Shown piece after piece: positions 1-64,000 of a stretch of DNA of 64,000 bases. The notes beneath the pieces were generated by a model. The model did no database searches, was not told the DNA's origin, and saw only the letters and a list, made by a program, of their open reading frames with translations. The DNA is from Phycisphaerales bacterium (lineage in GTDB: Bacteria > Planctomycetota > Phycisphaerae > Phycisphaerales > SM1A02), in assembly GCA_014238785.1 (NCBI GenBank), contig JABAAL010000022.1:62001-126000 (forward strand), in the 5' to 3' direction. How positions within the stretch are numbered: the stretch's first letter is position 1; each line of letters starts with the position of its first letter. The translations under genes and the position numbers were made by a program.

Positions 1-2
1 TT

Positions 3-194
3 GAAGATTTTTGGCGATCGCCTCATTCGACAAAAGATGCCGATCGAGCCCCTATGCCAGCCCACCTTCCGCATACGTTGTTGCGTCGTTTGGGAATATC
101 CCCAATGGATGGTAAATTCCCAATGGCAGGGCTTCTAGAGACGATATACGACGATATCTCAAGGGTTGCACGAGAACGCCGCAGAGATTCCTGA
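3..194 (+). CDS. 3' end of an unidentified gene, cut by the window edge
   Basis: The frame that begins at base 3 is open from the window edge to a TGA at 192-194, giving the last 63 codons of a protein that starts outside. The visible part reads like real protein: a proline/histidine-rich stretch, then LLRRLGISPMDGKFPMAG, an acidic helix and an arginine-rich end (RVARERRRD). The other two forward frames are broken by stops early on. I do not recognise the family. The call rests only on the open frame and its composition. Confidence 0.5.
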   Translation, partial: EDFWRSPHSTKDADRAPMPAHLPHTLLRRLGISPMDGKFPMAGLLETIYDDISRVARERRRDS

Positions 195-226
195 AAGAAA
201 AAGAAGATTTGGGGGTTCTCTATGCG

Positions 227-346
227 ATGCCAATACCACGTTTAGTTATTGGACGTAATTTTTTTAGTACTGTGACAAAAGTCGGGCATTATTCCCGCCG
301 ATATCATCACTGCCCTCAAAGTCGATGGCCAAGGAATAAAGTATGA
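227..346 (+). CDS. possible 39-codon ORF, unknown
   Basis: An ATG at 227 opens a 39-codon frame rich in Arg, His and Tyr. Its TGA lies inside the ATGA that also starts the next frame at 343. A G-run about ten bases upstream could act as a weak ribosome binding site. The stop/start overlap is the only real argument for it; it may equally be chance. Bases 195-226 show nothing else. Confidence 0.2.
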   Translation: MPIPRLVIGRNFFSTVTKVGHYSRRYHHCPQSRWPRNKV

Positions 347-600
347 ATAACAGAAGCAAATCATCCGAACACGTCCGTCCAATGTTAGAAGCAATGGCTC
401 GATCAATCGACGCTGCAAGGGCAAAACGTACCGCACCAGAAGAAAACGCATGGTCTGGGTCGTCGGAGGGGACGACCTCGGCTAGCGCTAATTTTATGAT
501 TGGTTCGCTCGTTGCTGAGAATGGAAAAGCAAAAGCGCAATCAAAATCTCCTGCGAGCTCTTTCTTTAGAGATCGAGAAGAGTATCGCAAGGCGGGGTGA
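343..600 (+). CDS. hypothetical protein, 85 aa
   Basis: A small soluble, polar protein rich in Ser, Ala, Glu and Lys, with no signal peptide or membrane segment. It runs from ATG 343 to TGA 598-600 and is followed after 35 bases by a strong hairpin terminator, which is where a short transcript would be expected to end. No clear Shine-Dalgarno sequence is visible. I do not recognise a family. The low-complexity composition leaves open that the frame is not translated. Confidence 0.4.
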   Translation: MNNRSKSSEHVRPMLEAMARSIDAARAKRTAPEENAWSGSSEGTTSASANFMIGSLVAENGKAKAQSKSPASSFFRDREEYRKAG

Positions 601-635
601 TTCCGGGGATAGTAGATTGAACCATTCCTGACATG

Positions 636-671
636 AAAACGGCTCTCCACTTACGAGTGGAGAGCCGTTTT
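636..671. terminator. strong bidirectional rho-independent terminator
   Basis: A perfect 16-bp inverted repeat (636-651 and 656-671) around the loop TACG. The outer four pairs are A/T, so either strand ends the GC-rich stem in a U-run. It lies between the small plus-strand ORF ending at 600 and rplS, whose stop on the minus strand is at 695, so it can terminate both. Confidence 0.9.
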
Positions 672-694
672 CTTAGTAGTAGTATATTTGTTAC

Positions 695-1066
695 TTACGA
701 GTTGAGACCGCGGCGCCTATCACGTAAGCGACGAGCTTTACCAACTCGATCACGCAAGAAGTACAATTTTGCACGTCTCGCATCGCCTTGGCGCACTATT
801 TCAATTTGCGCAATACGTGGCGAGTGAAGTGGAAAAATTCGTTCAACACCTTCGTTGGCAACGATCCTGCGAACGGTAATGGTTGTGTTGACGCCTCGAC
901 CTTTTTGACCGATGAGAACGCCTTGGAAAATCTGAACGCGTTCTTTTTCGCCTTCAACGATGGTGTAATGCACGTTGATAGTATCACCGACGCTAAAGTC
1001 AGGGAAGAAATCATCTGATCGGAGTTGACCTGCTGTTACTGATTCGACTTTTTGTTGTTGGCCCAT
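695..1066 (-). CDS. rplS: 50S ribosomal protein L19
   Basis: L19 sits at the 30S-50S interface of the ribosome. The 123-residue product has the family core: a beta segment (FSVGDTINVHYTIVEG), FQGVLIGQKGRG, then TVRRI, a GVERIFPLHSP block and the basic C-terminus KLYFLRDRVGKARRL. I chose ATG 1066 because AAGGAAG lies seven bases upstream; an earlier in-frame ATG at 1108 would add 14 atypical residues. It is the last gene of the rpsP-trmD-rplS operon and is followed by the hairpin terminator at 636-671. Confidence 0.96.
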   Translation of the reverse strand: MGQQQKVESVTAGQLRSDDFFPDFSVGDTINVHYTIVEGEKERVQIFQGVLIGQKGRGVNTTITVRRIVANEGVERIFPLHSPRIAQIEIVRQGDARRAKLYFLRDRVGKARRLRDRRRGLNS

Positions 1067-1134
1067 AGTGGGACTTCCTTTCATGTAATCCGACTTGGAA
1101 AATTCCATCGGTCGGGGGTGACTTGAGCCGAAGC

Positions 1135-1848
1135 TCAGGGGTCAACTTCCTCATTTTCGAGCAAGTCGGGACGACGCGATTTTGTACGCGAAACCATTTG
1201 CTCTTCTCGCCACTTATCGACCGCACTGTGGTCGCCACTAAGTAGCACGTCTGGTACTTCCTTTTCGTTCCATACACGGGGACGTGTGTAATGTGGGCAG
1301 TCGAGTAGCAAGTTGCCATCGCTGTCCTTTTGGGAAAAGGAATCTTGATCAGCAGAATCAGCATGACCAAGAACGCCAGGGAGAAGCCTTACAACTGCAT
1401 CAACAAGAAGCAGGGCAGGGATTTCTCCGCCACTGAGCACGTAATCTCCGGTGCTCAGTTCGAGGGGGTCGAGCGTTTCAATAACTCGTTCGTCGATCCC
1501 TTCGTAGTGACCGGCGATAAGAAGCAAATTCTTTTCGGCGGCCAGTTGTTCGACGCGTTCTTGTTTCAATACTTCGCCTTGTGGCGTGAAGTGAATTCGA
1601 ACTGTCGAACTGTTTAATTGTCGCTCAACCTCTTGCACGGCGTCGTGCAATGGTTGGCACATCATCACCATTCCAGGTCCACCGCCGTACGGGCGATGAT
1701 CAACCTTTCGGTGTTTGTTGTCGGCCCAATCGCGAATGTCGTGAACGTGTATCTCGACTTGCCCGCCATCCTGTGCTCGTTTGACAATACTTGTTGCGAG
1801 TGTTGCTTTAAGCATCTCTGGGAAGAGTGTTAGGATGTCGATCCGCAT
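1135..1848 (-). CDS. trmD: tRNA (guanine-37-N1)-methyltransferase
   Basis: TrmD methylates G37 next to the anticodon in tRNAs reading CNN codons, using SAM, and prevents +1 frameshifting. The 237-aa length is normal. The N-terminus MRIDILTLFPEM, the YGGGPGMV segment, and the SPOUT trefoil-knot signatures GHYEGIDERV and GDYVLSGGE are all present; the C-terminal domain holds the RPRVW segment. It lies 17 bases after rpsP and 68 bases before rplS. The usual rimM gene between rpsP and trmD is missing. Confidence 0.97.
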   Translation of the reverse strand: MRIDILTLFPEMLKATLATSIVKRAQDGGQVEIHVHDIRDWADNKHRKVDHRPYGGGPGMVMMCQPLHDAVQEVERQLNSSTVRIHFTPQGEVLKQERVEQLAAEKNLLLIAGHYEGIDERVIETLDPLELSTGDYVLSGGEIPALLLVDAVVRLLPGVLGHADSADQDSFSQKDSDGNLLLDCPHYTRPRVWNEKEVPDVLLSGDHSAVDKWREEQMVSRTKSRRPDLLENEEVDP

Positions 1849-1865
1849 ACGTAGGGCCTATTTCG

Positions 1866-2132
1866 TTAACCCAACTTCTTGCCAGGCGTTGGATCGATGT
1901 CTACTCGTTTGAGTAAAGTCTTGACTGTTCGCGAAGGTTGGGCACCAACGCTGAGCCAGTAATCGATTCGATCTGGTTTTAAGCTGAGTTGTTTATCTTC
2001 AGGTGCAAGTGGATCGAACCAACCAAGTTCTTCAATAACTCGGCCATCACGTGGAGCACGTTTATCCATTGCGCTAAGCCGATAGAACGGACGATGTCGT
2101 CGTCCGAGACGTTTGAGGCGTAATACCACCAT
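1866..2132 (-). CDS. rpsP: 30S ribosomal protein S16
   Basis: S16 is a small-subunit assembly protein. The 88-residue product shows the family core: VVLRLKRLGRRHRPFYR, a GRVIEELGWFDPL segment and RIDYWLSVGAQPSRTV. The ATG at 2132 has GGAGAT eight bases upstream on the minus strand. It is the first gene of the rpsP-trmD-rplS operon. An extended -10 element about 125 bases upstream is the likely promoter, leaving an untranslated leader of roughly 115 bases. Confidence 0.97.
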   Translation of the reverse strand: MVVLRLKRLGRRHRPFYRLSAMDKRAPRDGRVIEELGWFDPLAPEDKQLSLKPDRIDYWLSVGAQPSRTVKTLLKRVDIDPTPGKKLG

Positions 2133-2255
2133 TGGGCATTATCTCCTTACTTTGGCTTCGTTCGTTCTTGTGAACCGTGAACCGTGGGGCTTGCATTGGA
2201 CCATCCAATTTCAGCCGTGCGGAACCACCAAGCGAAGCGATTACTCGAGCCGCAT

Positions 2256-2264
2256 ATTGTAGCA
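2256..2264 (-). promoter_or_regulatory. extended -10 promoter for the rpsP operon
   Basis: Read on the minus strand this is TGC-TACAAT, an extended -10 hexamer matching the bacterial consensus at five of six positions. No good -35 is visible because the terminator of the upstream gene occupies that space. The same TGCTA core precedes rpmI, rpsO, ndk and metK in this window. Confidence 0.5.
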
Positions 2265-2273
2265 AAAACAATC

Positions 2274-2299
2274 CCGCGGGGCTTTTAATCCCCCCGCGG
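2274..2299 (-). terminator. rho-independent terminator after the site-2 protease gene
   Basis: Inverted repeat CCGCGGGG (2274-2281) and CCCCGCGG (2292-2299) with a 10-base loop. Read on the minus strand the stem is followed by ATTGTTTTT. It lies 37 bases past the stop of the M50 protease gene and touches the rpsP promoter. Confidence 0.8.
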
Positions 2300-2336
2300 A
2301 TGATTAAACAGTCTAAAAACCAGCGCTAACTCGCGG

Positions 2337-2987
2337 TTAATTAATCAGTGACCATACAAAAAGAGCATATCTTGCAGCGGAATACTGTGCCCACATAAAG
2401 ACGACATCGAACATGTTAGTCATTATGAGGAGGAAAAAGAGGAGCAATCCAGCCATTTGCGCTTTGGGGTGGCGGTACCAACTTGCAACAGTATCGGAGA
2501 GATTCGACAGAATATTTGAGCCATCAAGGGGCGGTACGGGCAACATATTCAAAGCAAACAAAATTAAATTTAAAAATCCGCCAGTGAGCAAAAAAGTTAC
2601 GACATTGGATTGCTCCGCGTTTGGGTCAATAATAAAGCCAAGCACAGTGAGCACAATAAACGCAATGACTAAGTTCATCATTGGACCTGCTGCTGAAACT
2701 AAAATACGTCCCCATTTACCATGACGAAATCGGTATGGATTCACCGGCATCATCCCCCACGCAATTCCAAGAATTAAAAACAAAATCATCGAAGGCACCC
2801 CCATGTGCACAACGGGGTTCACCGTCATGTGACCCGTTGCCCTTGGAGTATCATCACCTTCAAAGAGCGCAGCCCAACCATGTGCTAATTCGTGCAAGGT
2901 AATTGAAAAAATCACCCAAAAAATCCACGCAACGAGTTCGGTTCCCCTTCCCGCGTACCATAAATCATGTACCCACCATCCGCCCAT
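2337..2987 (-). CDS. site-2 protease (peptidase M50) family membrane protein
   Basis: An intramembrane zinc metalloprotease of the S2P family. The catalytic HELAH motif is at residues 32-36 in the first membrane helix, and the second metal-binding motif, NMLPVPPLDG, lies near residue 150 in a later helix. At least four hydrophobic segments are visible. At 216 residues it is the short, PDZ-less type common in bacteria, whose substrates are mostly unknown. Its ATG directly abuts the stop of the upstream lipoprotein gene, so the two are probably cotranscribed. A terminator follows. Confidence 0.88.
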   Translation of the reverse strand: MGGWWVHDLWYAGRGTELVAWIFWVIFSITLHELAHGWAALFEGDDTPRATGHMTVNPVVHMGVPSMILFLILGIAWGMMPVNPYRFRHGKWGRILVSAAGPMMNLVIAFIVLTVLGFIIDPNAEQSNVVTFLLTGGFLNLILFALNMLPVPPLDGSNILSNLSDTVASWYRHPKAQMAGLLLFFLLIMTNMFDVVFMWAQYSAARYALFVWSLIN

Positions 2988-3338
2988 TTACTCTATACCC
3001 TCAAATGCTGCGTGAATTTCAACCACACTCGGTAGTCCAGAACTCCAGTTTCTACAACTGACGCTTCCGTTTTTGGCGGACGGCACGCCGAACAAATCCC
3101 TCCCATTTACCAAAATAGTCGGTGCTCCCCAACCAAGCCGCGAATCTGAATTTGCAAGTCCCATTAAGTCTACGTCAACAATTTCCATATTTGGTTCCGC
3201 TTCCACTAATCGCTTGCGCAATTCTGGCGTATTGGGACAGCCCTCAAATCCGAGGAATTCAATGTGCATTGAAGATGTACAGGATGTAGCCATAAGGAAA
3301 AGGGCGGGTATCGTAATATGTAGTGATTGCGCTAACAT
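2988..3338 (-). CDS. small lipoprotein with a thioredoxin-like fold, function unknown
   Basis: 116 residues. A signal peptide ends in a lipobox (LMATSC), followed by MHIEFLGFEGCPNTPELR, which resembles the start of small thioredoxin-fold proteins with one cysteine near the first strand. A later GAPTILVNGRDLFG segment matches the cis-proline and strand typical of that fold. The second cysteine of a CxxC pair is absent, so disulfide exchange is doubtful; metal or thiol binding is possible. It is directly followed by the M50 protease gene. Confidence 0.55.
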   Translation of the reverse strand: MLAQSLHITIPALFLMATSCTSSMHIEFLGFEGCPNTPELRKRLVEAEPNMEIVDVDLMGLANSDSRLGWGAPTILVNGRDLFGVPSAKNGSVSCRNWSSGLPSVVEIHAAFEGIE

Positions 3339-3364
3339 CTTATATAGCGTACGCTGCCTATCTC

Positions 3365-3970
3365 ATGTCTGCTGAAAGTACCATCCGAACCGACGAAGAA
3401 CTTTTAGCAGCCCATATCGAAGGAGATTCTGGCGCTTTTTCAGAATTAATGGACCGATATAAAAATGACTTATTACATTTCCTCATCCGCTTTGTGGGCT
3501 CTACAGCGTCCGCTGAGGACGTTTTTCAAGACACCTTTCTCCAAATTCACATTTCGGCTGAAACATTTGACCCCTCAAGGCGATTTAAACCGTGGCTTTT
3601 TACAATTGCAGCGAACAAAGGTAGGGATTGGCACCGTAAGCACTCAAAGCGAACAGTATTGTCACTGTCGCAAGATATTGGTGGGGACGGTGAAGGCACA
3701 CGTTTCATCGACCTTATGGAAGCGGATCAGGAATTGCCCGATGCAACATTACTCGATAGCGAACAAAAAGACAGCATACGAAACACCGTCGATGAACTTC
3801 CAAGTCACTTGCGGGAGATTCTCTTGCTGAGTTACTTCCAACAAATGAGTTACGTGCAAATTGCAGATTCCTTGCAAATACCACTTGGTACTGTAAAAAG
3901 TAGATTGCACGCCGCCGTCGCTGCATTCGGTCAATCATGGCAAGCAAGCAACAGTGAGGAAGATTCATGA
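3365..3970 (+). CDS. ECF-type RNA polymerase sigma factor
   Basis: A 201-aa sigma-70 family factor with region 2 (GAFSELMDRYKNDLLHFL, then SAEDVFQDTFLQIH) and region 4 (LREILLLSYFQQMSYVQIA and IPLGTVKSRLHAA, a helix-turn-helix). I chose the ATG at 3365, since the family normally begins shortly before the acidic stretch; an upstream ATG at 3323 would add 14 unlikely residues overlapping the divergent gene. The next gene overlaps by four bases (ATGA) and encodes a single-span protein, the usual sigma/anti-sigma arrangement. Confidence 0.93.
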   Translation: MSAESTIRTDEELLAAHIEGDSGAFSELMDRYKNDLLHFLIRFVGSTASAEDVFQDTFLQIHISAETFDPSRRFKPWLFTIAANKGRDWHRKHSKRTVLSLSQDIGGDGEGTRFIDLMEADQELPDATLLDSEQKDSIRNTVDELPSHLREILLLSYFQQMSYVQIADSLQIPLGTVKSRLHAAVAAFGQSWQASNSEEDS

Positions 3971-4854
3971 GCAATGGCTTCGACCATCTTAAACTTTCCA
4001 AAGCAGATGCAGAAATGCTCGACCAACTTGTTGATGTTGGGTTTGAACTCGATCAACTGGAATACATTTCTCCAGAAGACACACAAAGAGCAAAATCTAT
4101 TCTTAAGATGCTCGGTTTACTCGAGGCGTATCCGGTGGAAGATGCCTCTGACACGCTTATCGATGCAACAATTGCGCGCATTGATCAATACGAAGCAAAG
4201 CGTTCTGCTCGAATGCAAATACATACACCAGAATTTGAAACAACAAGTCGCGGTTTCCGAATCCGCATGCCCGACCTTATTAGTGTTGCGGCAATGGTTC
4301 TTGTTATGTTCGCGGTTTTTGCAACGATCAGTAACAGCACACGGAATCAAACGATTAGCAACGAATGCGCAACGAACATGGCGATGGTTGGACGTGGTCT
4401 TTTTAATTATGCAAGTGATCACAACGGAAATACTCCAACCGAGCAAGCAAGTGAAGTCGCTTCCTTATTTGGCGGGCTTATTCCAGAGCGTACCGATGCA
4501 GAAGTATTGGCCACGGAAGGATACTGCGAACATAGCCACTTGAATTGTCCTGGCCATGGCGGTGAAGGTCGCGGCTTTAGTTACCAAACACAGCCAGCGG
4601 CAATGTGGGATGAGATTCGCAGTAATGGGAACGTGATTATTATTATGAGTGACCAAAATCCTGTCCTCAATAAAATGCTCACAAATCAAGAATTCGATCC
4701 ACTCACCCCGTCCCCAACGCATGGTGCGCTTGGCCAGAACCACCTCCGCGACGATGGTTCGATTGCCTCAGGAGCTGCTCCAGTTATTGGTGGTGATTTA
4801 ATATGGATTCTCGACAACTCAAACGGCGGTATCGACATCTTTTTGACGCATTAA
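3967..4854 (+). CDS. probable anti-sigma factor with a prepilin-like extracytoplasmic domain
   Basis: 295 residues: a soluble N-terminal part (about 1-100), one transmembrane helix (about 103-121) and an extracytoplasmic C-terminal domain. Four-base overlap with the ECF sigma gene supports a role as its membrane-bound partner. There is no HxxxCxxC zinc anti-sigma motif in the N-terminal part. The C-terminal domain (HGALGQNHLRDDGS) recalls the His-to-Asp-Gly end motif of planctomycete prepilin-like proteins, so it may be a sensor built from a pilin-type fold. The function is inferred from context. Confidence 0.6.
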   Translation: MSNGFDHLKLSKADAEMLDQLVDVGFELDQLEYISPEDTQRAKSILKMLGLLEAYPVEDASDTLIDATIARIDQYEAKRSARMQIHTPEFETTSRGFRIRMPDLISVAAMVLVMFAVFATISNSTRNQTISNECATNMAMVGRGLFNYASDHNGNTPTEQASEVASLFGGLIPERTDAEVLATEGYCEHSHLNCPGHGGEGRGFSYQTQPAAMWDEIRSNGNVIIIMSDQNPVLNKMLTNQEFDPLTPSPTHGALGQNHLRDDGSIASGAAPVIGGDLIWILDNSNGGIDIFLTH

Positions 4855-4860
4855 CGGATG

Positions 4861-4889
4861 TTTTCATGTGTTCCCAATTCTGCTACACT
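4861..4889 (+). promoter_or_regulatory. promoter of rpmI-rplT
   Basis: A -35-like TTTTCA (4861-4866), a 17-base spacer and an extended -10, TGC-TACACT (4881-4889), 25 bases before the rpmI start codon. The -35 matches four of six consensus bases. Confidence 0.5.
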
Positions 4890-4913
4890 ACGACGCTCAA
4901 TTGGAGTAATTCT

Positions 4914-5126
4914 ATGCCAAAGTTAAAGTCACATAAAGCACTCTTGAAACGCGTTCGCATCACTGCTAGCGGCAAAGTGAAGATTCGCCGAGCATTCGGC
5001 GGCCACCTTCGCAGCCATAAATCAGGCAAATTGATGCGATCATACAGTTCGCCCAACTATGTTGGTAAGGCGGACATTAAGCGTATTTCAGCAATGCTTA
5101 AAATGCGAGTAAAGCCAAGCAAGTAA
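4914..5126 (+). CDS. rpmI: 50S ribosomal protein L35
   Basis: 70-residue L35, very basic, with the family start MPKLKSHKALLKRVRITASG, the central RAFGGHLRSHKS and the end RISAMLKMR. The start at 4914 is fixed by the conserved N-terminus; an in-frame ATG at 4803 lies inside the preceding gene. It is followed by rplT as in most bacteria, but infC, which usually precedes rpmI, is not in this position. Confidence 0.95.
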   Translation: MPKLKSHKALLKRVRITASGKVKIRRAFGGHLRSHKSGKLMRSYSSPNYVGKADIKRISAMLKMRVKPSK

Positions 5127-5142
5127 ACGAATCCAAAATAGA

Positions 5143-5159
5143 CCAAACGTTATGTTTGG
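5143..5159 (+). promoter_or_regulatory. hairpin in the rpmI-rplT spacer
   Basis: CCAAAC and GTTTGG form a six-pair stem with a five-base loop. It is not followed by a T-run, so it is not a terminator. In other bacteria L20 binds the mRNA around rpmI-rplT to regulate its own synthesis; whether this stem takes part is unknown. Confidence 0.3.
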
Positions 5160-5220
5160 CGGGCCGAAGTGTTTGACATGCTGTTAAACCCCCGTCCAGA
5201 CGAAATAAAGGAGGCAACAC

Positions 5221-5592
5221 ATGCCACGCGTACGAAAAGGTGCTGCTCGAAACAAGGCACGAAAAAGATTATTAAAAGCCGCTCGCGGTTACTGGGGAAC
5301 AAAAAGTCGTCACAAGCAACAAGCAAAGGTAGCACTTACTCGTGCTGGTCAATTTGCGTACCGCGATCGTCGTGCACGTCGCCGCGACTTCCGCCGAATT
5401 TGGATTACTCGAATCACTGCTGCGTGTCGTATGCGCGGCACTCGCTACAGCAGATTCATCAATGGTTTGTCAAACGCGGGCATTCTTCTTAACCGTAAAA
5501 TGCTGAGCCAAATGGCAATCGAAGATCCAAAGGCATTTGACCAACTCGTCAAAATGGCTGAAGAAAAAACAACTGCTCAAGCGAGCAAGTAA
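5221..5592 (+). CDS. rplT: 50S ribosomal protein L20
   Basis: L20 is needed for early 50S assembly. The 123-aa product has the classical start MPRVRKGAARNKARKR, the helix AARGYWGTKSRHK, then YRDRRARRRDFRRIWITRI and the globular end FINGLSNAGILLNRKMLS. AAAGGAGG lies close before the ATG. It is cotranscribed with rpmI. Confidence 0.97.
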   Translation: MPRVRKGAARNKARKRLLKAARGYWGTKSRHKQQAKVALTRAGQFAYRDRRARRRDFRRIWITRITAACRMRGTRYSRFINGLSNAGILLNRKMLSQMAIEDPKAFDQLVKMAEEKTTAQASK

Positions 5593-5675
5593 TCCGTTTT
5601 CTTATTCAAGCAATTAAGCACTACCGCACTACCGGTGCGGTTGCTCCATCGTCGCGATTCTTAGCGAGGGCGATT

Positions 5676-6206
5676 GTGCAATCGATCCCAGACCATGCAA
5701 ACAAACGTGTTTTGGAAGTGGGTTGTGGTACAGGTGCGTTTACGAAAGAGATTTTAAAAAAGTTGCAAGATGGTGATGTGTTTCATATCGTCGAGTTATC
5801 CTCGGATTTTTGCTCAGCGGTTGAGACGAACGTGCTTCAACAATTTCGCAAAGACAATCCAAACATACAAATCGAACTTCACAACGCCCCAATAGAAGAA
5901 GCAAACCTCGAAGGAAAATTCGATGCGATTATTTGTGGATTGCCCTTTAATAATTTTCCGTTGGAATTAGTCAATCTCTTGTTTGCAGTAATGTTTGGTT
6001 TTCTTAAAGAGGGTTGTGAACTTGCCTACTTCGAGTATCTTGGTATGTTGAAAATAAAACGCGTGTTCGGATTTTCAACGATTCGTCGCGAGACAAAACA
6101 GCGCGCAAAAGACAATGATATTCGGTTTGATAAACAATCTGGGTCGCAGGAAACTGTTTGGCGGAACATCCCCTCGTGCAGGGTTGTGCGGTTAAAGGGA
6201 TGTTAA
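5676..6206 (+). CDS. SAM-dependent methyltransferase, PmtA/rRNA-adenine-methylase-like
   Basis: The Rossmann-type SAM site is clear: VLEVGCGTGAFTKEIL, an acidic residue after the second strand (VELSSDF), and IICGLPFNNFP at motif IV. The composition matches phospholipid N-methyltransferase-like enzymes rather than true KsgA. GTG 5676 is the first canonical start, but the frame stays open upstream to 5562, and the bases just before it encode HYRTTGAVAPSSRFLARAIV, which looks like the conserved N-terminus of this family. No ATG, GTG or TTG exists in that extension, only ATT (5604, 5613) or ATC (5592). The acetyltransferase gene overlaps its stop. Confidence 0.7.
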   Translation: MQSIPDHANKRVLEVGCGTGAFTKEILKKLQDGDVFHIVELSSDFCSAVETNVLQQFRKDNPNIQIELHNAPIEEANLEGKFDAIICGLPFNNFPLELVNLLFAVMFGFLKEGCELAYFEYLGMLKIKRVFGFSTIRRETKQRAKDNDIRFDKQSGSQETVWRNIPSCRVVRLKGC

Positions 6207-6607
6207 TTCAGCGAGTTACGGCAGAAGATTGTTACGGTTTGCGAGAATCAATTTTGCGAACCGGACAACCAAAAGAAAATTGGACGTTCGATTCGGACGA
6301 TGACCCGAAAGCGATTCATCTTGCAATGAAAGATTGCGACGATATTGTCGCTATCGTTTCGTTGTTGCCCGAAGAAAAAGAAGGGTACCTGTGGCGCTTG
6401 CGGGGGATGGCGGTCAAAGAAGCATTACGAGGGCAGGGCGTTGGTCAACAATTACTTGTTGCGTTACTCAAAATGGTTAATGAACCCATTTGGTGCACCG
6501 CTCGTAAAATCGTGCAGGATTTTTATCTAAAAAACGGTTTTGAAATTTTTGGCGACGAATTTACGATGAACGATATGCCACATGTCTATATGCGACATGT
6601 GGGTTAA
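6200..6607 (+). CDS. GNAT-family N-acetyltransferase
   Basis: 135 residues with the acetyl-CoA-binding loop RGQGVGQQLL after the strand RLRGMAVKEAL, and the C-terminal VQDFYLKNGFEIFGDEF typical of GNAT motif B. The substrate cannot be told. I chose ATG 6200, inside the stop of the methyltransferase (ATGTTAA), because the family starts with a strand (LIQRVTAEDCYGL); an in-frame ATG at 6158 would add 14 residues read from the previous gene. Its stop overlaps the stop of prfB on the other strand by four bases. Confidence 0.85.
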   Translation: MLIQRVTAEDCYGLRESILRTGQPKENWTFDSDDDPKAIHLAMKDCDDIVAIVSLLPEEKEGYLWRLRGMAVKEALRGQGVGQQLLVALLKMVNEPIWCTARKIVQDFYLKNGFEIFGDEFTMNDMPHVYMRHVG

Positions 6608-7711
6608 CCTTTTGCAGACCGACGTCGCTTCAACTCAGCGTCAACAAAACCCTCGAGCGCACCATCTAAAACAGTTTGCGGATTACCCACCTCGTGGTTG
6701 GTTCGATGGTCCTTGACGCGGTTGTCGTAAATCACGTAGCTTCGAATCTGGGAGCCCCAACCTTGTTCAACCTTACCGCCGGTTGCTTGGTCAAGTTCTG
6801 CTTGTCGCCGTTCTTCTTCAAGTTGCTCCAACTTCGATTGCAAGATACGCAGCGCTTGCTTACGGTTTTGCAAAGCCGCTTTGTGTGTTGAACTCACAAC
6901 CATGATGCCTGTTGGTTTGTGGACAATCCGCACAGCCGAGGCGACCTTGTTCACATTTTGTCCGCCAGGCCCGGATGACCGAGCAAAGAAAGTGAAGTCC
7001 ACTTCTTTTTCATCAATCTCCACGTCTTGATCATCAAACTCTGGGATAACATCAACGGTCGCAAAACTTGTTTGCCGTTTGCCTTGCGCATTAAAGGGTG
7101 AGACACGAGCCAATCGGTGCGTGCCCCGTTCACAACTCATGTAGCCGTATGACATTGGACCCTTGATGAGATACGTCACTTCGCTAATGCCAACTTCGGT
7201 GCCATGGGTCGTGCTGACCTCTTCCACTTTGAAGTGCATGTTTTCCCAATAATTTTTATACATGCGATCGAGCATCGAAGCCCAGTCATCCGCTTCGGTA
7301 CCACCATCTCGTGATTGAATCGAGACGAAACAGTTTCGATAATCGTGCTTTCCATTCAAAAGTGACTGCGTTTCGACCTTGTCCATGCGTTTTTGCATTT
7401 TGTAGAGTTGCCCATCGACTTCAGCAAGCAAGTCAGCATCGCTATCTTCTTTGGCAAGTTCGTAACCCACGACGGTGTCCTCAAAATCAGCGATAACCTC
7501 TTCCAAATCGATTGTTTGTGCCTTAAGCACTTTGTACTGATCGATGACTTTTTGGGCAGCGGTCTGGCTGTCCCAAAATCCAGCAGCATTCATATCTTCT
7601 TGTAATTGCTCTCGCTTTGCTACTTTTGCATCAAAGTCAAAGAGAGTCACGGATTGTTAAAATCCGCGCCTCGAGGTCGCCAATAATTGGTTGATGTGCT
7701 TCAAAATGCAT
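6604..7711 (-). CDS. prfB: peptide chain release factor 2, with programmed +1 frameshift
   Basis: RF2 releases peptides at UGA and UAA. The main frame carries the SPF codon-recognition motif (RVSPFNAQGKRQTSFA) and the catalytic GGQ (SSGPGGQNVNKV). The N-terminus is in another frame: from ATG 7711 (or 7720) codons read MHFEAHQPIIGDLEARIL, then TIRDSL and an in-frame TGA at 7639-7637. A +1 shift at CTT-TGA-C gives L-DFDAKV, which restores the family N-terminus. Expressed sequence: join of 7711-7640 and 7638-6604, omitting base 7639. The GTG at 7650 is therefore not the true start. The purine-rich Shine-Dalgarno-like element that normally precedes CTTTGA is not evident. Low RF2 would promote the shift, giving autoregulation. 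Confidence 0.92.
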
Positions 7712-7755
7712 GGTTGGCATAGTATCAGAAGGGCGCTTGTTGTACTCTACCTACT

Positions 7756-8985
7756 ATGCAAACATCAACTATCCTTCCCAACATGGGACTATCTGACCGA
7801 GCAAAATCAATCCCGCCATCAATCACCCTCGCCATTGGTGCGAAGGTGAAAGAACTCAAAGCCGCAGGGTGCAAAGTCATAGCTTTTGGTGCTGGAGAGC
7901 CAGACTTTGCTACACCGGATAGGATTTGCGATGCAGCAATTCAAGCGTTGAAGTCTGGTGTGACACATTACATGCCATCTGCAGGCACACCCGAAGCGCG
8001 CGAAGCAATTGCAGATAAATTGCGTACCCAAAACAATATCGATTGTACGCAGGCTAACATTACGATTAACGCTGGTGCAAAGATGTCGATTAACTTGGCG
8101 CTGATGTCCATACTTGATCCCGGAAAGAAACAAGAAGTCGTAGTACCAACTCCTGCTTGGGTGAGTTACAAACCAATGATTGAACTTGCAGGTGGCAAGA
8201 TGATCGAAGTCCCAACTTCTGTGGGAACAGATTTTAAGTGTACACCCGAAGAAATAGAAGGAGCGATTACGCCAAACACAAAAGCAATCATGCTCAACAC
8301 GCCGAGCAATCCGTGCGGGACGATGTACACGCCCGATGAGTTACGAGCGATCGCAAAAATGATGGAGCGACACCCAGACATTTATATATTGAGCGATGAG
8401 ATTTACGAACGATTAACTTATAGCGACATCGAACATTTATCTTTGGGTTCTATTCCAGAAATAGCAGGACAGGTCATTACGATTAACGGTTTGTCAAAAG
8501 CGTATGCTATGACTGGTTGGCGAGTGGGGTACGTATGTGCCCCAGAGCCAATAGTTAAAGCGATGAACACGTTACAAAGCCAAATAAACTCTTCGATTAC
8601 GAGTTTTTGTTATGCGACGATACCTGTGGCACTTGGCATGAACGACGAAGTGGAATCGATGCGACAAATTTTTGCAAAACGCTCTGCGCTCATGTTTGAA
8701 CTCATTCAAAAGTGGCCAAACGTCGAGTGTGCGAAGCCAACGGGCGCTTTTTACACTTTCCCGAAAATTTCGTATTACTTTGGCAAGACTTCGCCAGCGG
8801 GAACCAAAATTACCGACGCAGTTTCTTTTGCGAGTGCATTACTTGATGAAACAAGTGTTGCGGTAGTACCGGGCACGGACTTTGGCGGCTGTGGCCCCGA
8901 TCACATGCGCCTCTCGTTCGCTTGCTCAGAAGATCAAATCGAAGAAGGTGTCACCAAAATCGGCGACTGGTTAGCAAAATTTTAG
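7756..8985 (+). CDS. class I aminotransferase, aspartate aminotransferase-like
   Basis: PLP-dependent fold-type I aminotransferase, 409 aa. Visible signatures: FGAGEPDFATPD at the substrate loop, NTPSNPCGTMY, LSDEIYERL, the PLP lysine in NGLSKAYAMTGWRVGY, and the C-terminal arginine in HMRLSFACSE. It is closest to the AspC/AatA branch (aspartate and possibly prephenate). The ATG has no Shine-Dalgarno sequence; a -10-like TACTCT ends seven bases before it. It is divergent from prfB. Confidence 0.9.
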   Translation: MQTSTILPNMGLSDRAKSIPPSITLAIGAKVKELKAAGCKVIAFGAGEPDFATPDRICDAAIQALKSGVTHYMPSAGTPEAREAIADKLRTQNNIDCTQANITINAGAKMSINLALMSILDPGKKQEVVVPTPAWVSYKPMIELAGGKMIEVPTSVGTDFKCTPEEIEGAITPNTKAIMLNTPSNPCGTMYTPDELRAIAKMMERHPDIYILSDEIYERLTYSDIEHLSLGSIPEIAGQVITINGLSKAYAMTGWRVGYVCAPEPIVKAMNTLQSQINSSITSFCYATIPVALGMNDEVESMRQIFAKRSALMFELIQKWPNVECAKPTGAFYTFPKISYYFGKTSPAGTKITDAVSFASALLDETSVAVVPGTDFGGCGPDHMRLSFACSEDQIEEGVTKIGDWLAKF

Positions 8986-9104
8986 TGAGCGTCACACAAA
9001 ACGAGTCCTAGAACACATAGTGACAGTCACGCCCCGCGCATCAGAACCGGATAATTGGGAAGTAAATTTCTCCAAGCAATCAGATGATGAGTAAATGACT
9101 AACT

Positions 9105-10706
9105 CTAAATATTAGCACTTGCGACTTTCGAGACGCCATCGATGGCGGAGAGTTGTTCGAGCAAGTCATCGGTTGGATTTGTATTTGTCTTGATGATCAT
9201 CATTGCAACACCATCATCATCGCCATGACCAATAACCATTTCGTCGATGTTGAGTTTTGCGGTTCCCAGTACTTCGCCGACTCTGCCGACCATCCCGGGG
9301 GTGTCGTTATTAAACAACGCAATCATGTGTCCACATGGAACCATGTCAAACCTTCGACCCTCGATGTTCGTCACGCGAGGCAAACCATCGGCATGCACCG
9401 TGCCTTCAATCGTGTGTTCATGTTCGCCCTTCGTTCGGATAATAAGTGAATCAATCGCGTCGGTTGCACCAACCACCGTCGAAGCAGTTACGCCAAGTTC
9501 GCGCGCCATTGCAGAAACATTAATAATTGAAATCGGTTCGTCGCAACACTGTTGCAACAATGCAACAAGCGCGTACCGTGCAATTGTGTCGGATTTGCCA
9601 GCCGTTGCCTTGCCGCGAAGTTCGACGGTTACTTCCGTCGTGTTTGTAATTGTCGCAACCGTACCAAGCAATGTAATCATGCGTTGAGCAAGTTCGACGT
9701 ACGTGCGTTGTCTGTTGTTGAGTTGAAGGTCAAGACCACCTGCATTTACCGCGCTGTCTAAACCTTCACCCTGTAAATATCGAAGAAGCGAATTGCAAGC
9801 GTTTACCGCTACGGCTTCTTGTGCTTCAACAGTCGACGCGCCAAGGTGTGGCGTGCATAAAACTTTTGGATTGGAGCGGAACGGATGATCTTCCGCAGGA
9901 GGTTCCGACATGTAGACATCAATAGCAGCGCCAGCACACTTGCCAGCATCGAGTGCCTCGATAAGCGCTTCTTCATCGACGATTCCACCGCGCGCGGCGT
10001 TTATAACAAGCAAATCGTCTTTGCAAATTGCAAATTGTTTTTTACCGAGCATGCCAGTTGTTTGTTCCGTCCGAGGAACATGGAACGTCACGATGTCAAC
10101 TTGTTTGATGAGATCGTCAAACGATGGCATCATTCGGACGTGTCCATCAAGCGCTGTTGTTTCTTTCATAAATGGGTCAAAACCGAGGACTTCCATGCCA
10201 AAGGCGAGTGATCTTCGAGCAATTGCTTGCCCAATTCGCCCCATGCCCACGATGCCCAGTGTTCTTCCTGCGAGTTGTACGCCAACAAAATTCGCTCGAT
10301 CCCAGCCACCTCCACGGAACACCGCGTTTGAACTAGCTATATTTCTTGCAAGAGAGATAATCAACGCAAAAGCGTGCTCAGCGGTAGTAATAGTGGATGC
10401 CGATGCCGAATTCATCACTGCAATGCCATATTTCGTCGCCGTAGGTAAATCGATGTTATCGACACCAACGCCTGCTCTGGCAATGCCTTTCAATCGGCAA
10501 TTGGGAATTTCGAAGCACTTATCGAGGATTTCCTCAGGTAATTTGACCGCAGAACGGACAATAACCCCGTCGACGGAGGAGGCTGCTTGCACGAGTTCGT
10601 CGCCAGTAAGTCCCGTATTTTCAATTACTTCCACGTTTGTCTGTGATTTAAGGAAGGTTGCGCCCTCTGGGGCGAGTTTGTCTGCAATAAGTATTTTGAT
10701 GGTCAT
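9105..10706 (-). CDS. serA: D-3-phosphoglycerate dehydrogenase
   Basis: The first enzyme of serine synthesis, oxidising 3-phosphoglycerate with NAD. At 533 aa it is the long form: N-terminal substrate domain, Rossmann NAD domain (GIVGMGRIGQAIARR), catalytic Arg in NAARGGIVDEEAL and His in CTPHLGASTVEAQ, an intervening ASB domain, and a C-terminal ACT domain (MIALFNNDTPGMVGRVGEVL) that in relatives gives serine feedback. It stands alone; the 119 bases after it show no clear terminator. Confidence 0.96.
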   Translation of the reverse strand: MTIKILIADKLAPEGATFLKSQTNVEVIENTGLTGDELVQAASSVDGVIVRSAVKLPEEILDKCFEIPNCRLKGIARAGVGVDNIDLPTATKYGIAVMNSASASTITTAEHAFALIISLARNIASSNAVFRGGGWDRANFVGVQLAGRTLGIVGMGRIGQAIARRSLAFGMEVLGFDPFMKETTALDGHVRMMPSFDDLIKQVDIVTFHVPRTEQTTGMLGKKQFAICKDDLLVINAARGGIVDEEALIEALDAGKCAGAAIDVYMSEPPAEDHPFRSNPKVLCTPHLGASTVEAQEAVAVNACNSLLRYLQGEGLDSAVNAGGLDLQLNNRQRTYVELAQRMITLLGTVATITNTTEVTVELRGKATAGKSDTIARYALVALLQQCCDEPISIINVSAMARELGVTASTVVGATDAIDSLIIRTKGEHEHTIEGTVHADGLPRVTNIEGRRFDMVPCGHMIALFNNDTPGMVGRVGEVLGTAKLNIDEMVIGHGDDDGVAMMIIKTNTNPTDDLLEQLSAIDGVSKVASANI

Positions 10707-10770
10707 AGTTTCTGTGTCTTATGGGGTAGTAAAAGGGGTGCCTTTGGGGGGTGATTTTGGGGGTGAATTC

Positions 10771-10779
10771 TGCTAGAAT
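10771..10779 (+). promoter_or_regulatory. extended -10 promoter of rpsO-pnp
   Basis: TGC-TAGAAT, 28 bases before the rpsO ATG. The -35 region (around 10751-10756) is T/G-rich but poor. It is the same TGCTA-type element as before rpmI, rpsP, ndk and metK. Confidence 0.5.
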
Positions 10780-10807
10780 AGTCGATTCAAATAAGTTGAG
10801 GAAAAAA

Positions 10808-11065
10808 ATGACAACAATGACTATTGATACTACGGATTTTAAACGACACGACGGCGATTGTGGCTCACCTGAGGTACAAATTGCATCTTTGACGTCTAGA
10901 ATTATGGAATTAAATGAACATCTCAAAGACCACAAGCATGACCGCCACTCACGTCGCGGCCTCATCATGATGGTTGGTAAACGAAATCGATTGCTCAAAT
11001 ATCTCTCACGGACGAACCGCGAAGCATATCAAGCAACAATTAAGAAACTAGGGCTACGAAAGTAA
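10808..11065 (+). CDS. rpsO: 30S ribosomal protein S15
   Basis: 85-residue S15 that binds the central domain of 16S rRNA. Conserved blocks are present: [34 protein letters not shown] and [19 protein letters not shown] 10808 is preceded by GAGGAAA. It is followed by pnp after 157 bases, as in many bacteria. Confidence 0.96.
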
Positions 11066-11222
11066 GTTAGCCCCTAACCGCAGCCGCCCGAGCCCTGAAC
11101 AGTTTGCATGAGGTGGTGGCAGTGGACAAGCGGTGGTCGTGAAAACGCCCGCGTCTCGTCTTCTGTCTCCCAAGTAGCAAACATATTTTTTGGAGGCTGC
11201 ACTACAAAAGGAGTACTTCAAA

Positions 11223-13394
11223 ATGAGTACAAAAATAATTGTCGAACGGGAAATTGGAAATCGCATGATGCGATTCGAAACCGGTGAAATCGCAAAGCAA
11301 GCAAGCGGTGCTGTTATCGCTTCGTACGCTGACACAGTGGTGATGTGTACAGCAATGCGAGCTGACCCACGGCCGGGACTAGATTTTTTCCCATTACAAT
11401 GTGATTACCGCGAACGCACAAGCGCCTCTGGTAAATTCCCGGGCGGCTTCCGCAAACGCGAAGGCGCACCAAATGAAAAAGAAATTTTGACGATGCGATT
11501 GATGGACCGTCCGATTCGTCCTCTCTTCCCAGACGGGTACATCGACGAGTGTCAAATTCAAGCATGGGTCATGAGTCACGATGGCGAAAACGATGCAGAC
11601 GTGCTTGCTTGCACTGCGGCATCCGCAGCACTTTGTTTGACGGACTCACCGTTTGAAGGACCTGTTGCGACTGTCCGAATTGGTCGAATTGTGACTGACG
11701 AAGGCGAAACATTCGTCCTCAACCCAACGCATACACAAATGCAATATTCTGATCTTGATCTTGTGCTTTCAGGCCACAGCGATGGCGTGAACATGATTGA
11801 AATCGGCGCTGCGGAAGTGGACGAAAAAGCAATCATGGGCGCAATCAAGTTTGGATACGAGGAAGGCATCAAGCCAATCTTGGAACTCCAAAACGAACTT
11901 GCTGAAAAAGCTGGCACAACTGAAAAACGTGTTGGTGATTTATCGCTTCCAAGCGACGAAGTTATGGCGAAAGTCAAAGAACTCGTTGAGGCAAAAATGC
12001 TTGAAGCGCGTCGCATCCCTGGAAAAGCGGATCGGTCTAAAGCAGTCAATGCACTTCGAAGTGAAATGATTGACAACAACTTCACGATTCCAGAAGGTGT
12101 TCCATACAGCGAGCACATGAAAGCTGAAAAAACACAACGTGAAGCAAAAGAAGCGTTCCGTAAACTAGAAAAGAAATGCACTCGTCAACTTATTGTTGAA
12201 GAGTCCATTCGCGCGGATGGTCGTTCATTCGATCAAATTCGTGATCTTCTTATGGATCCAGGTTACTTCCCACGCACGCACGGTTCAGCATTGTTCCAAC
12301 GAGGCGAAACTCAATCGCTCGTTACTTGTACGCTTGGTACAGGTCGCGACGAACAAATCGTTGATGGCTTGATGCCAGAATACGCAAAGAAGTTCTACCT
12401 TCATTACAACTTCCCACCGTTCTCCGTTGGCGAAGCAGGTCGAATCATGGGTCCCGGGCGACGAGAAATCGGTCACGGCGCTCTTGCTGAACGCTCATTG
12501 ATGGGCATTCTTCCTGATGTTGAGGAGTTTCCATACACCATTCGTTTGGTCAGTGATATTACTGAATCAAACGGTTCATCATCGATGGCGAGTGTCTGCG
12601 GTGGTTGCCTTGCACTTATGGACGCGGGTGTTCCAATTCAAAACACATGCGCTGGTATCAGCGTTGGTCGCTTTAGTAACGATGAAGGAAAAATTGTTCG
12701 TGTGATGGACATCATCGGCGAAGAAGATTTCTTTGGCGACATGGACTTCAAAGTCTGTGGCACAAAAGAAGGTGTTACCGGCGTACAATGCGATCTTAAA
12801 GCACGCGGACTTTGGTTCGAAGAGCTCGAAACAATTTTCGAAATGGCTCGCAAAGGTCGCTTCGATATTATCGATCAAATGGAATCGGTCCTTGATGGTC
12901 CTCGTAAGGAACTTTCAGACTACGCGCCTCGAATGCTTACTATTACGATTAACCCAGAAAAGATTGGCAAGCTCATCGGTCCTGGTGGCAAGACAATCCG
13001 TCAAATTACTGAAGACACTGGTGCAAACATCGACATCAATGATGATGGCATCGTCTTTATTAGTTCGGTTGATCTTAAGTCAGCAAATGCTGGCCTTGCT
13101 GCTGTTGAAGCAATCGCTGCTGAAATTAAAGTCGGCAGCATCTTCGAAGGCAAAGTTGTTTCGACTCGCGACTTCGGTGCATTTATCGAAATCGCACCCG
13201 GAACAGATGGCATGTGTCACATCTCTGAACTCGCAGATGGCTTCGTCGACAAAGTCGAAAATATTTGTAAGATTGGCGACAAGATTAAAGTGAAGGTCAT
13301 CGCTGTCGATGACACCGGTCGTATTAAACTTTCAGTGAAAGCGTTGCTCAAAGATGCAGCGAAGGAAACTGAAAAAGAGACCGTGGAAAGCTAA
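11223..13394 (+). CDS. pnp: polyribonucleotide nucleotidyltransferase
   Basis: PNPase degrades RNA 3' to 5' by phosphorolysis. The 723-aa product has two RNase PH domains (the first with FFPLQCDYRERTSASGKFPG, the second with GRREIGHGALAERSL), a KH domain (IGKLIGPGGKTIRQI) and an S1 domain (GKVVSTRDFGAFIEI). AAAGGAG precedes ATG 11223; the in-frame ATG at 11190 lies upstream of that site. The 157-base rpsO-pnp spacer is where PNPase autocontrol acts in enterobacteria, though I see no strong RNase III-type stem here. Confidence 0.97.
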   Translation: MSTKIIVEREIGNRMMRFETGEIAKQASGAVIASYADTVVMCTAMRADPRPGLDFFPLQCDYRERTSASGKFPGGFRKREGAPNEKEILTMRLMDRPIRPLFPDGYIDECQIQAWVMSHDGENDADVLACTAASAALCLTDSPFEGPVATVRIGRIVTDEGETFVLNPTHTQMQYSDLDLVLSGHSDGVNMIEIGAAEVDEKAIMGAIKFGYEEGIKPILELQNELAEKAGTTEKRVGDLSLPSDEVMAKVKELVEAKMLEARRIPGKADRSKAVNALRSEMIDNNFTIPEGVPYSEHMKAEKTQREAKEAFRKLEKKCTRQLIVEESIRADGRSFDQIRDLLMDPGYFPRTHGSALFQRGETQSLVTCTLGTGRDEQIVDGLMPEYAKKFYLHYNFPPFSVGEAGRIMGPGRREIGHGALAERSLMGILPDVEEFPYTIRLVSDITESNGSSSMASVCGGCLALMDAGVPIQNTCAGISVGRFSNDEGKIVRVMDIIGEEDFFGDMDFKVCGTKEGVTGVQCDLKARGLWFEELETIFEMARKGRFDIIDQMESVLDGPRKELSDYAPRMLTITINPEKIGKLIGPGGKTIRQITEDTGANIDINDDGIVFISSVDLKSANAGLAAVEAIAAEIKVGSIFEGKVVSTRDFGAFIEIAPGTDGMCHISELADGFVDKVENICKIGDKIKVKVIAVDDTGRIKLSVKALLKDAAKETEKETVES

Positions 13395-13397
13395 ATA

Positions 13398-14210
13398 ATG
13401 TTTTCTTGGACTTGGCTTATTGCAGGCACCGCTCTTGGAGCGGTGTCTGTTTTACCATATACGTTTTGGCGACATAAGCGTGACGCAAAGCGAACTGATG
13501 AGGCGCGAAAACGGGCTCAGGCATCGGAACGCATGGCTGAAATCGGCAACATGACTTCCGGTCTTGCGCACGAAATTAAAAATCCACTTTCAACGGTTGG
13601 GTTAAATGCGCAATTACTTGCAGAAGACATAGACCATCTTGATGCCCCTAAAAAAGAAAAAGTTAAAATTGTAAAACGACTTGATTCGCTTTCTCGGGAA
13701 GTGCACCGATTGAAGGGGATTCTAGATGACTTTTTGCAGTTTGCAGGTCGCATGAAATTGCACCGCGAAAAGATTGACTTACGCGAAGTGCTTTCTGACC
13801 TTGAAGATTTTTACCAGCCCCAGTGTGCAAGCGAATCCATTGTGCTGCGGATGCAGTTGCCGGTGGATCCTATTATGGCAAACGTTGATGCTTCGCTTTT
13901 AAAACAAGCGGTGTTGAATTTGCTTATTAATGCAAAGCATGCCATGGCGGATTGCGAGCAAAAAGAATTGATGATTCGCCTAGAAGCAAATGCAAGCGAA
14001 GCGTGCATTCATATTATTGATACTGGAAAGGGGATTGAAGAAGATCGCATCGACGAAATTTTCCATCCCTACGTTTCAACAAAGCAGGGCGGTACTGGAC
14101 TTGGCTTGCCTACGACGATGCGTATTGCCCAAGAACACGGCGGGCATATCCACGTAAACTCCACCGTGGGTCAAGGCAGCAACTTTACAGTATGTGTGCC
14201 AAGGGGTTAG
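13398..14210 (+). CDS. membrane-anchored sensor histidine kinase
   Basis: 270 aa: one N-terminal membrane helix (about 4-20), a short coiled linker, the HisKA phosphoacceptor segment GLAHEIKNPLSTVG and an HATPase domain (NLLINAKHAM for the N box, DTGKGIEEDRI for G1, GGTGLGLPTT for G2). There is no periplasmic or PAS sensor domain, so it probably senses through partners. It starts three bases after pnp and is likely cotranscribed with it. No response regulator lies next to it; the ANTAR regulator at 15,219-15,833 is on the other strand. Confidence 0.9.
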   Translation: MFSWTWLIAGTALGAVSVLPYTFWRHKRDAKRTDEARKRAQASERMAEIGNMTSGLAHEIKNPLSTVGLNAQLLAEDIDHLDAPKKEKVKIVKRLDSLSREVHRLKGILDDFLQFAGRMKLHREKIDLREVLSDLEDFYQPQCASESIVLRMQLPVDPIMANVDASLLKQAVLNLLINAKHAMADCEQKELMIRLEANASEACIHIIDTGKGIEEDRIDEIFHPYVSTKQGGTGLGLPTTMRIAQEHGGHIHVNSTVGQGSNFTVCVPRG

Positions 14211-14345
14211 AGCGCGAGTTCCTTGCGAGTTCCACTCCTCGCGAGTGGGAAGCGTAATGCACCACAAACAACACCTCTAGAAATCGGTGTTTTTAGTAGG
14301 TTTTTTCAAAAGTCCGCCACTTGCTTGTGTACCATTGCAGTCACA

Positions 14346-15227
14346 GTGCGAATACTCATTATGTATAACCCAGTTTCAGGGCGCGGCAACGCGTGCAGCA
14401 TGGCGTATGCCATTGCTGAGCAATTTGTAAAAACAACGTGCGACGTTGAAATGATTGCAACGCAACTTGGTGATCCCCGGAAGTGGCTAAAGCCAAAGTT
14501 GCGATGTACACCAGATGCTGTCATCGTTGTTGGCGGTGACGGAACATTGCGACAAGTTGCAAGTGTTCTAGTAGGCACAACTATACCCATCTACCACGCT
14601 GGTTCGGGAACCGAAAACTTGTTTGCAAAATCGATGGACACCAACAACCCAGAAAATATACTCGAAAGTGTGGTTGAGTCGGCTATTCACGGTGCAAGTA
14701 TAGAAATTGACACAGCCACCGCAAACGGCGAATTCATGCTATTGATGGCATCCGTTGGTTTTGATGCCGCTATCGTCACCGACCTTGCAAACAACCGTGG
14801 AAATTCAATCACACACTTTTCCTACATTATGCCCTGTTTGCGACAGTTACTCAAATGGGGCCCACCCGAAGTTTCTATTGTGGTTGATGGCAAAAAATGT
14901 GTTTCAAATAAAATTGGCTGGGCAGTTGTTGCAAACAGTAAACAATACGCCCGCGGGTTAAACCCAGCAAGAGACGCGAACATTTCAGATGGAAAACTCG
15001 ATGTCGTATTTTTGCCACTTAAAGGACGCTTGAGTTTATTGAAATGGATTCGACTCATGCTCCGCGGTACGCATTTGCACCATCCCGATGTGGTGTACGC
15101 AACTGGATGCGAAATAGAGGTTCGCACAACTGATGCTGCCCCTTGGCAAGTGGATGGTGATAGTATTGGCGATGCAATCGAAATGAAACTAGCGTGTGTG
15201 CCCAATTCGCTATACGTTTTACAATAG
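14346..15227 (+). CDS. diacylglycerol kinase family lipid kinase
   Basis: Belongs to the DAGK/YegS/BmrU lipid kinase family. Signatures: ILIMYNPVSGRGNA at the start, VVGGDGTLRQVASVL (nucleotide-binding GGDGT) and GSGTENLFAKS. The C-terminal half has a beta-rich domain ending in WQVDGDSIGD. The open frame extends to an ATG at 14223, but the first 41 codons are unlike the family, so GTG 14346 is the likely start, giving 293 aa. The last nine bases overlap the stop of the response regulator gene on the other strand. Confidence 0.85.
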   Translation: MRILIMYNPVSGRGNACSMAYAIAEQFVKTTCDVEMIATQLGDPRKWLKPKLRCTPDAVIVVGGDGTLRQVASVLVGTTIPIYHAGSGTENLFAKSMDTNNPENILESVVESAIHGASIEIDTATANGEFMLLMASVGFDAAIVTDLANNRGNSITHFSYIMPCLRQLLKWGPPEVSIVVDGKKCVSNKIGWAVVANSKQYARGLNPARDANISDGKLDVVFLPLKGRLSLLKWIRLMLRGTHLHHPDVVYATGCEIEVRTTDAAPWQVDGDSIGDAIEMKLACVPNSLYVLQ

Positions 15228-15833
15228 ACCGTCGCTATCAATCACTGCCCGCGCAACTTTTGCGATCGACTTACGCGAACTGCGCGATTGCTTTTGTAAC
15301 AATTTCATTGCTTCAGGTTCGGATATATTTTTACGTTTCACGATAATCCACTTTGCACGTTCGATAAGTTTGCGGTCGTCGAGTCGTTGAGTCAAGTCAA
15401 CTATTTGGCTTCGTTGGCCGACGTGATCAAGGTAGCGTTGCCAAGCAACAGTAAGCCCAGCACTAATTTGTTCGATAGATGCTGGTTTTAATAGATACCC
15501 AAAAACTCCAGCTGCAATACTGTTTCTAAGAAACGTTTCATCGGAATAGGCTGTCAACATGACAACTGGAATGTCGTGTTCATGAAAAATAATTTGAGCA
15601 GCCTGCATACCGTTCATGACAGGCATTTGAATATCAAGAAGCGCTATGTCCGGTCGTTCTTCATGCACTTTTTGAATCGCTTCTTCACCATTTTTGCAAG
15701 GTCCAATGATTTCAAAACCAAGCACCTTTAATAAGCCGATGATGCCCTGCACAACGAGCAATTCGTCATCAGCAACAAGTACCTTTGTTGGGTTTTCTGG
15801 TAGCGAGGGGTTTTCGGTGTCTGGTGGTGTCAT
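15219..15833 (-). CDS. response regulator with ANTAR RNA-binding domain
   Basis: 204 aa. The receiver domain has the acidic pair (VADDE), the phosphoacceptor in LLDIQMPVMNG, TAY and the lysine in LLKPAS. A short coiled region follows, then an ANTAR domain (RKLIERAKWIIVKRKNISEP and later KVARAVI). ANTAR proteins bind paired hairpins in mRNA leaders and act by antitermination. ATG 15833 was chosen over 15869 because the extra residues are non-conserved. The kinase is not adjacent. No ANTAR double-hairpin target was identified here. Confidence 0.9.
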   Translation of the reverse strand: MTPPDTENPSLPENPTKVLVADDELLVVQGIIGLLKVLGFEIIGPCKNGEEAIQKVHEERPDIALLDIQMPVMNGMQAAQIIFHEHDIPVVMLTAYSDETFLRNSIAAGVFGYLLKPASIEQISAGLTVAWQRYLDHVGQRSQIVDLTQRLDDRKLIERAKWIIVKRKNISEPEAMKLLQKQSRSSRKSIAKVARAVIDSDGLL

Positions 15834-15973
15834 TCGTAGACGTCCTTTCGTTCTTGCTGCGGGTAACAAACGTAGTCACGCCACATTGGCCGAACAACAT
15901 ATAGTGTACTGGCAACAAGCGATGTGGACCGGCACTCTGCACTCGTAGACTCGTTTGAAGCCTGTTCCGCAAC

Positions 15974-17170
15974 TTAGTCCAAGAAATCGCCTTCTTTTAA
16001 GCGTTGTGGGACATATTCTTCGGTGACGTAAGAAATGTCTTTGGTAATCAACGATTCAACTTCCATTTTGAAGCCGTTGTTGAGCATCATTTTAATTTCT
16101 CGTTGCCACTCGCGCTTTCCTTCGAACCAAGGATACGCAGCAATTTGTTTTGCGCGGGTAATATCTCGATCGTTCAATTCAATTTTGACATCGTCGGATA
16201 AGTCGAGGCGGTCATAGTCTTTGGAGCGAATGCCCATGAACTTTGCATCTGGTATCGCCATTCGTTCCGATTCAAATGCTAAGTTAATCGAGCCCTGTTT
16301 AATAACACTATATATATAGTGTCCCCAAGGATCGCAATCGAGTAAGCAATAGACAGGAAGTTTGAGTTCCTTATGCATACGGTGTAACATTCGGCGAACA
16401 CCACGCGGTGGCTGACCAGAACCCTCCGTCAAAATACAGTTGTGCGTTTCCCAAAAGCGATCTTCATTGAAACGGCCCCAAACGGTATCCTTCTCGACAT
16501 GCAAGATAAAGTCAGCATCGCAATTTTTGAACTGCATAACATTTGGTTCACAAATACTCGGAATGGCATACCCGCCTGAACCCATCTTGCGGCAATTTAT
16601 TTCGTCGCCATTATCAACAACAGTAATGTTGCCAACCATCGTACCGCGCTTCTTTGCAAAAATATGCAACTCTTCCCGTAAGCCATCAAGCGAAACTTCA
16701 AGGTCCTCCAAGATGCCGTCGGACTCACCTTGGTCATTAAATGTCTTTTCCTTTGTGCCTGGAATGGTATGCAAACCCATGTAATACATTCCCCGTAAGC
16801 TCAGCGTTTTTTCTGCTGCAATTAAATCCTTGCACCCTTTGGCAAGTAAGAGGGACTGCATAAACTTTCGAGACTGACCAAGATTAAATAAACTTCTCGT
16901 TTGGGTGTTAGAGCCCATTTCAAGAATTCGCTTCTTTTTGTTGTACTTCATATTTGAAACCGATCGGGTCGGTATTTCAAACGTAGGTTCTTTTTGAGCC
17001 AAGCTTTTTTTAACAATAGATGAAGTAAGCGTTTCGATTTTCTTCACGGTTGCAGCGTCACGTTTTTTATCGACAATGCGCTTCACTGTTTTTTTGCCAA
17101 GTTTTATCACGGGCACTTTTTTGGAAGTCTTTTTCTTCGTCGTTTTTTTTGATGTTTTCTTCTTCGCCAT
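15974..17170 (-). CDS. DNA topoisomerase VI subunit A
   Basis: The DNA-cleaving, Spo11-like subunit of the type IIB topoisomerase. In 398 aa the catalytic tyrosine lies in SLRGMYYMGL (5Y-CAP domain), and the Toprim metal-binding residues in ILHVEKDTVW and LLDCDPWGHY. The first ~45 residues are an added lysine-rich tail. It overlaps the B-subunit stop by one base, so the two are translationally coupled and form the A2B2 enzyme. Topo VI is typical of archaea and plants and is scattered in bacteria. Confidence 0.93.
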   Translation of the reverse strand: MAKKKTSKKTTKKKTSKKVPVIKLGKKTVKRIVDKKRDAATVKKIETLTSSIVKKSLAQKEPTFEIPTRSVSNMKYNKKKRILEMGSNTQTRSLFNLGQSRKFMQSLLLAKGCKDLIAAEKTLSLRGMYYMGLHTIPGTKEKTFNDQGESDGILEDLEVSLDGLREELHIFAKKRGTMVGNITVVDNGDEINCRKMGSGGYAIPSICEPNVMQFKNCDADFILHVEKDTVWGRFNEDRFWETHNCILTEGSGQPPRGVRRMLHRMHKELKLPVYCLLDCDPWGHYIYSVIKQGSINLAFESERMAIPDAKFMGIRSKDYDRLDLSDDVKIELNDRDITRAKQIAAYPWFEGKREWQREIKMMLNNGFKMEVESLITKDISYVTEEYVPQRLKEGDFLD

Positions 17171-18966
17171 TATTTTTTACCCCGCCTGCTAGTAGTTTTT
17201 TTCTTGGTTCTCTTCTTTGTTGTTTTGCGTTTATTCTTTGTCGTTTTTCCAAACAGCGTGTCATCTTGATCAGGGATATCCTGTAGTTCATCTACGATAA
17301 TGACACCTTCATCGCTTCCGAGGCTACCGCCATTATCAACGACTTGCCCTTCGTCGTCTAGATGCGCATCGGCCTCGTCTGTTCGTTGCTTGGCTTGTTT
17401 TAAAAGTGCTTTGTAGAGTTTGTCGGTGTCAGCGCCAACAATAGAATTGCAACAACGCGAAATTTCACCGATGTATCGTTCAAATACACTGCGTCGTTCG
17501 GATTCACGCGCCATCCGTTTTCGACGGCGAAGATATGTGCCAAGTTTACGTCCGCACTCTTGCAACGCAAGTTTCATCTCTTTGCGAATTTCGTCGTAGT
17601 CTGCGATTGCCTCTTTTGATTCACTTGTAAATGGTACCCATACACTCACCATGTGGATCATGACAACGAGTGGGCCCGATGGGATAGAATTTTTTGGTTG
17701 GGTTAAACCGTAATTTTTCCATGAGGTTTCGGCAACGGCTTTGAATGAACAGCAACTTGATTGTGAGTATAAAAGTGGAACTCGATTTGCAAACCGAAGC
17801 ACTTTAGCGCTGTCGTCTCTTCCGAGACCCCCGCCGAACCCAATTGCAACTTCAATTTGAAAGGGGTTTCCGCGATAGACATTTGGTGGTCTTGTAGATG
17901 CGGCGAAAAACTCTGCTTTGACTTCTTTGAGCAAGCCTGCAAGTAGAGCCTTTGAACCAATCGGTACAAGGCAATCGGTATTTGGAGCAATTATGCGTGT
18001 CTTTTGGATTGATTCGTAGAGTTTTTCTGCTTCGGCGTGCCCAACGGTCTTAATCCAAGTTTGCCCCGTCATGCCGGCACCTTTGCAGATCTCTCTTGCT
18101 TTGGTTGCGCCGACCCTGCAAAAATCTTTCGCAAGAAAACCACCAAGTTGCCGTTGTTCAGTGCGTTCAATCATTTGAATGAGCGTGCCGAGTTCGATGC
18201 CTTTTGGATGTGGCTTAATTTCTTTTGGTTCTTCTGGTAGTTCCTCAATCGCGCGAGGAAACTCCAACGTCTCATTGGTTGGCGTGACATAGGTAATTCG
18301 TGCGTGTGGATTTGCTATTGCCGTTTGTTCTAAATATTCGTCAATGGACTGTCTACCTTTTTGATACTTGCCTTCAAGCTCAATGGTAACTTGTGTGCCG
18401 TGCCCGTCTTCAAATAAGGCGTCATCTTCTGGGTGTTCTGAATCACTGATAACGGTTGGCCGGTTTTTGGAAGTGTCCATTTTAAGAACGACTTCATGTG
18501 CAGGTTTACGTTTTCCTATTTTGGAAATGATGATAAGTGGCTTGCCCGTCGTCATTAATCCGTACATGCCTGCAGCAGAAATACCAATTCCTTGTTGCCC
18601 GCGTGACATTTTTAAACGGTGGAATTTTGAACCGTACAATAGTTTGCCAAAGATGTTTTCAATTTGCGCTCGAACAATGCCCGGTCCGTTATCACGAATA
18701 GTTAACTTGAAACGTGATTCGTTGATTTGCAAAACACGAATATATATATGCGGAAGGATCCCGCCTTCTTCGCATGCATCGAGTGCGTTATCGACGGCTT
18801 CCTTAATAGCAGTGAGCATTGCTTTTCTTGGGTTATCAAAACCAAGAAGGTGACGGTTCTTCGCAAAAAATTCACTGACCGAGATATCTCGTTGACTAGC
18901 GGCCATAGTTTCAGCAGTAGCGCTTGAGCGTGTTTTTTTCTTAGAGGGTGTTTTGGTTTTTGGCAT
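17170..18966 (-). CDS. DNA topoisomerase VI subunit B
   Basis: The ATP-binding subunit, 598 aa. The GHKL ATPase motifs are clear: KEAVDNALDACEEGG (N box), IRDNGPGI, and GQQGIGISAAGMYG; a helix-two-turn-helix region and transducer domain follow, with the ATP-contacting lysine region near VPLLYSQSS. The last ~25 residues are a Lys/Arg/Thr tail that mirrors the basic tail at the start of subunit A. A shorter N-terminal basic stretch is also present. It is divergent from ndk across 177 bases that hold inverted repeats. Confidence 0.93.
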   Translation of the reverse strand: MPKTKTPSKKKTRSSATAETMAASQRDISVSEFFAKNRHLLGFDNPRKAMLTAIKEAVDNALDACEEGGILPHIYIRVLQINESRFKLTIRDNGPGIVRAQIENIFGKLLYGSKFHRLKMSRGQQGIGISAAGMYGLMTTGKPLIIISKIGKRKPAHEVVLKMDTSKNRPTVISDSEHPEDDALFEDGHGTQVTIELEGKYQKGRQSIDEYLEQTAIANPHARITYVTPTNETLEFPRAIEELPEEPKEIKPHPKGIELGTLIQMIERTEQRQLGGFLAKDFCRVGATKAREICKGAGMTGQTWIKTVGHAEAEKLYESIQKTRIIAPNTDCLVPIGSKALLAGLLKEVKAEFFAASTRPPNVYRGNPFQIEVAIGFGGGLGRDDSAKVLRFANRVPLLYSQSSCCSFKAVAETSWKNYGLTQPKNSIPSGPLVVMIHMVSVWVPFTSESKEAIADYDEIRKEMKLALQECGRKLGTYLRRRKRMARESERRSVFERYIGEISRCCNSIVGADTDKLYKALLKQAKQRTDEADAHLDDEGQVVDNGGSLGSDEGVIIVDELQDIPDQDDTLFGKTTKNKRKTTKKRTKKKTTSRRGKK

Positions 18967-18997
18967 AGTCGCGTGCTAAAAGTAGGGGCCTTCCTTG

Positions 18998-19084
18998 GCG
19001 TGAAATCACGCGTAAAATCGAGTATCCGTACTCGATTAGTTGCAGAATACCGAAACTTTTCCAGAAGGGGGGCGAAAAAACGCC
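18998..19084. repeat. three consecutive inverted repeats between topo VI and ndk
   Basis: GCGTGA-AA-TCACGC (18998-19011), a nine-pair stem AATCGAGTA/TACTCGATT with loop TCCG (19016-19037), and GGCG-A6-CGCC followed by ATTTTT (19071-19090). The last could be a weak terminator in the forward direction; the first two have no T-run and look more like protein-binding sites or leader structure for the divergent genes. Confidence 0.45.
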
Positions 19085-19098
19085 ATTTTTGGTATCCT

Positions 19099-19107
19099 TG
19101 CTAATCT
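19099..19107 (+). promoter_or_regulatory. extended -10 promoter of ndk
   Basis: TGC-TAATCT, 36 bases before the ndk ATG, of the same TGCTA type seen before rpsP, rpmI, rpsO and metK. No clear -35. Confidence 0.4.
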
Positions 19108-19143
19108 TACCCAAACTTTTTGATACATAAAGGATTACCAACT

Positions 19144-19620
19144 ATGGGCATGGAACAAACATTAATCATCTTAAAACCAGACGCAATACAACGTGGACTT
19201 ATGGGCAAAATTATCACCCGATTTGAAGATAAGGGCCTCAAAGTCATTGGTGCAAAATTTATGCAAATCTCAGAGGAATTAGCGGCAACACATTACTCTG
19301 ACCACAAGGAACGACCGTTTTACGCAGGCTTAGTGAGTTTTATGACAAGCTCGCCGGTACTTGTGCTGGCATTAGAAGGCGTTGGTGCAATTGCAATTTG
19401 CCGTTCGATGATGGGCGCAACCTTTGGGTCCCAAGCTGTTGCGGGCACAATTCGTGGTGATTTTGGCGTTTCGAATAGTTTTAATCTAATTCACGGTTCG
19501 GACAGCCCAGAAGCTGCGACCAAGGAACTTGGACTTTTCTTCAACGATGGAGAGATTATTTCTTGGAATCGCGCCAACGAAGGCTGGGTATACGACCTTT
19601 CTGGCGATGAACCAGAATAA
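19144..19620 (+). CDS. ndk: nucleoside diphosphate kinase
   Basis: NDK balances NTP pools by phosphate transfer through a histidine. The active-site segment is NLIHGSDSPEAA, preceded by the nucleotide-binding residues in RSMMGAT and AGTIRGDFG. The start LIILKPDAIQRGLMG is typical. The 158-aa length is slightly above the usual ~140 because of a short C-terminal extension (WVYDLSGDEPE). ATG 19144 has AAAGGA nine bases upstream; 19150 is a possible alternative. Confidence 0.96.
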   Translation: MGMEQTLIILKPDAIQRGLMGKIITRFEDKGLKVIGAKFMQISEELAATHYSDHKERPFYAGLVSFMTSSPVLVLALEGVGAIAICRSMMGATFGSQAVAGTIRGDFGVSNSFNLIHGSDSPEAATKELGLFFNDGEIISWNRANEGWVYDLSGDEPE

Positions 19621-19627
19621 GCCAATG

Positions 19628-19655
19628 GGGCTTTTAAGTCCCATAAGCCCTGTTT
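19628..19655 (+). terminator. probable terminator after ndk
   Basis: GGGCTT (19628-19633) and AAGCCC (19645-19650) form a six-pair stem with an 11-base loop, followed by TGTTTT, eight bases after the ndk stop. Confidence 0.45.
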
Positions 19656-19787
19656 TGGTAAAAAACTTTCAAAAAAAGTAAAAAAAATGGAAAAGTTGAT
19701 TCGCATTTGCAAACAAGGTGCGTAGTAGGGGGAGCCGTGCGTTTTTTTTACGGTCATATCTTTTTTACAAGGGGTTACATCTCAACC

Positions 19788-20747
19788 ATGCCAACACCAA
19801 AAAGGCAATCCAAACGAGCAACTCGTAGTAGTGGCTCCAAAAGTCGTCGACGTCGATCGAGTATCGAAAGAGACCAAATCGATCGAGCTTTTACCGAGCC
19901 GGTGATTGTCGTGCAATCGCCAGTGTTTAAAAAGAAAGACGCTGAAAAATTGGTGTTTGAAATTCCCTTCGAAGTACCCCGACTCTCGGTCGCTTGGTAT
20001 TGCCCGGCAATAGATAGGGCGCTCCCACCAAAGAGCGGCGAGGCACGTTTACTTACACGTAAGGAAGAAGCAGTTCTTTTTCGGCAGTATAACTTTGCTC
20101 GAATGAAACTACAGTCAATGCAAGACCGCATTAGCAAAGCAAAGAATCCGAAAGATACAGATTTAGACTCACTCGTACATTGGTACGATATTTCTATTGA
20201 ACGGCGTGATCATATTATTGAATGCAATCTAGCGCTTGTACTTGCGATGGCAAAGCGAAGTTGGGCAACTGGCGAGTACGCTGATCTTGTTGCTGAGGGG
20301 AATGTTGCACTGCTTCGAGCAGTCGATCGATTTGATTGTGAACTTGGCTATAAGTTTTCGACGTATGCTTGCCGTGCACTGACAACTGCATTTAATCGCT
20401 TTGGTCGCAAACAATCTAAACATAAAGATACTGTGCCCTTTGAATTCGATCCAGATCGAGAACCGGTACACATCCGCGACGAAGAAATTGTGAGCGTAGA
20501 ACATCTTCGTGCGATTCGCAAAGTTGTTCGCAGCGAAGAAGCACAATTGACTGAAGTCGAAAAAGAAGTCTTGCGGTATCGTTTTGGCTTGTTTTCAGGT
20601 CAAAATCCGCCAAAATTTACGCTCGAACGAGCAGGCAAAATGCTTGGTATTTCCAAGGAACGTGTTCGACAAGTGCAAATTCGCGCGCTTTGTAAGATTC
20701 GCCAAGTACTTGAAGATCAATTACCATTGGATTTGATGGTCGGGTAA
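19788..20747 (+). CDS. sigma-70 family RNA polymerase sigma factor
   Basis: 319 aa. A basic Ser/Lys/Arg-rich N-terminal tail (about 1-30) precedes region 2 (IIECNLALVLAMAKRSW, YADLVAEGNVALLRAVDRFD, YKFSTYACRALTTAF) and region 4 (LTEVEKEVLRYRFGL and MLGISKERVRQVQIRAL, the -35-binding helix-turn-helix). Region 3 is shortened and region 1.1 is absent, so this is an alternative rather than the primary factor. ATG 19788 was preferred to 19707 because the intervening residues are hydrophobic and unlike the family. It stands alone. Confidence 0.88.
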   Translation: MPTPKRQSKRATRSSGSKSRRRRSSIERDQIDRAFTEPVIVVQSPVFKKKDAEKLVFEIPFEVPRLSVAWYCPAIDRALPPKSGEARLLTRKEEAVLFRQYNFARMKLQSMQDRISKAKNPKDTDLDSLVHWYDISIERRDHIIECNLALVLAMAKRSWATGEYADLVAEGNVALLRAVDRFDCELGYKFSTYACRALTTAFNRFGRKQSKHKDTVPFEFDPDREPVHIRDEEIVSVEHLRAIRKVVRSEEAQLTEVEKEVLRYRFGLFSGQNPPKFTLERAGKMLGISKERVRQVQIRALCKIRQVLEDQLPLDLMVG

Positions 20748-20811
20748 ATTAACGCAAGGATCCTGTATAGAATTAACTAACCATGGGTTGATTAACCGTT
20801 AGTGTAGTACT

Positions 20812-22590
20812 ATGACGGTTTCAAAAACAAGTGAAAATATTGCGCTTCCCGTACTCCAAAAGCGGAAACACAACACCACGAGATGGATCGTGCTCATTTC
20901 GGTGCAAGCGCTCATCATTGCCCATATCGTGGTTTGGATACTTGGCAAAAAATACGGCTGGTTCGGCGGAGTAACACTTACACCAATCGAACCCTCAGAA
21001 GGCATGGAATTTGTAAAAAACGGAGTAATTAATGCAGGCACTATTTTCTTTGCTCTTGCTCTTCTCTCGACGTTGATTTTTGGGAGGTGGTTCTGTGGGT
21101 GGGGGTGTCATATCGTACTTTTGCAAGATTGCTGCCTTTGGATGATGCGCAAGATTCGTGTTCGTCCCAAACCATTTCGTGCACGCTGGCTTATGTGGTT
21201 TCCGTTTGGTTTGGCTGTTTACATGTTTATTTGGCCGTTGTTTTACAGAGTCGCCCTCGCGCCTTGGCTCCAGCCGGAATTGCGTTGGCCCGAAATCACC
21301 ACACACTTACTGACGGATGATTACTGGGGTTCCTTCGCGCCGCCACTTGTTGCGGTACCTTTTCTTTTCATTTGTGGTTTTGCAACTGTTTATGTCCTTG
21401 GCGCAAAAGGTTTTTGTACATACGGTTGCCCGTATGGCGGCTTCTTCAAACCACTTGATGCGATTTCTCCAATGCGAGTGAGGGTTAATGACGATTGCCA
21501 ACAATGTGGCGCATGTACTGCTGCTTGTACTTCGAATGTTCGTGTCCACGAAGAAGTTCACTTACACAAGATGGTTATAGATAGCGGTTGTATGAAAATT
21601 ATGGATTGCATCGATGCTTGTCCGAACGATGCGCTCTCTATCGGATTTGGTGAAAATTCCGTAGGAAAACGAACTAAACAACGCAAATACGATTTAACGA
21701 TGTTAGAAGAACTTGGTGTTTCTATATTTTTTCTTGTTGGCTTTTTCTCTTTCCGTGGCCTTTACGGTGTTGTGCCGATGCTGATGGCTGTTGGAATGTC
21801 ACTTGTAAGCACGTGGCTTGTTTGGAAGGCGTTGCAGGTTTTAACAAGCAAGAATGCAAGTTTTCACAAAACACAGTTGCGCTTCCATGGAAAATACAAA
21901 ATTGGGAGCGTTCTGTTTCTCATCATTGCGGTCCTTGTGTTCTTGTTTACAATCCAAAGTGGTTTGGTGAGGACATGTAGGGCTCTTGGTGATGTCGCAA
22001 TGGCAAACGACAAATCGGAAAAAGCATTGGGGTACTACCAACTTGCTGGCCCAATGAGCGATGGCGGCATTGGCTTTGCAAGTAACCCGAACATTGATAC
22101 GGTGATGGCTAGAATCCATGAAACAAAAGGTGAATTTCAAGAAGCGCAGCGATTGCTCTGGCGAGTAGATGGCAAAATCGGACCTGATGAGTATTCAACG
22201 ATGCTGCTTGGTCAGTTGTTGCAGTATGACCAACAAGCGCAATTGCTTGATTCGTTTTACAGTGAGCGACTTTCTGAAAATGAAAATTGGGAATTAGTTT
22301 GGGAAGATTATGTTGGCTGGTTAAAGCGTGAAGGGATGTACGAGCGGGCGATTGCCGCATCAAAAGTAGCCGTTATAAGGAACCCACTCGTAGTTCGTTT
22401 GCAGATTCAACTTGCGCTGCTTGAAATAGATTTTGGTGATGTACAACATGCAATTTCAATTGCAATCTCGTTGACAAAAACACATCCAATGGAGTCTACT
22501 TCTTGGAAGCTGCTTGCTCGATCACTCGACAAGGTGGGGGATCGGATTGGCGCAGGAGAAGCAATGCGCAAAGCTGCTGAACTCCAGTAA
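20812..22590 (+). CDS. polytopic membrane 4Fe-4S protein fused to TPR-like repeats
   Basis: 592 aa. The first ~240 residues have several membrane helices and cysteine motifs of the NosR/NapH/CcoG type: WFCGWGCH, then TYGCPYGG. A two-cluster ferredoxin region follows (CQQCGACTAACTSNVRV; CMKIMDCIDACPNDAL). Three further hydrophobic segments lead to a C-terminal ~170-residue helical region with TPR-like repeats. Related proteins pass electrons across the membrane or help assemble copper oxidases. The TPR extension is unusual. No oxidase or reductase genes are adjacent, so the partner is unknown. Confidence 0.8.
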   Translation: MTVSKTSENIALPVLQKRKHNTTRWIVLISVQALIIAHIVVWILGKKYGWFGGVTLTPIEPSEGMEFVKNGVINAGTIFFALALLSTLIFGRWFCGWGCHIVLLQDCCLWMMRKIRVRPKPFRARWLMWFPFGLAVYMFIWPLFYRVALAPWLQPELRWPEITTHLLTDDYWGSFAPPLVAVPFLFICGFATVYVLGAKGFCTYGCPYGGFFKPLDAISPMRVRVNDDCQQCGACTAACTSNVRVHEEVHLHKMVIDSGCMKIMDCIDACPNDALSIGFGENSVGKRTKQRKYDLTMLEELGVSIFFLVGFFSFRGLYGVVPMLMAVGMSLVSTWLVWKALQVLTSKNASFHKTQLRFHGKYKIGSVLFLIIAVLVFLFTIQSGLVRTCRALGDVAMANDKSEKALGYYQLAGPMSDGGIGFASNPNIDTVMARIHETKGEFQEAQRLLWRVDGKIGPDEYSTMLLGQLLQYDQQAQLLDSFYSERLSENENWELVWEDYVGWLKREGMYERAIAASKVAVIRNPLVVRLQIQLALLEIDFGDVQHAISIAISLTKTHPMESTSWKLLARSLDKVGDRIGAGEAMRKAAELQ

Positions 22591-22638
22591 TACGGATTCC
22601 CAGGGCGAAAAACAATCCCGTAGCTCGCTTATTTTGTT

Positions 22639-23106
22639 TTAGGTTTTTGCAACTTTAAGTGCGTCTTGGAACAATGCACACAAGTCAATTGCATTTTTAG
22701 TTGCGTACGCAGCTTCGCGAAAAGATCGGTTAACCATTAAGCGGCTAATTTTTCCGAGTGCTTGAATATGGTCAGACGTATTATTCGTTGGAGATACAAG
22801 TAGAATGATAAGTTCGACCGGTCGTTTGTCTGGACTGGAAAAATCAATTGGTGTTGTGGGTCGACCCATTGCCATCGCCATCTTGTCGATTTGATCGCAA
22901 CGACCGTGTGGGATTGCAAGTCCTTCGCCAATACCAGTCGTACGTTGTAATTCGCGTTCCCAAACCGCTTGTTTGATTGCCTCACAATTTGAGATACAGC
23001 CTGTGTCTGAAAGCAGATCAACAAGCTCGCTAATGGCGCCTTGTCGATCAGTGGATTCGAGAGGGGCTCGAATAGTTTTCTCTTGGATGAGGTCGGTGAG
23101 ATTCAT
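22639..23106 (-). CDS. PTS EIIA-type protein (PtsN/fructose family)
   Basis: 155 aa of the EIIA nitrogen/fructose/mannitol fold. The phosphorylated histidine lies in GEGLAIPHGRCDQI, with the conserved VELIILLVSP strand after it and a C-terminal helix ending in FQDAL. No HPr, EI or EIIB/C genes are in view, so it is more likely regulatory (PtsN-like) than part of a sugar transporter. It has no obvious Shine-Dalgarno sequence; TACAAT lies 14 bases before its ATG. Confidence 0.88.
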   Translation of the reverse strand: MNLTDLIQEKTIRAPLESTDRQGAISELVDLLSDTGCISNCEAIKQAVWERELQRTTGIGEGLAIPHGRCDQIDKMAMAMGRPTTPIDFSSPDKRPVELIILLVSPTNNTSDHIQALGKISRLMVNRSFREAAYATKNAIDLCALFQDALKVAKT

Positions 23107-23152
23107 TGTTTAAGAGGAAGATTGTACCAATCATCTCACTCCTTGCCAAGAA

Positions 23153-24445
23153 CTATCTTGCTTGAAGAAGGGAGGCAAATCCACCATCGTGCCATTTTGT
23201 GGGGTCAGAACCAGGATAGCCAGACGGCATAGTGCTCTTTTGCGTAACTAATTCAAGCCTTTGTTTTTGTACAAGCCAATCTACCTGCGCCATATTTTCC
23301 GCAGGGTCGATACTACAAGTCGAATACAATATGTGCCCCTTGTTCTGAAGAACAGATCGAGCATCTTGGAGAATTTCCTGTTGAAGCTCAACAAGAGATT
23401 CCATATGTTTCTTATCGTATCGATACCGTGCTTCTGGTCTTCTAGAAAAGACACCACTATTTGAACAGGGTACATCAACAAGGACAAGGTCAAACGGTTC
23501 AGTTGGACCATCTTCGCCTGGAGAATAAATAACTGCATTGATATCTGTTGCGACTTCTTCAAGGTATGCTCGGCGAACATCATTCGGTTCGGTTGCTGCG
23601 ATCATGGCATCTGGGAAGAGTGCTCTGAGTTGTTTTGTTTTTGTGCCTCGGCCAGCGCAGACATCTAAAATTCTTTGTGGACGTAATTCACGAAGAAGAT
23701 CGAGTGCACCGGCTGAAGTAGGGTCCTGCGCACGCAAACTTGGTTGCGAAAAGAACATAGACGCGAGATCAACGCCATGGGGAACTACACCAAACCGTGG
23801 ATCTTCGTGTGGAAGGACATCGGCGGGGAGTACATTGTCTTCGGGTACGGTCACAATTATTGGAGCTTCGGCAATACTGCTCACAGCAATTTTTGTTGCG
23901 ATTTTTTCATCAAATTCTTTTACTAGGCGGCCCCACGATTTTCTTGAAAAACCAGTTTGATAATCAATAGAATCTTTATAGACAGGCTCGTTTAATACCC
24001 AAGCAGTTCCATCACTTCGCAAGAAATGATCCGCTTCGCCTGCAACTCCAATTTCAATACATTCCTTACGAAGCCGCGTAATGTTTCGAAGTACTGCATT
24101 TACAAAGCCTGTTGCGCGTGGATGCCCATTTCTTCGCACCCAGTCAACAGCACAATTAATAACTGCGTGATCGGGTATTCGGTCAAGTAACATGAGTTGA
24201 GCTGTTGCAACGAGTAGTGTTGCACCAACTGGAGCATCAAGTTTATGAACGATTCGATCGCTAGCATGTCCGATCAATGTAGTGAGAGAGATCCATCTTC
24301 TATGCACGGCATGATCAATTGCACGAGCAAGAGAAGCCTCTCGCACATCAAGCGAAGACACGTCAAGGGGCTTCATGCCAATATCTGGAAAACGTTTAAA
24401 TTCGGAGCAAATCCGATGCGTCACAACATGTCTTGCGTCAGCCAT
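23153..24445 (-). CDS. rsmB: 16S rRNA (cytosine-967-C5)-methyltransferase
   Basis: 430 aa: an N-terminal NusB-like RNA-binding domain (about 20-150, with AVDWVRRNGHPRATGFVNAV) and a C-terminal SAM domain with ILDVCAGRGTKTKQL, the motif IV cysteine in VDVPCSNSGVFSRRPE and the catalytic cysteine in YSTCSIDPAEN. It starts four bases after the metK stop on the same strand, so cotranscription with metK, which makes its SAM cofactor, is likely. Confidence 0.92.
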   Translation of the reverse strand: MADARHVVTHRICSEFKRFPDIGMKPLDVSSLDVREASLARAIDHAVHRRWISLTTLIGHASDRIVHKLDAPVGATLLVATAQLMLLDRIPDHAVINCAVDWVRRNGHPRATGFVNAVLRNITRLRKECIEIGVAGEADHFLRSDGTAWVLNEPVYKDSIDYQTGFSRKSWGRLVKEFDEKIATKIAVSSIAEAPIIVTVPEDNVLPADVLPHEDPRFGVVPHGVDLASMFFSQPSLRAQDPTSAGALDLLRELRPQRILDVCAGRGTKTKQLRALFPDAMIAATEPNDVRRAYLEEVATDINAVIYSPGEDGPTEPFDLVLVDVPCSNSGVFSRRPEARYRYDKKHMESLVELQQEILQDARSVLQNKGHILYSTCSIDPAENMAQVDWLVQKQRLELVTQKSTMPSGYPGSDPTKWHDGGFASLLQAR

Positions 24446-24448
24446 ATA

Positions 24449-25651
24449 TCAAGATGTTGCTGAAGTGCAACCACAAGATTGCCTGAGTGCATCAACCTTA
24501 TCAGTCTTTTCCCAAGAAAAGGCACCCTCACATGTTTCATCTGGAGTACGACCAAAATGACCGTGGTACGCAGTATGTGCATAAATTGGTGAAAGTAAAC
24601 CAAGCGATGTAATAATTCCACTCGGTGTAAGTATGAAATTCTTTTTTACGAGTTCGGAGATATCCGATTCATTCATTTTTGCAGTACCTTGGCAGTCAAT
24701 ACAAATTGAAACTGGTTCAGGAACACCAATCGCATAACTGAGTTGTACCTCGCAACAATCTGCAAGATCAGCAGCAACAATATTCTTCGCGATGTAGCGT
24801 GCCATGTACGCAGCGGAACGATCAACTTTACTTGGATCCTTGCCCGAGAAGGCACCGCCACCATGTCGGCCACTGCCACCATACGTGTCTACAATTATTT
24901 TTCTTCCGGTCAAACCACAATCACCCTTTGGACCACCAATTTCAAAGTTGCCGGTTGGGTTGACATGAATTGTAATATTTTCGTTCCACCATGTACCAAG
25001 TACGGGTTTAATGATATGTTCAACAACTGCTTCATGTAATCCCTCAAGATTGCCAGACCACTTTGGTCCATGTTGGGTTGAAAGAACAACAGCATCTATT
25101 CGTTTTGGGACGCCGCCGTCGTATTCAACAGTAACTTGACTTTTTGCGTCAGGTCGAAGTTCGGGAATGATTCCAGATTGGCGAATTTCAGCCTGTTTCG
25201 CAACTAGACGGTGGGAAACATCAATAGCAAGTGGCATATAAGAATCAGTATCTTTGCAGGCATAGCCAAACATAAGACCTTGGTCACCAGCGCCTTGCTC
25301 TTTGTGCAAACCAGCACCCGTATCAACCCCTTGGCCAATGTCCGGGGATTGCCGATCAAGGGTCACCATCACAGCGCAACTGTCTGCGTCAAAACCAAGT
25401 GTTGCATCGGTATAACCAATTCGACGAATAGTTTCTCTGACGACTTTTGGAATATCAATATACCCATCACACGTGACTTCGCCAGCGACGACAACCAAAC
25501 CAGTTGTTACCAATGTTTCAACGGCGACCCGGCTGTTTGCATCAACCTTGAGCATTTCATCGAGGATCGCGTCTGAAATTTGGTCGGAGACCTTATCAGG
25601 ATGACCCATAGAGACGGATTCTGACGTGAATAGGTGTTTTTGTTGCATCAT
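24449..25651 (-). CDS. metK: S-adenosylmethionine synthetase
   Basis: MetK makes SAM from methionine and ATP. In 400 aa the family motifs are in place: [32 protein letters not shown], the P-loop-like [20 protein letters not shown] and the C-terminal GHFGR. The first ATG at 25651 has AAAGGAAAA eight bases upstream; a second ATG follows immediately. No SAM riboswitch is visible in the short leader. Confidence 0.97.
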
Positions 25652-25679
25652 GAGAATTTTCCTTTATTCGTTAATCCGG

Positions 25680-25688
25680 ATTATAGCA
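25680..25688 (-). promoter_or_regulatory. extended -10 promoter of metK
   Basis: On the minus strand TGC-TATAAT, a perfect -10 hexamer with the extended TG, about 29 bases before the metK ATG. The -35 (TTGTGT at 18-base spacing) is weak. It shares the TGCTA core with four other housekeeping promoters in the window. Confidence 0.6.
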
Positions 25689-25738
25689 TAGAAGGAAAGC
25701 GGGACACAATGGATTGGTGCATTATGATACACCTCACC

Positions 25739-26176
25739 ATGCTTGTGCAAATGGAACTCTCCAGAATCCTTATCCGCGAAATTTCTGATGCGCAATTTAT
25801 TGAATTGCGGGAGATCGATGGCGAAAGAACCTTTCCAATTGTTGTTGGCAAATTAGAAGCATACGCGATTGATCGTCGGCTCAAGGGAATTGAGCCAGAG
25901 CGTCCACAGACACACGAGTTACTTGCAACTGTTGTTGAAACGCTCGGTGGTACTTTGAACCGGATCCATATTGATGATTTGAGAGAGGGGACATTTTATG
26001 CCACCTTATATGTGCAGCAGGGAGAAGTTGAACATGAAATAGATAGTCGACCATCGGATGCAATCGCGCTTGGCGTAGCGATGCAAGTACCAATTTTTGT
26101 CGAAGAGCATGTTTTAGATGAAGTAGAAAAAGACAGACCAGAAGAAGAGCCGAGGGATTTTGGCTGGGAAGACTAA
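25739..26176 (+). CDS. bifunctional nuclease family protein (DUF151)
   Basis: 145 aa of the DUF151/BFN family, reported as nucleases in plants and found widely in bacteria. Conserved segments: ERTFPIVVGKLEAYAI, THELLATVVETLGG, FYATLYVQQG and DSRPSDAIALGVAMQVPIFV. The start is uncertain: ATG 25739 (MLVQMELSRILI) fits the family best, but ATG 25709 lies after GAAGGAAAG and would add ten residues. truD overlaps its last 17 bases. Confidence 0.82.
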   Translation: MLVQMELSRILIREISDAQFIELREIDGERTFPIVVGKLEAYAIDRRLKGIEPERPQTHELLATVVETLGGTLNRIHIDDLREGTFYATLYVQQGEVEHEIDSRPSDAIALGVAMQVPIFVEEHVLDEVEKDRPEEEPRDFGWED

Positions 26177-27350
26177 AACCTTTCCATCGGACTTTGTAGT
26201 ACGAGAGATTCCACTGTATGAACCTTGCGGTGAGGGTGAACATTTATATCTCACAGTTTGCAAGACCAACATGTCACACGATGAGTGTGTACGTCAAGTT
26301 GCAAAAGAATTTGGTGTATCTAAACGAGATGTTGGTTGCGCGGGTAGAAAAGATTTCCATGCAGTGACAACACAGATTTTCTCGATTTACCTTCGTGGCA
26401 AGAAGCCAGAAGTCCCAAACCGAATTGGAAATATTGAAGTCCTATCTTCATGTTTTCACACTAATAAACTTCGGCTCGGTCATTTGCTGGGAAATTCATT
26501 CGTTATTAAAATTCGAGATATAGATACAGAAGAGTTTTCTATTGTGCAACAAAGATTGAATATGCTCGCTAAATATGGAATGCCAAATCTTTTTGGGACA
26601 CAGCGTTTTGGAAACTATGGCAATAATCATGAGCTAGGATTTGCACTTGTCAAAGGAGATTGGGACGCTTTAGTTTCTGCATTACTTGTTGGAAATGAGA
26701 GGCACCATGATTTTATAAAGAAGGGGGAGTTCAAAAAGGCATTTGATTCGTGGCCATTTGGCCAACCAGCGGAACGCAATGTTCTTGAAGCAATGGTGTC
26801 GGGAAAGACAACTCAGCAAGCATGCAAAACAATATCTAGACAATTGCAAAAACTCTGGGTGAATGCGTTGCAATCTTTTTTGTTTAACAAAGTGCTCCAA
26901 TCACGAATGGAAGATGCAACTTGGAATACGTTATTGATTGGCGATCTTGCATGGAAACACGATGGAGGTGGTCGAACATTTGAAGTAACCCAGGAGGATG
27001 TACAAGGTGATGAACTTCAAGAACGAGTTGATGGTTTTTTACTTTCACCGAGCGGGCCTCTCTGGGGGGCCAAAATGCGTATGCCCTCTGGCGTTGTACT
27101 TGCAAAGGAACTTTCTGTTCGAGAGTTACACGGGTTTAAAGATTCGCACCTTGAACTGATGCGAAAATATGCGGAGGGCGTAAGAAGACCCCTTAAAGCA
27201 AAAGTGTCTCATCCAAAAGCAATTTGTGCAAAAGACGATCACGGCGATTTTATTGAACTTCAATTCTCTTTGCCCGCCGGGAGTTATGCAACAGTTGCCG
27301 TAGAGTTTTGCTTAACTCCTTCGCTTTGGTTCGAAGAACTCTCGGAGTAA
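26160..27350 (+). CDS. truD: tRNA pseudouridine synthase D
   Basis: TruD makes pseudouridine-13 in tRNA. In 396 aa the catalytic aspartate is in CAGRKDFHAVTTQIFS, followed by LLGNSFVIKIRD, PNLFGTQRFGNYG and a TRUD insertion domain. The frame opens with TTG at 26160 inside the DUF151 gene; SDFVVREIPLYEP shows that the start must be close to there. It is translationally coupled to the DUF151 gene. Its last 39 bases are antisense to the end of tadA. Confidence 0.92.
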   Translation: MAGKTKTFPSDFVVREIPLYEPCGEGEHLYLTVCKTNMSHDECVRQVAKEFGVSKRDVGCAGRKDFHAVTTQIFSIYLRGKKPEVPNRIGNIEVLSSCFHTNKLRLGHLLGNSFVIKIRDIDTEEFSIVQQRLNMLAKYGMPNLFGTQRFGNYGNNHELGFALVKGDWDALVSALLVGNERHHDFIKKGEFKKAFDSWPFGQPAERNVLEAMVSGKTTQQACKTISRQLQKLWVNALQSFLFNKVLQSRMEDATWNTLLIGDLAWKHDGGGRTFEVTQEDVQGDELQERVDGFLLSPSGPLWGAKMRMPSGVVLAKELSVRELHGFKDSHLELMRKYAEGVRRPLKAKVSHPKAICAKDDHGDFIELQFSLPAGSYATVAVEFCLTPSLWFEELSE

Positions 27351-27773
27351 TTGCACGCATTCTTCTTCGAGAACTCCGCCCGTAACCTCGCAACGATGGT
27401 TGAGGCGAGGGTCGTCTGCAATGTTGTAAAGTGTTCTACAGGCACCGGATTTTTGATCGCTTGCACCAAAAACAACTCTTTGTAGCCGAGCGTTTACGAG
27501 TGCACCTGCACACATCGGGCAGGGTTCAAGTGTGACAACAAGTGTGCAATCGTGTAATCGCCAACGGCCAAGTTCTTTTGCAGCCTCAGTGAGAGCGATT
27601 ATTTCAGCATGTGCAGTTGGATTGAGATCAGTTTCTTTTCGATTGAACCCTTCCCCAACAATCTCATTTTGGCAGTACACCACAGCTCCAATCGGTACTT
27701 CATTGATTGCGGCCGCTTTTTGTGCAAGCATGATGGCATGCTCCATCATCGCTTTATCAGTCATCATCGTCAT
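27312..27773 (-). CDS. tadA: tRNA-specific adenosine deaminase
   Basis: TadA converts A34 to inosine in tRNA-Arg(ACG). The zinc site is complete: HAEIIAL (His and the catalytic Glu) and EPCPMCAGAL (two Cys). The C-terminal helices match the family. Starts at 27773, 27767 or 27764 are possible within MTMMTDK; all overlap the end of tatC. AGGTG lies close before 27773. The stop region overlaps the end of truD on the other strand by 39 bases. Confidence 0.93.
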   Translation of the reverse strand: MTMMTDKAMMEHAIMLAQKAAAINEVPIGAVVYCQNEIVGEGFNRKETDLNPTAHAEIIALTEAAKELGRWRLHDCTLVVTLEPCPMCAGALVNARLQRVVFGASDQKSGACRTLYNIADDPRLNHRCEVTGGVLEEECVQLLREFFEPKRRS

Positions 27774-28728
27774 GTTCACCTGCAACCCGAGCCATCGGTA
27801 CCCAAACAATAAGTTGAATACCAAGTTCATAGAGCATATAAAGCGGGATGAGCATCATTAACATAGATACAATATCTTGAGGAGTAATGATGGCAGAGAA
27901 GAGCGCAAGAACAAGCAGGGCATACCGTCGGTTCTTTCGCAACCAATCTGGACTTAGCACACCTAGCCAACCAAGCAATAACATAACCATTGGAAGTTGG
28001 AACGCAATTGCAATTGCAAACATCAGCATGATGACAAAACCAAGGTAACTACTTAGTTGAAATTGTTGCGAGATAAGTGAGCCGTGGCTCATTGGCATGG
28101 TTAATGTTTGGAGCATACCCTCTTCAGTGGATGGAATAGCAACCGTTAGTATGCCTTCGGGAAGTTTAATCCAAGCATCTCCAACGGCAGCGATTTCTGG
28201 TTGCGCTTCAAGTACAGGGAAAACAACGTTAGACATAGAGTCGCCAAGTGACAGGGCGTTGGCTTGCAACTCAATGTTCCCCGCAATAGTCACCATGAAG
28301 TCAAGAATGACTGGGAGCATAAAGTAATACATAAGCGCCAGCCCAAGGAGTCCAAGTAGTGTGCTAAGAGGAATGAGGAAATAGACAAAACGCCGTTCGT
28401 GTTGATGAAGACCCGGCGAAACAAATTGCCAAAGTTGGTACAAAATCCAGGGACCAGCAGTAAGAATTGCTGCACCGATTGCAATTTTCATTTCAGCGAT
28501 AATAAATTCGGGTGGGCTGAGCACTTGCACTTGTGTTGGCAAGCCATGTTGCTCAAGTACGGCATAAAGTGGAATCAGAAACCAGCGTACAATCGAGTCC
28601 GCAATAAGAAAGTACAGAATAGCAAGCGGGAGCGGCGGAATGATGCACCAAATGATACGTGACCGAAGTTCCTCGAGGTGATCTCCGATCGACATGGTCC
28701 CATGTTGACTTTTCTCAATTTTAGACAT
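27757..28728 (-). CDS. tatC: twin-arginine translocase subunit TatC, with an enlarged periplasmic loop
   Basis: TatC binds twin-arginine signal peptides and exports folded proteins. The N-terminus ([14 protein letters not shown]) and six membrane segments are recognisable, including the segment around [22 protein letters not shown]. At 323 aa it is ~70 residues longer than usual because of an insertion after the third helix (roughly residues 155-225), which must face the periplasm. ATG 28728 was chosen over 28782, as the extra residues precede the conserved start. tatA/tatB are not nearby. It overlaps tadA and is divergent from the dnaJ-type gene. Confidence 0.92.
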
Positions 28729-28792
28729 AATGAAGTGGTACAGGATACCTCCTTCGGGGGAAGTTATACTGTGCAGAACCAACGAGATTTTT

Positions 28793-29692
28793 ATGGCTGC
28801 AACAGAAGATTATTACAAATTACTAGGTGTCGATCGGTCGGCAACAGCGGATGAAATACGCAAGGCGTATCGAAAGCTCGCTCGAAAATATCATCCTGAT
28901 GTGAATAAAGCAGATGATGCTGCAACAAAGTTCGCAGAAGTCCAAGAAGCCTACGACACGCTTTCAGATGCCCAAAAGCGCAAAATGTATGATTCATATG
29001 GCTCTGCGGGGCCAGGTGCAGGGTACGGCGGTGGCTTTGGCGGCGGGCAACGTGGAGCACCGGTGGATTTTTCAGACATTTTCGGTTCAGCTTTTGGTGG
29101 TGGTGGCGGGGGTGGATCACCCTTTGGTGGAGGGGCACCGCAGCAGCAATCAATGAAAGGTCAGAATAGCGAAGCTGCAATTACAGTGACGTTTATCACA
29201 GCGCTCAAAGGTGGTGTTGAAGAAATAAATACAATCGACGGAATTTCAAAAGTAAAAATTCCAGCGGGGATTGAAAGCGGTAATAAATTACGACTCAAAG
29301 GGAAGGGCCATCCAGGCATGATGGGCGGTCAGTCAGGCGATATGATCGTTACCGTCTCGGTTGGTGGACATCCTTTGTACCAAAGGCGAGGACTTGACGT
29401 CGAAATGGATGTGGACATAAACATTGCCGAAGCAGCGCTTGGTACAAAAGTGACATTGCCACTTCCACTTGGAAGAAGTGTTGACATGACGATACCGGCG
29501 GGAATTTCAAGCAGCAGCCGCCTCCGAGTTAAGGAAAAAGGGTGCGTGGCTTCGAATGGGACGGTTGGAGATTTTTACGCAGTGATCCATATAATTGCTC
29601 CAACTAATTTGGATGAGGAAACAACAGAGTTGCTGGAGCAAGTGAAGGAGCGATTACCAAATCCTCGCGAAGGCGAACGCTCAGATGGATAA
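28793..29692 (+). CDS. CbpA-like J-domain co-chaperone
   Basis: 299 aa: J domain at the N-terminus ([27 protein letters not shown] carries the HPD that stimulates DnaK), a Gly/Phe-rich linker (about 85-120) and two DnaJ C-terminal beta domains. The zinc-finger CxxCxGxG repeats of DnaJ are absent, which makes it a type II (CbpA/DjlA-like) J protein. A TATACT -10 lies about 22 bases upstream of the likely transcript start. queC overlaps its last eight bases. Confidence 0.92.
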
Positions 29693-30332
29693 ACTCGCGG
29701 TAGTGTTACTTTCAGGCGGGCTGGATTCTGCGACGGTGTTAGCGATTGCGAACAATTCGGGCTACAACTGTCATGCACTAAGTTTTGAGTATGGGCAACG
29801 TCACAACTTGGAATTGGAATCAGCTAAGAAAGTTGCAGAGACCCTTGGTGTTGCCGCACATATAGTGTCGAATATTGACTTGAGTGCTTGGGGCGGTTCG
29901 GCACTAACAGATGATATTGATGTTCCTAAAAATGGTTCGAGGGAGGGGATTCCGATTACCTATGTTCCTGCACGGAATACGATTTTTTTAAGCCACGCAC
30001 TTGGATTTGCTGAAGCGATTGGAGCAAGAGATATTTTTATTGGGGTGAATGCTGTAGATTATTCTGGATATCCAGACTGTCGCGGTGAGTTTATCGAGGC
30101 CTTCCAAACGATGGCGAATCTTGCAACAAAAGCGGGAGTACAGGGCGATGGCTTTACGATTCACGCTCCACTCATCGAAATGTCCAAGGTCGAAATTATC
30201 AAATGCGGGCTAGAACTTGGTGTTGATTATTCTATGACCCAAAGTTGTTATGACCCGTCCCCAGAAGGCGTTCCTTGCCAACAATGTGACGCATGCCGCC
30301 TCCGCGACGCAGCTTTCGCCGAAATAAATTAG
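29685..30332 (+). CDS. queC: 7-cyano-7-deazaguanine synthase
   Basis: QueC makes preQ0, the precursor of queuosine, from 7-carboxy-7-deazaguanine, ammonia and ATP. The PP-loop [10 protein letters not shown] is at the start, and the C-terminal zinc-binding cysteines are in [20 protein letters not shown]. The 215-aa length is normal. Other queuosine genes are not in the window. It overlaps the J-domain gene by eight bases and converges with gyrB. Confidence 0.95.
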
Positions 30333-30401
30333 CCCCTGGGTCAATTAAATGCTCTAGAGCCGTTGATGAGCCGTGTAGGGTCAGTTAATTCGACGGGATT
30401 A

Positions 30402-32906
30402 TTAGATGTCGAGGTTTTTAACTTCCAGGGCGTGGTCTTCTATGTACTTGCGACGGCATTCCACCTGTTCGCCCATGAGAGTGGTGAATAATTGATCAGC
30501 ATCAGATGCGGCATCCCAAGAAACGCGTAGCATTGTTCGTTGCTGGGGATCCATTGTGGTATCCCACAACTCTTCTGGGTTCATTTCACCAAGACCTTTA
30601 AAGCGCTTGATTTCAATTCCACGGCGACCAATTTGGCGGAGTGATTCGAGGATTGCAGGAATGTTAGGAATATCCGCTACCTCTTGTTTTTCGGTATTGG
30701 GACCCACAATCCAAGCGTACTTCGTTGAAAGCAGCTCGCCGCTTACGGTTTCTTCTTGGAGAAGGGAGTAGTCGTTGATATCTATATCAAACGCATTGAG
30801 CGATTCAATGACTGAATCAATTTCACGATTTTCATGTAGTTCACGGAGTGCAGCAATACGGGCAGCATTACCGTTGGATTCTTCGATTGTCATGTTGTCA
30901 AGAAGTAAATCGTTTTCGCTAACAACTTTCCTTGCATCTTCTTCACTCCAACTCACAACTTCATTGTTTGGCCAAACCACCCTGAATCGAGGAAGCCGAT
31001 TGTTGCCATCAGGATCGTTCGCGCGCATATCGAGTAACGTGTCAAATGGTGTGCCACGTCGCTGCGCAATATTGATGAGTTCAGACAATCGCGAGAGATG
31101 TTTTGCGACACGGCTTAATTCATCGCCTTCGATTCTTCTAATTTCTTTTTTGTCATCATCCCTGATGATAAGTGAAGCGGAATCAATAACCATTTCCATG
31201 AGCAGCGTTGTCATCTCATTTTCATCATTCACATAGAAACTTTTCTTGTTTCTTGTTACTTGATAAAGCGGGGGTTGAGCAATATAAATCTTTCCTTGAC
31301 GTACAAGTTCACTCATTTGCCTGAAGAAAAAGGTAAGCAGTAGTGTACGAATATGCGAACCGTCAACATCAGCATCTGTCATGATGATGATGCGACCGTA
31401 CCGTAATTTTGAAATATCAAAATCTTCGCCAATGCCACATTGCAGGGCCTGAATCAAAATGCGAATTTCTTCAAAACCCAACACTTTGTCGATTCGGGCT
31501 TTTTCGACATTTAAAATCTTACCTTTAAGGGGCAAAATTGCTTGGGTGTCGTGATCTCGACCTCCTTTTGCTGAACCGCCAGCAGAATCACCTTCCACAA
31601 TGAATAACTCAGATCGGTCAACATCGTTGGTGACACAGTCGGCAAGTTTTTGCGGCATACCGCCAGACTCAAGTGCCCCCTTTCGCTTGATGAGGTCACG
31701 CGCTTTTCGCGCAGCTTCACGTGCTTGGGCAGCAAGAATTGCTTTCAAGCAGATTTTCTTTGACTCTGAAGGGTGTTCTTCAAGCCAAGCACCTAAAAGT
31801 TTGGATACAAGGGAAGAAACGATCGATTCAACTTCAGGGTTGAGAAGTTTTTCTTTTGTTTGGTTATTGAACTGTGGGTCAGCCAGTTTTACCGAAATAA
31901 CTGATGTTAAACCTTCTCGAAGATCATCGCCACTTGGCGTAAGCCCTTTGATGAGGTTGTTTCGCTTTGCGTATGCATTAACCGTTCTAGTAAGCGATGT
32001 TTTAAACCCAGATACATGGGTGCCGCCGTCTGGATTAACAATGTTGTTACCAAACGCGAGTAATATTTCACTTGTTGCATCGGTGTACTGCATGGCAACA
32101 TCGCAGATGGTACCAGTCTCTTCATCAGTGTATGTAAGCGAAATCGGTGAACTGTATTCCGATTTTCCACGGTTAAGATACGCAACATAGTCGGAGAGGC
32201 CATTTTTGCTATAAAAAGTTTCTTCACGAATTTTCCCTTCGCTGTCCACGCGTTCGTCGATGAAGCGAATTGAAACTTCTGGATTTAGAAACGAAAGTTC
32301 GCGCAGACGGTGTTCAAGGGATTCGTACCGAAAGTCAGTATCGGAAAAAATTTCAGGGTCAGGCAAAAATGAAATTCGCGTACCGGTTTTTCGAGGTTCC
32401 CCCTTGTAATCTTCGATTTTATGTAATTTTTTATTGAGTTCGCCGCGAGTGAAACTAATCATCCATGTTTCAGTTTCTTTGATGACTTCCACATCGGTCC
32501 AAATTGAAAGCGCGTTTACACACTTAACACCAACGCCGTGCAAACCACCAGAAACTTTATAGGCGTTGTCATCAAATTTACCACCAGCGTGCAATTGAGT
32601 CATGATGACTTCGACAGCGGGGCGACCATGAATGAGCGGGTTGTCGCTTTTCATAGGATCGATTGGCATTCCACGACCATCGTCAATAACAGTGCAAGAA
32701 CCATCAACACCGATTCGAACGGTTATCGTCGTTGCAAACTCCGCCATGACTTCATCGATGGCGTTGTCGACACATTCATACACAAGGTGGTGTAATGCGC
32801 TGAGTCCAGTCCCTCCGACATACATCCCTGGTCGTTTGCGAATGGCTTCTAGCCCCTCTAAAACTTGAATTTGCTCAGAGGTATATGTATCTGGAGTTTG
32901 TGTCAT
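30402..32906 (-). CDS. gyrB: DNA gyrase subunit B
   Basis: 834 aa. GHKL ATPase domain (VYECVDNAIDEVMAEFA; DDGRGMPID; HGVGVKCVNALS), transducer, Toprim domain (IVEGDSAGGSAKGGRD; IIMTDADVDGSHIRTLLLTF) and the C-terminal KRFKGLGEMNPEELWDTTMD that distinguishes gyrase/Topo IV B. An insertion of about 170 residues between Toprim and the end is like the gram-negative GyrB type. A TATAAT about 90 bases upstream gives a long leader. gyrA is not in the window. Confidence 0.96.
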   Translation of the reverse strand: MTQTPDTYTSEQIQVLEGLEAIRKRPGMYVGGTGLSALHHLVYECVDNAIDEVMAEFATTITVRIGVDGSCTVIDDGRGMPIDPMKSDNPLIHGRPAVEVIMTQLHAGGKFDDNAYKVSGGLHGVGVKCVNALSIWTDVEVIKETETWMISFTRGELNKKLHKIEDYKGEPRKTGTRISFLPDPEIFSDTDFRYESLEHRLRELSFLNPEVSIRFIDERVDSEGKIREETFYSKNGLSDYVAYLNRGKSEYSSPISLTYTDEETGTICDVAMQYTDATSEILLAFGNNIVNPDGGTHVSGFKTSLTRTVNAYAKRNNLIKGLTPSGDDLREGLTSVISVKLADPQFNNQTKEKLLNPEVESIVSSLVSKLLGAWLEEHPSESKKICLKAILAAQAREAARKARDLIKRKGALESGGMPQKLADCVTNDVDRSELFIVEGDSAGGSAKGGRDHDTQAILPLKGKILNVEKARIDKVLGFEEIRILIQALQCGIGEDFDISKLRYGRIIIMTDADVDGSHIRTLLLTFFFRQMSELVRQGKIYIAQPPLYQVTRNKKSFYVNDENEMTTLLMEMVIDSASLIIRDDDKKEIRRIEGDELSRVAKHLSRLSELINIAQRRGTPFDTLLDMRANDPDGNNRLPRFRVVWPNNEVVSWSEEDARKVVSENDLLLDNMTIEESNGNAARIAALRELHENREIDSVIESLNAFDIDINDYSLLQEETVSGELLSTKYAWIVGPNTEKQEVADIPNIPAILESLRQIGRRGIEIKRFKGLGEMNPEELWDTTMDPQQRTMLRVSWDAASDADQLFTTLMGEQVECRRKYIEDHALEVKNLDI

Positions 32907-33103
32907 GGATTATTAATTTTGTTTATGTAGAAAGGTGTGTTTTTATGGGGAAAACCTTACAAAACGACCCTTTTCCACATGTTGTTTATTATACCTTTGA
33001 ACACCCGATAATGCCCTACTTTTGGCGTCTTTTGGTACTGCAATTTCGTTCTTTTTGAAGCCCCGAGACCATCGAGGACGATACACTAATACTGACAAAT
33101 CTG

Positions 33104-33826
33104 ATGAGCTCGACCAACAACCAAAATTCAATTATTGACCCATCTAAAGGCGACGCAGCAAGGCGCACATTTTTGCTCGCTAGCGCAATGTTTTTAGTTG
33201 GTTGTGGGACTAAAAAAATTACCTCTACGTTACCAAGTCCAATTTGGAATGGACAAGAACCATCGACGCTTGATCCTCCATCAGCAGTGGTGATGCTTCC
33301 TGACCCCTCAAGTATGTTGGGTGCAATTTCAAGAGGCTCTTGGGCAAAAGGTCCCGCTATCCCACGAAACATGAATCGCATGTTACCCGCGAGATACATA
33401 ACACTCCACCACGATGGCATGACAGCGTTCACTTCAACTTCAAAATTGTCCGCAGCTTCTCGCCTTGAGACAATTAGAAAATCGCATCTCCGTCGAGATG
33501 GCGGACGCTGGGGTGATATTGGCTACCACTTTGCGATTGACCCCGCTGGTCGTTTATGGCAAGGGAGGCCATTAACTTGGCAAGGCGCACATGTTCGAGC
33601 AAAGAACGAAGCAAATATTGGAGTCGTCGTGCTTGGGAATTACGAACAGCAATCCGTTAATAGAGCACAACTAAGAGCGGTTACCTCGACCCTGCGGTCG
33701 TTAATGGAAAAGTATGAAGTGCCTGTTTCTAAAGTGAGAACACACCAAGAGTGGGCAGCTACAGCGTGTCCCGGCAAGAGTTTGCAACAGGCGATGGTTG
33801 GTATTCGCGGGCGTTCGTTAATTTAG
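33104..33826 (+). CDS. lipoprotein N-acetylmuramoyl-L-alanine amidase (PGRP/amidase_2 family)
   Basis: 240 aa. The N-terminus has a twin-arginine-like RRTFLLASAMFLVGC that doubles as a lipobox, so it is probably exported by Tat and lipid-anchored. The catalytic domain has zinc ligands in ITLHHDGM, the partner tyrosine region WGDIGYHFAID and the final His/Cys in HQEWAATACPGKS. The fold cleaves peptidoglycan stem peptides from MurNAc. The presence of this enzyme fits a cell wall containing peptidoglycan. Confidence 0.87.
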   Translation: MSSTNNQNSIIDPSKGDAARRTFLLASAMFLVGCGTKKITSTLPSPIWNGQEPSTLDPPSAVVMLPDPSSMLGAISRGSWAKGPAIPRNMNRMLPARYITLHHDGMTAFTSTSKLSAASRLETIRKSHLRRDGGRWGDIGYHFAIDPAGRLWQGRPLTWQGAHVRAKNEANIGVVVLGNYEQQSVNRAQLRAVTSTLRSLMEKYEVPVSKVRTHQEWAATACPGKSLQQAMVGIRGRSLI

Positions 33827-33848
33827 TTTGAGAAAAAAAGTATATTTC

Positions 33849-33878
33849 TTGAGAATGTCGAAAAATGTCGCGTATGAT
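33849..33878 (+). promoter_or_regulatory. promoter immediately before the LON-domain gene
   Basis: TTGAGA (33849-33854), an 18-base spacer and TATGAT (33873-33878). The -10 ends eight bases before the ATG at 33887, so transcription should begin at or next to the start codon. There is no Shine-Dalgarno sequence. Confidence 0.55.
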
Positions 33879-33886
33879 TTACTGTC

Positions 33887-34576
33887 ATGAGCGAACAAGT
33901 TTCAGTCCAATTTAAGCAAGAGTTTCCTGTCATTTCATTACCAGAAACTCTGCTGTTGCCTCACGCTGTTATGCCTATTACGGTTACGGAACCACGATAC
34001 TGCCAACTCACAGATCAGGCCCTTGATTGCAGCGGTCAAGTTGCTCTAGCATCGATGGAGAACCGTGATATAGGAGAGACTACTTCTGAACTTAGAAAAA
34101 TTGTTTGCATCGGGCAAATTGTTCAGCATGAAAAGATTGAAGGCGGATACAACATTTTGCTTTACGGCCTTTGCAGAGCTGAAATAATTCGTGAAAATCC
34201 TGCAAACGAAGAGCGTTTATATCAAACAGTAAAACTACGCCCCATCGAAAATGATGATGAGGAAGACGATGAACTTGAGATGTATCGAGTCGAATTACTT
34301 CATTACATGTTTCGCCCAAACATGGAGCGATTAGAACAAAACAGAATAATTTTAGACTGGATTTCAGGAGTTGATTTATCTATTTCTGCGCTGTTTGAGT
34401 TGGTTGCTTGTACGATATTTACCGACTCGGAGTTTAAGTACGCCTTGCTTGCAGAACCATCAATCGAGTCTCGGTGCTTGATGGTACTTAAAGAGTTAGA
34501 AAAACTAGATGTCGCAATATCGATGACCGACAAGCAATCACAAAATAGATGGAAAAAGGGAATTTCCCTTAACTAA
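33887..34576 (+). CDS. stand-alone LON substrate-binding domain protein
   Basis: 229 aa matching the N-terminal domain of Lon protease (FPVISLPETLLLPHAVMPIT; the VCIGQIVQHEKIEGGYNILL strand pair; GLCRAEI), with a helical tail. There is no ATPase or protease part. Such single-domain proteins are common in bacteria and their role is not established; substrate recruitment is a guess. The next gene begins two bases after its stop. Confidence 0.82.
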   Translation: MSEQVSVQFKQEFPVISLPETLLLPHAVMPITVTEPRYCQLTDQALDCSGQVALASMENRDIGETTSELRKIVCIGQIVQHEKIEGGYNILLYGLCRAEIIRENPANEERLYQTVKLRPIENDDEEDDELEMYRVELLHYMFRPNMERLEQNRIILDWISGVDLSISALFELVACTIFTDSEFKYALLAEPSIESRCLMVLKELEKLDVAISMTDKQSQNRWKKGISLN

Positions 34577-34578
34577 AC

Positions 34579-35133
34579 TTGCGGTTGGTTCTTGAACATC
34601 ATTGGCTAACATTAATGGTGGTTGGCGCAATCGGCTTTGTATTTTTGTGGATTGGATTACGTGAAAATCTCTTTGCTCGGGTAAAAGTTGGTGCTGCGAT
34701 ACTAGTAGTCGCTGTACTTTTATTTTTCACTGGTTTATTAACGGTTACTCCAACAGAGCATGCAAAAAAATTAATATCTGGATTTGTACAAGCTGCGGTC
34801 AATGAACAGATTGACGAGGCGCTGGTATTTCTTAGTCCTGAAGTTATTATTGTCGACGATTGGAGGGGCGAGTCACGCTCAGGGCATGCTGGGATTAGAA
34901 AAAGTCTAGAGGCACTCTATAGAAAACACACATTGTCGTATAACACAATTCTAAGAATGGAAATATATGAGCGTCAACATGATGTACTAACTGAATTATC
35001 GATGTTTACACGAGTTTCCAGAATTGGTTCAGTGCCTTCGAGGTGGCGTATATTGGCGCGAGAGCAACCCGAGGGTACATGGTCGATTTATTCAATCGAT
35101 GCGGTCGAAATTGCTGGAAGATCCTATCGATAA
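34579..35133 (+). CDS. small membrane protein with an NTF2-like domain
   Basis: 184 aa from a TTG start two bases after the LON-domain gene. Two N-terminal transmembrane segments (about 10-25 and 33-50) are followed by a ~125-residue domain whose pattern (VQAAVNEQIDEALVFLSPEV, HAGIRKSLEALYRKH, RWRILAREQ) resembles NTF2/SnoaL-type folds. An ATG 39 bases downstream is an alternative start. The function is unknown; it is probably cotranslated with the gene before it. Confidence 0.6.
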   Translation: MRLVLEHHWLTLMVVGAIGFVFLWIGLRENLFARVKVGAAILVVAVLLFFTGLLTVTPTEHAKKLISGFVQAAVNEQIDEALVFLSPEVIIVDDWRGESRSGHAGIRKSLEALYRKHTLSYNTILRMEIYERQHDVLTELSMFTRVSRIGSVPSRWRILAREQPEGTWSIYSIDAVEIAGRSYR

Positions 35134-35173
35134 GTAAGACGAAGTGAATCTTCACGGCTGTTACAATGCGGAA

Positions 35174-36046
35174 ATGTCAAAAATTTGGATTGATGGAAAG
35201 TTTGTAGAGTCCTCTGAGGCTAAGGTAAGTGTGTTTGATCATGGCCTGCTTTATGGAGACGGTTGCTTTGAGGGCATCAGGATTTACAACGGTCGTATTT
35301 TAAAATTACGCTCGCATATTGTCCGTATGTTCGAATCAGCTGCGGCGCTTCGATTGCAACCTGGACATTCCATCGATGAAATGGAAGAGATAGTTCGCGA
35401 AGCGGTTGCGGTCAACGAACAGAAAGACGGGTACATTCGTCTTGTCTTTACCAGAGGCAAAGGTACTCTTGGCCTAAATCCATTTTTATGCCCAACTGCT
35501 ACGGTCTTTGTAATTGTTGAGAGCATAAAACTGTACCCAGATGAAATGTACGAAGATGGCATGTCGATTATTGTCGCGAAGCGACCCCGAGTACCAAAGG
35601 AATGCCTCGATCCGCAAGTTAAAAGCTTGAATTATCTAAATAATATCCTTGCAAAGATTGAAGCGATTGACGCAGGTGTGCTTGAAGCCCTGATGTTAAA
35701 TCAAAACGGTGAAGTTGCAGAATGTACTGGCGACAATATTTTTGTAATTAAAGAGGGCAAGATTGCAACGCCGCCAACATCGGCGGGGATTTTGCACGGC
35801 ATTACAAGGCGCCTTGTCATTGATGAAATTGCGCCGGCATTAGAGTGCGAAATAGAAGAGAGAAAAATATCACTTGAAGAAGTGTTCGACGCTGACGAAG
35901 TATTTTTAACCGGGACTGCTTGTGAAATAATCGGCGTGAGCCATATCGACAACAAAGTAATTGGATGCGGTAAGGTTGGCGCAATTACACACGGGTTTGA
36001 AGATCAGTTTCGAAAAATGATGTCTGAAGGTGCGCCAGAGGATTAG
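35174..36046 (+). CDS. ilvE: branched-chain amino acid aminotransferase
   Basis: A fold-type IV PLP aminotransferase, 290 aa. Signatures: MSKIWIDGKFVESSEA, VFDHGLLYGDGCFEGIRIY, the PLP lysine in DPQVKSLNYLNNILAK, EVAECTGDNIFV and VFLTGTACEI. The family also contains D-amino acid aminotransferases, but the EGIR and YLNN motifs fit IlvE. TACAAT with an extended TG (TG-T-TACAAT) ends six bases before ATG 35174 and no Shine-Dalgarno sequence is present. Confidence 0.92.
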   Translation: MSKIWIDGKFVESSEAKVSVFDHGLLYGDGCFEGIRIYNGRILKLRSHIVRMFESAAALRLQPGHSIDEMEEIVREAVAVNEQKDGYIRLVFTRGKGTLGLNPFLCPTATVFVIVESIKLYPDEMYEDGMSIIVAKRPRVPKECLDPQVKSLNYLNNILAKIEAIDAGVLEALMLNQNGEVAECTGDNIFVIKEGKIATPPTSAGILHGITRRLVIDEIAPALECEIEERKISLEEVFDADEVFLTGTACEIIGVSHIDNKVIGCGKVGAITHGFEDQFRKMMSEGAPED

Positions 36047-36054
36047 CATTATTT

Positions 36055-37032
36055 ATGCGATGCAAAGCGTGTGATTACGATCTTTGGCATTGCACTGGGC
36101 GAAAGTGCCCCGAGTGCGGCTCACAATTTACACTGGCAGAATATGAATTTGAAAAAAATTCGATATTGTTTCATTGCCCACACTGCGATCATGGAGTTGA
36201 AGGGTACGGTGAGGCAGGCAAGCCATTCATGAGCCTTACTCAATGTGCGGTGTGCGGACTAGAAGTCAATCACGAAACGTTTATTATTCGTCCAAAACCG
36301 GGCACAGACGTTTCATCATTTGGTTCATTGCTGCCAATTCGATTGAAGAATGGCAATTGGTTTGCAAGATATTTTTCAACAGTGTGGCTCATAATGACGA
36401 GACCGCAAACAGCAATTAGTCGAGTTCCAGTACAAGAACCACTTTTGGTTGCATGGAAATTCATGCTTACCTCATTGCTTATTACAGCAGTCGCTTGGAT
36501 ATTACCAACGGCGTTCTTCTTTGTAGTTGGGAGTATTACAAGTTCAAGTATTTCTGACACCCTTGTAGTACTCGCTTTTTCTTTGTTGCAATTCTTTATC
36601 GTTTTTTCCCTTGTTGCTTTGTTTGCCATTTCTTGGGCACTATTGGCGCATGTATTACTGCAGATAACGGGCGGTAGTACTTTCACGATTCGCCGTACTG
36701 TGCAAGCGGTGCTCTATGGCGGCGCCACTTCGATAGTCGGAATTGTGCCGTGCCTTGGTAGTATTGCAAGTTTTATATGGTGGATTATTGCAACGACGAA
36801 TATGATTACAAGGGGGCAACGAGTTAGCGGTGGCAGGGCATCATTTGCAACATTACTAGGATCAATTTCGTTCTTTATTTTTGTATGTGGAGGGTATGTT
36901 TTGTTGATAATTGCAGTAACCGCTCCTTTAGCCGCAACAGCTCGTGCACGCGCTGCTGTACGACAGCAACAAATACAACAGCAACAGCAGCCAGAACTGG
37001 AATCGCCTAAAGAAGAACTTCTTATTGAGTGA
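36055..37032 (+). CDS. zinc-ribbon membrane protein, Yip1-like
   Basis: 325 aa. Two treble-clef/zinc-ribbon motifs at the N-terminus (CKACDYDL with CPECGSQF; CPHCDHG with CAVCGLEV) are followed by four or five membrane helices in the pattern of Yip1-family proteins, and a Gln-rich C-terminal tail. The function is unknown. It starts eight bases after ilvE and its end overlaps the end of mqnC on the other strand by 11 bases. Confidence 0.65.
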   Translation: MRCKACDYDLWHCTGRKCPECGSQFTLAEYEFEKNSILFHCPHCDHGVEGYGEAGKPFMSLTQCAVCGLEVNHETFIIRPKPGTDVSSFGSLLPIRLKNGNWFARYFSTVWLIMTRPQTAISRVPVQEPLLVAWKFMLTSLLITAVAWILPTAFFFVVGSITSSSISDTLVVLAFSLLQFFIVFSLVALFAISWALLAHVLLQITGGSTFTIRRTVQAVLYGGATSIVGIVPCLGSIASFIWWIIATTNMITRGQRVSGGRASFATLLGSISFFIFVCGGYVLLIIAVTAPLAATARARAAVRQQQIQQQQQPELESPKEELLIE

Positions 37033-38410
37033 CTGTTAAAGAAACAGTATTTAAAGAAACAGTATTGCAATCGGAAGTGTGCGAAACAAGTCGTTCCTTT
37101 TCTAATGCCGACCAATCGGTGACGAGTTTGTCAGGCGAGTTTTCGCCGTCATGAATTGAAAGGATGTCGTAGCGATTGTCTCGCTGAGCCGGCGTGAAGC
37201 CCGCTTCGCGAATAATGCGGCAAATTTTAGCCTCATCAAGGCAGTAGGTTGTACCCGCAGCACTTACAACATTTTCTTCAACCATCACGGAACCCATGTC
37301 GTTTGCACCGTAAAACAATGCTGTTTGTCCAATTGCTGGTCCCATTGTGACCCAACTTGAACCAATGGAGTACACGTTGTCGAGGAACAATCGGCTTAGG
37401 GCTTGCGTGCGTAAGTAGGAACTAGAACCTGCATAACGTACTTGTCTTCCGAACGCTGCACATGCAGATTTTTTGCCAGTGCCATCCAGTTTTGCAACTA
37501 CATCCCCGGGGAAAATTTCTGAGTCATCATTTGATGGAATCCACTCAGGGACTTTTCCAAGTGGCGAGTTTTCGGGTTGGAACGGCCACGATATAAATGC
37601 TTTGTATCGCCCGCCACCGGAGAAACCAAAGTCTGCGATGGAATTATCTTGCCATGTGCGGACCAAATCCATGTGATGGACGCGGTCGGCGATGCCTTCA
37701 ATATGCCCGAACATCATCGTTGCGCTTGTGTTCATGCCCAGTTCATGGGCAACGCGCATGACCGTGAGCCATACCTCTGCGTTGCATTTACCGAGACCAA
37801 TTTTCTCGCGCACTGCTGGTGCAAAAATTTCACCACCGCCACCGGGGATAGAGTGTAGGCCAGCTTCTTGGAGTTTTGTAAGTACCCAACGTATTTGCTC
37901 TTCAAGTGTATTTCCTGGAGTGTCAAAAAAGTTTACGAACTCAATAATTTCAGGCGGACTGAAAGCATGTACATGAAGTAGTGGAAATTTTTCGCGAATC
38001 AGGTTGAGCAACTCAACATACCATTCAATAGGCAAATCAGGATTCATGCCACCTTGCATTAATATTTGTGTTCCACCGATATCAACAACTCCCTGAATCT
38101 TTTGAAGGAGTGCATCGTATTCGAGTGTATAGGCATCTTCTTCGTCGCCATCTCGTCGAAAAGCACAGAAAGTGCATTTAGCGGTGCAAATATTCGTGTA
38201 ATTAATATTTCTATCGACGATGTACGTACGAATATGATCGCCATGGAGGGCACGGCATCTCTTGTCAGCCCAACGACCAAGTTCAAGCAGGGGCATTTCG
38301 TTGTAAAGCGCCAAGGCTTGCTCAGGTGTAATGCGCAAGTTGCCCTCAGCGACATCTTGTAAGACTAGCGTGTCAAAAATATTTGCAGTTGGTGCAGACG
38401 AAATTGCCAT
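37022..38410 (-). CDS. mqnC: cyclic dehypoxanthinyl futalosine synthase
   Basis: A radical SAM enzyme of futalosine-type menaquinone synthesis. The cluster motif CTAKCTFCAF follows RNINYTNI, and GGTQILMQGGMNPDLP is typical of MqnC rather than MqnE. At 462 aa it is longer than most relatives (~370), with an insertion around GDVVAKLDGTGKKS. The frame extends to 38464, but the homologous part begins just after ATG 38410, which has TATAAT six bases before it. The FTCD-like gene ends 14 bases upstream on the same strand. Confidence 0.9.
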   Translation of the reverse strand: MAISSAPTANIFDTLVLQDVAEGNLRITPEQALALYNEMPLLELGRWADKRCRALHGDHIRTYIVDRNINYTNICTAKCTFCAFRRDGDEEDAYTLEYDALLQKIQGVVDIGGTQILMQGGMNPDLPIEWYVELLNLIREKFPLLHVHAFSPPEIIEFVNFFDTPGNTLEEQIRWVLTKLQEAGLHSIPGGGGEIFAPAVREKIGLGKCNAEVWLTVMRVAHELGMNTSATMMFGHIEGIADRVHHMDLVRTWQDNSIADFGFSGGGRYKAFISWPFQPENSPLGKVPEWIPSNDDSEIFPGDVVAKLDGTGKKSACAAFGRQVRYAGSSSYLRTQALSRLFLDNVYSIGSSWVTMGPAIGQTALFYGANDMGSVMVEENVVSAAGTTYCLDEAKICRIIREAGFTPAQRDNRYDILSIHDGENSPDKLVTDWSALEKERLVSHTSDCNTVSLNTVSLTVTQ

Positions 38411-38424
38411 TTCGAGATTATACC

Positions 38425-39027
38425 CTAGCAGCCATCTTCGATGGTTTTGCAGAGCAATTGGCACTCTGAAAGCAGAGAGGTCGTTTTATTCTCGAGAGAA
38501 ATACGTTTCTGGTCGTCCTCTAACTGAAGCAAGTTGATTTCAACGTTGAGCCGCGCCGATCTTGCTGCTGCTTCTGCAAGAATGGCGGCAATTACTATAT
38601 CGCTTACGAGCATTGCATTTGTCTTACCGATGAGAGTTTGAATCGTTACAAGAATACGGTGACTGAGTTCCATTGTCTTCATCGGAACTGCAATTGCATG
38701 TTGAAGTGCATCGTCCCAAGAGGCAATTCGAATGGGGTCGTCTTTTTCGAGTTTCCAGAGCGAATTCATTGCTTCGTATGCTTTGGCATCTTCACCTGCC
38801 AGGGCAATCGATTCTTCTGATGCGGCTCTTAAAAAAGAAATACATTCATCGTGCAACTGTTTGTGCTGTACGTATTTCTTTTTTCCATCGGTGTACGCAA
38901 GAACCATCTGGCCAAGAGACGTTGAGAGTGCCGCCAAAAGTCCCGCAACTGCTCCGCCTCCGGGCGTTGGCTGTTTTGCAGCAAGCGCAGCAAGAAACTC
39001 GTTGACGGATTGCGTTCCAATATGCAT
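38425..39027 (-). CDS. cyclodeaminase/cyclohydrolase family protein
   Basis: A 200-aa helical protein of the FTCD C-terminal family (formiminotetrahydrofolate cyclodeaminase or methenyl-THF cyclohydrolase FchA). The conserved TPGGGAVAGLLAALSTSL is near the N-terminus, with SDIVIAAILAEAAARSARLN later. The ATG shares its A with the pheT stop (TGATG), so translation is coupled. Folate substrate is inferred from the family. Confidence 0.85.
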   Translation of the reverse strand: MHIGTQSVNEFLAALAAKQPTPGGGAVAGLLAALSTSLGQMVLAYTDGKKKYVQHKQLHDECISFLRAASEESIALAGEDAKAYEAMNSLWKLEKDDPIRIASWDDALQHAIAVPMKTMELSHRILVTIQTLIGKTNAMLVSDIVIAAILAEAAARSARLNVEINLLQLEDDQKRISLENKTTSLLSECQLLCKTIEDGC

Positions 39028-41048
39028 CACGATCGAATCTCCGCAGAGAATGTAGTTGTAAGCATCTCAATAGCCTTCGTTGCCGGCCCGTTCACTTCGT
39101 CGTGGGTGAGTGTTCGCTCGCTGTCACGGAATCGGAGTTTCAACGTTAATGATTTTTTGCCGTTCTCGATGTTTTTGCCTCTAAAAGTAGTGACAAACGA
39201 TACGTCTTCTAGGTGATCGATGTTCAACCCGATAAGTGCATTTTCGATTGCAGACCACTGTACCCCTTCATCGAGAATGAGTGAGAGGTCACGCTCGATT
39301 GCGGGTTGTTTTGGGAGTGGGTGCGACTGTACCTCTGGTGGATACGAAGCAAGCAATTCCCCGAGATAGAGTTGCGCAATATGCATCGTGTTTGGAAGAT
39401 TCCAACTCTTTTGTACCGATGTTGCAAGACGACCAACTCGACCTATAACAGTATCACCAATGAGAACATCGCCACCTGGTTCAAGCCACGGCGCGTTTTC
39501 ACTGAGATTGATCGAAACAGCGTTTGTTGCAGTAAGTAGATTACAGACGCGATCGATGACTCCTCGGATTTCACTAATTGCATCCTCTTCACTGGCGTCC
39601 ATTACAAGTGCAAGTTCGGTACGTTCGGAGTGCGAATCGCCTTCAAGCGCAAAGACCGAACCAAGTTCAGCAAGGCGAAGATGTTTCACGCCGTTGTCTT
39701 CGTTGTGTTTTCGTACGGTGAGTAAACTTGGAATGAGGGAGGGTCGTAGTGCAGGCTCCGCTGCAGCACGATCATCATCAATTGTGAGGGGCGTTTGTCC
39801 ACTGCATAAGAATTGCTCTGCTGCCTTTACTGAAACGAGGGAATGCGTGACACACTCAATGAATCCCATGCCCGCAAGGGAGTCTAAAATCACTTGCCTC
39901 CCCGCAGCTTCGCCGCCAGAGTCGGGTACTCTCACTTCTATAGAATCTTCGATGGCAATTTTTTCGTACCCGTGTACACGTCCAACTTCTTCGACAAGAT
40001 CAATTTCACGGTGGATATCGCCACGGAAGTAGGGGACGGTTGCAGAGACAACACCCTCGTTACAAGTTGCTTCAAAACCGACGGATAGTAAATGCTCTGC
40101 AATCAAATCATCAGAGATTTCGTTGCCTAATCGTTCTCTGCAATAGTCCGTACGCATATTGACAATAATTGGTTCTGGCAATGGTTTGCCATCGATAAGA
40201 ACGCCCTTGCAGAGTGTGCCTCCACCGACTTCAAGTAGGATGCCCGCGAGCCTGTCAGCACATGGTGCAACCTGTCTAGGACTTACACCTCGCTCAAATC
40301 GAAAACTGGAATCGCTTGCTATATTGTGTCGCCTACTCATTTCACGAACGATGACTGGGTCAAATGTTGCTGATTCGATGAGTATATTTTTTGTATCTGT
40401 TGTTACGGAAGTGTCGGCTCCACCCTTGACGCCAGCAAGGGCAACTGGTTTTTCTGCATCTGCGATAACAAGATCGTCGGTGGTTAATTTGATTGGCGTT
40501 GCATCTTCACCCAGTGGCAAAAAGGTTTCGCCATCGGTTGCTTTTCGCACGATGATTTTCCCCCCAGCAAGCTTGTCAAGGTCGAATACATGTGTCGGTT
40601 GGCCGTGTTCAAAAAGCACGAAGTTCGTTGCATCTACTACGGCGTTGCGTGGAGTATCCCCGCGATTTTCGATTTTGTTAGCGAGCCATGTTGGCGATTC
40701 TTTGACATCAACGCCTAGAATAACTCTTGCTGTATACAGTGGGCAGAGATCTTTTTCGTTGTTTTCGATTGATGTTGTTTCTTCAATAGGCGAGCCGCTC
40801 TCGTCCACAGCGTTGCTGGGTATACACAATTCATTATCCGTTCTTGCGGCTATTTCTCTCGCCAGACCTATGTGGCATGTGCAATCTCCACGATTTGAGG
40901 TCATCTCAAAATCTTGCCGAACATCACCATCTTTCAAATCATCCCGCCCTTCAAGGGGAAAACCAGCGGCGGTGAGCAACTCAGCCTGCTCTTCTGTGGA
41001 AACATTGTTTTTTAAATAGTCATTAATCCAGTTTGTAGTTACCAACAT
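39027..41048 (-). CDS. pheT: phenylalanyl-tRNA synthetase beta subunit, lacking the EMAP/OB domain
   Basis: 673 aa, against ~800 for the usual bacterial protein. After the first ~40 residues the sequence goes directly to DFEMTSNRGDCTCHIGLARE, so the tRNA-binding EMAP/OB domain that normally fills residues 40-150 is missing. The B3/B4 editing region (RGDTPRNAVVDATNFVLFEHG), the B5 domain, the class II core (SFRFERGVSP) and the C-terminal anticodon-binding FDX-ACB domain (AIERDLSLILDEGVQW) are present. pheS is not in the window. A TATTCT ends six bases before the ATG with no Shine-Dalgarno sequence. Confidence 0.93.
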   Translation of the reverse strand: MLVTTNWINDYLKNNVSTEEQAELLTAAGFPLEGRDDLKDGDVRQDFEMTSNRGDCTCHIGLAREIAARTDNELCIPSNAVDESGSPIEETTSIENNEKDLCPLYTARVILGVDVKESPTWLANKIENRGDTPRNAVVDATNFVLFEHGQPTHVFDLDKLAGGKIIVRKATDGETFLPLGEDATPIKLTTDDLVIADAEKPVALAGVKGGADTSVTTDTKNILIESATFDPVIVREMSRRHNIASDSSFRFERGVSPRQVAPCADRLAGILLEVGGGTLCKGVLIDGKPLPEPIIVNMRTDYCRERLGNEISDDLIAEHLLSVGFEATCNEGVVSATVPYFRGDIHREIDLVEEVGRVHGYEKIAIEDSIEVRVPDSGGEAAGRQVILDSLAGMGFIECVTHSLVSVKAAEQFLCSGQTPLTIDDDRAAAEPALRPSLIPSLLTVRKHNEDNGVKHLRLAELGSVFALEGDSHSERTELALVMDASEEDAISEIRGVIDRVCNLLTATNAVSINLSENAPWLEPGGDVLIGDTVIGRVGRLATSVQKSWNLPNTMHIAQLYLGELLASYPPEVQSHPLPKQPAIERDLSLILDEGVQWSAIENALIGLNIDHLEDVSFVTTFRGKNIENGKKSLTLKLRFRDSERTLTHDEVNGPATKAIEMLTTTFSAEIRS

Positions 41049-41083
41049 TGCTGCAGAATAACTCTTTATGGCGCGGGGGAAGT

Positions 41084-41460
41084 CTATTTTTGAGATTGAT
41101 TATGAAGCTTTTTGCGTCTCTTTTGTGTTAGACCTAGCGTGAGAGTTGTAAGGATAATAATGAGCGTGCTGGCATACGTAGAAAATTGAATTGTGTGCGC
41201 AAAGCTAAATACAATAACTGTAAACCAAGCAGCGCTTAGACCTATCAGCGAAGGGGAATTTCGTACACATTGTATGGAACGCAGTAAACCAAGGGATGCG
41301 AATGCAAACATCAGGGCAATTCCAATAAGTCCTTGTTCTATTGCTGTTGCAAGCATGGTGGAGTGAGGTTCTGGAGTGATAAAACCCTCAACATCGGTGC
41401 CTGGGGTATTTGTCCATAAATTAAGTAAAACAAGTCCTAAGTACCGTGCTGTGTTGCTTA
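41084..41460 (-). pseudogene. remnant resembling the C-terminus of an O-antigen ligase-like membrane protein
   Basis: About 125 codons encode three or four membrane helices with NTARYLGLVLLNLW, EGFITPEPHSTMLATAIEQG and LIGIALMFAFASLGLL, a layout like the HN-containing loop and following helices of Wzy/O-antigen ligase proteins. The open frame runs on to 41842, but the part beyond ~41460 is antisense to a convincing lipoprotein gene and has no membrane character. It has no credible start of its own, so I read it as a 5'-truncated relic. Confidence 0.4.
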
Positions 41461-41481
41461 AGAGTAGGTATTCTGCGTGGA

Positions 41482-42081
41482 ATGTTACGGCTTCAACGTA
41501 TCGTCTTTTCAATTTTGTTGGCACTCCTGTTTGCAGGATGTACCGCAAACCCTCCCGTGACCGATCCGCTGTCGGTTGCTCCCAATGATTTTTCACTTGA
41601 TGTGACTGTCGTAACCACAGAACCACACACGCTTGCACATATGAGATCGTCAAGGTTTGTTGTTTTTCCAGATGGAGCGCTGCACCATGGCGATGAAGAT
41701 GGTTGGGGACCAAACACACTTCCAGCTCGAACGCGCTTGCTCTCAAGGGAGCAAATCGCAAAGATATGGATGCGTCTTGATCAAATGGGAATGGCATCTT
41801 CAGCCAGAGCGGATGAAACTGTGAATTTTCAACTACTTCCAAGACCCAAAGATGGCTCTGTGTATATGATCGCGGTCAACAGCGAGGGTGAATATTGGAA
41901 TTTCATTCGGTACATTGGAAGCGACAAGCCAGCAGACACCGAATTTAAAAGTCTCATTCAACTACTCGCTGACTACGCTTGGTCGACTGATCAGCCTGAT
42001 GTTGAAGGGTACGAAGAACCAATTCGATACAACCTTGGAGGCAATCCATACGAGCGTTACTCTCAAGGCGAAGTTCCGTGA
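41482..42081 (+). CDS. lipoprotein of unknown function
   Basis: 199 aa with a clear lipoprotein signal (IVFSILLALLFAGC). The mature part has VVFPDGALHHGDEDGWGP and LSREQIAKIWMRLDQMG, a layout also seen in the next lipoprotein (a Gly-rich beta segment followed by a helix beginning with ...EQ), so the two are probably paralogues. ATG 41482 is used because the signal peptide begins there. The next gene overlaps by four bases, and a carbonic anhydrase gene follows. Confidence 0.7.
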   Translation: MLRLQRIVFSILLALLFAGCTANPPVTDPLSVAPNDFSLDVTVVTTEPHTLAHMRSSRFVVFPDGALHHGDEDGWGPNTLPARTRLLSREQIAKIWMRLDQMGMASSARADETVNFQLLPRPKDGSVYMIAVNSEGEYWNFIRYIGSDKPADTEFKSLIQLLADYAWSTDQPDVEGYEEPIRYNLGGNPYERYSQGEVP

Positions 42082-42554
42082 GATCGGTTTGCTATGCATG
42101 TCTTGCATTGTTCTTAGGTTGTCAACAACCATATCGGGGTACTTTATTGCAATTAGAAATGGTCGCACCTCAACAAGCAGTGCTAATAAAAGTTGAAAAT
42201 GAAAAAACAGTTTCGTATGGTGGTGGCATCAATGCAGTCGAAGGCAAAACGACATGGAGTGGCGAACTGGGCGAAGAGCAACAAAAAAAATATGTCTCAT
42301 TAGTCGATGATACGGCTTGGGCAACAGCCTCGCAGAGAAACGATGATTCTGTTGGTTCTGGTCACTATAAAATTCGCATTCGTACTAACAACTATGTTAC
42401 TAAAAAATTCACCCTTTCTTTAACAGACAAGAAAGCAACGTCACTGTATGATTTTTTAATGAAAGTGGCTGATTCTCGTTTTGAGAAACATATAGAATCG
42501 TTGCCAAAACCCAATATGGATGTGATTATTGATAGGAAGTTGAACCAAAAATGA
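42078..42554 (+). CDS. lipoprotein of unknown function, paralogue of the preceding one
   Basis: 158 aa from a GTG inside GTGA, overlapping the previous stop. It has a short lipoprotein signal (ACLALFLGC). The mature part (VSYGGGINAVEGKTTWSGEL, then EEQQKKYVSLVDDTAW) parallels the preceding lipoprotein in order and spacing. The function is unknown. It overlaps the carbonic anhydrase gene by four bases. Confidence 0.68.
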   Translation: MRSVCYACLALFLGCQQPYRGTLLQLEMVAPQQAVLIKVENEKTVSYGGGINAVEGKTTWSGELGEEQQKKYVSLVDDTAWATASQRNDDSVGSGHYKIRIRTNNYVTKKFTLSLTDKKATSLYDFLMKVADSRFEKHIESLPKPNMDVIIDRKLNQK

Positions 42555-43105
42555 CTCCAGAATTAGCGCTCCAAAATCTCCTTGAAGGAAACAAAAGGTA
42601 CGTAGAGGGATGTCTCACTTCAAATAATTTGCCAGAAAATCGTTCGATACTCGCGAAAGGTCAAGCCCCCATTGCATCAATAATTCGCTGCTCCGACTCG
42701 AGAGTGGCACCCGAAATTGTTTTTGATCAGCCGCTTGGTAGGTTATTTGTATGTGGTGTAGCGGGTAATATCCCAACGCCTGAGATTATTGAAAGTCTAG
42801 AGTATGCAATGAACCACCTCGGCGTTTCACTCATTGTCATCATGGGACACACATCATGCGGCGCAATCAGTGCAGCCTTGCACAACGAATTTGTAGATGG
42901 ATTGTTTGCACAAATTGCGCTCTCGCCGAATCCCGATCCGGACGAATGTGCTGCGCACAATGCTGAGCAGGGGATTTCGACAATTTTGGGAAGTTCTATA
43001 CAGATAGAAGAGGCAGTAAAAAACGGTTTCGTTCAAATTGTTGCTGGCGTTCAGGATATTGCCAGCGGTGAATTTGATTTGGTTGCGCAAACTCAGTTGA
43101 ATTGA
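42551..43105 (+). CDS. beta-class carbonic anhydrase
   Basis: 184 aa, interconverting CO2 and bicarbonate. The zinc ligands are in IIRCSDSRVAPE (Cys and Asp/Arg dyad) and GHTSCGAISAAL (His and Cys). There is no signal peptide, so it is cytoplasmic. It is the last gene of a three-gene coupled operon with two lipoproteins, an unusual association. Its stop overlaps the next, opposite gene by 13 bases. Confidence 0.93.
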   Translation: MTPELALQNLLEGNKRYVEGCLTSNNLPENRSILAKGQAPIASIIRCSDSRVAPEIVFDQPLGRLFVCGVAGNIPTPEIIESLEYAMNHLGVSLIVIMGHTSCGAISAALHNEFVDGLFAQIALSPNPDPDECAAHNAEQGISTILGSSIQIEEAVKNGFVQIVAGVQDIASGEFDLVAQTQLN

Positions 43106-43488
43106 TTTTTATCAGCACCGAAGAAGCCAACCTTTATTCCATTTTCTCTGAGGTACCGCGTTGCTCGCGTGTTGACAAGAACCAGCACAATAATGCCGAA
43201 GCAGGGGATCAAACAAAGCAATCCATTGATGACTCCAAGGATTGTTGAGTTGTAGACATTTGCGGCAAGTAAAATGATGAAGATAAATGCTGCGAAGTTG
43301 GTGATGTAATACAAGGTTGAGGGGATGTCATATAACTCGTGGTTAAAAATGGAAGCGTCACCGGCATATAGATCGTATGCTCCCATCAATACGAAGATAA
43401 TCATGAGACCGATACAAAGAAGCAGTTGCTGCTGATTGACAGCGATTCGTTTAAGTCGCGTTTCATCCGTGTTTCTAAATAGTGTCAT
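43093..43488 (-). CDS. small integral membrane protein, unknown
   Basis: 131 aa with three or four hydrophobic segments (IGLMIIFVLMGAYDLYAG, NFAAFIFIILLAANVY, LGVINGLLCLIPCFGIIVLV) and a basic C-terminus. AAGGAGG stands eight bases before the ATG, one of the best ribosome binding sites in the window. No family recognised. Confidence 0.65.
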   Translation of the reverse strand: MTLFRNTDETRLKRIAVNQQQLLLCIGLMIIFVLMGAYDLYAGDASIFNHELYDIPSTLYYITNFAAFIFIILLAANVYNSTILGVINGLLCLIPCFGIIVLVLVNTRATRYLRENGIKVGFFGADKNQFN

Positions 43489-43578
43489 GGGTCATCCTCC
43501 TTAGCCTAAGTAAATACTAGTAGAAAAAACAATACCCCCTGAGTTCCAAATTAATTCAATGTAATTACCTATGGTGTT

Positions 43579-44154
43579 TCACTCGGTGGAATGCAGAAGA
43601 ATGTCAATACGGTCGGTAATTTCGGGCGCAAGAGGCTCAACTCTCGAACCAAAAAATGCAACAGGCGTACCATTCTTGTCAATCAAGTATTTGCCGAAGT
43701 TCCATTCAGGCAGGGCGCCCGTTGCGCTGAGGAGATCACCATACAAAGAGCATTGAGCATCACCTTCTGTCACGCTTACTTTTTCCATAATCGGAAACGT
43801 TGCGCCGTATCCCGTGGCGCATGCAGTAATAGTTTCTGCATCGCCCGGTTCTTGACCGCCAAAGTCATTGCATGGAAAACCAACAACCGAAAAGCCTTGC
43901 GACGCATATCGTTCATAAAGAGCTTGGAGGTCTCCGTATTGCGGGGTGAGCCCGCACTTACTTGCAAGGTTTACAACGAGCGTAACTTTTCCATTAAAGG
44001 TGTTCTTATCAACTGGATTGCCATGCAAATCGTTGAAAGGGTGGTCGTAAATATTCATAGCGGTATCCTTTTGAACAGGCACATCAATAATTCTAGAGTC
44101 GCAGGAGGTCAACATTGCAAGTAGCGATGTAAATAGTGCGTATAATTTATTCAC
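43579..44154 (-). CDS. lipoprotein glutathione peroxidase
   Basis: 191 aa. A lipoprotein-type signal (LLAMLTSC) precedes the GPx fold: LVVNLASKCGLTPQY with the peroxidatic cysteine, GFPCNDFGGQEP with the conserved Gln, and WNFGKYLIDKNG with the Trp/Asn. It has Cys, not Sec. Envelope location suggests protection of lipids from peroxides with thioredoxin-like reductants. It overlaps the thioredoxin-fold gene before it by eight bases. Confidence 0.9.
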   Translation of the reverse strand: MNKLYALFTSLLAMLTSCDSRIIDVPVQKDTAMNIYDHPFNDLHGNPVDKNTFNGKVTLVVNLASKCGLTPQYGDLQALYERYASQGFSVVGFPCNDFGGQEPGDAETITACATGYGATFPIMEKVSVTEGDAQCSLYGDLLSATGALPEWNFGKYLIDKNGTPVAFFGSRVEPLAPEITDRIDILLHSTE

Positions 44155-45181
44155 CAGTTTGCATCTTAGTCTTTATCGGTGGAAGCAGCGCATCAATCGA
44201 TTTGTCCAGTAATTGAAAGTCATTATTTTCTTGTGCAAACTGTTTTTCTTCACTTGGGAAAAGTACAGGGCCCGGATGCACAAACCGCACGATTCCTTCT
44301 TTGTCAATGAGGATAGAAAAAGAAGTTGCTGGGCGTTTCCCAGATTTGAGCCACCATTTTTTTAATTGCGACCAATCACCGTCGATGACAACTTCGCCGT
44401 TAAACTGGCGGGCATTTGCCAGCGTTGCCACCTCTTCTTTTGTTATAGTTTTCGATGGTGGTTTTGGGTGATATACACCAACAACGTTTAATCCACGGTT
44501 TTTATATTTTTTTCGTAATAACTCTAGTGCGGGCAAACTCGCTTGGCAATGCGGGCATGTATCTGTCCACCAACGGTACAAGGTAAGTGGAGCGGAGGAT
44601 TCGCCAAAGGCAGGTTTTTTCAATTTGGTTCCAACAAGTTCTTGACCACCACGGTTACTTGGAAGAAGTTCATACGCAGGCTCATCGATAAGCATGTTGA
44701 GTAAATCCTCTCCTTGCTTTACTTGCAATTGAAAACCATTAAATCGCACGATGCCTTGCTTGTCAATCAATACTGTCCAAGGTGTGCCGCCACTTCGATA
44801 CGTGCGCATAAGTGGGGATGGCGTTCCGGAAGCTCCGTCGTGACCAACTGGAATATCCAATCCAAATGAAATCACATCAGCAAGGGCTCGTTCCTTTGTA
44901 TTTGTACTAAAACCTTCAAAGACAGTTTGTATAGCAATGAAATTTACTTCAGGAAATTCCTTTTTCATTTTTTTCAATGTCGGAAATCCGTGGCTATGAC
45001 ACCCGGGACACCACGACTGGAAGAAGAAAAGATAGTTCACCATTCCTTTTTTAATTGTTGGTGTGACATCATTGTTGGTGTGTATCCATGCAACATCCCG
45101 AAGCGTTGGTGCTTCTTTGCCCACGATCCCTCTTACAGGCGTTTGTAAGGCAATCACTACACAAAGTACTTGAAGAAACAT
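44147..45181 (-). CDS. exported protein with two thioredoxin-like domains
   Basis: 344 aa with a short signal peptide. Domain 1 (about 20-165) has FQSWCPGCHSHGFPTL, domain 2 (about 185-330) has RWWTDTCPHCQASLPAL; both are TlpA/redoxin-like and both have a strand ending in VLIDKQGIVRF or ILIDKEGIVRF, so one is a duplicate of the other. Likely a periplasmic thiol reductant or oxidant, possibly the electron donor of the glutathione peroxidase encoded in the overlapping next gene. TTGAAC-17-TACAAT ends six bases before its ATG, with no Shine-Dalgarno sequence. Confidence 0.87.
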   Translation of the reverse strand: MFLQVLCVVIALQTPVRGIVGKEAPTLRDVAWIHTNNDVTPTIKKGMVNYLFFFQSWCPGCHSHGFPTLKKMKKEFPEVNFIAIQTVFEGFSTNTKERALADVISFGLDIPVGHDGASGTPSPLMRTYRSGGTPWTVLIDKQGIVRFNGFQLQVKQGEDLLNMLIDEPAYELLPSNRGGQELVGTKLKKPAFGESSAPLTLYRWWTDTCPHCQASLPALELLRKKYKNRGLNVVGVYHPKPPSKTITKEEVATLANARQFNGEVVIDGDWSQLKKWWLKSGKRPATSFSILIDKEGIVRFVHPGPVLFPSEEKQFAQENNDFQLLDKSIDALLPPIKTKMQTGE

Positions 45182-45187
45182 ATTTGT

Positions 45188-45237
45188 ATTGTACCCTCAC
45201 TGTGACTTGAGTTCAAAAGCAAAACTTGAATTACAAT
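45188..45237. promoter_or_regulatory. overlapping divergent promoters, both predicted leaderless
   Basis: Minus strand: TTGAAC (45216-45211), 17-base spacer, TACAAT (45193-45188), then six bases to ATG 45181. Plus strand: TTGAGT (45207-45212), 19-base spacer, TACAAT (45232-45237), then six bases to ATG 45244. The two -35 hexamers overlap, so the divergent genes may compete for polymerase. Neither gene has a Shine-Dalgarno sequence. Confidence 0.55.
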
Positions 45238-45243
45238 GCTTAC

Positions 45244-46134
45244 ATGCGTATTTTTGTCACAGGAGCAACGGGGTTGCTTGGAAGAAGAGTGGTTCAAGCA
45301 CTTTGCTCCAAGGAACACGAAGTAATCATTGTCTCTCGAAATGCAACACGTGCATACGAACACTTCAATAACGCTTCACTGGAAATACTCGAAGCAGATG
45401 TCACGCAGCGGGGCGATTGGCAAACAGTCGCAAGCGAGTCTGATGCAATTGTGCACCTTGCTGGGGCGGGCATTGTTGATCAAAGATGGACGAAATCATA
45501 TAAAGAAGTATTGTTAACGAGTAGAATCGAATCAACGAAACATGTAGCGGAAGTGGCAAACAAAATTTTGGTGTGTGCAAGTGCTGTTGGATATTATGGC
45601 GATTGCGGAAACCAAGAACTCACGGAACAAGACCCCGCGGGAAATGATTTCCTTGCAAGGTTGTGTAGTCAGTGGGAGGCAGCCGCGCAAAGTGCAAACG
45701 GAAGAGTAGTGAACTTGCGATTTGGAATGATTCTTGACAAACAGGGCGGCGCTTTGGCAAAAATGTTGCCGTTGTTTCGACTAGGTCTTGGTGGCCCCGT
45801 TGGTAGCGGCAAGCAATATTGGCCTTGGATTGCCCAGCAAGATGCCTGCAATGTTGTGCAAGAGGCATTGCATCAAGATTGGGAAGGTGTAATCAACGTT
45901 GTGGCACCCGAGCAGTTGACGAGCAAAGAATTTGCGCGAACACTTGGACGAACCATGAAGAGAACAGCATTTTTCAAAGCCCCCGCATTTGCATTGCGAA
46001 TAATAATTGGAGAAGGAAGCCAGGTGTTAACAGTGAGCCAGCGCGTGAAACCAAGCGTGCTTCTTGAGAAGGAATTCCAATTTCAATTTCCATCATTAAA
46101 AGATGGCATAGCAAACAACTTGAAGCAATGTTGA
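45244..46134 (+). CDS. NAD(P)-binding epimerase-like protein, YfcH family
   Basis: 296 aa, an extended SDR of the TIGR01777 type. The Rossmann motif is MRIFVTGATGLLGRRV, then AIVHLAGAGIVDQRWTK, ASAVGYYGDCG and the C-terminal DUF1731-like end (PAFALRIIIGEGSQVLTVSQRV). The substrate is unknown; some relatives affect cell division. An upstream ATG at 45226 lies before the likely transcript start, so 45244 is preferred. Confidence 0.88.
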   Translation: MRIFVTGATGLLGRRVVQALCSKEHEVIIVSRNATRAYEHFNNASLEILEADVTQRGDWQTVASESDAIVHLAGAGIVDQRWTKSYKEVLLTSRIESTKHVAEVANKILVCASAVGYYGDCGNQELTEQDPAGNDFLARLCSQWEAAAQSANGRVVNLRFGMILDKQGGALAKMLPLFRLGLGGPVGSGKQYWPWIAQQDACNVVQEALHQDWEGVINVVAPEQLTSKEFARTLGRTMKRTAFFKAPAFALRIIIGEGSQVLTVSQRVKPSVLLEKEFQFQFPSLKDGIANNLKQC

Positions 46135-46157
46135 TACTATCTTGGTGGAACTATTGA

Positions 46158-46658
46158 TTACTCGCACTCGCCCCAGTTGCCAATGACTTCAAGCAAATCC
46201 GTTACATCAACGACGCCATCGTCGTTTACATCTGCCATATCGTTGCTTGTCCCCCACTGATCTATTACAGTAAGTAAATCATTCACGTTCACGAGTGCAT
46301 CGCCCGTGACATCTGCTATACAAACATGGTTTACATAGATTATCGCAGTCATACCTTCTACGCAATGCGGCAAACAAAAGTAAGGAATTTCACCTGGAGC
46401 ATCCATCGGAACATCCCAAATAACAATCGGATGAAACGATGCGAGCGAAGCATGGAAGTACCCGTCCCAAAAACATTTTGTTCCTGTTGTAACAGTATGC
46501 GGTAGCCCGCTTACGTACTCCCACTGAATAGTATCGCCTGCATTCACCGTAATAACGTCGGGTGAGAATTCCATCCCAGTTGCGTAAATATAGTGCGTTT
46601 CAGCCATACACATAGTGGTTATAGAAATACAAACAGTGGATACAATTGCTTTAAACAT
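46158..46658 (-). CDS. secreted cupredoxin with C-terminal dockerin-type repeats
   Basis: 166 aa. After a signal peptide (about 1-19) comes a plastocyanin-like domain with the type 1 copper ligands: His in LPHTVTTG, and Cys, His and Met in YFCLPHCVEGM. It is followed by two Ca-binding dockerin-type repeats (ADVTGDALVNVNDLLTVIDQ and ADVNDDGVVDVTDLLEVIGN). The tail resembles those of the neighbouring secreted esterases. An extracellular or surface electron carrier or copper protein is likely. Confidence 0.82.
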   Translation of the reverse strand: MFKAIVSTVCISITTMCMAETHYIYATGMEFSPDVITVNAGDTIQWEYVSGLPHTVTTGTKCFWDGYFHASLASFHPIVIWDVPMDAPGEIPYFCLPHCVEGMTAIIYVNHVCIADVTGDALVNVNDLLTVIDQWGTSNDMADVNDDGVVDVTDLLEVIGNWGECE

Positions 46659-46820
46659 AGGATTAAATTATTACCTATTTTTTCATCAAAACAAGCAAAA
46701 ATACAAGTAATAAACCAAATATTTTCAAAATATAGAGTTGTCCTATTGCCCACCATTATGAACTGTTAGCACTTTGATGCATCTTGATGTGCCTGCCCAA
46801 CAAATAAGAACAATGCGGAA

Positions 46821-48419
46821 TTAATTCGTACAGTCATTCCAAGTATATAAAGTTAATGTTCCTGTGCCTGCTTCACCAGTTGCCCATCCGCCGAGTCGAA
46901 TGAGATAGGTTTCGCCTAATGTAATATTTACATTAATGCGCGAGGTGTAATCTGAGCAAGAGTCGTCATCGCCGTTACAAGCAATTTGTTGCAACTTTCC
47001 GCAACCACCAGAGTACATCACAAGATCAGTATCAAATGTCGCTGCATTGCACGTACTAATAGTAAGCGTTCCAGTGCATGTTGCTTGATAAGAAAACCAA
47101 ATATCAGCATTAAGTACACCTAGATATGAGTCTGAGCACATGGAGTCGTTATACGGATCAATGCTGTTGCTAGCCTCTGCGGTAGAAAAATCTGTATCGC
47201 CTAAATAGATGGGCATCGCGTCTTCGCACTCATCGAAATCACTAGTAGAACAAATTGTATTTATGCAAGACGACGAGTCGCCATACCAAATGCCACCAAT
47301 AGTCTCGCAATCTACTGTTTCAATAAATTCGCATGTTTCACTTGGCGTACAGCAAGCCCCTTTTACTATTGACTCACAAACAGATCCCCAGCGATCAATC
47401 ATCATAAGGATGTCTGAAACATCGATATCGCCATCACTATCAAGATCACCAGCACAGTCATCCGTGCAAGAGCCAAATTCTGAAAGCAACGCTAAAAGGT
47501 CAACAACATCGACTGCACCGGACCCATCTATGTCCCCCAAACAAGGGGCTGCAGAAAGACCATCAAAGAAATTCCAAACTTCTATTGCTGAATGAATGTC
47601 CATGTTTCCCCAAGAGCCAGGCCAGTCGTGTCCACCTCCATTGACAGTGTAAAACCACAATTCAGATTCGTGGTTTGGTGAACTATAAATGTCACGGTGG
47701 ACAGTGCTGCCATCATTAGGATTTGTATCTGGAAAATCATACGAATCAGTCACATTAACACCCATGATTGAAGCCCAAAGAGCCATAGTGTCAGGAATAG
47801 AGTGATATGCCCCCCAGCCACCATTGTCTGCCATATCCCCGTACCAAAATGTAATGTTATCTGCTGTCCCGTTTAATGACAAAATTGGACGAACGACCGC
47901 AGGATTACAGTCTGTGAAGAGTGTATCCATCATCATGCCGACAATTGGAGCAAAAGCATTAATTGTTTCTGATTCGCGACATGCCAATTGGAAAGACATT
48001 TCGGCACCGTTTGAGAATCCAGTTGCATATATTTTATTTGGAGCTGTTCCATGAAGTTGTTGAAGATGCAGTGCAAGCTCTCGTATGAAGCCATCATCAT
48101 CAATATCAATACCTGCATGAAATGAATAGTCAACATCCCAGAATCGATTGTTCGATTGGTCACGCGTGCCGTTTGGAAATGCGATGACAAAACCGCGTTC
48201 ATCGGCAAGTTCTGTCCAACCGTAGTCGTTCATCATTTCATTATTATTTCCACTGTATCCGTGCATCGCTATGACAAGTGCGGGAGACTCAGGCAACTCG
48301 CTTGGAATATGAATTCGATACTGGCGGTCAAGACCATCATGCTCAAAATTTATGTTCTGAGCAACGGCTAGATTTGAAAAAAGAATCGTTAGAACGATAC
48401 TTGAAAAAATTTGTTTCAT
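46821..48419 (-). CDS. secreted PHB-depolymerase/feruloyl-esterase-like hydrolase with dockerin and Cys-rich domains
   Basis: 532 aa. Signal peptide (1-20), alpha/beta hydrolase of the LpqC type with the oxyanion strand ALVIAMHGYSG, the nucleophile in ATGFSNGAEMS and the catalytic His in GGGHDWPGS. Next come two dockerin-type repeats (CLGDIDGSGAVDVVDLLALL; AGDLDSDGDIDVSDILMM), then a Cys-rich module (GACCTPSETCEF ... GGIWYG) and a C-terminal beta-sandwich (DIWFSYQATCTGTLTISTC) like bacterial pre-peptidase domains. The substrate is probably a polyester or an acylated polysaccharide. Confidence 0.85.
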   Translation of the reverse strand: MKQIFSSIVLTILFSNLAVAQNINFEHDGLDRQYRIHIPSELPESPALVIAMHGYSGNNNEMMNDYGWTELADERGFVIAFPNGTRDQSNNRFWDVDYSFHAGIDIDDDGFIRELALHLQQLHGTAPNKIYATGFSNGAEMSFQLACRESETINAFAPIVGMMMDTLFTDCNPAVVRPILSLNGTADNITFWYGDMADNGGWGAYHSIPDTMALWASIMGVNVTDSYDFPDTNPNDGSTVHRDIYSSPNHESELWFYTVNGGGHDWPGSWGNMDIHSAIEVWNFFDGLSAAPCLGDIDGSGAVDVVDLLALLSEFGSCTDDCAGDLDSDGDIDVSDILMMIDRWGSVCESIVKGACCTPSETCEFIETVDCETIGGIWYGDSSSCINTICSTSDFDECEDAMPIYLGDTDFSTAEASNSIDPYNDSMCSDSYLGVLNADIWFSYQATCTGTLTISTCNAATFDTDLVMYSGGCGKLQQIACNGDDDSCSDYTSRINVNITLGETYLIRLGGWATGEAGTGTLTLYTWNDCTN

Positions 48420-48597
48420 AAATCAAATATACGACAACTTCGCTGATATCAATACATAAAAATGTCTATTTTTTAAGTCTTTTTATCCTTAAATTCGATA
48501 ATTTATATATTGTCTGAACTGTTAGCAAAAGTGTTAGCAGAGGCCTACGGAATCACCCTAAGTAGACGTAGACCAACTGGCGTTATCCCCTGAAAAA

Positions 48598-48671
48598 CGC
48601 TCCGAGCAGGACTCGAACCTGCGACCTACGGTTTAGAAGACCGTTGCTCTATCCAGCTGAGCTACCGGAGC
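48598..48671 (-). tRNA. tRNA-Arg (anticodon TCT)
   Basis: A complete cloverleaf on the minus strand: acceptor GCTCCGG paired with TCGGAGC (last pair G-T), D arm TAGCTCAGCTGGATAGAGC, anticodon stem ACGGT/ACCGT with loop CTTCTAA, T arm GCAGG-TTCGAGT-CCTGC and discriminator G. CCA is not encoded; the gene is followed by a T-run that may end transcription. Confidence 0.95.
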
Positions 48672-48755
48672 ATAGAAGATAGGTATTGTATGCTCAGTTA
48701 GAAATTATACCTTTTTATTCTGAAATGATTTTGGCGCAGGGTACAATGGGGGATC

Positions 48756-49841
48756 ATGAAGAATCATTACAAGTTGATGCTACTCGGTCTTTTCCTGGCT
48801 ACTTCCGCCCTTGCGCAAGAGTGGGGTGATCAAATTCCACCATCTGAAGTCTACGTACAAGAACCAGTTGCATACGATGGAAATAGCCAAACGCCACTCA
48901 TCATTTTTTTACACGGCTACAGTCCCGTGAATGGTGAATGGACAGATTTATTTGCGTTCGGTATTGCTGACCCAGCATATTACGAAGGGTATTTGCTTGC
49001 TACTCCGGATGGGTCTTATGATTCTTCTGGATTTTATTACTGGGATGGAAGTGAAGCATGCTGCGATTTTGATGGCACAAATCCAGATCATGTGGGATAT
49101 ATCGAAGCACTTGTGCAATCGATTCAAGCGTCTCACAATGTTGACCCGCGCAGAATCCACGTAGTGGGGTATTCAAATGGCGGTTTTATGGCTCACCGCA
49201 TGGGATGTGAAAAACCAAATCTGTTTTCCTCAATCATTTCAGTTGCTGGTGCAGGGCCGATGGAAATGAGTGCATGCGTCTCAACGGAATCACTTAGTGT
49301 GTTGCAAATACACGGTACTCTTGATGAAACGATTTCGTACAATGGTGGAAATTTATATGGTATTCCCTTCCCCAGTGTCCAAACGATCATTGCCAATTGG
49401 GTTGAACATATTGGCTGTGAAAGCGAACCAACCTCACTACCGGACTACCTCAATTTAGATGGTTTCACGTGGGGTGATGAGACAGAGGTTATTCAATACA
49501 CAAATTCGTGTTCATCAGCAGGTGGGGTTGAGCATTGGAAAATGCATGACGCAGAACATACCTTTTGGTTTTGGTATCAGGCCTTTGAGCACATGTTTAC
49601 ATGGTTCGACCAGCACCAAAAGCCCAACACCTGCCCAAGCGATTTCGATGGCGATACATCAGTCGATGTTAGTGACTTGCTCCTATTAATCAGTTATTGG
49701 GGTGATGAGCAGGGAGACCTCAATGGTGACCAGATAACAAATGTGCAAGACTTGCTTTTTCTCATTGGCGAATGGGGACCCTGCCCAGTTTGGAAACAGC
49801 AGTCTCCTGGTGAACTCGTACCTCACTTGCAGAGAAGATAA
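48756..49841 (+). CDS. secreted esterase of the LpqC/feruloyl esterase type with dockerin tail
   Basis: 361 aa. Signal peptide (about 1-20), alpha/beta hydrolase with LIIFLHGYSPVNGEW, the nucleophile in HVVGYSNGGFMAHRMGC, an acid residue near QIHGTLDETI and the His in HDAEHTFWF. The tail has two dockerin-type repeats (CPSDFDGDTSVDVSDLLLLI; GDLNGDQITNVQDLLFLIGE). It is a distant paralogue of the esterase at 46,821-48,419, divergently placed around the tRNA-Arg gene. A TACAAT lies eight bases before the ATG; GGGGGA in between is too close to be a normal Shine-Dalgarno. Confidence 0.85.
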   Translation: MKNHYKLMLLGLFLATSALAQEWGDQIPPSEVYVQEPVAYDGNSQTPLIIFLHGYSPVNGEWTDLFAFGIADPAYYEGYLLATPDGSYDSSGFYYWDGSEACCDFDGTNPDHVGYIEALVQSIQASHNVDPRRIHVVGYSNGGFMAHRMGCEKPNLFSSIISVAGAGPMEMSACVSTESLSVLQIHGTLDETISYNGGNLYGIPFPSVQTIIANWVEHIGCESEPTSLPDYLNLDGFTWGDETEVIQYTNSCSSAGGVEHWKMHDAEHTFWFWYQAFEHMFTWFDQHQKPNTCPSDFDGDTSVDVSDLLLLISYWGDEQGDLNGDQITNVQDLLFLIGEWGPCPVWKQQSPGELVPHLQRR

Positions 49842-49898
49842 GTTCCAAGAGCATTTCGAGCTTTCGGGTATCATGTACCATTCCTGCTTCTGGCAGTA

Positions 49899-49971
49899 GG
49901 GCCGGTAGCTCAGCGGTTAGAGCTAACGACTCATAATCGTTCGGTCCCCGGTTCGAATCCGGGCCGGCCCA
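49899..49971 (+). tRNA. tRNA with CAT anticodon, probably tRNA-Ile2 (lysidine) or elongator Met
   Basis: Acceptor GGGCCGG/CCGGCCC, D arm TAGCTCAGCGGTTAGAGC, anticodon stem AACGA/TCGTT with loop CTCATAA, T arm CCCGG-TTCGAAT-CCGGG, discriminator A, no encoded CCA. The anticodon stem lacks the three G-C pairs of an initiator tRNA. C4-G69 and C5-G68 pairs fit TilS recognition, so tRNA-Ile2 is slightly favoured over elongator Met. Confidence 0.92.
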
Positions 49972-49977
49972 TTCGTC

Positions 49978-50739
49978 ATGAAAAAAGTAAGCAAGAGTAT
50001 TCCTGCTCGACATTATGGTTTTTCCCTCCTAGGCATCCTGATTTCGCTTGCTTGCATGGTCGTGTTGATGTCAATTTATATGTCTTCAGTAGATAAGGCG
50101 GTAACGGGTGGTCAAGGAAACTCAGTACAGCAGTCTGTATGGGGAATGCAAGACCAAATTCAACTGCAACTCATTGGTCAAGGATTGACTATTCATGCGA
50201 TGACAAACGGTGAAGGTTTTTTAATACCAAGTAAGTTGTCTGGCTCAAACGATGTTACCGAAAACACATCCGCGAATTTTTGGTCTGCACTTGTTAACCA
50301 AAACTTGGTTGCGCCCAAGCAATTAGTCTCCCCGACAGATCGCGGTTGGGTGGAGCCTGCGCCTTACTCACGAAACCGATCTCTTTGGGATCCTGATTTT
50401 TCTGTGGACCTTGATGAAACGTCAAATGTTTCGTACGCGCACATGCCGCTCTTTGGTGAACGGTTGAAAAAACGCTGGAATCCCAACGCAGGACATTTTC
50501 CTGTTATTGGAAACCGAGGTCCCAGGGACGGAATCGAAAATTCGGATTCGTTTACACTTGATGATGACGGCATTTGGCGCGGCTGGGTATTACATGCGAA
50601 CAACGCAATCCAATGGCAAGAGGGTACGTCATCGGTACACGACAACCCATTTGTGTATGAAGGGGACAATGCCGACGATGCAATGCTCGGTTTTACCATT
50701 GAGATGTACGACAACGGTCCGGTTTTCGTCTGGGATTAA
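49978..50739 (+). CDS. pseudopilin-like protein with an atypical prepilin signal
   Basis: 253 aa. A basic leader ends in a prepilin peptidase site, G-FSLLGILISLACMVVLM, followed by the hydrophobic helix of type IV pilins and a soluble domain. The glutamate at position +5 that almost all pilins need is replaced by Gly, as in minor pseudopilins of the GspK kind. It begins six bases after the tRNA. No other pilus or type II secretion genes are in the window. Confidence 0.7.
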   Translation: MKKVSKSIPARHYGFSLLGILISLACMVVLMSIYMSSVDKAVTGGQGNSVQQSVWGMQDQIQLQLIGQGLTIHAMTNGEGFLIPSKLSGSNDVTENTSANFWSALVNQNLVAPKQLVSPTDRGWVEPAPYSRNRSLWDPDFSVDLDETSNVSYAHMPLFGERLKKRWNPNAGHFPVIGNRGPRDGIENSDSFTLDDDGIWRGWVLHANNAIQWQEGTSSVHDNPFVYEGDNADDAMLGFTIEMYDNGPVFVWD

Positions 50740-50758
50740 TTCGCCGCGGGTGGATTAA

Positions 50759-52681
50759 TTAGAGTTGTATCAAGCCAACGGTTGCGTCGTCAATAAGTTT
50801 CGACGCAGAAATACCACTGCCAACCGCGTTTTTCATCCACTGATCTGGGGTAAGCCGTCCAATGGAGCAAATCCGTTTTGTTTCAGCGGCTAAGTCTTTG
50901 CCGCGCATGTGCGATTTAATTTGGTGACTGATGACGTGGCCAATGGTGTAGTCGGGCAGGTAGAGCGGATACCCAATCATGTGTTGGTATGCAGCAAGAA
51001 TGTGGTACGGATCTTCGCCAAAGTATTTCTTGAAGTATTTGTCCCAGACAGTCTCTGCGATCGAAAGCATCTCATCGCGAAGCATTTCGGTGGTTGCATC
51101 GGGGTTTTGATACAACCAACGCCACGTGTACAATTCAACGAGAGATGGGCCGGCTATTTGACAAGCTGCAAGCAATCCCTCAACAGAAGCGAGTGCGAAT
51201 GCTTTTACTTCGTCATCTTCAGGAAGTCCAACAACTTCTTTGGCTTTGTTTTGATATAAAAATGCAAACGCTTCTGTGCACGCCGTGTTAGGAACATTTC
51301 GAAGTAAGGGTCTTGGCACAAAGTGTGTAGAAATCAACTGCTCAAGGTTGTGCCCAAGTTCGTGCATCGCTGTATCAAAACCATCCCAACCAAGCCGATC
51401 GTCAAGTCGATTTGTACGTAGCCATGCGTTATATTCTGGAATGCCTGGACGCATCGCATGTCCAGCACCACGAGCAATTTCTACGTTTACTCGAGTGCCT
51501 AAAAATTCCGCGTCTTCTTCGCTGTATCCAAGCCCTTTAAGAACTTCTGGGATTTTGGTTTGGAATTCTTGTTCATCTTGAAACATTGCAGTTACTTTTT
51601 CATCAAGTTCTTTAGAACTTGCACCCTCGCCGATGTCTTCGAGATAAATGTCAAATGCTTCCAAAGGTCGACCGAGTTTTTTTGACATGAAATTTGCAAT
51701 GTCAGCACGTACTGGTGCTTCCAAAAGTTTGATCATGAGTTCTTCGACAGTTTCTTCAGGTATCTCCCTCTCCAAATCGAATTTTCGGGCAATCGCAGTT
51801 GGGTGTTCATCGTAATATTTGTCGTAGTCGACGGCAACCGATCGCTGCGTGTGTAACTGTTCGTAGCGGACTGGCCCGAGTAATTCTCCTGCGTCTTCGC
51901 CGTTAATAGTATTTGTTTGTGGGTTCCACTTGCCGATGCAAGTGCTATCCATGATTTGTTTTGGAAGAGTGCCATCGATGTGGCGACCCATGACCCAAGA
52001 GAGAGCACGTTGTTTTTCAATGCCGCCCTCTTGGGTATAGCCCGCTTTTATTTCTTCACGGATAAGCCAGTGCGCGATGAGCTTGCGATCTTTTTCAAAC
52101 CATGACTTACCATTGGCATCAACCATACAACCAACTGGAACATGAAACTCACTTACAAACATATCCGCTTCGTGCTCAAGTACTCGAGCGCGATCGTTAA
52201 CTTCTGCAGGAATGCGTGGCCCAAATGCTCTACCTATTCGTGCCTCTGCCCAGTCATCTGTCGACCAACTTTCACCATCAAGTAACATTGTTTCAAGATC
52301 TGGTCTTGTGAAATTGAGTAACGCAATGAATGCAATTTTCTGTTTGTAAAACTGGTCGGAGAGATCAGGACATGGGTCAAACATTGCCATAGTATTGTCG
52401 ACAGCGGGCATTTCGTCGCCACGTAAATCGGTCCATCTTCGAAGGTGTCTTCCAATTTCGTACAAGTGCCCACCGATCGAACCCATCGCACTTTCGTACC
52501 TATCTAGCAGCCGCGATCTGTCTTTATCGCTTGTGACAAAACTTTCTTCGCAGAATGTTTTGAACGCCTCGCCATCGCCGTCGGATTCTTGCCAACGTTT
52601 CGCGACTCGATGAACTCCAGAAGATGCGCGCTCGCACCCGCCGAGTGTTTGAATAGTTTCTTCAATTGGTAATGTGATCAT
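50759..52681 (-). CDS. zinc metallopeptidase (HExxH), M3-like, substrate unknown
   Basis: 640 aa, mostly helical, no signal peptide. The zinc motif is in DTAMHELGHNLEQ (around residue 440) with a probable third ligand in TACTEAFAFLYQ about 35 residues later, the layout of thermolysin-like gluzincins and oligopeptidases of the M3/M32 kind. ATG 52681 overlaps the phosphatase stop (ATGA). The two genes are translationally coupled. Confidence 0.78.
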   Translation of the reverse strand: MITLPIEETIQTLGGCERASSGVHRVAKRWQESDGDGEAFKTFCEESFVTSDKDRSRLLDRYESAMGSIGGHLYEIGRHLRRWTDLRGDEMPAVDNTMAMFDPCPDLSDQFYKQKIAFIALLNFTRPDLETMLLDGESWSTDDWAEARIGRAFGPRIPAEVNDRARVLEHEADMFVSEFHVPVGCMVDANGKSWFEKDRKLIAHWLIREEIKAGYTQEGGIEKQRALSWVMGRHIDGTLPKQIMDSTCIGKWNPQTNTINGEDAGELLGPVRYEQLHTQRSVAVDYDKYYDEHPTAIARKFDLEREIPEETVEELMIKLLEAPVRADIANFMSKKLGRPLEAFDIYLEDIGEGASSKELDEKVTAMFQDEQEFQTKIPEVLKGLGYSEEDAEFLGTRVNVEIARGAGHAMRPGIPEYNAWLRTNRLDDRLGWDGFDTAMHELGHNLEQLISTHFVPRPLLRNVPNTACTEAFAFLYQNKAKEVVGLPEDDEVKAFALASVEGLLAACQIAGPSLVELYTWRWLYQNPDATTEMLRDEMLSIAETVWDKYFKKYFGEDPYHILAAYQHMIGYPLYLPDYTIGHVISHQIKSHMRGKDLAAETKRICSIGRLTPDQWMKNAVGSGISASKLIDDATVGLIQL

Positions 52682-53436
52682 GGAGTACATGATAAAGCAT
52701 GGCAAAGAGCGTTGTGCAAATTATGGTTAGATGCAATGCCACCACTTGCAATTGGAGAATATTTTCCGCCCGCTTCCTCGATAATTGGAAGCCAGGGGAC
52801 GATGTCCCATGGTAAAAGAAGTGGTTCAATAACGGCATCAATCTGACCTGTGCAGAGCAGCATGTACGCGTAACAATCACTCCACCCACGGATGGAACCA
52901 TTCGCTTCTAGTAGTTTTTGATACAGCGGTTCGGTATTCGTTTGTTTGTAATAATCATAGGAAGTGGTGCAAATCATTGCGTCTTCAAGAGTAGCTACAG
53001 AAGAAACACCTTCGCCCTTGGTACCCTGGTGTTTGACTCCTTCTCCAACAACCGCTGAAATTGTTTCGCCAAGGGCGGGAAGAGAAGCGATTCCAGCAAT
53101 CGGTACGCCCTCATATTCAAGACCAATCAATGTGCCAAAGAGTGGGACATTTCTTGCAAACGACGCAGTACCATCGATTGGATCAACAACCCATCGGTAC
53201 CCGTTTGATCCAATGACTTCACCATGCTCTTCGCCAAGAAATCCGTCATCTGGAAAAGCTTCAAGCAGTACCTGCCTTGCCATTAACTCAGCTTCAATAT
53301 CCACTGTTGTAACTTCAGAGCCATCTTTTTTTGATGAGATTGTGAAGTTTGAGGTTTGAAAATAGGAGTTTACAAATTGTGAAACATCACTAGCAGTATC
53401 GTGAAGGGCTTTGATTCGAAGTTCTGGAATAGTCAT
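52678..53436 (-). CDS. inositol monophosphatase family protein, histidinol-phosphatase-like
   Basis: 252 aa with the IMPase metal-binding motifs: the Glu pair in GFLGEEHGE, WVVDPIDGTASFARNVP and the C-terminal WDIVPWLPIIEEAGG. Members act on inositol phosphate, histidinol phosphate, fructose bisphosphate or PAP; the RGWSDCYAY segment resembles HisN-type histidinol phosphatases. The start is uncertain: ATG 53436 fits the family, but the open frame extends upstream with a hydrophobic stretch. It is coupled to the metallopeptidase gene. Confidence 0.85.
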   Translation of the reverse strand: MTIPELRIKALHDTASDVSQFVNSYFQTSNFTISSKKDGSEVTTVDIEAELMARQVLLEAFPDDGFLGEEHGEVIGSNGYRWVVDPIDGTASFARNVPLFGTLIGLEYEGVPIAGIASLPALGETISAVVGEGVKHQGTKGEGVSSVATLEDAMICTTSYDYYKQTNTEPLYQKLLEANGSIRGWSDCYAYMLLCTGQIDAVIEPLLLPWDIVPWLPIIEEAGGKYSPIASGGIASNHNLHNALCHALSCTP

Positions 53437-53582
53437 CGGGATGGTAGTTTGTAAGAGAATGCCAAGTAGAAGAATAAGAGTCGACTGGCAAAAGGCCATC
53501 GATAAAATCCAAGCTATTTTAGTCGTATCCATTATAGGTTTCAGAAGAGATGCTATAGACATACAAAATCATCTGCCAGCAA

Positions 53583-53711
53583 GTGAACATTCAAGATTTA
53601 CCCGTGCTCATTGCAGGGTGGGGAAATTGCGAATCTTGCCATGCAGATCAAACGGGTAATAGAGTGGTTGAAATTGCTGATTTGCGTATAATTATCGCCA
53701 AATGGAGCTAA
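53583..53711 (+). pseudogene. orphan dockerin tail (gene remnant)
   Basis: A 42-codon frame ending in TAA at 53709-53711 encodes VNIQDLPVLIAGWGNCESC and then VVEIADLRIIIAKWS, two dockerin-type half-repeats exactly like the C-terminal ends of the secreted proteins nearby. The frame is closed upstream at 53556 by TAG, so no catalytic part precedes it. A hairpin follows after five bases. It is the preserved 3' end of a lost secreted-protein gene. Confidence 0.65.
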
Positions 53712-53716
53712 TTCTT

Positions 53717-53736
53717 CCTTTTATTAGAATAAAAGG
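53717..53736. terminator. AT-rich hairpin after the dockerin remnant
   Basis: CCTTTTATT and AATAAAAGG form an almost perfect inverted repeat around AG. It lies where the terminator of the lost gene would be. The stem is AT-rich, so its efficiency is doubtful. Confidence 0.45.
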
Positions 53737-54053
53737 CAAGTTTGGGGCGAATAAGTGAGATAAGACGAACGAAGGCACAAGTATTTACGTAGCGTTTAAA
53801 GCTTGTAATAGCCATATATTAGCATTCACGAAGAGGAGGATCCTACCAGCGAAACCCGAGTCCTATAACCCATAGATACACCGTACAAAACGTATTTTTA
53901 AGTCGCCAACTTGGTTTTTAGGTCTAAACAACCTATATTAACACCGTTGTTGTAAAAATAGTTTGACTCTAAAGTGTTTACTTCCACAGAGTTATATGTA
54001 GGTGGTAGAGTATGGTGTTGCCTTGGTGGGCAACTACGCAGGTAGTCTAGAGC
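53737..54053. other. 317-base non-coding stretch before the beta-helix gene
   Basis: No credible ORF on either strand. It holds TTTGACT near 53960, an AT-rich TTATATGTA near 53992 and a GTTGCC/GGCAAC stem (54017-54034) in what would be the leader of the beta-helix gene. The spacing of the hexamers is poor, so I do not assign a promoter. Confidence 0.4.
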
Positions 54054-55157
54054 ATGTTTATAATCAAAGCCAATTTAATCCTACGACTAACAGCAATCTT
54101 CTCGATTGTTGGAATTGGTGCAGTGGCAACTGCAGAAACAATCACAGTACCAGGAGATGCTCCTACTATTGGGGATGCGATTGATCAGGCTCAGGGTGAT
54201 GACATAATTTTGGTCGAACCTGGGAGATACAACGAATCAATTAATTACAACGGCAAGGCGATTACTATTAAAAGTACAAAAGGCGCTGCTGTAACAACAA
54301 TTGACGGTTGGAGAATGAACGACAGCGTCGTGAAGTGTATTAGTGGCGAGGGACCAAGTACGGTGCTTGATGGTTTTACAATTACAGGTGGAACAGGCAA
54401 CGAAGATTTATACAGCAAAAAAGAAACCATTGGCGGTGGTCTACTTTGCCTTCACTCTAGTCCAACAATCATGAATTGTATTTTTGTGAGTAATGCATCT
54501 ACCTACCAAGGCGGTGCAATCTTTAACGGAGATCGCTCGAACACAGTAATTGCAAATTGCAAAATTCGGTCAAACATTTCAGAACGTGGCGGCGGACTGT
54601 ACAACAGTCGCGGCATGCCTGAGATTCGTGATTCAGAAATTTCAAGCAATGAAGCACAATATGGTGGCGGAGGAATGTACAACTTCGGATCAAACGTTAG
54701 AGTTATTTCTTGCATTTTCGAAGATAACCGTGCAGATTATATTGGCGGGGGAATTTACGATTACGATAGTAACGGTAAACTTGTTGCTACGGTATTCACA
54801 AATAATGTAGCACTCTTTAGTGGAAACGCAATGTATCGTGGGTATCGAAGTGCAACGGTGCTTGGCGATGACTGTACCCTAACAATGGAACATGACACTA
54901 TTTCAGGCTCGGGGAGTTACGTCGTCGCACGTGGCAAGAAAATTGGTGCGTGTTGTATCGGAACGGGTTGCCTTGTTGTTGACGAACGATCATGTGTAAA
55001 AGCAGGCGGGTCGTGGCTTGGGCTAAACACCTCCTGTGAGGATCAGCTGCTTGCATGTCCAGAACCAAACACCGGCGACATTAACACCGACGGCGTTGTT
55101 GACATGATGGATCTTGTGCTTGTCATGACGAGCATGGACAAAAAATTTAAGAATTAA
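54054..55157 (+). CDS. secreted right-handed beta-helix protein with Cys-rich module and dockerin tail
   Basis: 367 aa. Signal peptide (about 1-28), then a pectate-lyase-like parallel beta-helix (from VPGDAPTIGDAIDQAQGDDI through repeated GGGLY/GGGMYN/GGGIYD turns), a Cys-rich module (GACCIGTGCLVVDERSC ... GGSWLG) and a single dockerin-type repeat (GDINTDGVVDMMDLVLVM). Catalytic residues cannot be assigned; it may bind or cut polysaccharide. Its last 11 bases overlap the end of the EboF-like gene on the other strand. Confidence 0.83.
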   Translation: MFIIKANLILRLTAIFSIVGIGAVATAETITVPGDAPTIGDAIDQAQGDDIILVEPGRYNESINYNGKAITIKSTKGAAVTTIDGWRMNDSVVKCISGEGPSTVLDGFTITGGTGNEDLYSKKETIGGGLLCLHSSPTIMNCIFVSNASTYQGGAIFNGDRSNTVIANCKIRSNISERGGGLYNSRGMPEIRDSEISSNEAQYGGGGMYNFGSNVRVISCIFEDNRADYIGGGIYDYDSNGKLVATVFTNNVALFSGNAMYRGYRSATVLGDDCTLTMEHDTISGSGSYVVARGKKIGACCIGTGCLVVDERSCVKAGGSWLGLNTSCEDQLLACPEPNTGDINTDGVVDMMDLVLVMTSMDKKFKN

Positions 55158-56514
55158 CCCACTCGACTATGAGTTTTTGAAGTGCCGCAGAAGGAAGAGA
55201 CTGCGGCATTTTTTTTGCACACTGTGGTGCTATTACGATTGGAGCCGGAGCGCCCATTTCTACGGTTCGTCCATGTGATCCCCTCACATTTGTTGAATCC
55301 ATAGAGATAACGTCTAGCAGCGTATTGCTTCCCAATTTTTTCATAAGAAGTTTCAAGGCAATTCGCACTTTGGAACCACGCCAGCCATCGGCAAGAAATA
55401 ATTCTCGTGGGTCATAGCCAGGCTTGTTGTGAATGTCAACGGTTGTTTGGTAATCGGGCGCTTTAGAAGAATCTTCCCACCAATCATGCGAGAACCACTT
55501 GTCACATGTTGAAACAACAACAATGTCACCACAGCGCTGGTGAGCCAAATCGCGACGCTCGTCACCAACATACACAAACTCAATCCCACTCTTACCGCGA
55601 AGTAGAGCTGCGATAACTTCGATATCATTTTTTTCTTTAACGTATAGGTGTGCAATTTGATGGTCTGCTACAGCAAAGCATTTACTTGCACCTGCATCAA
55701 GATATTCGCGGCCATGCTCTTGTCGGATAGTAAGCCAGCCGTTGTTTCGTAACACTTTATTGATTGCAACAGCGTCGTTAACTTCTTCGATTCCGTATTC
55801 ACTGAGAATGCACACATCTACATCTTGTAGTTGGAAGTGATCGATGAGTCGTCCGACTTCAGCATCCACTTTTTGCAATTCTTGAGCAATGCATACATGG
55901 CATGGACCAAATTTTTGCAGTGGATAATCAAGATGGGGAATATAGACTAAGGTGAGCGTTGGCTGATACGTATCTACAACTTCAATAGTTGCATTTACAA
56001 TCCACTGCGTTGATTTGATGTTCGCCATAGGTCCCCAGAAATTGAACAACGGAAATTGACCCAACTTGTTTTGCAATGTTTGACGAAGTGATTGTGGAGT
56101 TGTCCAAATATCTGGAGTTTTTCTGCCATTGGCACAATAGATTGGCCTTGGTGTTACTGAAAAGTCTGCACCAGAGTACATGTTGAACCACCAAAAAATA
56201 TTTGCCACGGTGCATGTTTCATGTTCCTTGCGAAGTACGTCCCAAATTTTTTCGCCTTGGACCAAATCATTTGACTGTCGCCAAAAATGTGTTTCGTGTG
56301 TTTCTCGTTCATGCCAACCGTTTGCAACGACACCATGCTCTTTTGGAGGCAGTCCTGTGAGCATCGAACTTTGTACGGTGCAGGTGACAGCGGGAAGTGG
56401 GGGTTCAAGGGCAGTGATTGAAGAAGCGTTCGCAAGAGCAGTAATATTCGGCGTGTGCTGACCAAGGTGGGCTTTCGTTAGTCCGACAACATTTATGACT
56501 GCAATACGTTTCAT
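55147..56514 (-). CDS. EboF-like type I phosphodiesterase/nucleotide pyrophosphatase
   Basis: 455 aa of the alkaline phosphatase superfamily (nucleotide pyrophosphatase/phosphodiesterase branch). The nucleophile Thr lies in PAVTCTVQSSMLTG after HTPNITALA; metal ligands are visible in IPHLDYPLQKFGP, SEYGIEEV and NVRGSHGRTVEMGAPAP. There is no signal peptide, so it is cytoplasmic. Similar enzymes are part of ebo clusters (EboF). It may hydrolyse a nucleotide- or phosphate-linked intermediate. Its ATG overlaps the prenyltransferase stop (ATGA). Confidence 0.8.
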   Translation of the reverse strand: MKRIAVINVVGLTKAHLGQHTPNITALANASSITALEPPLPAVTCTVQSSMLTGLPPKEHGVVANGWHERETHETHFWRQSNDLVQGEKIWDVLRKEHETCTVANIFWWFNMYSGADFSVTPRPIYCANGRKTPDIWTTPQSLRQTLQNKLGQFPLFNFWGPMANIKSTQWIVNATIEVVDTYQPTLTLVYIPHLDYPLQKFGPCHVCIAQELQKVDAEVGRLIDHFQLQDVDVCILSEYGIEEVNDAVAINKVLRNNGWLTIRQEHGREYLDAGASKCFAVADHQIAHLYVKEKNDIEVIAALLRGKSGIEFVYVGDERRDLAHQRCGDIVVVSTCDKWFSHDWWEDSSKAPDYQTTVDIHNKPGYDPRELFLADGWRGSKVRIALKLLMKKLGSNTLLDVISMDSTNVRGSHGRTVEMGAPAPIVIAPQCAKKMPQSLPSAALQKLIVEWVNS

Positions 56515-57386
56515 GTTCCGAGGATTTTACGGTGAAATCCAACCGTAAGGAAGAAGCAAACTAGACATAATCCAGCGATTACATACTGCTCTAGGGTTGT
56601 TGCGAGTACACAATCAAGTAAACAGAACCCAGAAAGTATCCGGTGCATGCCATCTACTTTGTTATTTGATTTGAAATTGTTCCATGCAAGCCAGATCCAG
56701 TATGCCATTACTGCAAGTGGAATAGATGCAATCCACGATGCCTCAGTCGTCGTAAAGACAATGTAGATGGGGGGAACTAGGAGTAGCCACGTCACCCAAG
56801 CGTATCGTACGTTTTTCTTATTTTCAAATCGGCCAATAAAAGTGAGCACGGCGGTATACATCGCCAGTGCAAGGCAGAAAGTGAGAAGTTGTGTGTGGTC
56901 ATCGCCGCGGTTTGGATTTGAAACAATGAGATAGACAAGACCTCTGCAAAGTGCCATAAATAAGATTGCAGGAATAAACCAGCGGTGAAAAAAGGTGTAG
57001 AGCAACACGGCAACAACAAGCAATACAAGTCCATTCGAAGCACCATGCCCAATTCCAAAGACAGATACAGCGCAAAGAAGGGATACGCCAACTACCCAAG
57101 CAGTTGTTTGACGAATAACGCCGGATGGAATAGGCCTGCCGGGTCGGTGTTTGCTGTCGTGTGTTGCATCAAAGGCATCGTTGAGAATCATGCCGGCAAA
57201 GTAAACAACAAGAATACACAATGCAAAAAAAACATCGTAACTTGGGTTCCAACCAAAATATTCTGATTGCATTGCAATTGCAGTCCCGACCAAGATGTTA
57301 CTCACGACCGTCGGAGCGTTGCTAATTCGCATCATGCCAAGCCATGCTTGTGACTTACTTATTGGTTGATTTGCTTCGAAGCCCAT
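56511..57386 (-). CDS. EboC-like UbiA-family prenyltransferase
   Basis: 291 aa with eight or nine membrane helices. The Asp-rich prenyl-diphosphate motif is NDAFDATHDSKHRPGRPIPSG; the second Asp-rich motif is less clear (GRFENKKNVRYAW). UbiA enzymes attach prenyl chains to aromatic or other acceptors in the membrane. Position and sequence fit EboC. AAGGAAC precedes the ATG, which lies 28 bases inside the end of the EboE-like gene. Confidence 0.87.
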   Translation of the reverse strand: MGFEANQPISKSQAWLGMMRISNAPTVVSNILVGTAIAMQSEYFGWNPSYDVFFALCILVVYFAGMILNDAFDATHDSKHRPGRPIPSGVIRQTTAWVVGVSLLCAVSVFGIGHGASNGLVLLVVAVLLYTFFHRWFIPAILFMALCRGLVYLIVSNPNRGDDHTQLLTFCLALAMYTAVLTFIGRFENKKNVRYAWVTWLLLVPPIYIVFTTTEASWIASIPLAVMAYWIWLAWNNFKSNNKVDGMHRILSGFCLLDCVLATTLEQYVIAGLCLVCFFLTVGFHRKILGT

Positions 57387-58426
57387 GCAAGTTCCTTAGT
57401 GATTGATGCAACAAGTTCGCCTTCTTGTAAATCAGACGGCGTTACGCTCCAAGTATACGTTTCAACTTCCCAATCGGTTGCTCCGGCATCCTTCAGGATA
57501 GGAATGGAAGCAAGCAAGTCATCTTGTGTTGTTTGCAGTTCACCAAATTGATTTTTGTGAATGGGAACATGGAAGTGCACTCGGCAATTGCCAGATTGTA
57601 TTTCACTAGGAACATCTGAAAAATGTTCGAAGAATTGAATCCCATCATTGGTCTGGACTGTTGTTTGGTGTAGATATCTCTGCTCTGTAGAAATGAAGGA
57701 AGTATCTTTGGCTGCATCTAATTCGAATTCAATGGCAGATGACAACTGAACTTTTCCTATGGAAAGACCAACGTTCTTGTAATGAGCAACACAGACATCG
57801 GCACTCTCTCGCATAACGGCGCTGTGGCAGGTGTCGTGGCAAACGCGAAGGTAGCGCCTTGCTCGTTCGTCATCCCCGAAATGTGAGGCAAAAAAATCAC
57901 ACAGTTCGTTGCTTCGTTGTAATCGACAGCCGGGTTCCGGTTCGATGTCGATGTGTATACATTTACTTGATTGTTGTTCGATTTCTTCAAGCGCATCTAC
58001 GCACCGGTTCAACAACCGTGCACAATCTTTGTTTGAAAATGTTTCGTCGTTCCAGCCTAGTGGTAGCGTTGAAATACCAGATTCATTCTGCAGAGTTACA
58101 CAAGAGAGTATCTGTGCAAGACGTACCGTGTATTCAAGACGGGATTCCTCTGACCAGTTTGGTTTATAGACCTTGTGTCGAACACTTTTTTGGTGAAAGT
58201 TAGAAAACGGAAAACCATTCAAGGTAAATACTTGCAAATTACATTGTTGCAGCGTGTCTTTGAGCAGGGCAATATCAACTTCGCGGGAAGCAGTATCAGA
58301 AAGCCACAAACCAATACTTAGTGGTGTTTGCAAGTTTTGCTGCACTTTCCAAGCGTACGTTTTTAGATTGCCAATGACGTCATCAAAGGAATCACCGCTA
58401 TGCACATTGGTGCAGTAGCCAAGCAT
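57359..58426 (-). CDS. EboE-like TIM-barrel protein (xylose isomerase-type)
   Basis: 355 aa beginning MLGYCTNVHSGDSFDDVIGN, a start characteristic of EboE, a sugar-phosphate isomerase/epimerase-like TIM barrel. Likely metal ligands: Glu in HIDIEPEPGCRL, His in CHDTCHSAV, and CRVHFHVPIHKNQFG. The reaction is not known; in cyanobacteria the ebo genes are required for moving the scytonemin monomer to the periplasm. The ATG shares its A with the EboB-like stop (TAATG). Confidence 0.85.
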   Translation of the reverse strand: MLGYCTNVHSGDSFDDVIGNLKTYAWKVQQNLQTPLSIGLWLSDTASREVDIALLKDTLQQCNLQVFTLNGFPFSNFHQKSVRHKVYKPNWSEESRLEYTVRLAQILSCVTLQNESGISTLPLGWNDETFSNKDCARLLNRCVDALEEIEQQSSKCIHIDIEPEPGCRLQRSNELCDFFASHFGDDERARRYLRVCHDTCHSAVMRESADVCVAHYKNVGLSIGKVQLSSAIEFELDAAKDTSFISTEQRYLHQTTVQTNDGIQFFEHFSDVPSEIQSGNCRVHFHVPIHKNQFGELQTTQDDLLASIPILKDAGATDWEVETYTWSVTPSDLQEGELVASITKELAWASKQINQ

Positions 58427-59226
58427 TACTCGACAGAAAACTTTCCGCTTTGAGAGAGGAAGGAAAGCGGGTTGTCGTACGAGATAGTGTTAATCAGTGA
58501 TTTTGAATGGCCACGACTCGCTAGTTCAAGGCAACACTTTGGAACGGCCAGTGGGTCACTTGGTCCCCAATCTCCAGCAGAATTAATCCAAAGACGTTCA
58601 GTGCCATGCATCTCGATAATATCTGCAGCGCGTTGAGGCGTGCATTTGCTATCGGGGTACAGGGTCATCCCCGCCCAGAATCCGCGGTCTAGCACCGCAT
58701 GCACTGTGTGTTCTTCGACATGATCGATGAGCACTCGACTTGGATCAAGTGAGCTATTTTCGATCGCATCCATAATGAGAATGGTCCCTTTGAGTTTGTC
58801 CTCAAGGTGGGGGGTGTGCACGAGAACAAGTTGATTCAGTCGTTCTGCTAATGCAAGTTGTTCTTCAAGAATGATGAGTTCGTTCTTGCTATTTTTGTTT
58901 AATCCAATTTCACCAATACCTAATACATTTTTACAATCTATAAAATCAGGAATGATAGAAATGACTTCACGAGCAAAGCCAACATCTTCCGCTTCTTTTG
59001 GATTGATGCAAAGCCAACAGTGGTGCTTGATGCCGTAGTTTGCGGCTCGTTCTGGTTCGGTATCTGTGAGTTGTCGGAAGTAGTCAAAAAAACCTTGCGC
59101 GCTACTTCGATCAAACCCAGCCCAAAATGCTGGCTCAGTAATGGCAACACAACCAGCTTGCGCCATGCGCTGATAATCATCGGTGGTGCGAGACACCATG
59201 TGAATGTGTGGGTCGATGTATGCCAT
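58426..59226 (-). CDS. EboB-like TatD-family metal-dependent hydrolase
   Basis: 266 aa, amidohydrolase-fold. The metal motif is IDPHIHMVSRT at the N-terminus, with the bridging Glu in VLGIGEIGLNKN, His in LVLVHTPHLED and VLIDHVEEHTV, and an Asp region (INSAGDWGPSDP). Same family as EboB of ebo clusters. The ATG shares its A with the stop of the small upstream gene (TAATG). An upstream in-frame ATG would add nine residues and is not needed. Confidence 0.85.
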   Translation of the reverse strand: MAYIDPHIHMVSRTTDDYQRMAQAGCVAITEPAFWAGFDRSSAQGFFDYFRQLTDTEPERAANYGIKHHCWLCINPKEAEDVGFAREVISIIPDFIDCKNVLGIGEIGLNKNSKNELIILEEQLALAERLNQLVLVHTPHLEDKLKGTILIMDAIENSSLDPSRVLIDHVEEHTVHAVLDRGFWAGMTLYPDSKCTPQRAADIIEMHGTERLWINSAGDWGPSDPLAVPKCCLELASRGHSKSLINTISYDNPLSFLSQSGKFSVE

Positions 59227-59507
59227 TACGATGTGGGCGGTACTACGCCGCAAGCGCCTTTCATTCCTGCATGGTCAATTGGCTCTGTTGTTTGATCGCT
59301 CAGTATGCCAAGGATGCGTTCAGTACGACCTTCTTTTTCAGACTCTAATTCCTTGATGCACCGCATCAGTGCTTTAATACGAAAGTCAGCATCGGTTTCA
59401 CCGCTTCTATCAATGCGATCGAGAAAAGCAGCAATGTCTAACAACTTTGCTCGATGTTCTAAAAAATATTGATCGACAATTTCTTTTTTTGTCATATTGC
59501 TGGCCAT
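59226..59507 (-). CDS. small protein at the position between EboD and EboB, unknown
   Basis: 93 aa, soluble, probably helical through about residue 60 (KKEIVDQYFLEHRAKLLDIA; RIKALMRCIKELES), then a loop with DQTTEPIDHAGMKGACGV. It is too short for a normal EboA and I see no EboA signature, but it occupies a place inside the Ebo block and is coupled to the EboB-like gene. It could be a substrate carrier, an adaptor or a reduced EboA. I do not assign a function. Confidence 0.7.
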   Translation of the reverse strand: MASNMTKKEIVDQYFLEHRAKLLDIAAFLDRIDRSGETDADFRIKALMRCIKELESEKEGRTERILGILSDQTTEPIDHAGMKGACGVVPPTS

Positions 59508-59519
59508 GGTGTGTAGATT

Positions 59520-60641
59520 CTACAAGAGTTCGGCGATTGCTTGGCGAACAATGGGCGTATCTAACTCATGTATGTCGATAGGGTCAGCAATCCCCTTGAG
59601 CATGAGCAACGTAAGCTGCCCGCCGAGATGTTGCCTGAATTCTTCAATACCATCGAGCAGAGCATTGTTAACGAGTTCAGCGTGTGCTGTTGGCAATCCA
59701 AGTGCTTGAAGAAGGGCAATAGCGCGAGTTGCAACACTCTCTTTTAGTAATCCAAGCCGAACGCTACATGTAAGGTCAATTGCAAGTCCAATAGATACAG
59801 CTTCACCATGCGTTAAGGTGTGGTTTGTTATTTGTTCTAATTTATGTGCAGACCAGTGGCCAAAATCAAGTGGTCGAGCATCAAGCCGTTCAAATGGATC
59901 GCCGCCTTTGGTGATATGCTCTAAGTGCAAGATTGCAGATTTTTTGACGACGCTTGCCATTGCGGCAGAATCTCGATTGACAAGTTCTTGTGCACAAGAT
60001 TCAATTTCAACGAAGAACTTTTCATCCTTAATTAAAGCTACCTTGACCGCTTCGCTTAATCCAGATATCCAATGTCGATTGTCGAGCGATTCAAGCAACC
60101 CTAAATCGTTTATTACTGCATAGGGCGGGTCAAAGACACCGAGGAAATTTTTCTTTCCGAAATAATTCACAGCATTTTTTACACCGACACCGGAGTCACA
60201 TTGCGAAAGAGTTGTCGATGGCATTCGAATGATTGGAATTCCTCTGTGTGCAATTGAGGTTGCGTAGCCAACTGCATCAAGTACTGCTCCGCCGCCAATA
60301 ACTAGTACACACGATTTGCGACAGAGATTATTTGCGTTAATTGACTCGAGCACCATATCGACTACTTGCGAGTCATTTTTAGCACCCTCTCCCCCATTGG
60401 CAATAAGTAGATCACTTGTTGGAATCTTAAGGGAATCAAGCCATTGTTGAAGCGACTCAACAAATGACGGGTTTTCATTGACAATACCTCTATCGATGAC
60501 GGGTAACAAGGTAAGCGGATTGAGTTTACTTATTTCTTGATTAAGTGGAGAGTCAGATGAAAACGGGTGCTCTGTAAATCTAAGTCTGTGTGTCCACGAA
60601 ACCGAAAAATTCGCGTCTATGGAATCGTTTGATTGTGTCAC
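59520..60641 (-). CDS. EboD-like 3-dehydroquinate synthase family protein
   Basis: 373 aa from a GTG overlapping the PqiB-like stop (GTGA). NAD-binding GGGAVLDAVGYATSIAHRG, then RMPSTTLSQCDSGVGVKNAV and metal ligands in SGLSEAVKVALIKD, LDFGHWSAHKLE and LTHGEAVSIGL, as in dehydroquinate synthase and sugar phosphate cyclases. Sequence and neighbours fit EboD rather than AroB. The substrate is unknown; a cyclitol-type product is possible. Confidence 0.88.
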   Translation of the reverse strand: MTQSNDSIDANFSVSWTHRLRFTEHPFSSDSPLNQEISKLNPLTLLPVIDRGIVNENPSFVESLQQWLDSLKIPTSDLLIANGGEGAKNDSQVVDMVLESINANNLCRKSCVLVIGGGAVLDAVGYATSIAHRGIPIIRMPSTTLSQCDSGVGVKNAVNYFGKKNFLGVFDPPYAVINDLGLLESLDNRHWISGLSEAVKVALIKDEKFFVEIESCAQELVNRDSAAMASVVKKSAILHLEHITKGGDPFERLDARPLDFGHWSAHKLEQITNHTLTHGEAVSIGLAIDLTCSVRLGLLKESVATRAIALLQALGLPTAHAELVNNALLDGIEEFRQHLGGQLTLLMLKGIADPIDIHELDTPIVRQAIAELL

Positions 60642-61501
60642 TGTGTACCTTCTACATTGGAGAGGTCAATTTCAGGAGTCCACTCTAACCAAGCATCTTC
60701 AAATTCCTCAAGGAGCGTAAAAGCGAATCCATCCGGAGCAATATCGCCCGAAGAGGTCGGTGTTGCCATTGTGATTCCGCCCCTTATCAAAGCGGTTAAG
60801 GGAGCCGAGTGTAATGTAATACCCGTGAGTCCAGCATCGATGTTAATACCGCTTACGTTCCAAAATTTTGAGTTCGTTCGAACAATTGGTGCATACATGT
60901 TCTGAATGCTGGCAACAATTCGAGCTGTGGCGGCATTCTTTGCCAATTCAGTTGTAGTTACTGATCCGATTTCTATTCCTCTGTAATAAATTGGTGTTCC
61001 CATAGTTATGCCAATTGCAGAACTAGAAATTAATGTAAACGATTTACATTCGATTGGAATAGGTTTTTGAGAGCCCTCAAAAGTAAAAGAAGGTTCACCA
61101 TCTCCGGGTGATACTTGTATATACCTTGGGCCGATGATAGTATCCAACCCACTAATTCCTTGCAAAGAAACAGAAGGGTGGACAATCCACCAACGACTTC
61201 CTCGCTTGGCGAGTGACGCGGCAGTCTTGTCAAGTCGGGCTCGAACAATTACTGTTGAATTGTCTTTTTGTAACGAGAGTTTTTTAACTCTTCCAACAAT
61301 TGCTCCGCGAAACATGATGGGCGAATCGATGGTAATTCCATTTGCATCAGTAAACGAAACAGTAATTTCTGGACCTCTATTCATTTCCCAGCGAATAAAA
61401 AGAACGAGTGAAAGAACAATAGCAATCGTTGGAACGACCCATGCAATAGAAAGTCTATTGCTTTGCATTTCTTTTAGTTTCGCAGTTGGTGTTTCACTCA
61501 T
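60638..61501 (-). CDS. PqiB-like MCE-domain protein
   Basis: 287 aa: one N-terminal membrane anchor (about 18-37) followed by two MCE domains (PEITVSFTDANGITIDSPIM with FRGAIVGRVKKL; SAIGITMGTPIYYRGIEIGS). E. coli PqiB has three such domains and ~546 aa, so this is a shorter version. MCE proteins form hexameric rings or tubes that carry lipids between membranes. It overlaps the PqiA-like gene by four bases and the EboD-like gene by four. Confidence 0.88.
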   Translation of the reverse strand: MSETPTAKLKEMQSNRLSIAWVVPTIAIVLSLVLFIRWEMNRGPEITVSFTDANGITIDSPIMFRGAIVGRVKKLSLQKDNSTVIVRARLDKTAASLAKRGSRWWIVHPSVSLQGISGLDTIIGPRYIQVSPGDGEPSFTFEGSQKPIPIECKSFTLISSSAIGITMGTPIYYRGIEIGSVTTTELAKNAATARIVASIQNMYAPIVRTNSKFWNVSGINIDAGLTGITLHSAPLTALIRGGITMATPTSSGDIAPDGFAFTLLEEFEDAWLEWTPEIDLSNVEGTQ

Positions 61502-62124
61502 GTCGTTTTAGTTTCTTGCTGCCATAGTAATCGTGGATCAAAATTAGCAGAAGCCAGCATTGTAAGCACAACAACAGCGGCAAATGCGACTATGCCTATT
61601 TCCGGCTGAACCGTTGCAATGGCTCCAAGCTTTATAAGCGCAACGAGTATTGAAACCAAAAACACATCGAGCATAGACCATCTTCCGATGAGTTCGATGT
61701 ACCCAAGAAGTAAGGAATTTTGTTTTGAAGAGTGAGTTTTCCAAGTGACACACAAATAGAAGAGCCCAAATATTTTTGCGAGCGGAATTACGATGGAACA
61801 TAGCAATACAAGAATAGCAATGCCTTGGGTTCCACTTGTCCATAACTCAACAACACCCTCCATAATGGTGCTTTCGTTTTTATGCCCCAATCGTGACATA
61901 GAAAGTATTGGAAAAACATTTGCAGGAATAAAAAGCACAAGAGCTGCAAGGGAAAATGCTACTGTTCGCTGTATACCTCTTGGTACGTGAACATGCAACA
62001 TCGAATTGCAACGTGAGCACTGCGCGTAAAAACCACGCGGAATTTGAGGAACATGCTGATCTTGACCACAATGACTGCACGTATGTACTAAGTTTGAATT
62101 TTTAATCGACAATACGGCAACCAT
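61498..62124 (-). CDS. PqiA-like membrane protein (half-size)
   Basis: 208 aa. N-terminal zinc-ribbon cysteines (CSHCGQDQHVP; AQCSRCNSML) and four membrane helices with the PqiA core (FIPANVFPILSMSRLG; ELIGRWSMLDVFLVSILVAL). E. coli PqiA has two such halves; this one has a single unit. It is the inner-membrane partner of the MCE protein. ATG 62124 is preferred to the TTG at 62127; it lies inside the end of the lipoprotein gene. Confidence 0.88.
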   Translation of the reverse strand: MVAVLSIKNSNLVHTCSHCGQDQHVPQIPRGFYAQCSRCNSMLHVHVPRGIQRTVAFSLAALVLFIPANVFPILSMSRLGHKNESTIMEGVVELWTSGTQGIAILVLLCSIVIPLAKIFGLFYLCVTWKTHSSKQNSLLLGYIELIGRWSMLDVFLVSILVALIKLGAIATVQPEIGIVAFAAVVVLTMLASANFDPRLLWQQETKTT

Positions 62125-62542
62125 CAAGCGTGAATGGTTTTGATGAAAACAGTCCGGAGGTGAAGCATTGGCCTCGCACAGTTAGCGTTGCACCGCTGTG
62201 TATTTTCATGCCGTTTCCAATTTCGTCAGAAATGGAGTTATTAAAATAACAGATTGCGTCTGAGTCACCTTCTCGAAGTGTTACAGTGTAAAGATTATCT
62301 TCGGTAAGGGAAAAAGCAACTACATCACCTTTGATTTCTATTACAGTTTCGTGATGAGGAGACGCGTCTCGAGAGTTTAAAAACGATGTATGTAAGTTTG
62401 CAATATTGACTATTTTTACTTTTGAAAGGTCAATTTGCTGAACAACGTTAGTTGCGGCCTTTGTTTGCGCAACGCTTCCCGATGAACTGCATCCGGTAAT
62501 AAGGATTAAGCATAGCAAGAGTATGTTGTAATAAAATCGCAT
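62102..62542 (-). CDS. OB-fold (tRNA_anti-like) lipoprotein
   Basis: 146 aa. Lipoprotein signal (LLLCLILITGC), a Ser/Ala linker, then an OB-fold domain (VIEIKGDVVAFSLTEDNLYT; GATLTVRGQCFTSG; FTLDGCRIVD) like the tRNA_anti-like family. In the enterobacterial Pqi system the third partner is the lipoprotein PqiC, of a different family; this one takes that position. AGGAGAA lies ten bases before the ATG. It is the first gene of the operon. Confidence 0.75.
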   Translation of the reverse strand: MRFYYNILLLCLILITGCSSSGSVAQTKAATNVVQQIDLSKVKIVNIANLHTSFLNSRDASPHHETVIEIKGDVVAFSLTEDNLYTVTLREGDSDAICYFNNSISDEIGNGMKIHSGATLTVRGQCFTSGLFSSKPFTLDGCRIVD

Positions 62543-62956
62543 AATGTGGGTTCTCCTACTCCTATGATGATATCAACGCTGTAGAGATATATTAATGCCT
62601 ACAACCAACTTGTTTGGACTAATCCACTTAAATACACCTTTAAGCCCATTTGACCAGTAAGAGTCTTTAGGGGGTTGAAGTGAAGGACGATGGACAACTA
62701 TAGCGCCTAGATCTACTTGATCCATAGGTGGTATGACAACCAAAAACGAGGATGAATCCACGAATTTCGCAATTTGCTACGGCTGCAAATGAATAAATAA
62801 GAATAAATATTTCTGAAAAAGTGGATTAACAGCCTAATAAGGCTGATTTTACACTTTTTTCCTAATTGGGTTCACAAGTGTCATTTGAGCGCCTATGAGG
62901 TGCACCTGTCGAGACGTTCTCGACCATGAAATTTTCCCCTCACTTTGGAGTTAGCT
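62543..62956. other. 414-base divergent regulatory region
   Basis: It separates the Pqi-Ebo operon (minus) from the last gene (plus). A 62-codon minus-strand frame from GTG 62761 to 62573 is open but not convincing. CAGCCT/AGGCTG (62830-62845) forms a hairpin followed by T-rich sequence, and GTCGAGA-CGT-TCTCGAC (62908-62924) is a perfect seven-pair stem 32 bases before the ATG at 62957, in the probable leader of that gene. TATCAT, about 30 bases before the lipoprotein start, may be the operon's -10. Confidence 0.4.
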
Positions 62957-64000
62957 ATGACAACCCTACCAACGACTCTGGCCATGATCGCCGCGTCAAT
63001 CACAGTTACAACAGCATTCTCAGTACAAAACGCAGACCTAAATAATGACGGAATCGTCGACGGAATCGACCTAGTTTCCGTTACAAGCAACTTAGGGCAA
63101 GCATGCGACGGCGACTGCCCAGCAGACCTAAACAACGACGGAATAATCAATACAAGCGACATCATGGAGTTGATGCAACAATGGGGCGAAGTTGAAGGAT
63201 TCGTTGCAGAACAAGCTCAATCAGCAACTATTACTCCAACAGATTCATCAGATTCAAGCATTGAAGATAAAAGGGACCTCAGTTGGCAAGGCCAAGACCC
63301 TGTTCTTCTTGATGCCATCTACTACGATCAATACACTGAATTTTTTAGTCATGGTGGCTTCAACCGTTGGAATACAGCAAAGGAATACAACCAAGGCGAA
63401 CACGTACAGTCATGGGCAGCTGAAAACAACATCGCAGTCCAACCAATGGTGTATGGTTCGGTAGATTGGGATCACGACAACAATCTAACTGAAGAAGATA
63501 AAACAAACTTTGCAATCTGGCTAGATGAATATGTTCCAGCTGACTACGAAGGTCCTTTGTGCTTAGACCTTGAAGGTCAATGGTGGGGAATGCTTGATAC
63601 AACAAACCAAGCTGTTATGGATACAGTAATAAACGTATACCTTGAGCATTTAGAAGTTGCAAAGTCACTTCGTCCAAATGCAAAAATCGGTTTTTGGGGT
63701 TTTCCAAAGAAGACACACACCAATCCAAATATCCAAACAGCATCAGTAGATAGACTTCTTTCAGCGTGCACAGCAATCTTCCCAGACGTATATGAATGGA
63801 ACCCTGGTGGTAACGATTCCGCACGCCTTCAGCTTCATGTTGAACGCGCAATGGAAATGGTACATGGCCAAACTCCTGTTTACGCTCAAACTTCCCCACG
63901 CTATAAAACTTCTTCAACAAGCCCTCGTTACCTCCACGATCAAGCTGAATTCATGCGTGACCAAGTTCATTCTTCACTTAATGCAGTTTGGACTGACGCT
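62957..64000 (+). CDS. secreted protein with N-terminal dockerin and a hyaluronidase-like domain (partial)
   Basis: 348 codons are visible and the frame is open at the window end. Signal peptide (about 1-22), then at once two dockerin-type repeats (ADLNNDGIVDGIDLVSVTSN; ADLNNDGIINTSDIMELMQQ), a polar linker and a large domain. The segment EHLEVAKSLRPNAKIGFWGF and the acidic LCLDLEGQWW recall GH56 hyaluronidases, where a Glu after Asp is catalytic, but this is a weak match and the family is unproven. GGAG precedes ATG 62957. The dockerin position is unusual. Confidence 0.7.
   Translation, partial: MTTLPTTLAMIAASITVTTAFSVQNADLNNDGIVDGIDLVSVTSNLGQACDGDCPADLNNDGIINTSDIMELMQQWGEVEGFVAEQAQSATITPTDSSDSSIEDKRDLSWQGQDPVLLDAIYYDQYTEFFSHGGFNRWNTAKEYNQGEHVQSWAAENNIAVQPMVYGSVDWDHDNNLTEEDKTNFAIWLDEYVPADYEGPLCLDLEGQWWGMLDTTNQAVMDTVINVYLEHLEVAKSLRPNAKIGFWGFPKKTHTNPNIQTASVDRLLSACTAIFPDVYEWNPGGNDSARLQLHVERAMEMVHGQTPVYAQTSPRYKTSSTSPRYLHDQAEFMRDQVHSSLNAVWTDA

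Follow-up and report, generated by a model that had tools for sequence, protein, structure and literature searches.

-10 boxes 6-8 nt before start codons point to leaderless mRNAs in a marine planctomycete of the Phycisphaerales

The window, a stretch of 64,000 nt, is part of a 1.81-Mb, 47-contig Phycisphaerales genome (Planctomycetota) of a small-genome marine planctomycete, whose PheT shares 71-83% identity with proteins of Phycisphaerae/Planctomycetota MAGs. GC content and genome size had suggested Actinobacteria, an origin rejected on the strength of these pheT loci. The same-genus comparison covered 12 further genomes. Several genes in the window, on both strands, are preceded by a hexamer resembling a -10 box that ends 6-8 nt before the ATG (spacers written as N6 to N8; Table 1). 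Seven such hexamer-spacer-ATG strings had been reported in the initial annotation, all of which are present at the coordinates and on the strands claimed, and the start codons given for the seven genes are correct, as alignments with orthologues from 2-13 related genomes begin at residue 1 with the same codon. The list itself was incomplete, since the same layout is found at prfB (ATG 7711, minus strand), at the lipoprotein gene that starts at 41482, and at further genes of the window. Two -35 hexamers named with it, TTGAGA-N18 and TTGAAC-N17, are indeed in the sequence but show no conservation across orthologues.

Table 1. Promoter-like hexamers and the genes that follow them in the window
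Feature	Position	Strand	Distance	Gene and remarks
-10 TACTAT	7719..7724	-	N7 to ATG 7711	prfB (RF2), 7711 to 6604
-10 TACTCT	7743..7748	+	N7 to ATG 7756	class I/II aminotransferase, 7756-8985
-35-like TTGAGA	33849..33854	+	18 bp from -10 of 33887 gene	unconserved in orthologues
-10 TATGAT	33873..33878	+	N8 to ATG 33887	Lon-substrate-binding-domain protein, 33887-34576
-10 TACAAT	35162..35167	+	N6 to ATG 35174	branched-chain aminotransferase, 35174-36046
-10 TATAAT	38417..38422	-	N6 to ATG 38410	MqnC-like radical SAM, 37022-38410
-10 TATTCT	41055..41060	-	N6 to ATG 41048	PheT, 39027-41048
-10 TATTCT	41469..41474	+	N7 to ATG 41482	lipoprotein, 41482-42081; one-time divergent partner of pheT
-10 TACAAT	45188..45193	-	N6 to ATG 45181	thioredoxin-fold protein, 44147-45181
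-35-like TTGAAC	45211..45216	-	17 bp from -10 of 45181 gene	unconserved in orthologues
-10 TACAAT	45232..45237	+	N6 to ATG 45244	TIGR01777 epimerase, 45244-46134

The boxes recur in orthologues. The TACAAT of the branched-chain aminotransferase gene is identical in 6/6 distinct orthologous sequences and the TATTCT of pheT is kept in 10/10, and TANNNT is kept in 7/7 orthologues of the MqnC-like gene, whose TATAAT comes immediately after the upstream gene's stop codon, and in 5/5 of the thioredoxin-fold gene. For the gene of the Lon-substrate-binding-domain protein, TATGAT stands at N8 in L006-L008 and TATCAT at N10 in L005. One version of the start model described below preferred 7783 as the start of the aminotransferase at 7756, which was settled by orthologues: TAC[TC]CT-N7 is found in 13/13, followed by ATG in 12 and by TTG in one. 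Across a conservation set of the seven genes first annotated plus glyA (59 distinct upstream sequences), mean pairwise identity is 0.84 in the -10 hexamer, 0.50 in the spacer, and 0.46 in the 30 nt upstream, and TANNNT at N5-9 is kept in 58 of the 59 as the flanking sequence drifts. Two sets of the genes diverge from each other, those at 45244 (plus) and 45181 (minus) with 62 bp between start codons, and prfB and the 7756 gene with 44 bp, a distance of 44-45 bp in 13/13 genomes.

Some further features of these genes and their neighbors were observed along the way. The prfB gene carries a +1 frameshift at TGA 7639-7637, with the standard site CTT-TGA-C in 13/13 genus genomes (L129-L141), and simple ORF callers would choose GTG 7650 as its start. 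An internal Shine-Dalgarno (SD)-like element of prfB is reported to be almost universally conserved (PMC12421855); no such AGGGGG element was found before the frameshift site in the 13 genus genomes, where the slip context is ccgtgactctcttTGAC. PheT, at 673 aa, lacks the N-terminal domain, its alignment beginning at profile position 162 of 798, and the relatives align over equal length. Positions 2988-3338 (minus) and 3365 (plus) form a candidate divergent leaderless pair with 26 bp between ATGs, in which the start of the plus-strand gene is uncertain. Upstream of 33104 (plus), a conserved CGATACACT (CGATAAACT in one relative) lies ~17-18 nt before the ATG, which suggests a short-leadered promoter beside the leaderless ones.

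The same arrangement is found well above chance in the genome. Over the whole genome there are 46 instances of TAYAAT-N6-ATG, compared with 23 of the N12 equivalent and 16 of the reversed pattern, a control that inflates the excess somewhat, for which reason the N12 spacing control was added. An unsupervised start model with two motifs, begun from random initial matrices and covering 738 genes called in 842 kb (47% of the genome), yielded a first class, with ~33% of the weight, defined by a -10 box (TA.aAT; spacing N6.37, N7.21, N8.15), and a second class, with ~58%, defined by a weak SD motif (aaGGAg). The comparison with shuffled upstream regions that the initial annotation had proposed came out clearly on the side of the motif, the log-likelihood gain being 444, whereas shuffles averaged 74 and never exceeded 101; likewise, 147 genes have a posterior > 0.8 for the -10 class (TA-class genes hereafter), a number that averaged 41 in dinucleotide shuffles and peaked at 57. 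As a control for circularity, starts were also picked by coding score alone, blind to the motif. Before the resulting 530 ATG starts, TANNNT is found 52, 27, and 22 times at N6, N7, and N8, compared with a mean of 9.6 per other spacing further upstream (p ~ 3e-26), such that 101 cases of TANNNT-N6-8-ATG stand against 29 expected, an excess of ~72 genes or 14%. Estimates for the share of genes of the predicted leaderless type run from about 15% on a conservative count to 33% by model weight, the latter being model-dependent and the above-background estimates being about 14-15%. A spacing profile of the whole sequence without gene calls shows a modest N6 peak (15 vs ~5 in 464 kb), modest because most ATGs are non-starts.

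The absence of an SD sequence before such starts, claimed from the window, holds at this scale: an SD-like 4-mer precedes only 9/147 TA-class genes compared with 223/308 SD-class genes, a partly circular comparison, and the upstream sequences themselves agree. The -35 element is weak in this class, with TTGACA matched at >=5/6 at a spacer of 18 in 4/62. The 3' end of the 16S rRNA is GGATCACCTCCTTTC, and its anti-SD is intact, and thus leaderless and SD modes coexist in this organism. When 200 kb of Escherichia coli K-12 went through the same pipeline, no -10 class was found, only SD-like or unrelated weak motifs; the Phycisphaerales genome G126 (67% GC, 400 kb) gave a -10 class of 23% with N6 at.53. 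By the crude measure of N6 against N12 counts, the -10/ATG signal is widespread yet patchy. Across the order, with the own genome excluded, the hand-summed counts are 415 vs 91, and among other families of the class they are 521 vs 221 (f10), 482 vs 513 (f19), and 244 vs 252 (f23). A phylum sample gave 79 vs 9 in family f42 and no N6 excess in two larger f43 genomes or in f55.

Operon position, which was kept out of the training of the start model, separates the two classes. TA-class genes make up 5% of the genes lying <10 nt behind a same-strand neighbor, 28-30% of those 10-79 nt behind one, 25% of widely spaced divergent genes, and 52% of divergent genes with <80 nt between starts (all divergent genes vs same-strand genes at <10 nt, Fisher p = 1.8e-19), and the trend is opposite for SD-class genes. 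Their scarcity behind abutting genes and abundance in tight divergent pairs match what is predicted for promoters that abut start codons.

The tightest pairs appear to share one symmetric promoter region. Divergent pairs with 15-30 bp between starts number 7/114 in the sample. Across most of the genus, 26-27 bp separate the start of pheT from that of a divergently oriented lipoprotein gene. The interval is built around AGAATAGCTATTCT, with two TATTCT boxes back to back in a palindrome measuring up to 26 bp. An insertion parts the two genes in the window (about 41069-41466) and in the near relative L004 (about 2543-5406), where it is larger and holds long ORFs; the shorter insertion in the window is possibly a remnant. 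After the insertion, pheT of the window retains TATTCT-N6-ATG and the lipoprotein gene retains TATTCT-N7-ATG, and the fact that each gene kept its own box after this natural separation supports both boxes as functional. For glyA and its divergent partner, 21 bp lie between the ATGs in 10/12 genomes compared; in the eleventh, the ATG was anchored two codons off by the script and the 21-bp layout is identical by eye, and the twelfth (L112) yielded no long reading frame for a partner. The partner protein differs in two of these genomes. TAGAATA/TATTCTA is common to 10/12 glyA intergenic regions, with the -11 and -7 positions (-11A, -7T) pairing reciprocally. The folP gene and its partner likewise have 18-21 bp between starts wherever the pair is kept. 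As a separate observation, the palindrome upstream of pheT (L050, L055, L060, and others) continues past the -10 boxes with arms that differ yet are still symmetric (CCACGC/GCGTGG vs GGTA/TACC), which suggests selection for symmetry or templated mutation.

Taken together, shuffle controls, operon context, conservation in orthologues, the negative control in E. coli, and the second Phycisphaerales genome support the leaderless reading put forward initially. We assign a probability of roughly 0.88 to the view that -10-driven promoters 6-8 nt before the ATG give rise to leaderless or near-leaderless mRNA and that SD sequences are used inside operons. Judging from the DNA, a considerable minority of genes very probably produce messages that open with the AUG, with no ribosome-binding leader ahead of it. 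From the motif, spacing, context, and conservation, all directly observed, we infer the transcription start, the lack of a leader, and the mode of ribosome binding as follows. The promoters would be of sigma70 type, with the -10 box, 6-8 nt before the start codon, as the only strong element and the -35 element weak or absent. The distance from the -10 box to +1 is usually 6-7 nt, and therefore N6 would make the A of the ATG the +1 position; transcription would begin at this A or within about 3 nt of it. The ribosome would then recognize the 5'-terminal AUG without SD pairing, like TA-led genes of other bacteria, and operon-internal genes would rely on a weak SD sequence instead. Leaders of 0-3 nt, or additional upstream promoters, are possible. 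Where leaderless genes diverge, their promoters could merge into one symmetric -10 region with 18-27 bp between start codons. More tentatively, at chances slightly short of even, leaderless initiation may have allowed two promoters to be fused, in this lineage, into a single ~20-bp symmetric element between the start codons of glyA, folP, and pheT and their partners, with expression physically coupled and the spacing held genus-wide; the coupling, if true, would arise because RNA polymerase occupies one orientation at a time.

Among other explanations, the one that fares best, improbable as it is, holds that the hexamers are real for some transcripts and that most mRNA comes from promoters farther upstream, its leader being read without SD pairing, either with the help of S1 or by being unstructured. 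The genome does encode ribosomal protein S1-type repeats, including a 633-codon ORF with six of them, and several of these genes have same-strand upstream genes 14-60 nt off. Against this, an upstream promoter in the tight pairs (glyA, 21 bp; folP, 18-21 bp) would have to sit within the opposite gene, and upstream sequence drifts as the -10 box and its distance to the ATG stay constant. It is very unlikely that AT-rich or low-structure composition before starts merely mimics -10 boxes: such biases do precede non-SD genes in many bacteria (PMC5397173), but here the hexamer is defined and conserved relative to its flanks, its spacing peaks sharply at N6-N8, dinucleotide shuffles gain far less, and E. 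coli through the identical pipeline yields no such class. Equally far-fetched is the idea that the palindromic or conserved hexamers are repressor operators, for although the pheT/lipoprotein palindrome reaches 26 bp and its arms vary between species and stay symmetric, AGAATANNTATTCT occurs just once or twice per genus genome and is absent from the genome of the window, where pheT nevertheless keeps TATTCT-N6-ATG, and the remaining genes have in common only the -10 consensus and spacing.

Read as leaderless starts, these genes resemble a known kind. Leaderless genes have been predicted in 207/953 bacterial genomes (Zheng et al. 2011, PMC3160421), with TA-led genes in Actinobacteria, Deinococcus-Thermus, Aquificae, and other groups, among which Planctomycetes are not named. 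Like those TA-led genes, the ones described here have TANNNT ~12 bp before the start and no SD sequence, occur alongside SD-led genes, and prefer non-distal operon positions; the middle bases of the -10 box are informative (TA[CT]aAT), as the same study reports for medium-GC genomes. Symmetric bidirectional promoters are also known from the Grainger laboratory (PMC10268837; also PMC12825309), including an 18-bp class with divergent transcription start sites 18 bp apart and reciprocally paired -11 and -7 positions. The glyA TAGAATA, readable on both strands with -11/-7 reciprocal pairing, resembles this class in its pairing. Unlike in those promoters, it is two start codons, not merely transcription start sites, that lie 18-27 bp apart here, and both transcripts are apparently leaderless coding mRNAs. 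For Planctomycetes, PMC5397173 includes one species with a positive signal that its authors ascribe to leaderless mRNA and/or S1, and Phycisphaerae stand at 46 in the antiSD table of PMC10783764. The low SD use seen here is like that of the non-SD Planctomycetes genes in these two sources, which, in the portions available, give no resolution at the level of single leaderless genes or of spacing within Phycisphaerales. A literature search combining leaderless with Planctomycetes or Planctomycetota returned nothing closer, which is weak evidence as subscription journals were largely uncovered. Gene starts of this kind are known elsewhere; for the present lineage, no report of them was found in the literature searched.

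With this finding, leaderless gene expression would reach a lineage of marine planctomycetes that is mostly uncultured, and the annotation of start sites there improves. The genome also offers testable cases of divergent intergenic regions that leaderless starts, together with shared symmetric promoters, have reduced to ~20 bp. As a lineage with both modes side by side and an intact anti-SD, it can help to address the timing and causes of declining SD use.
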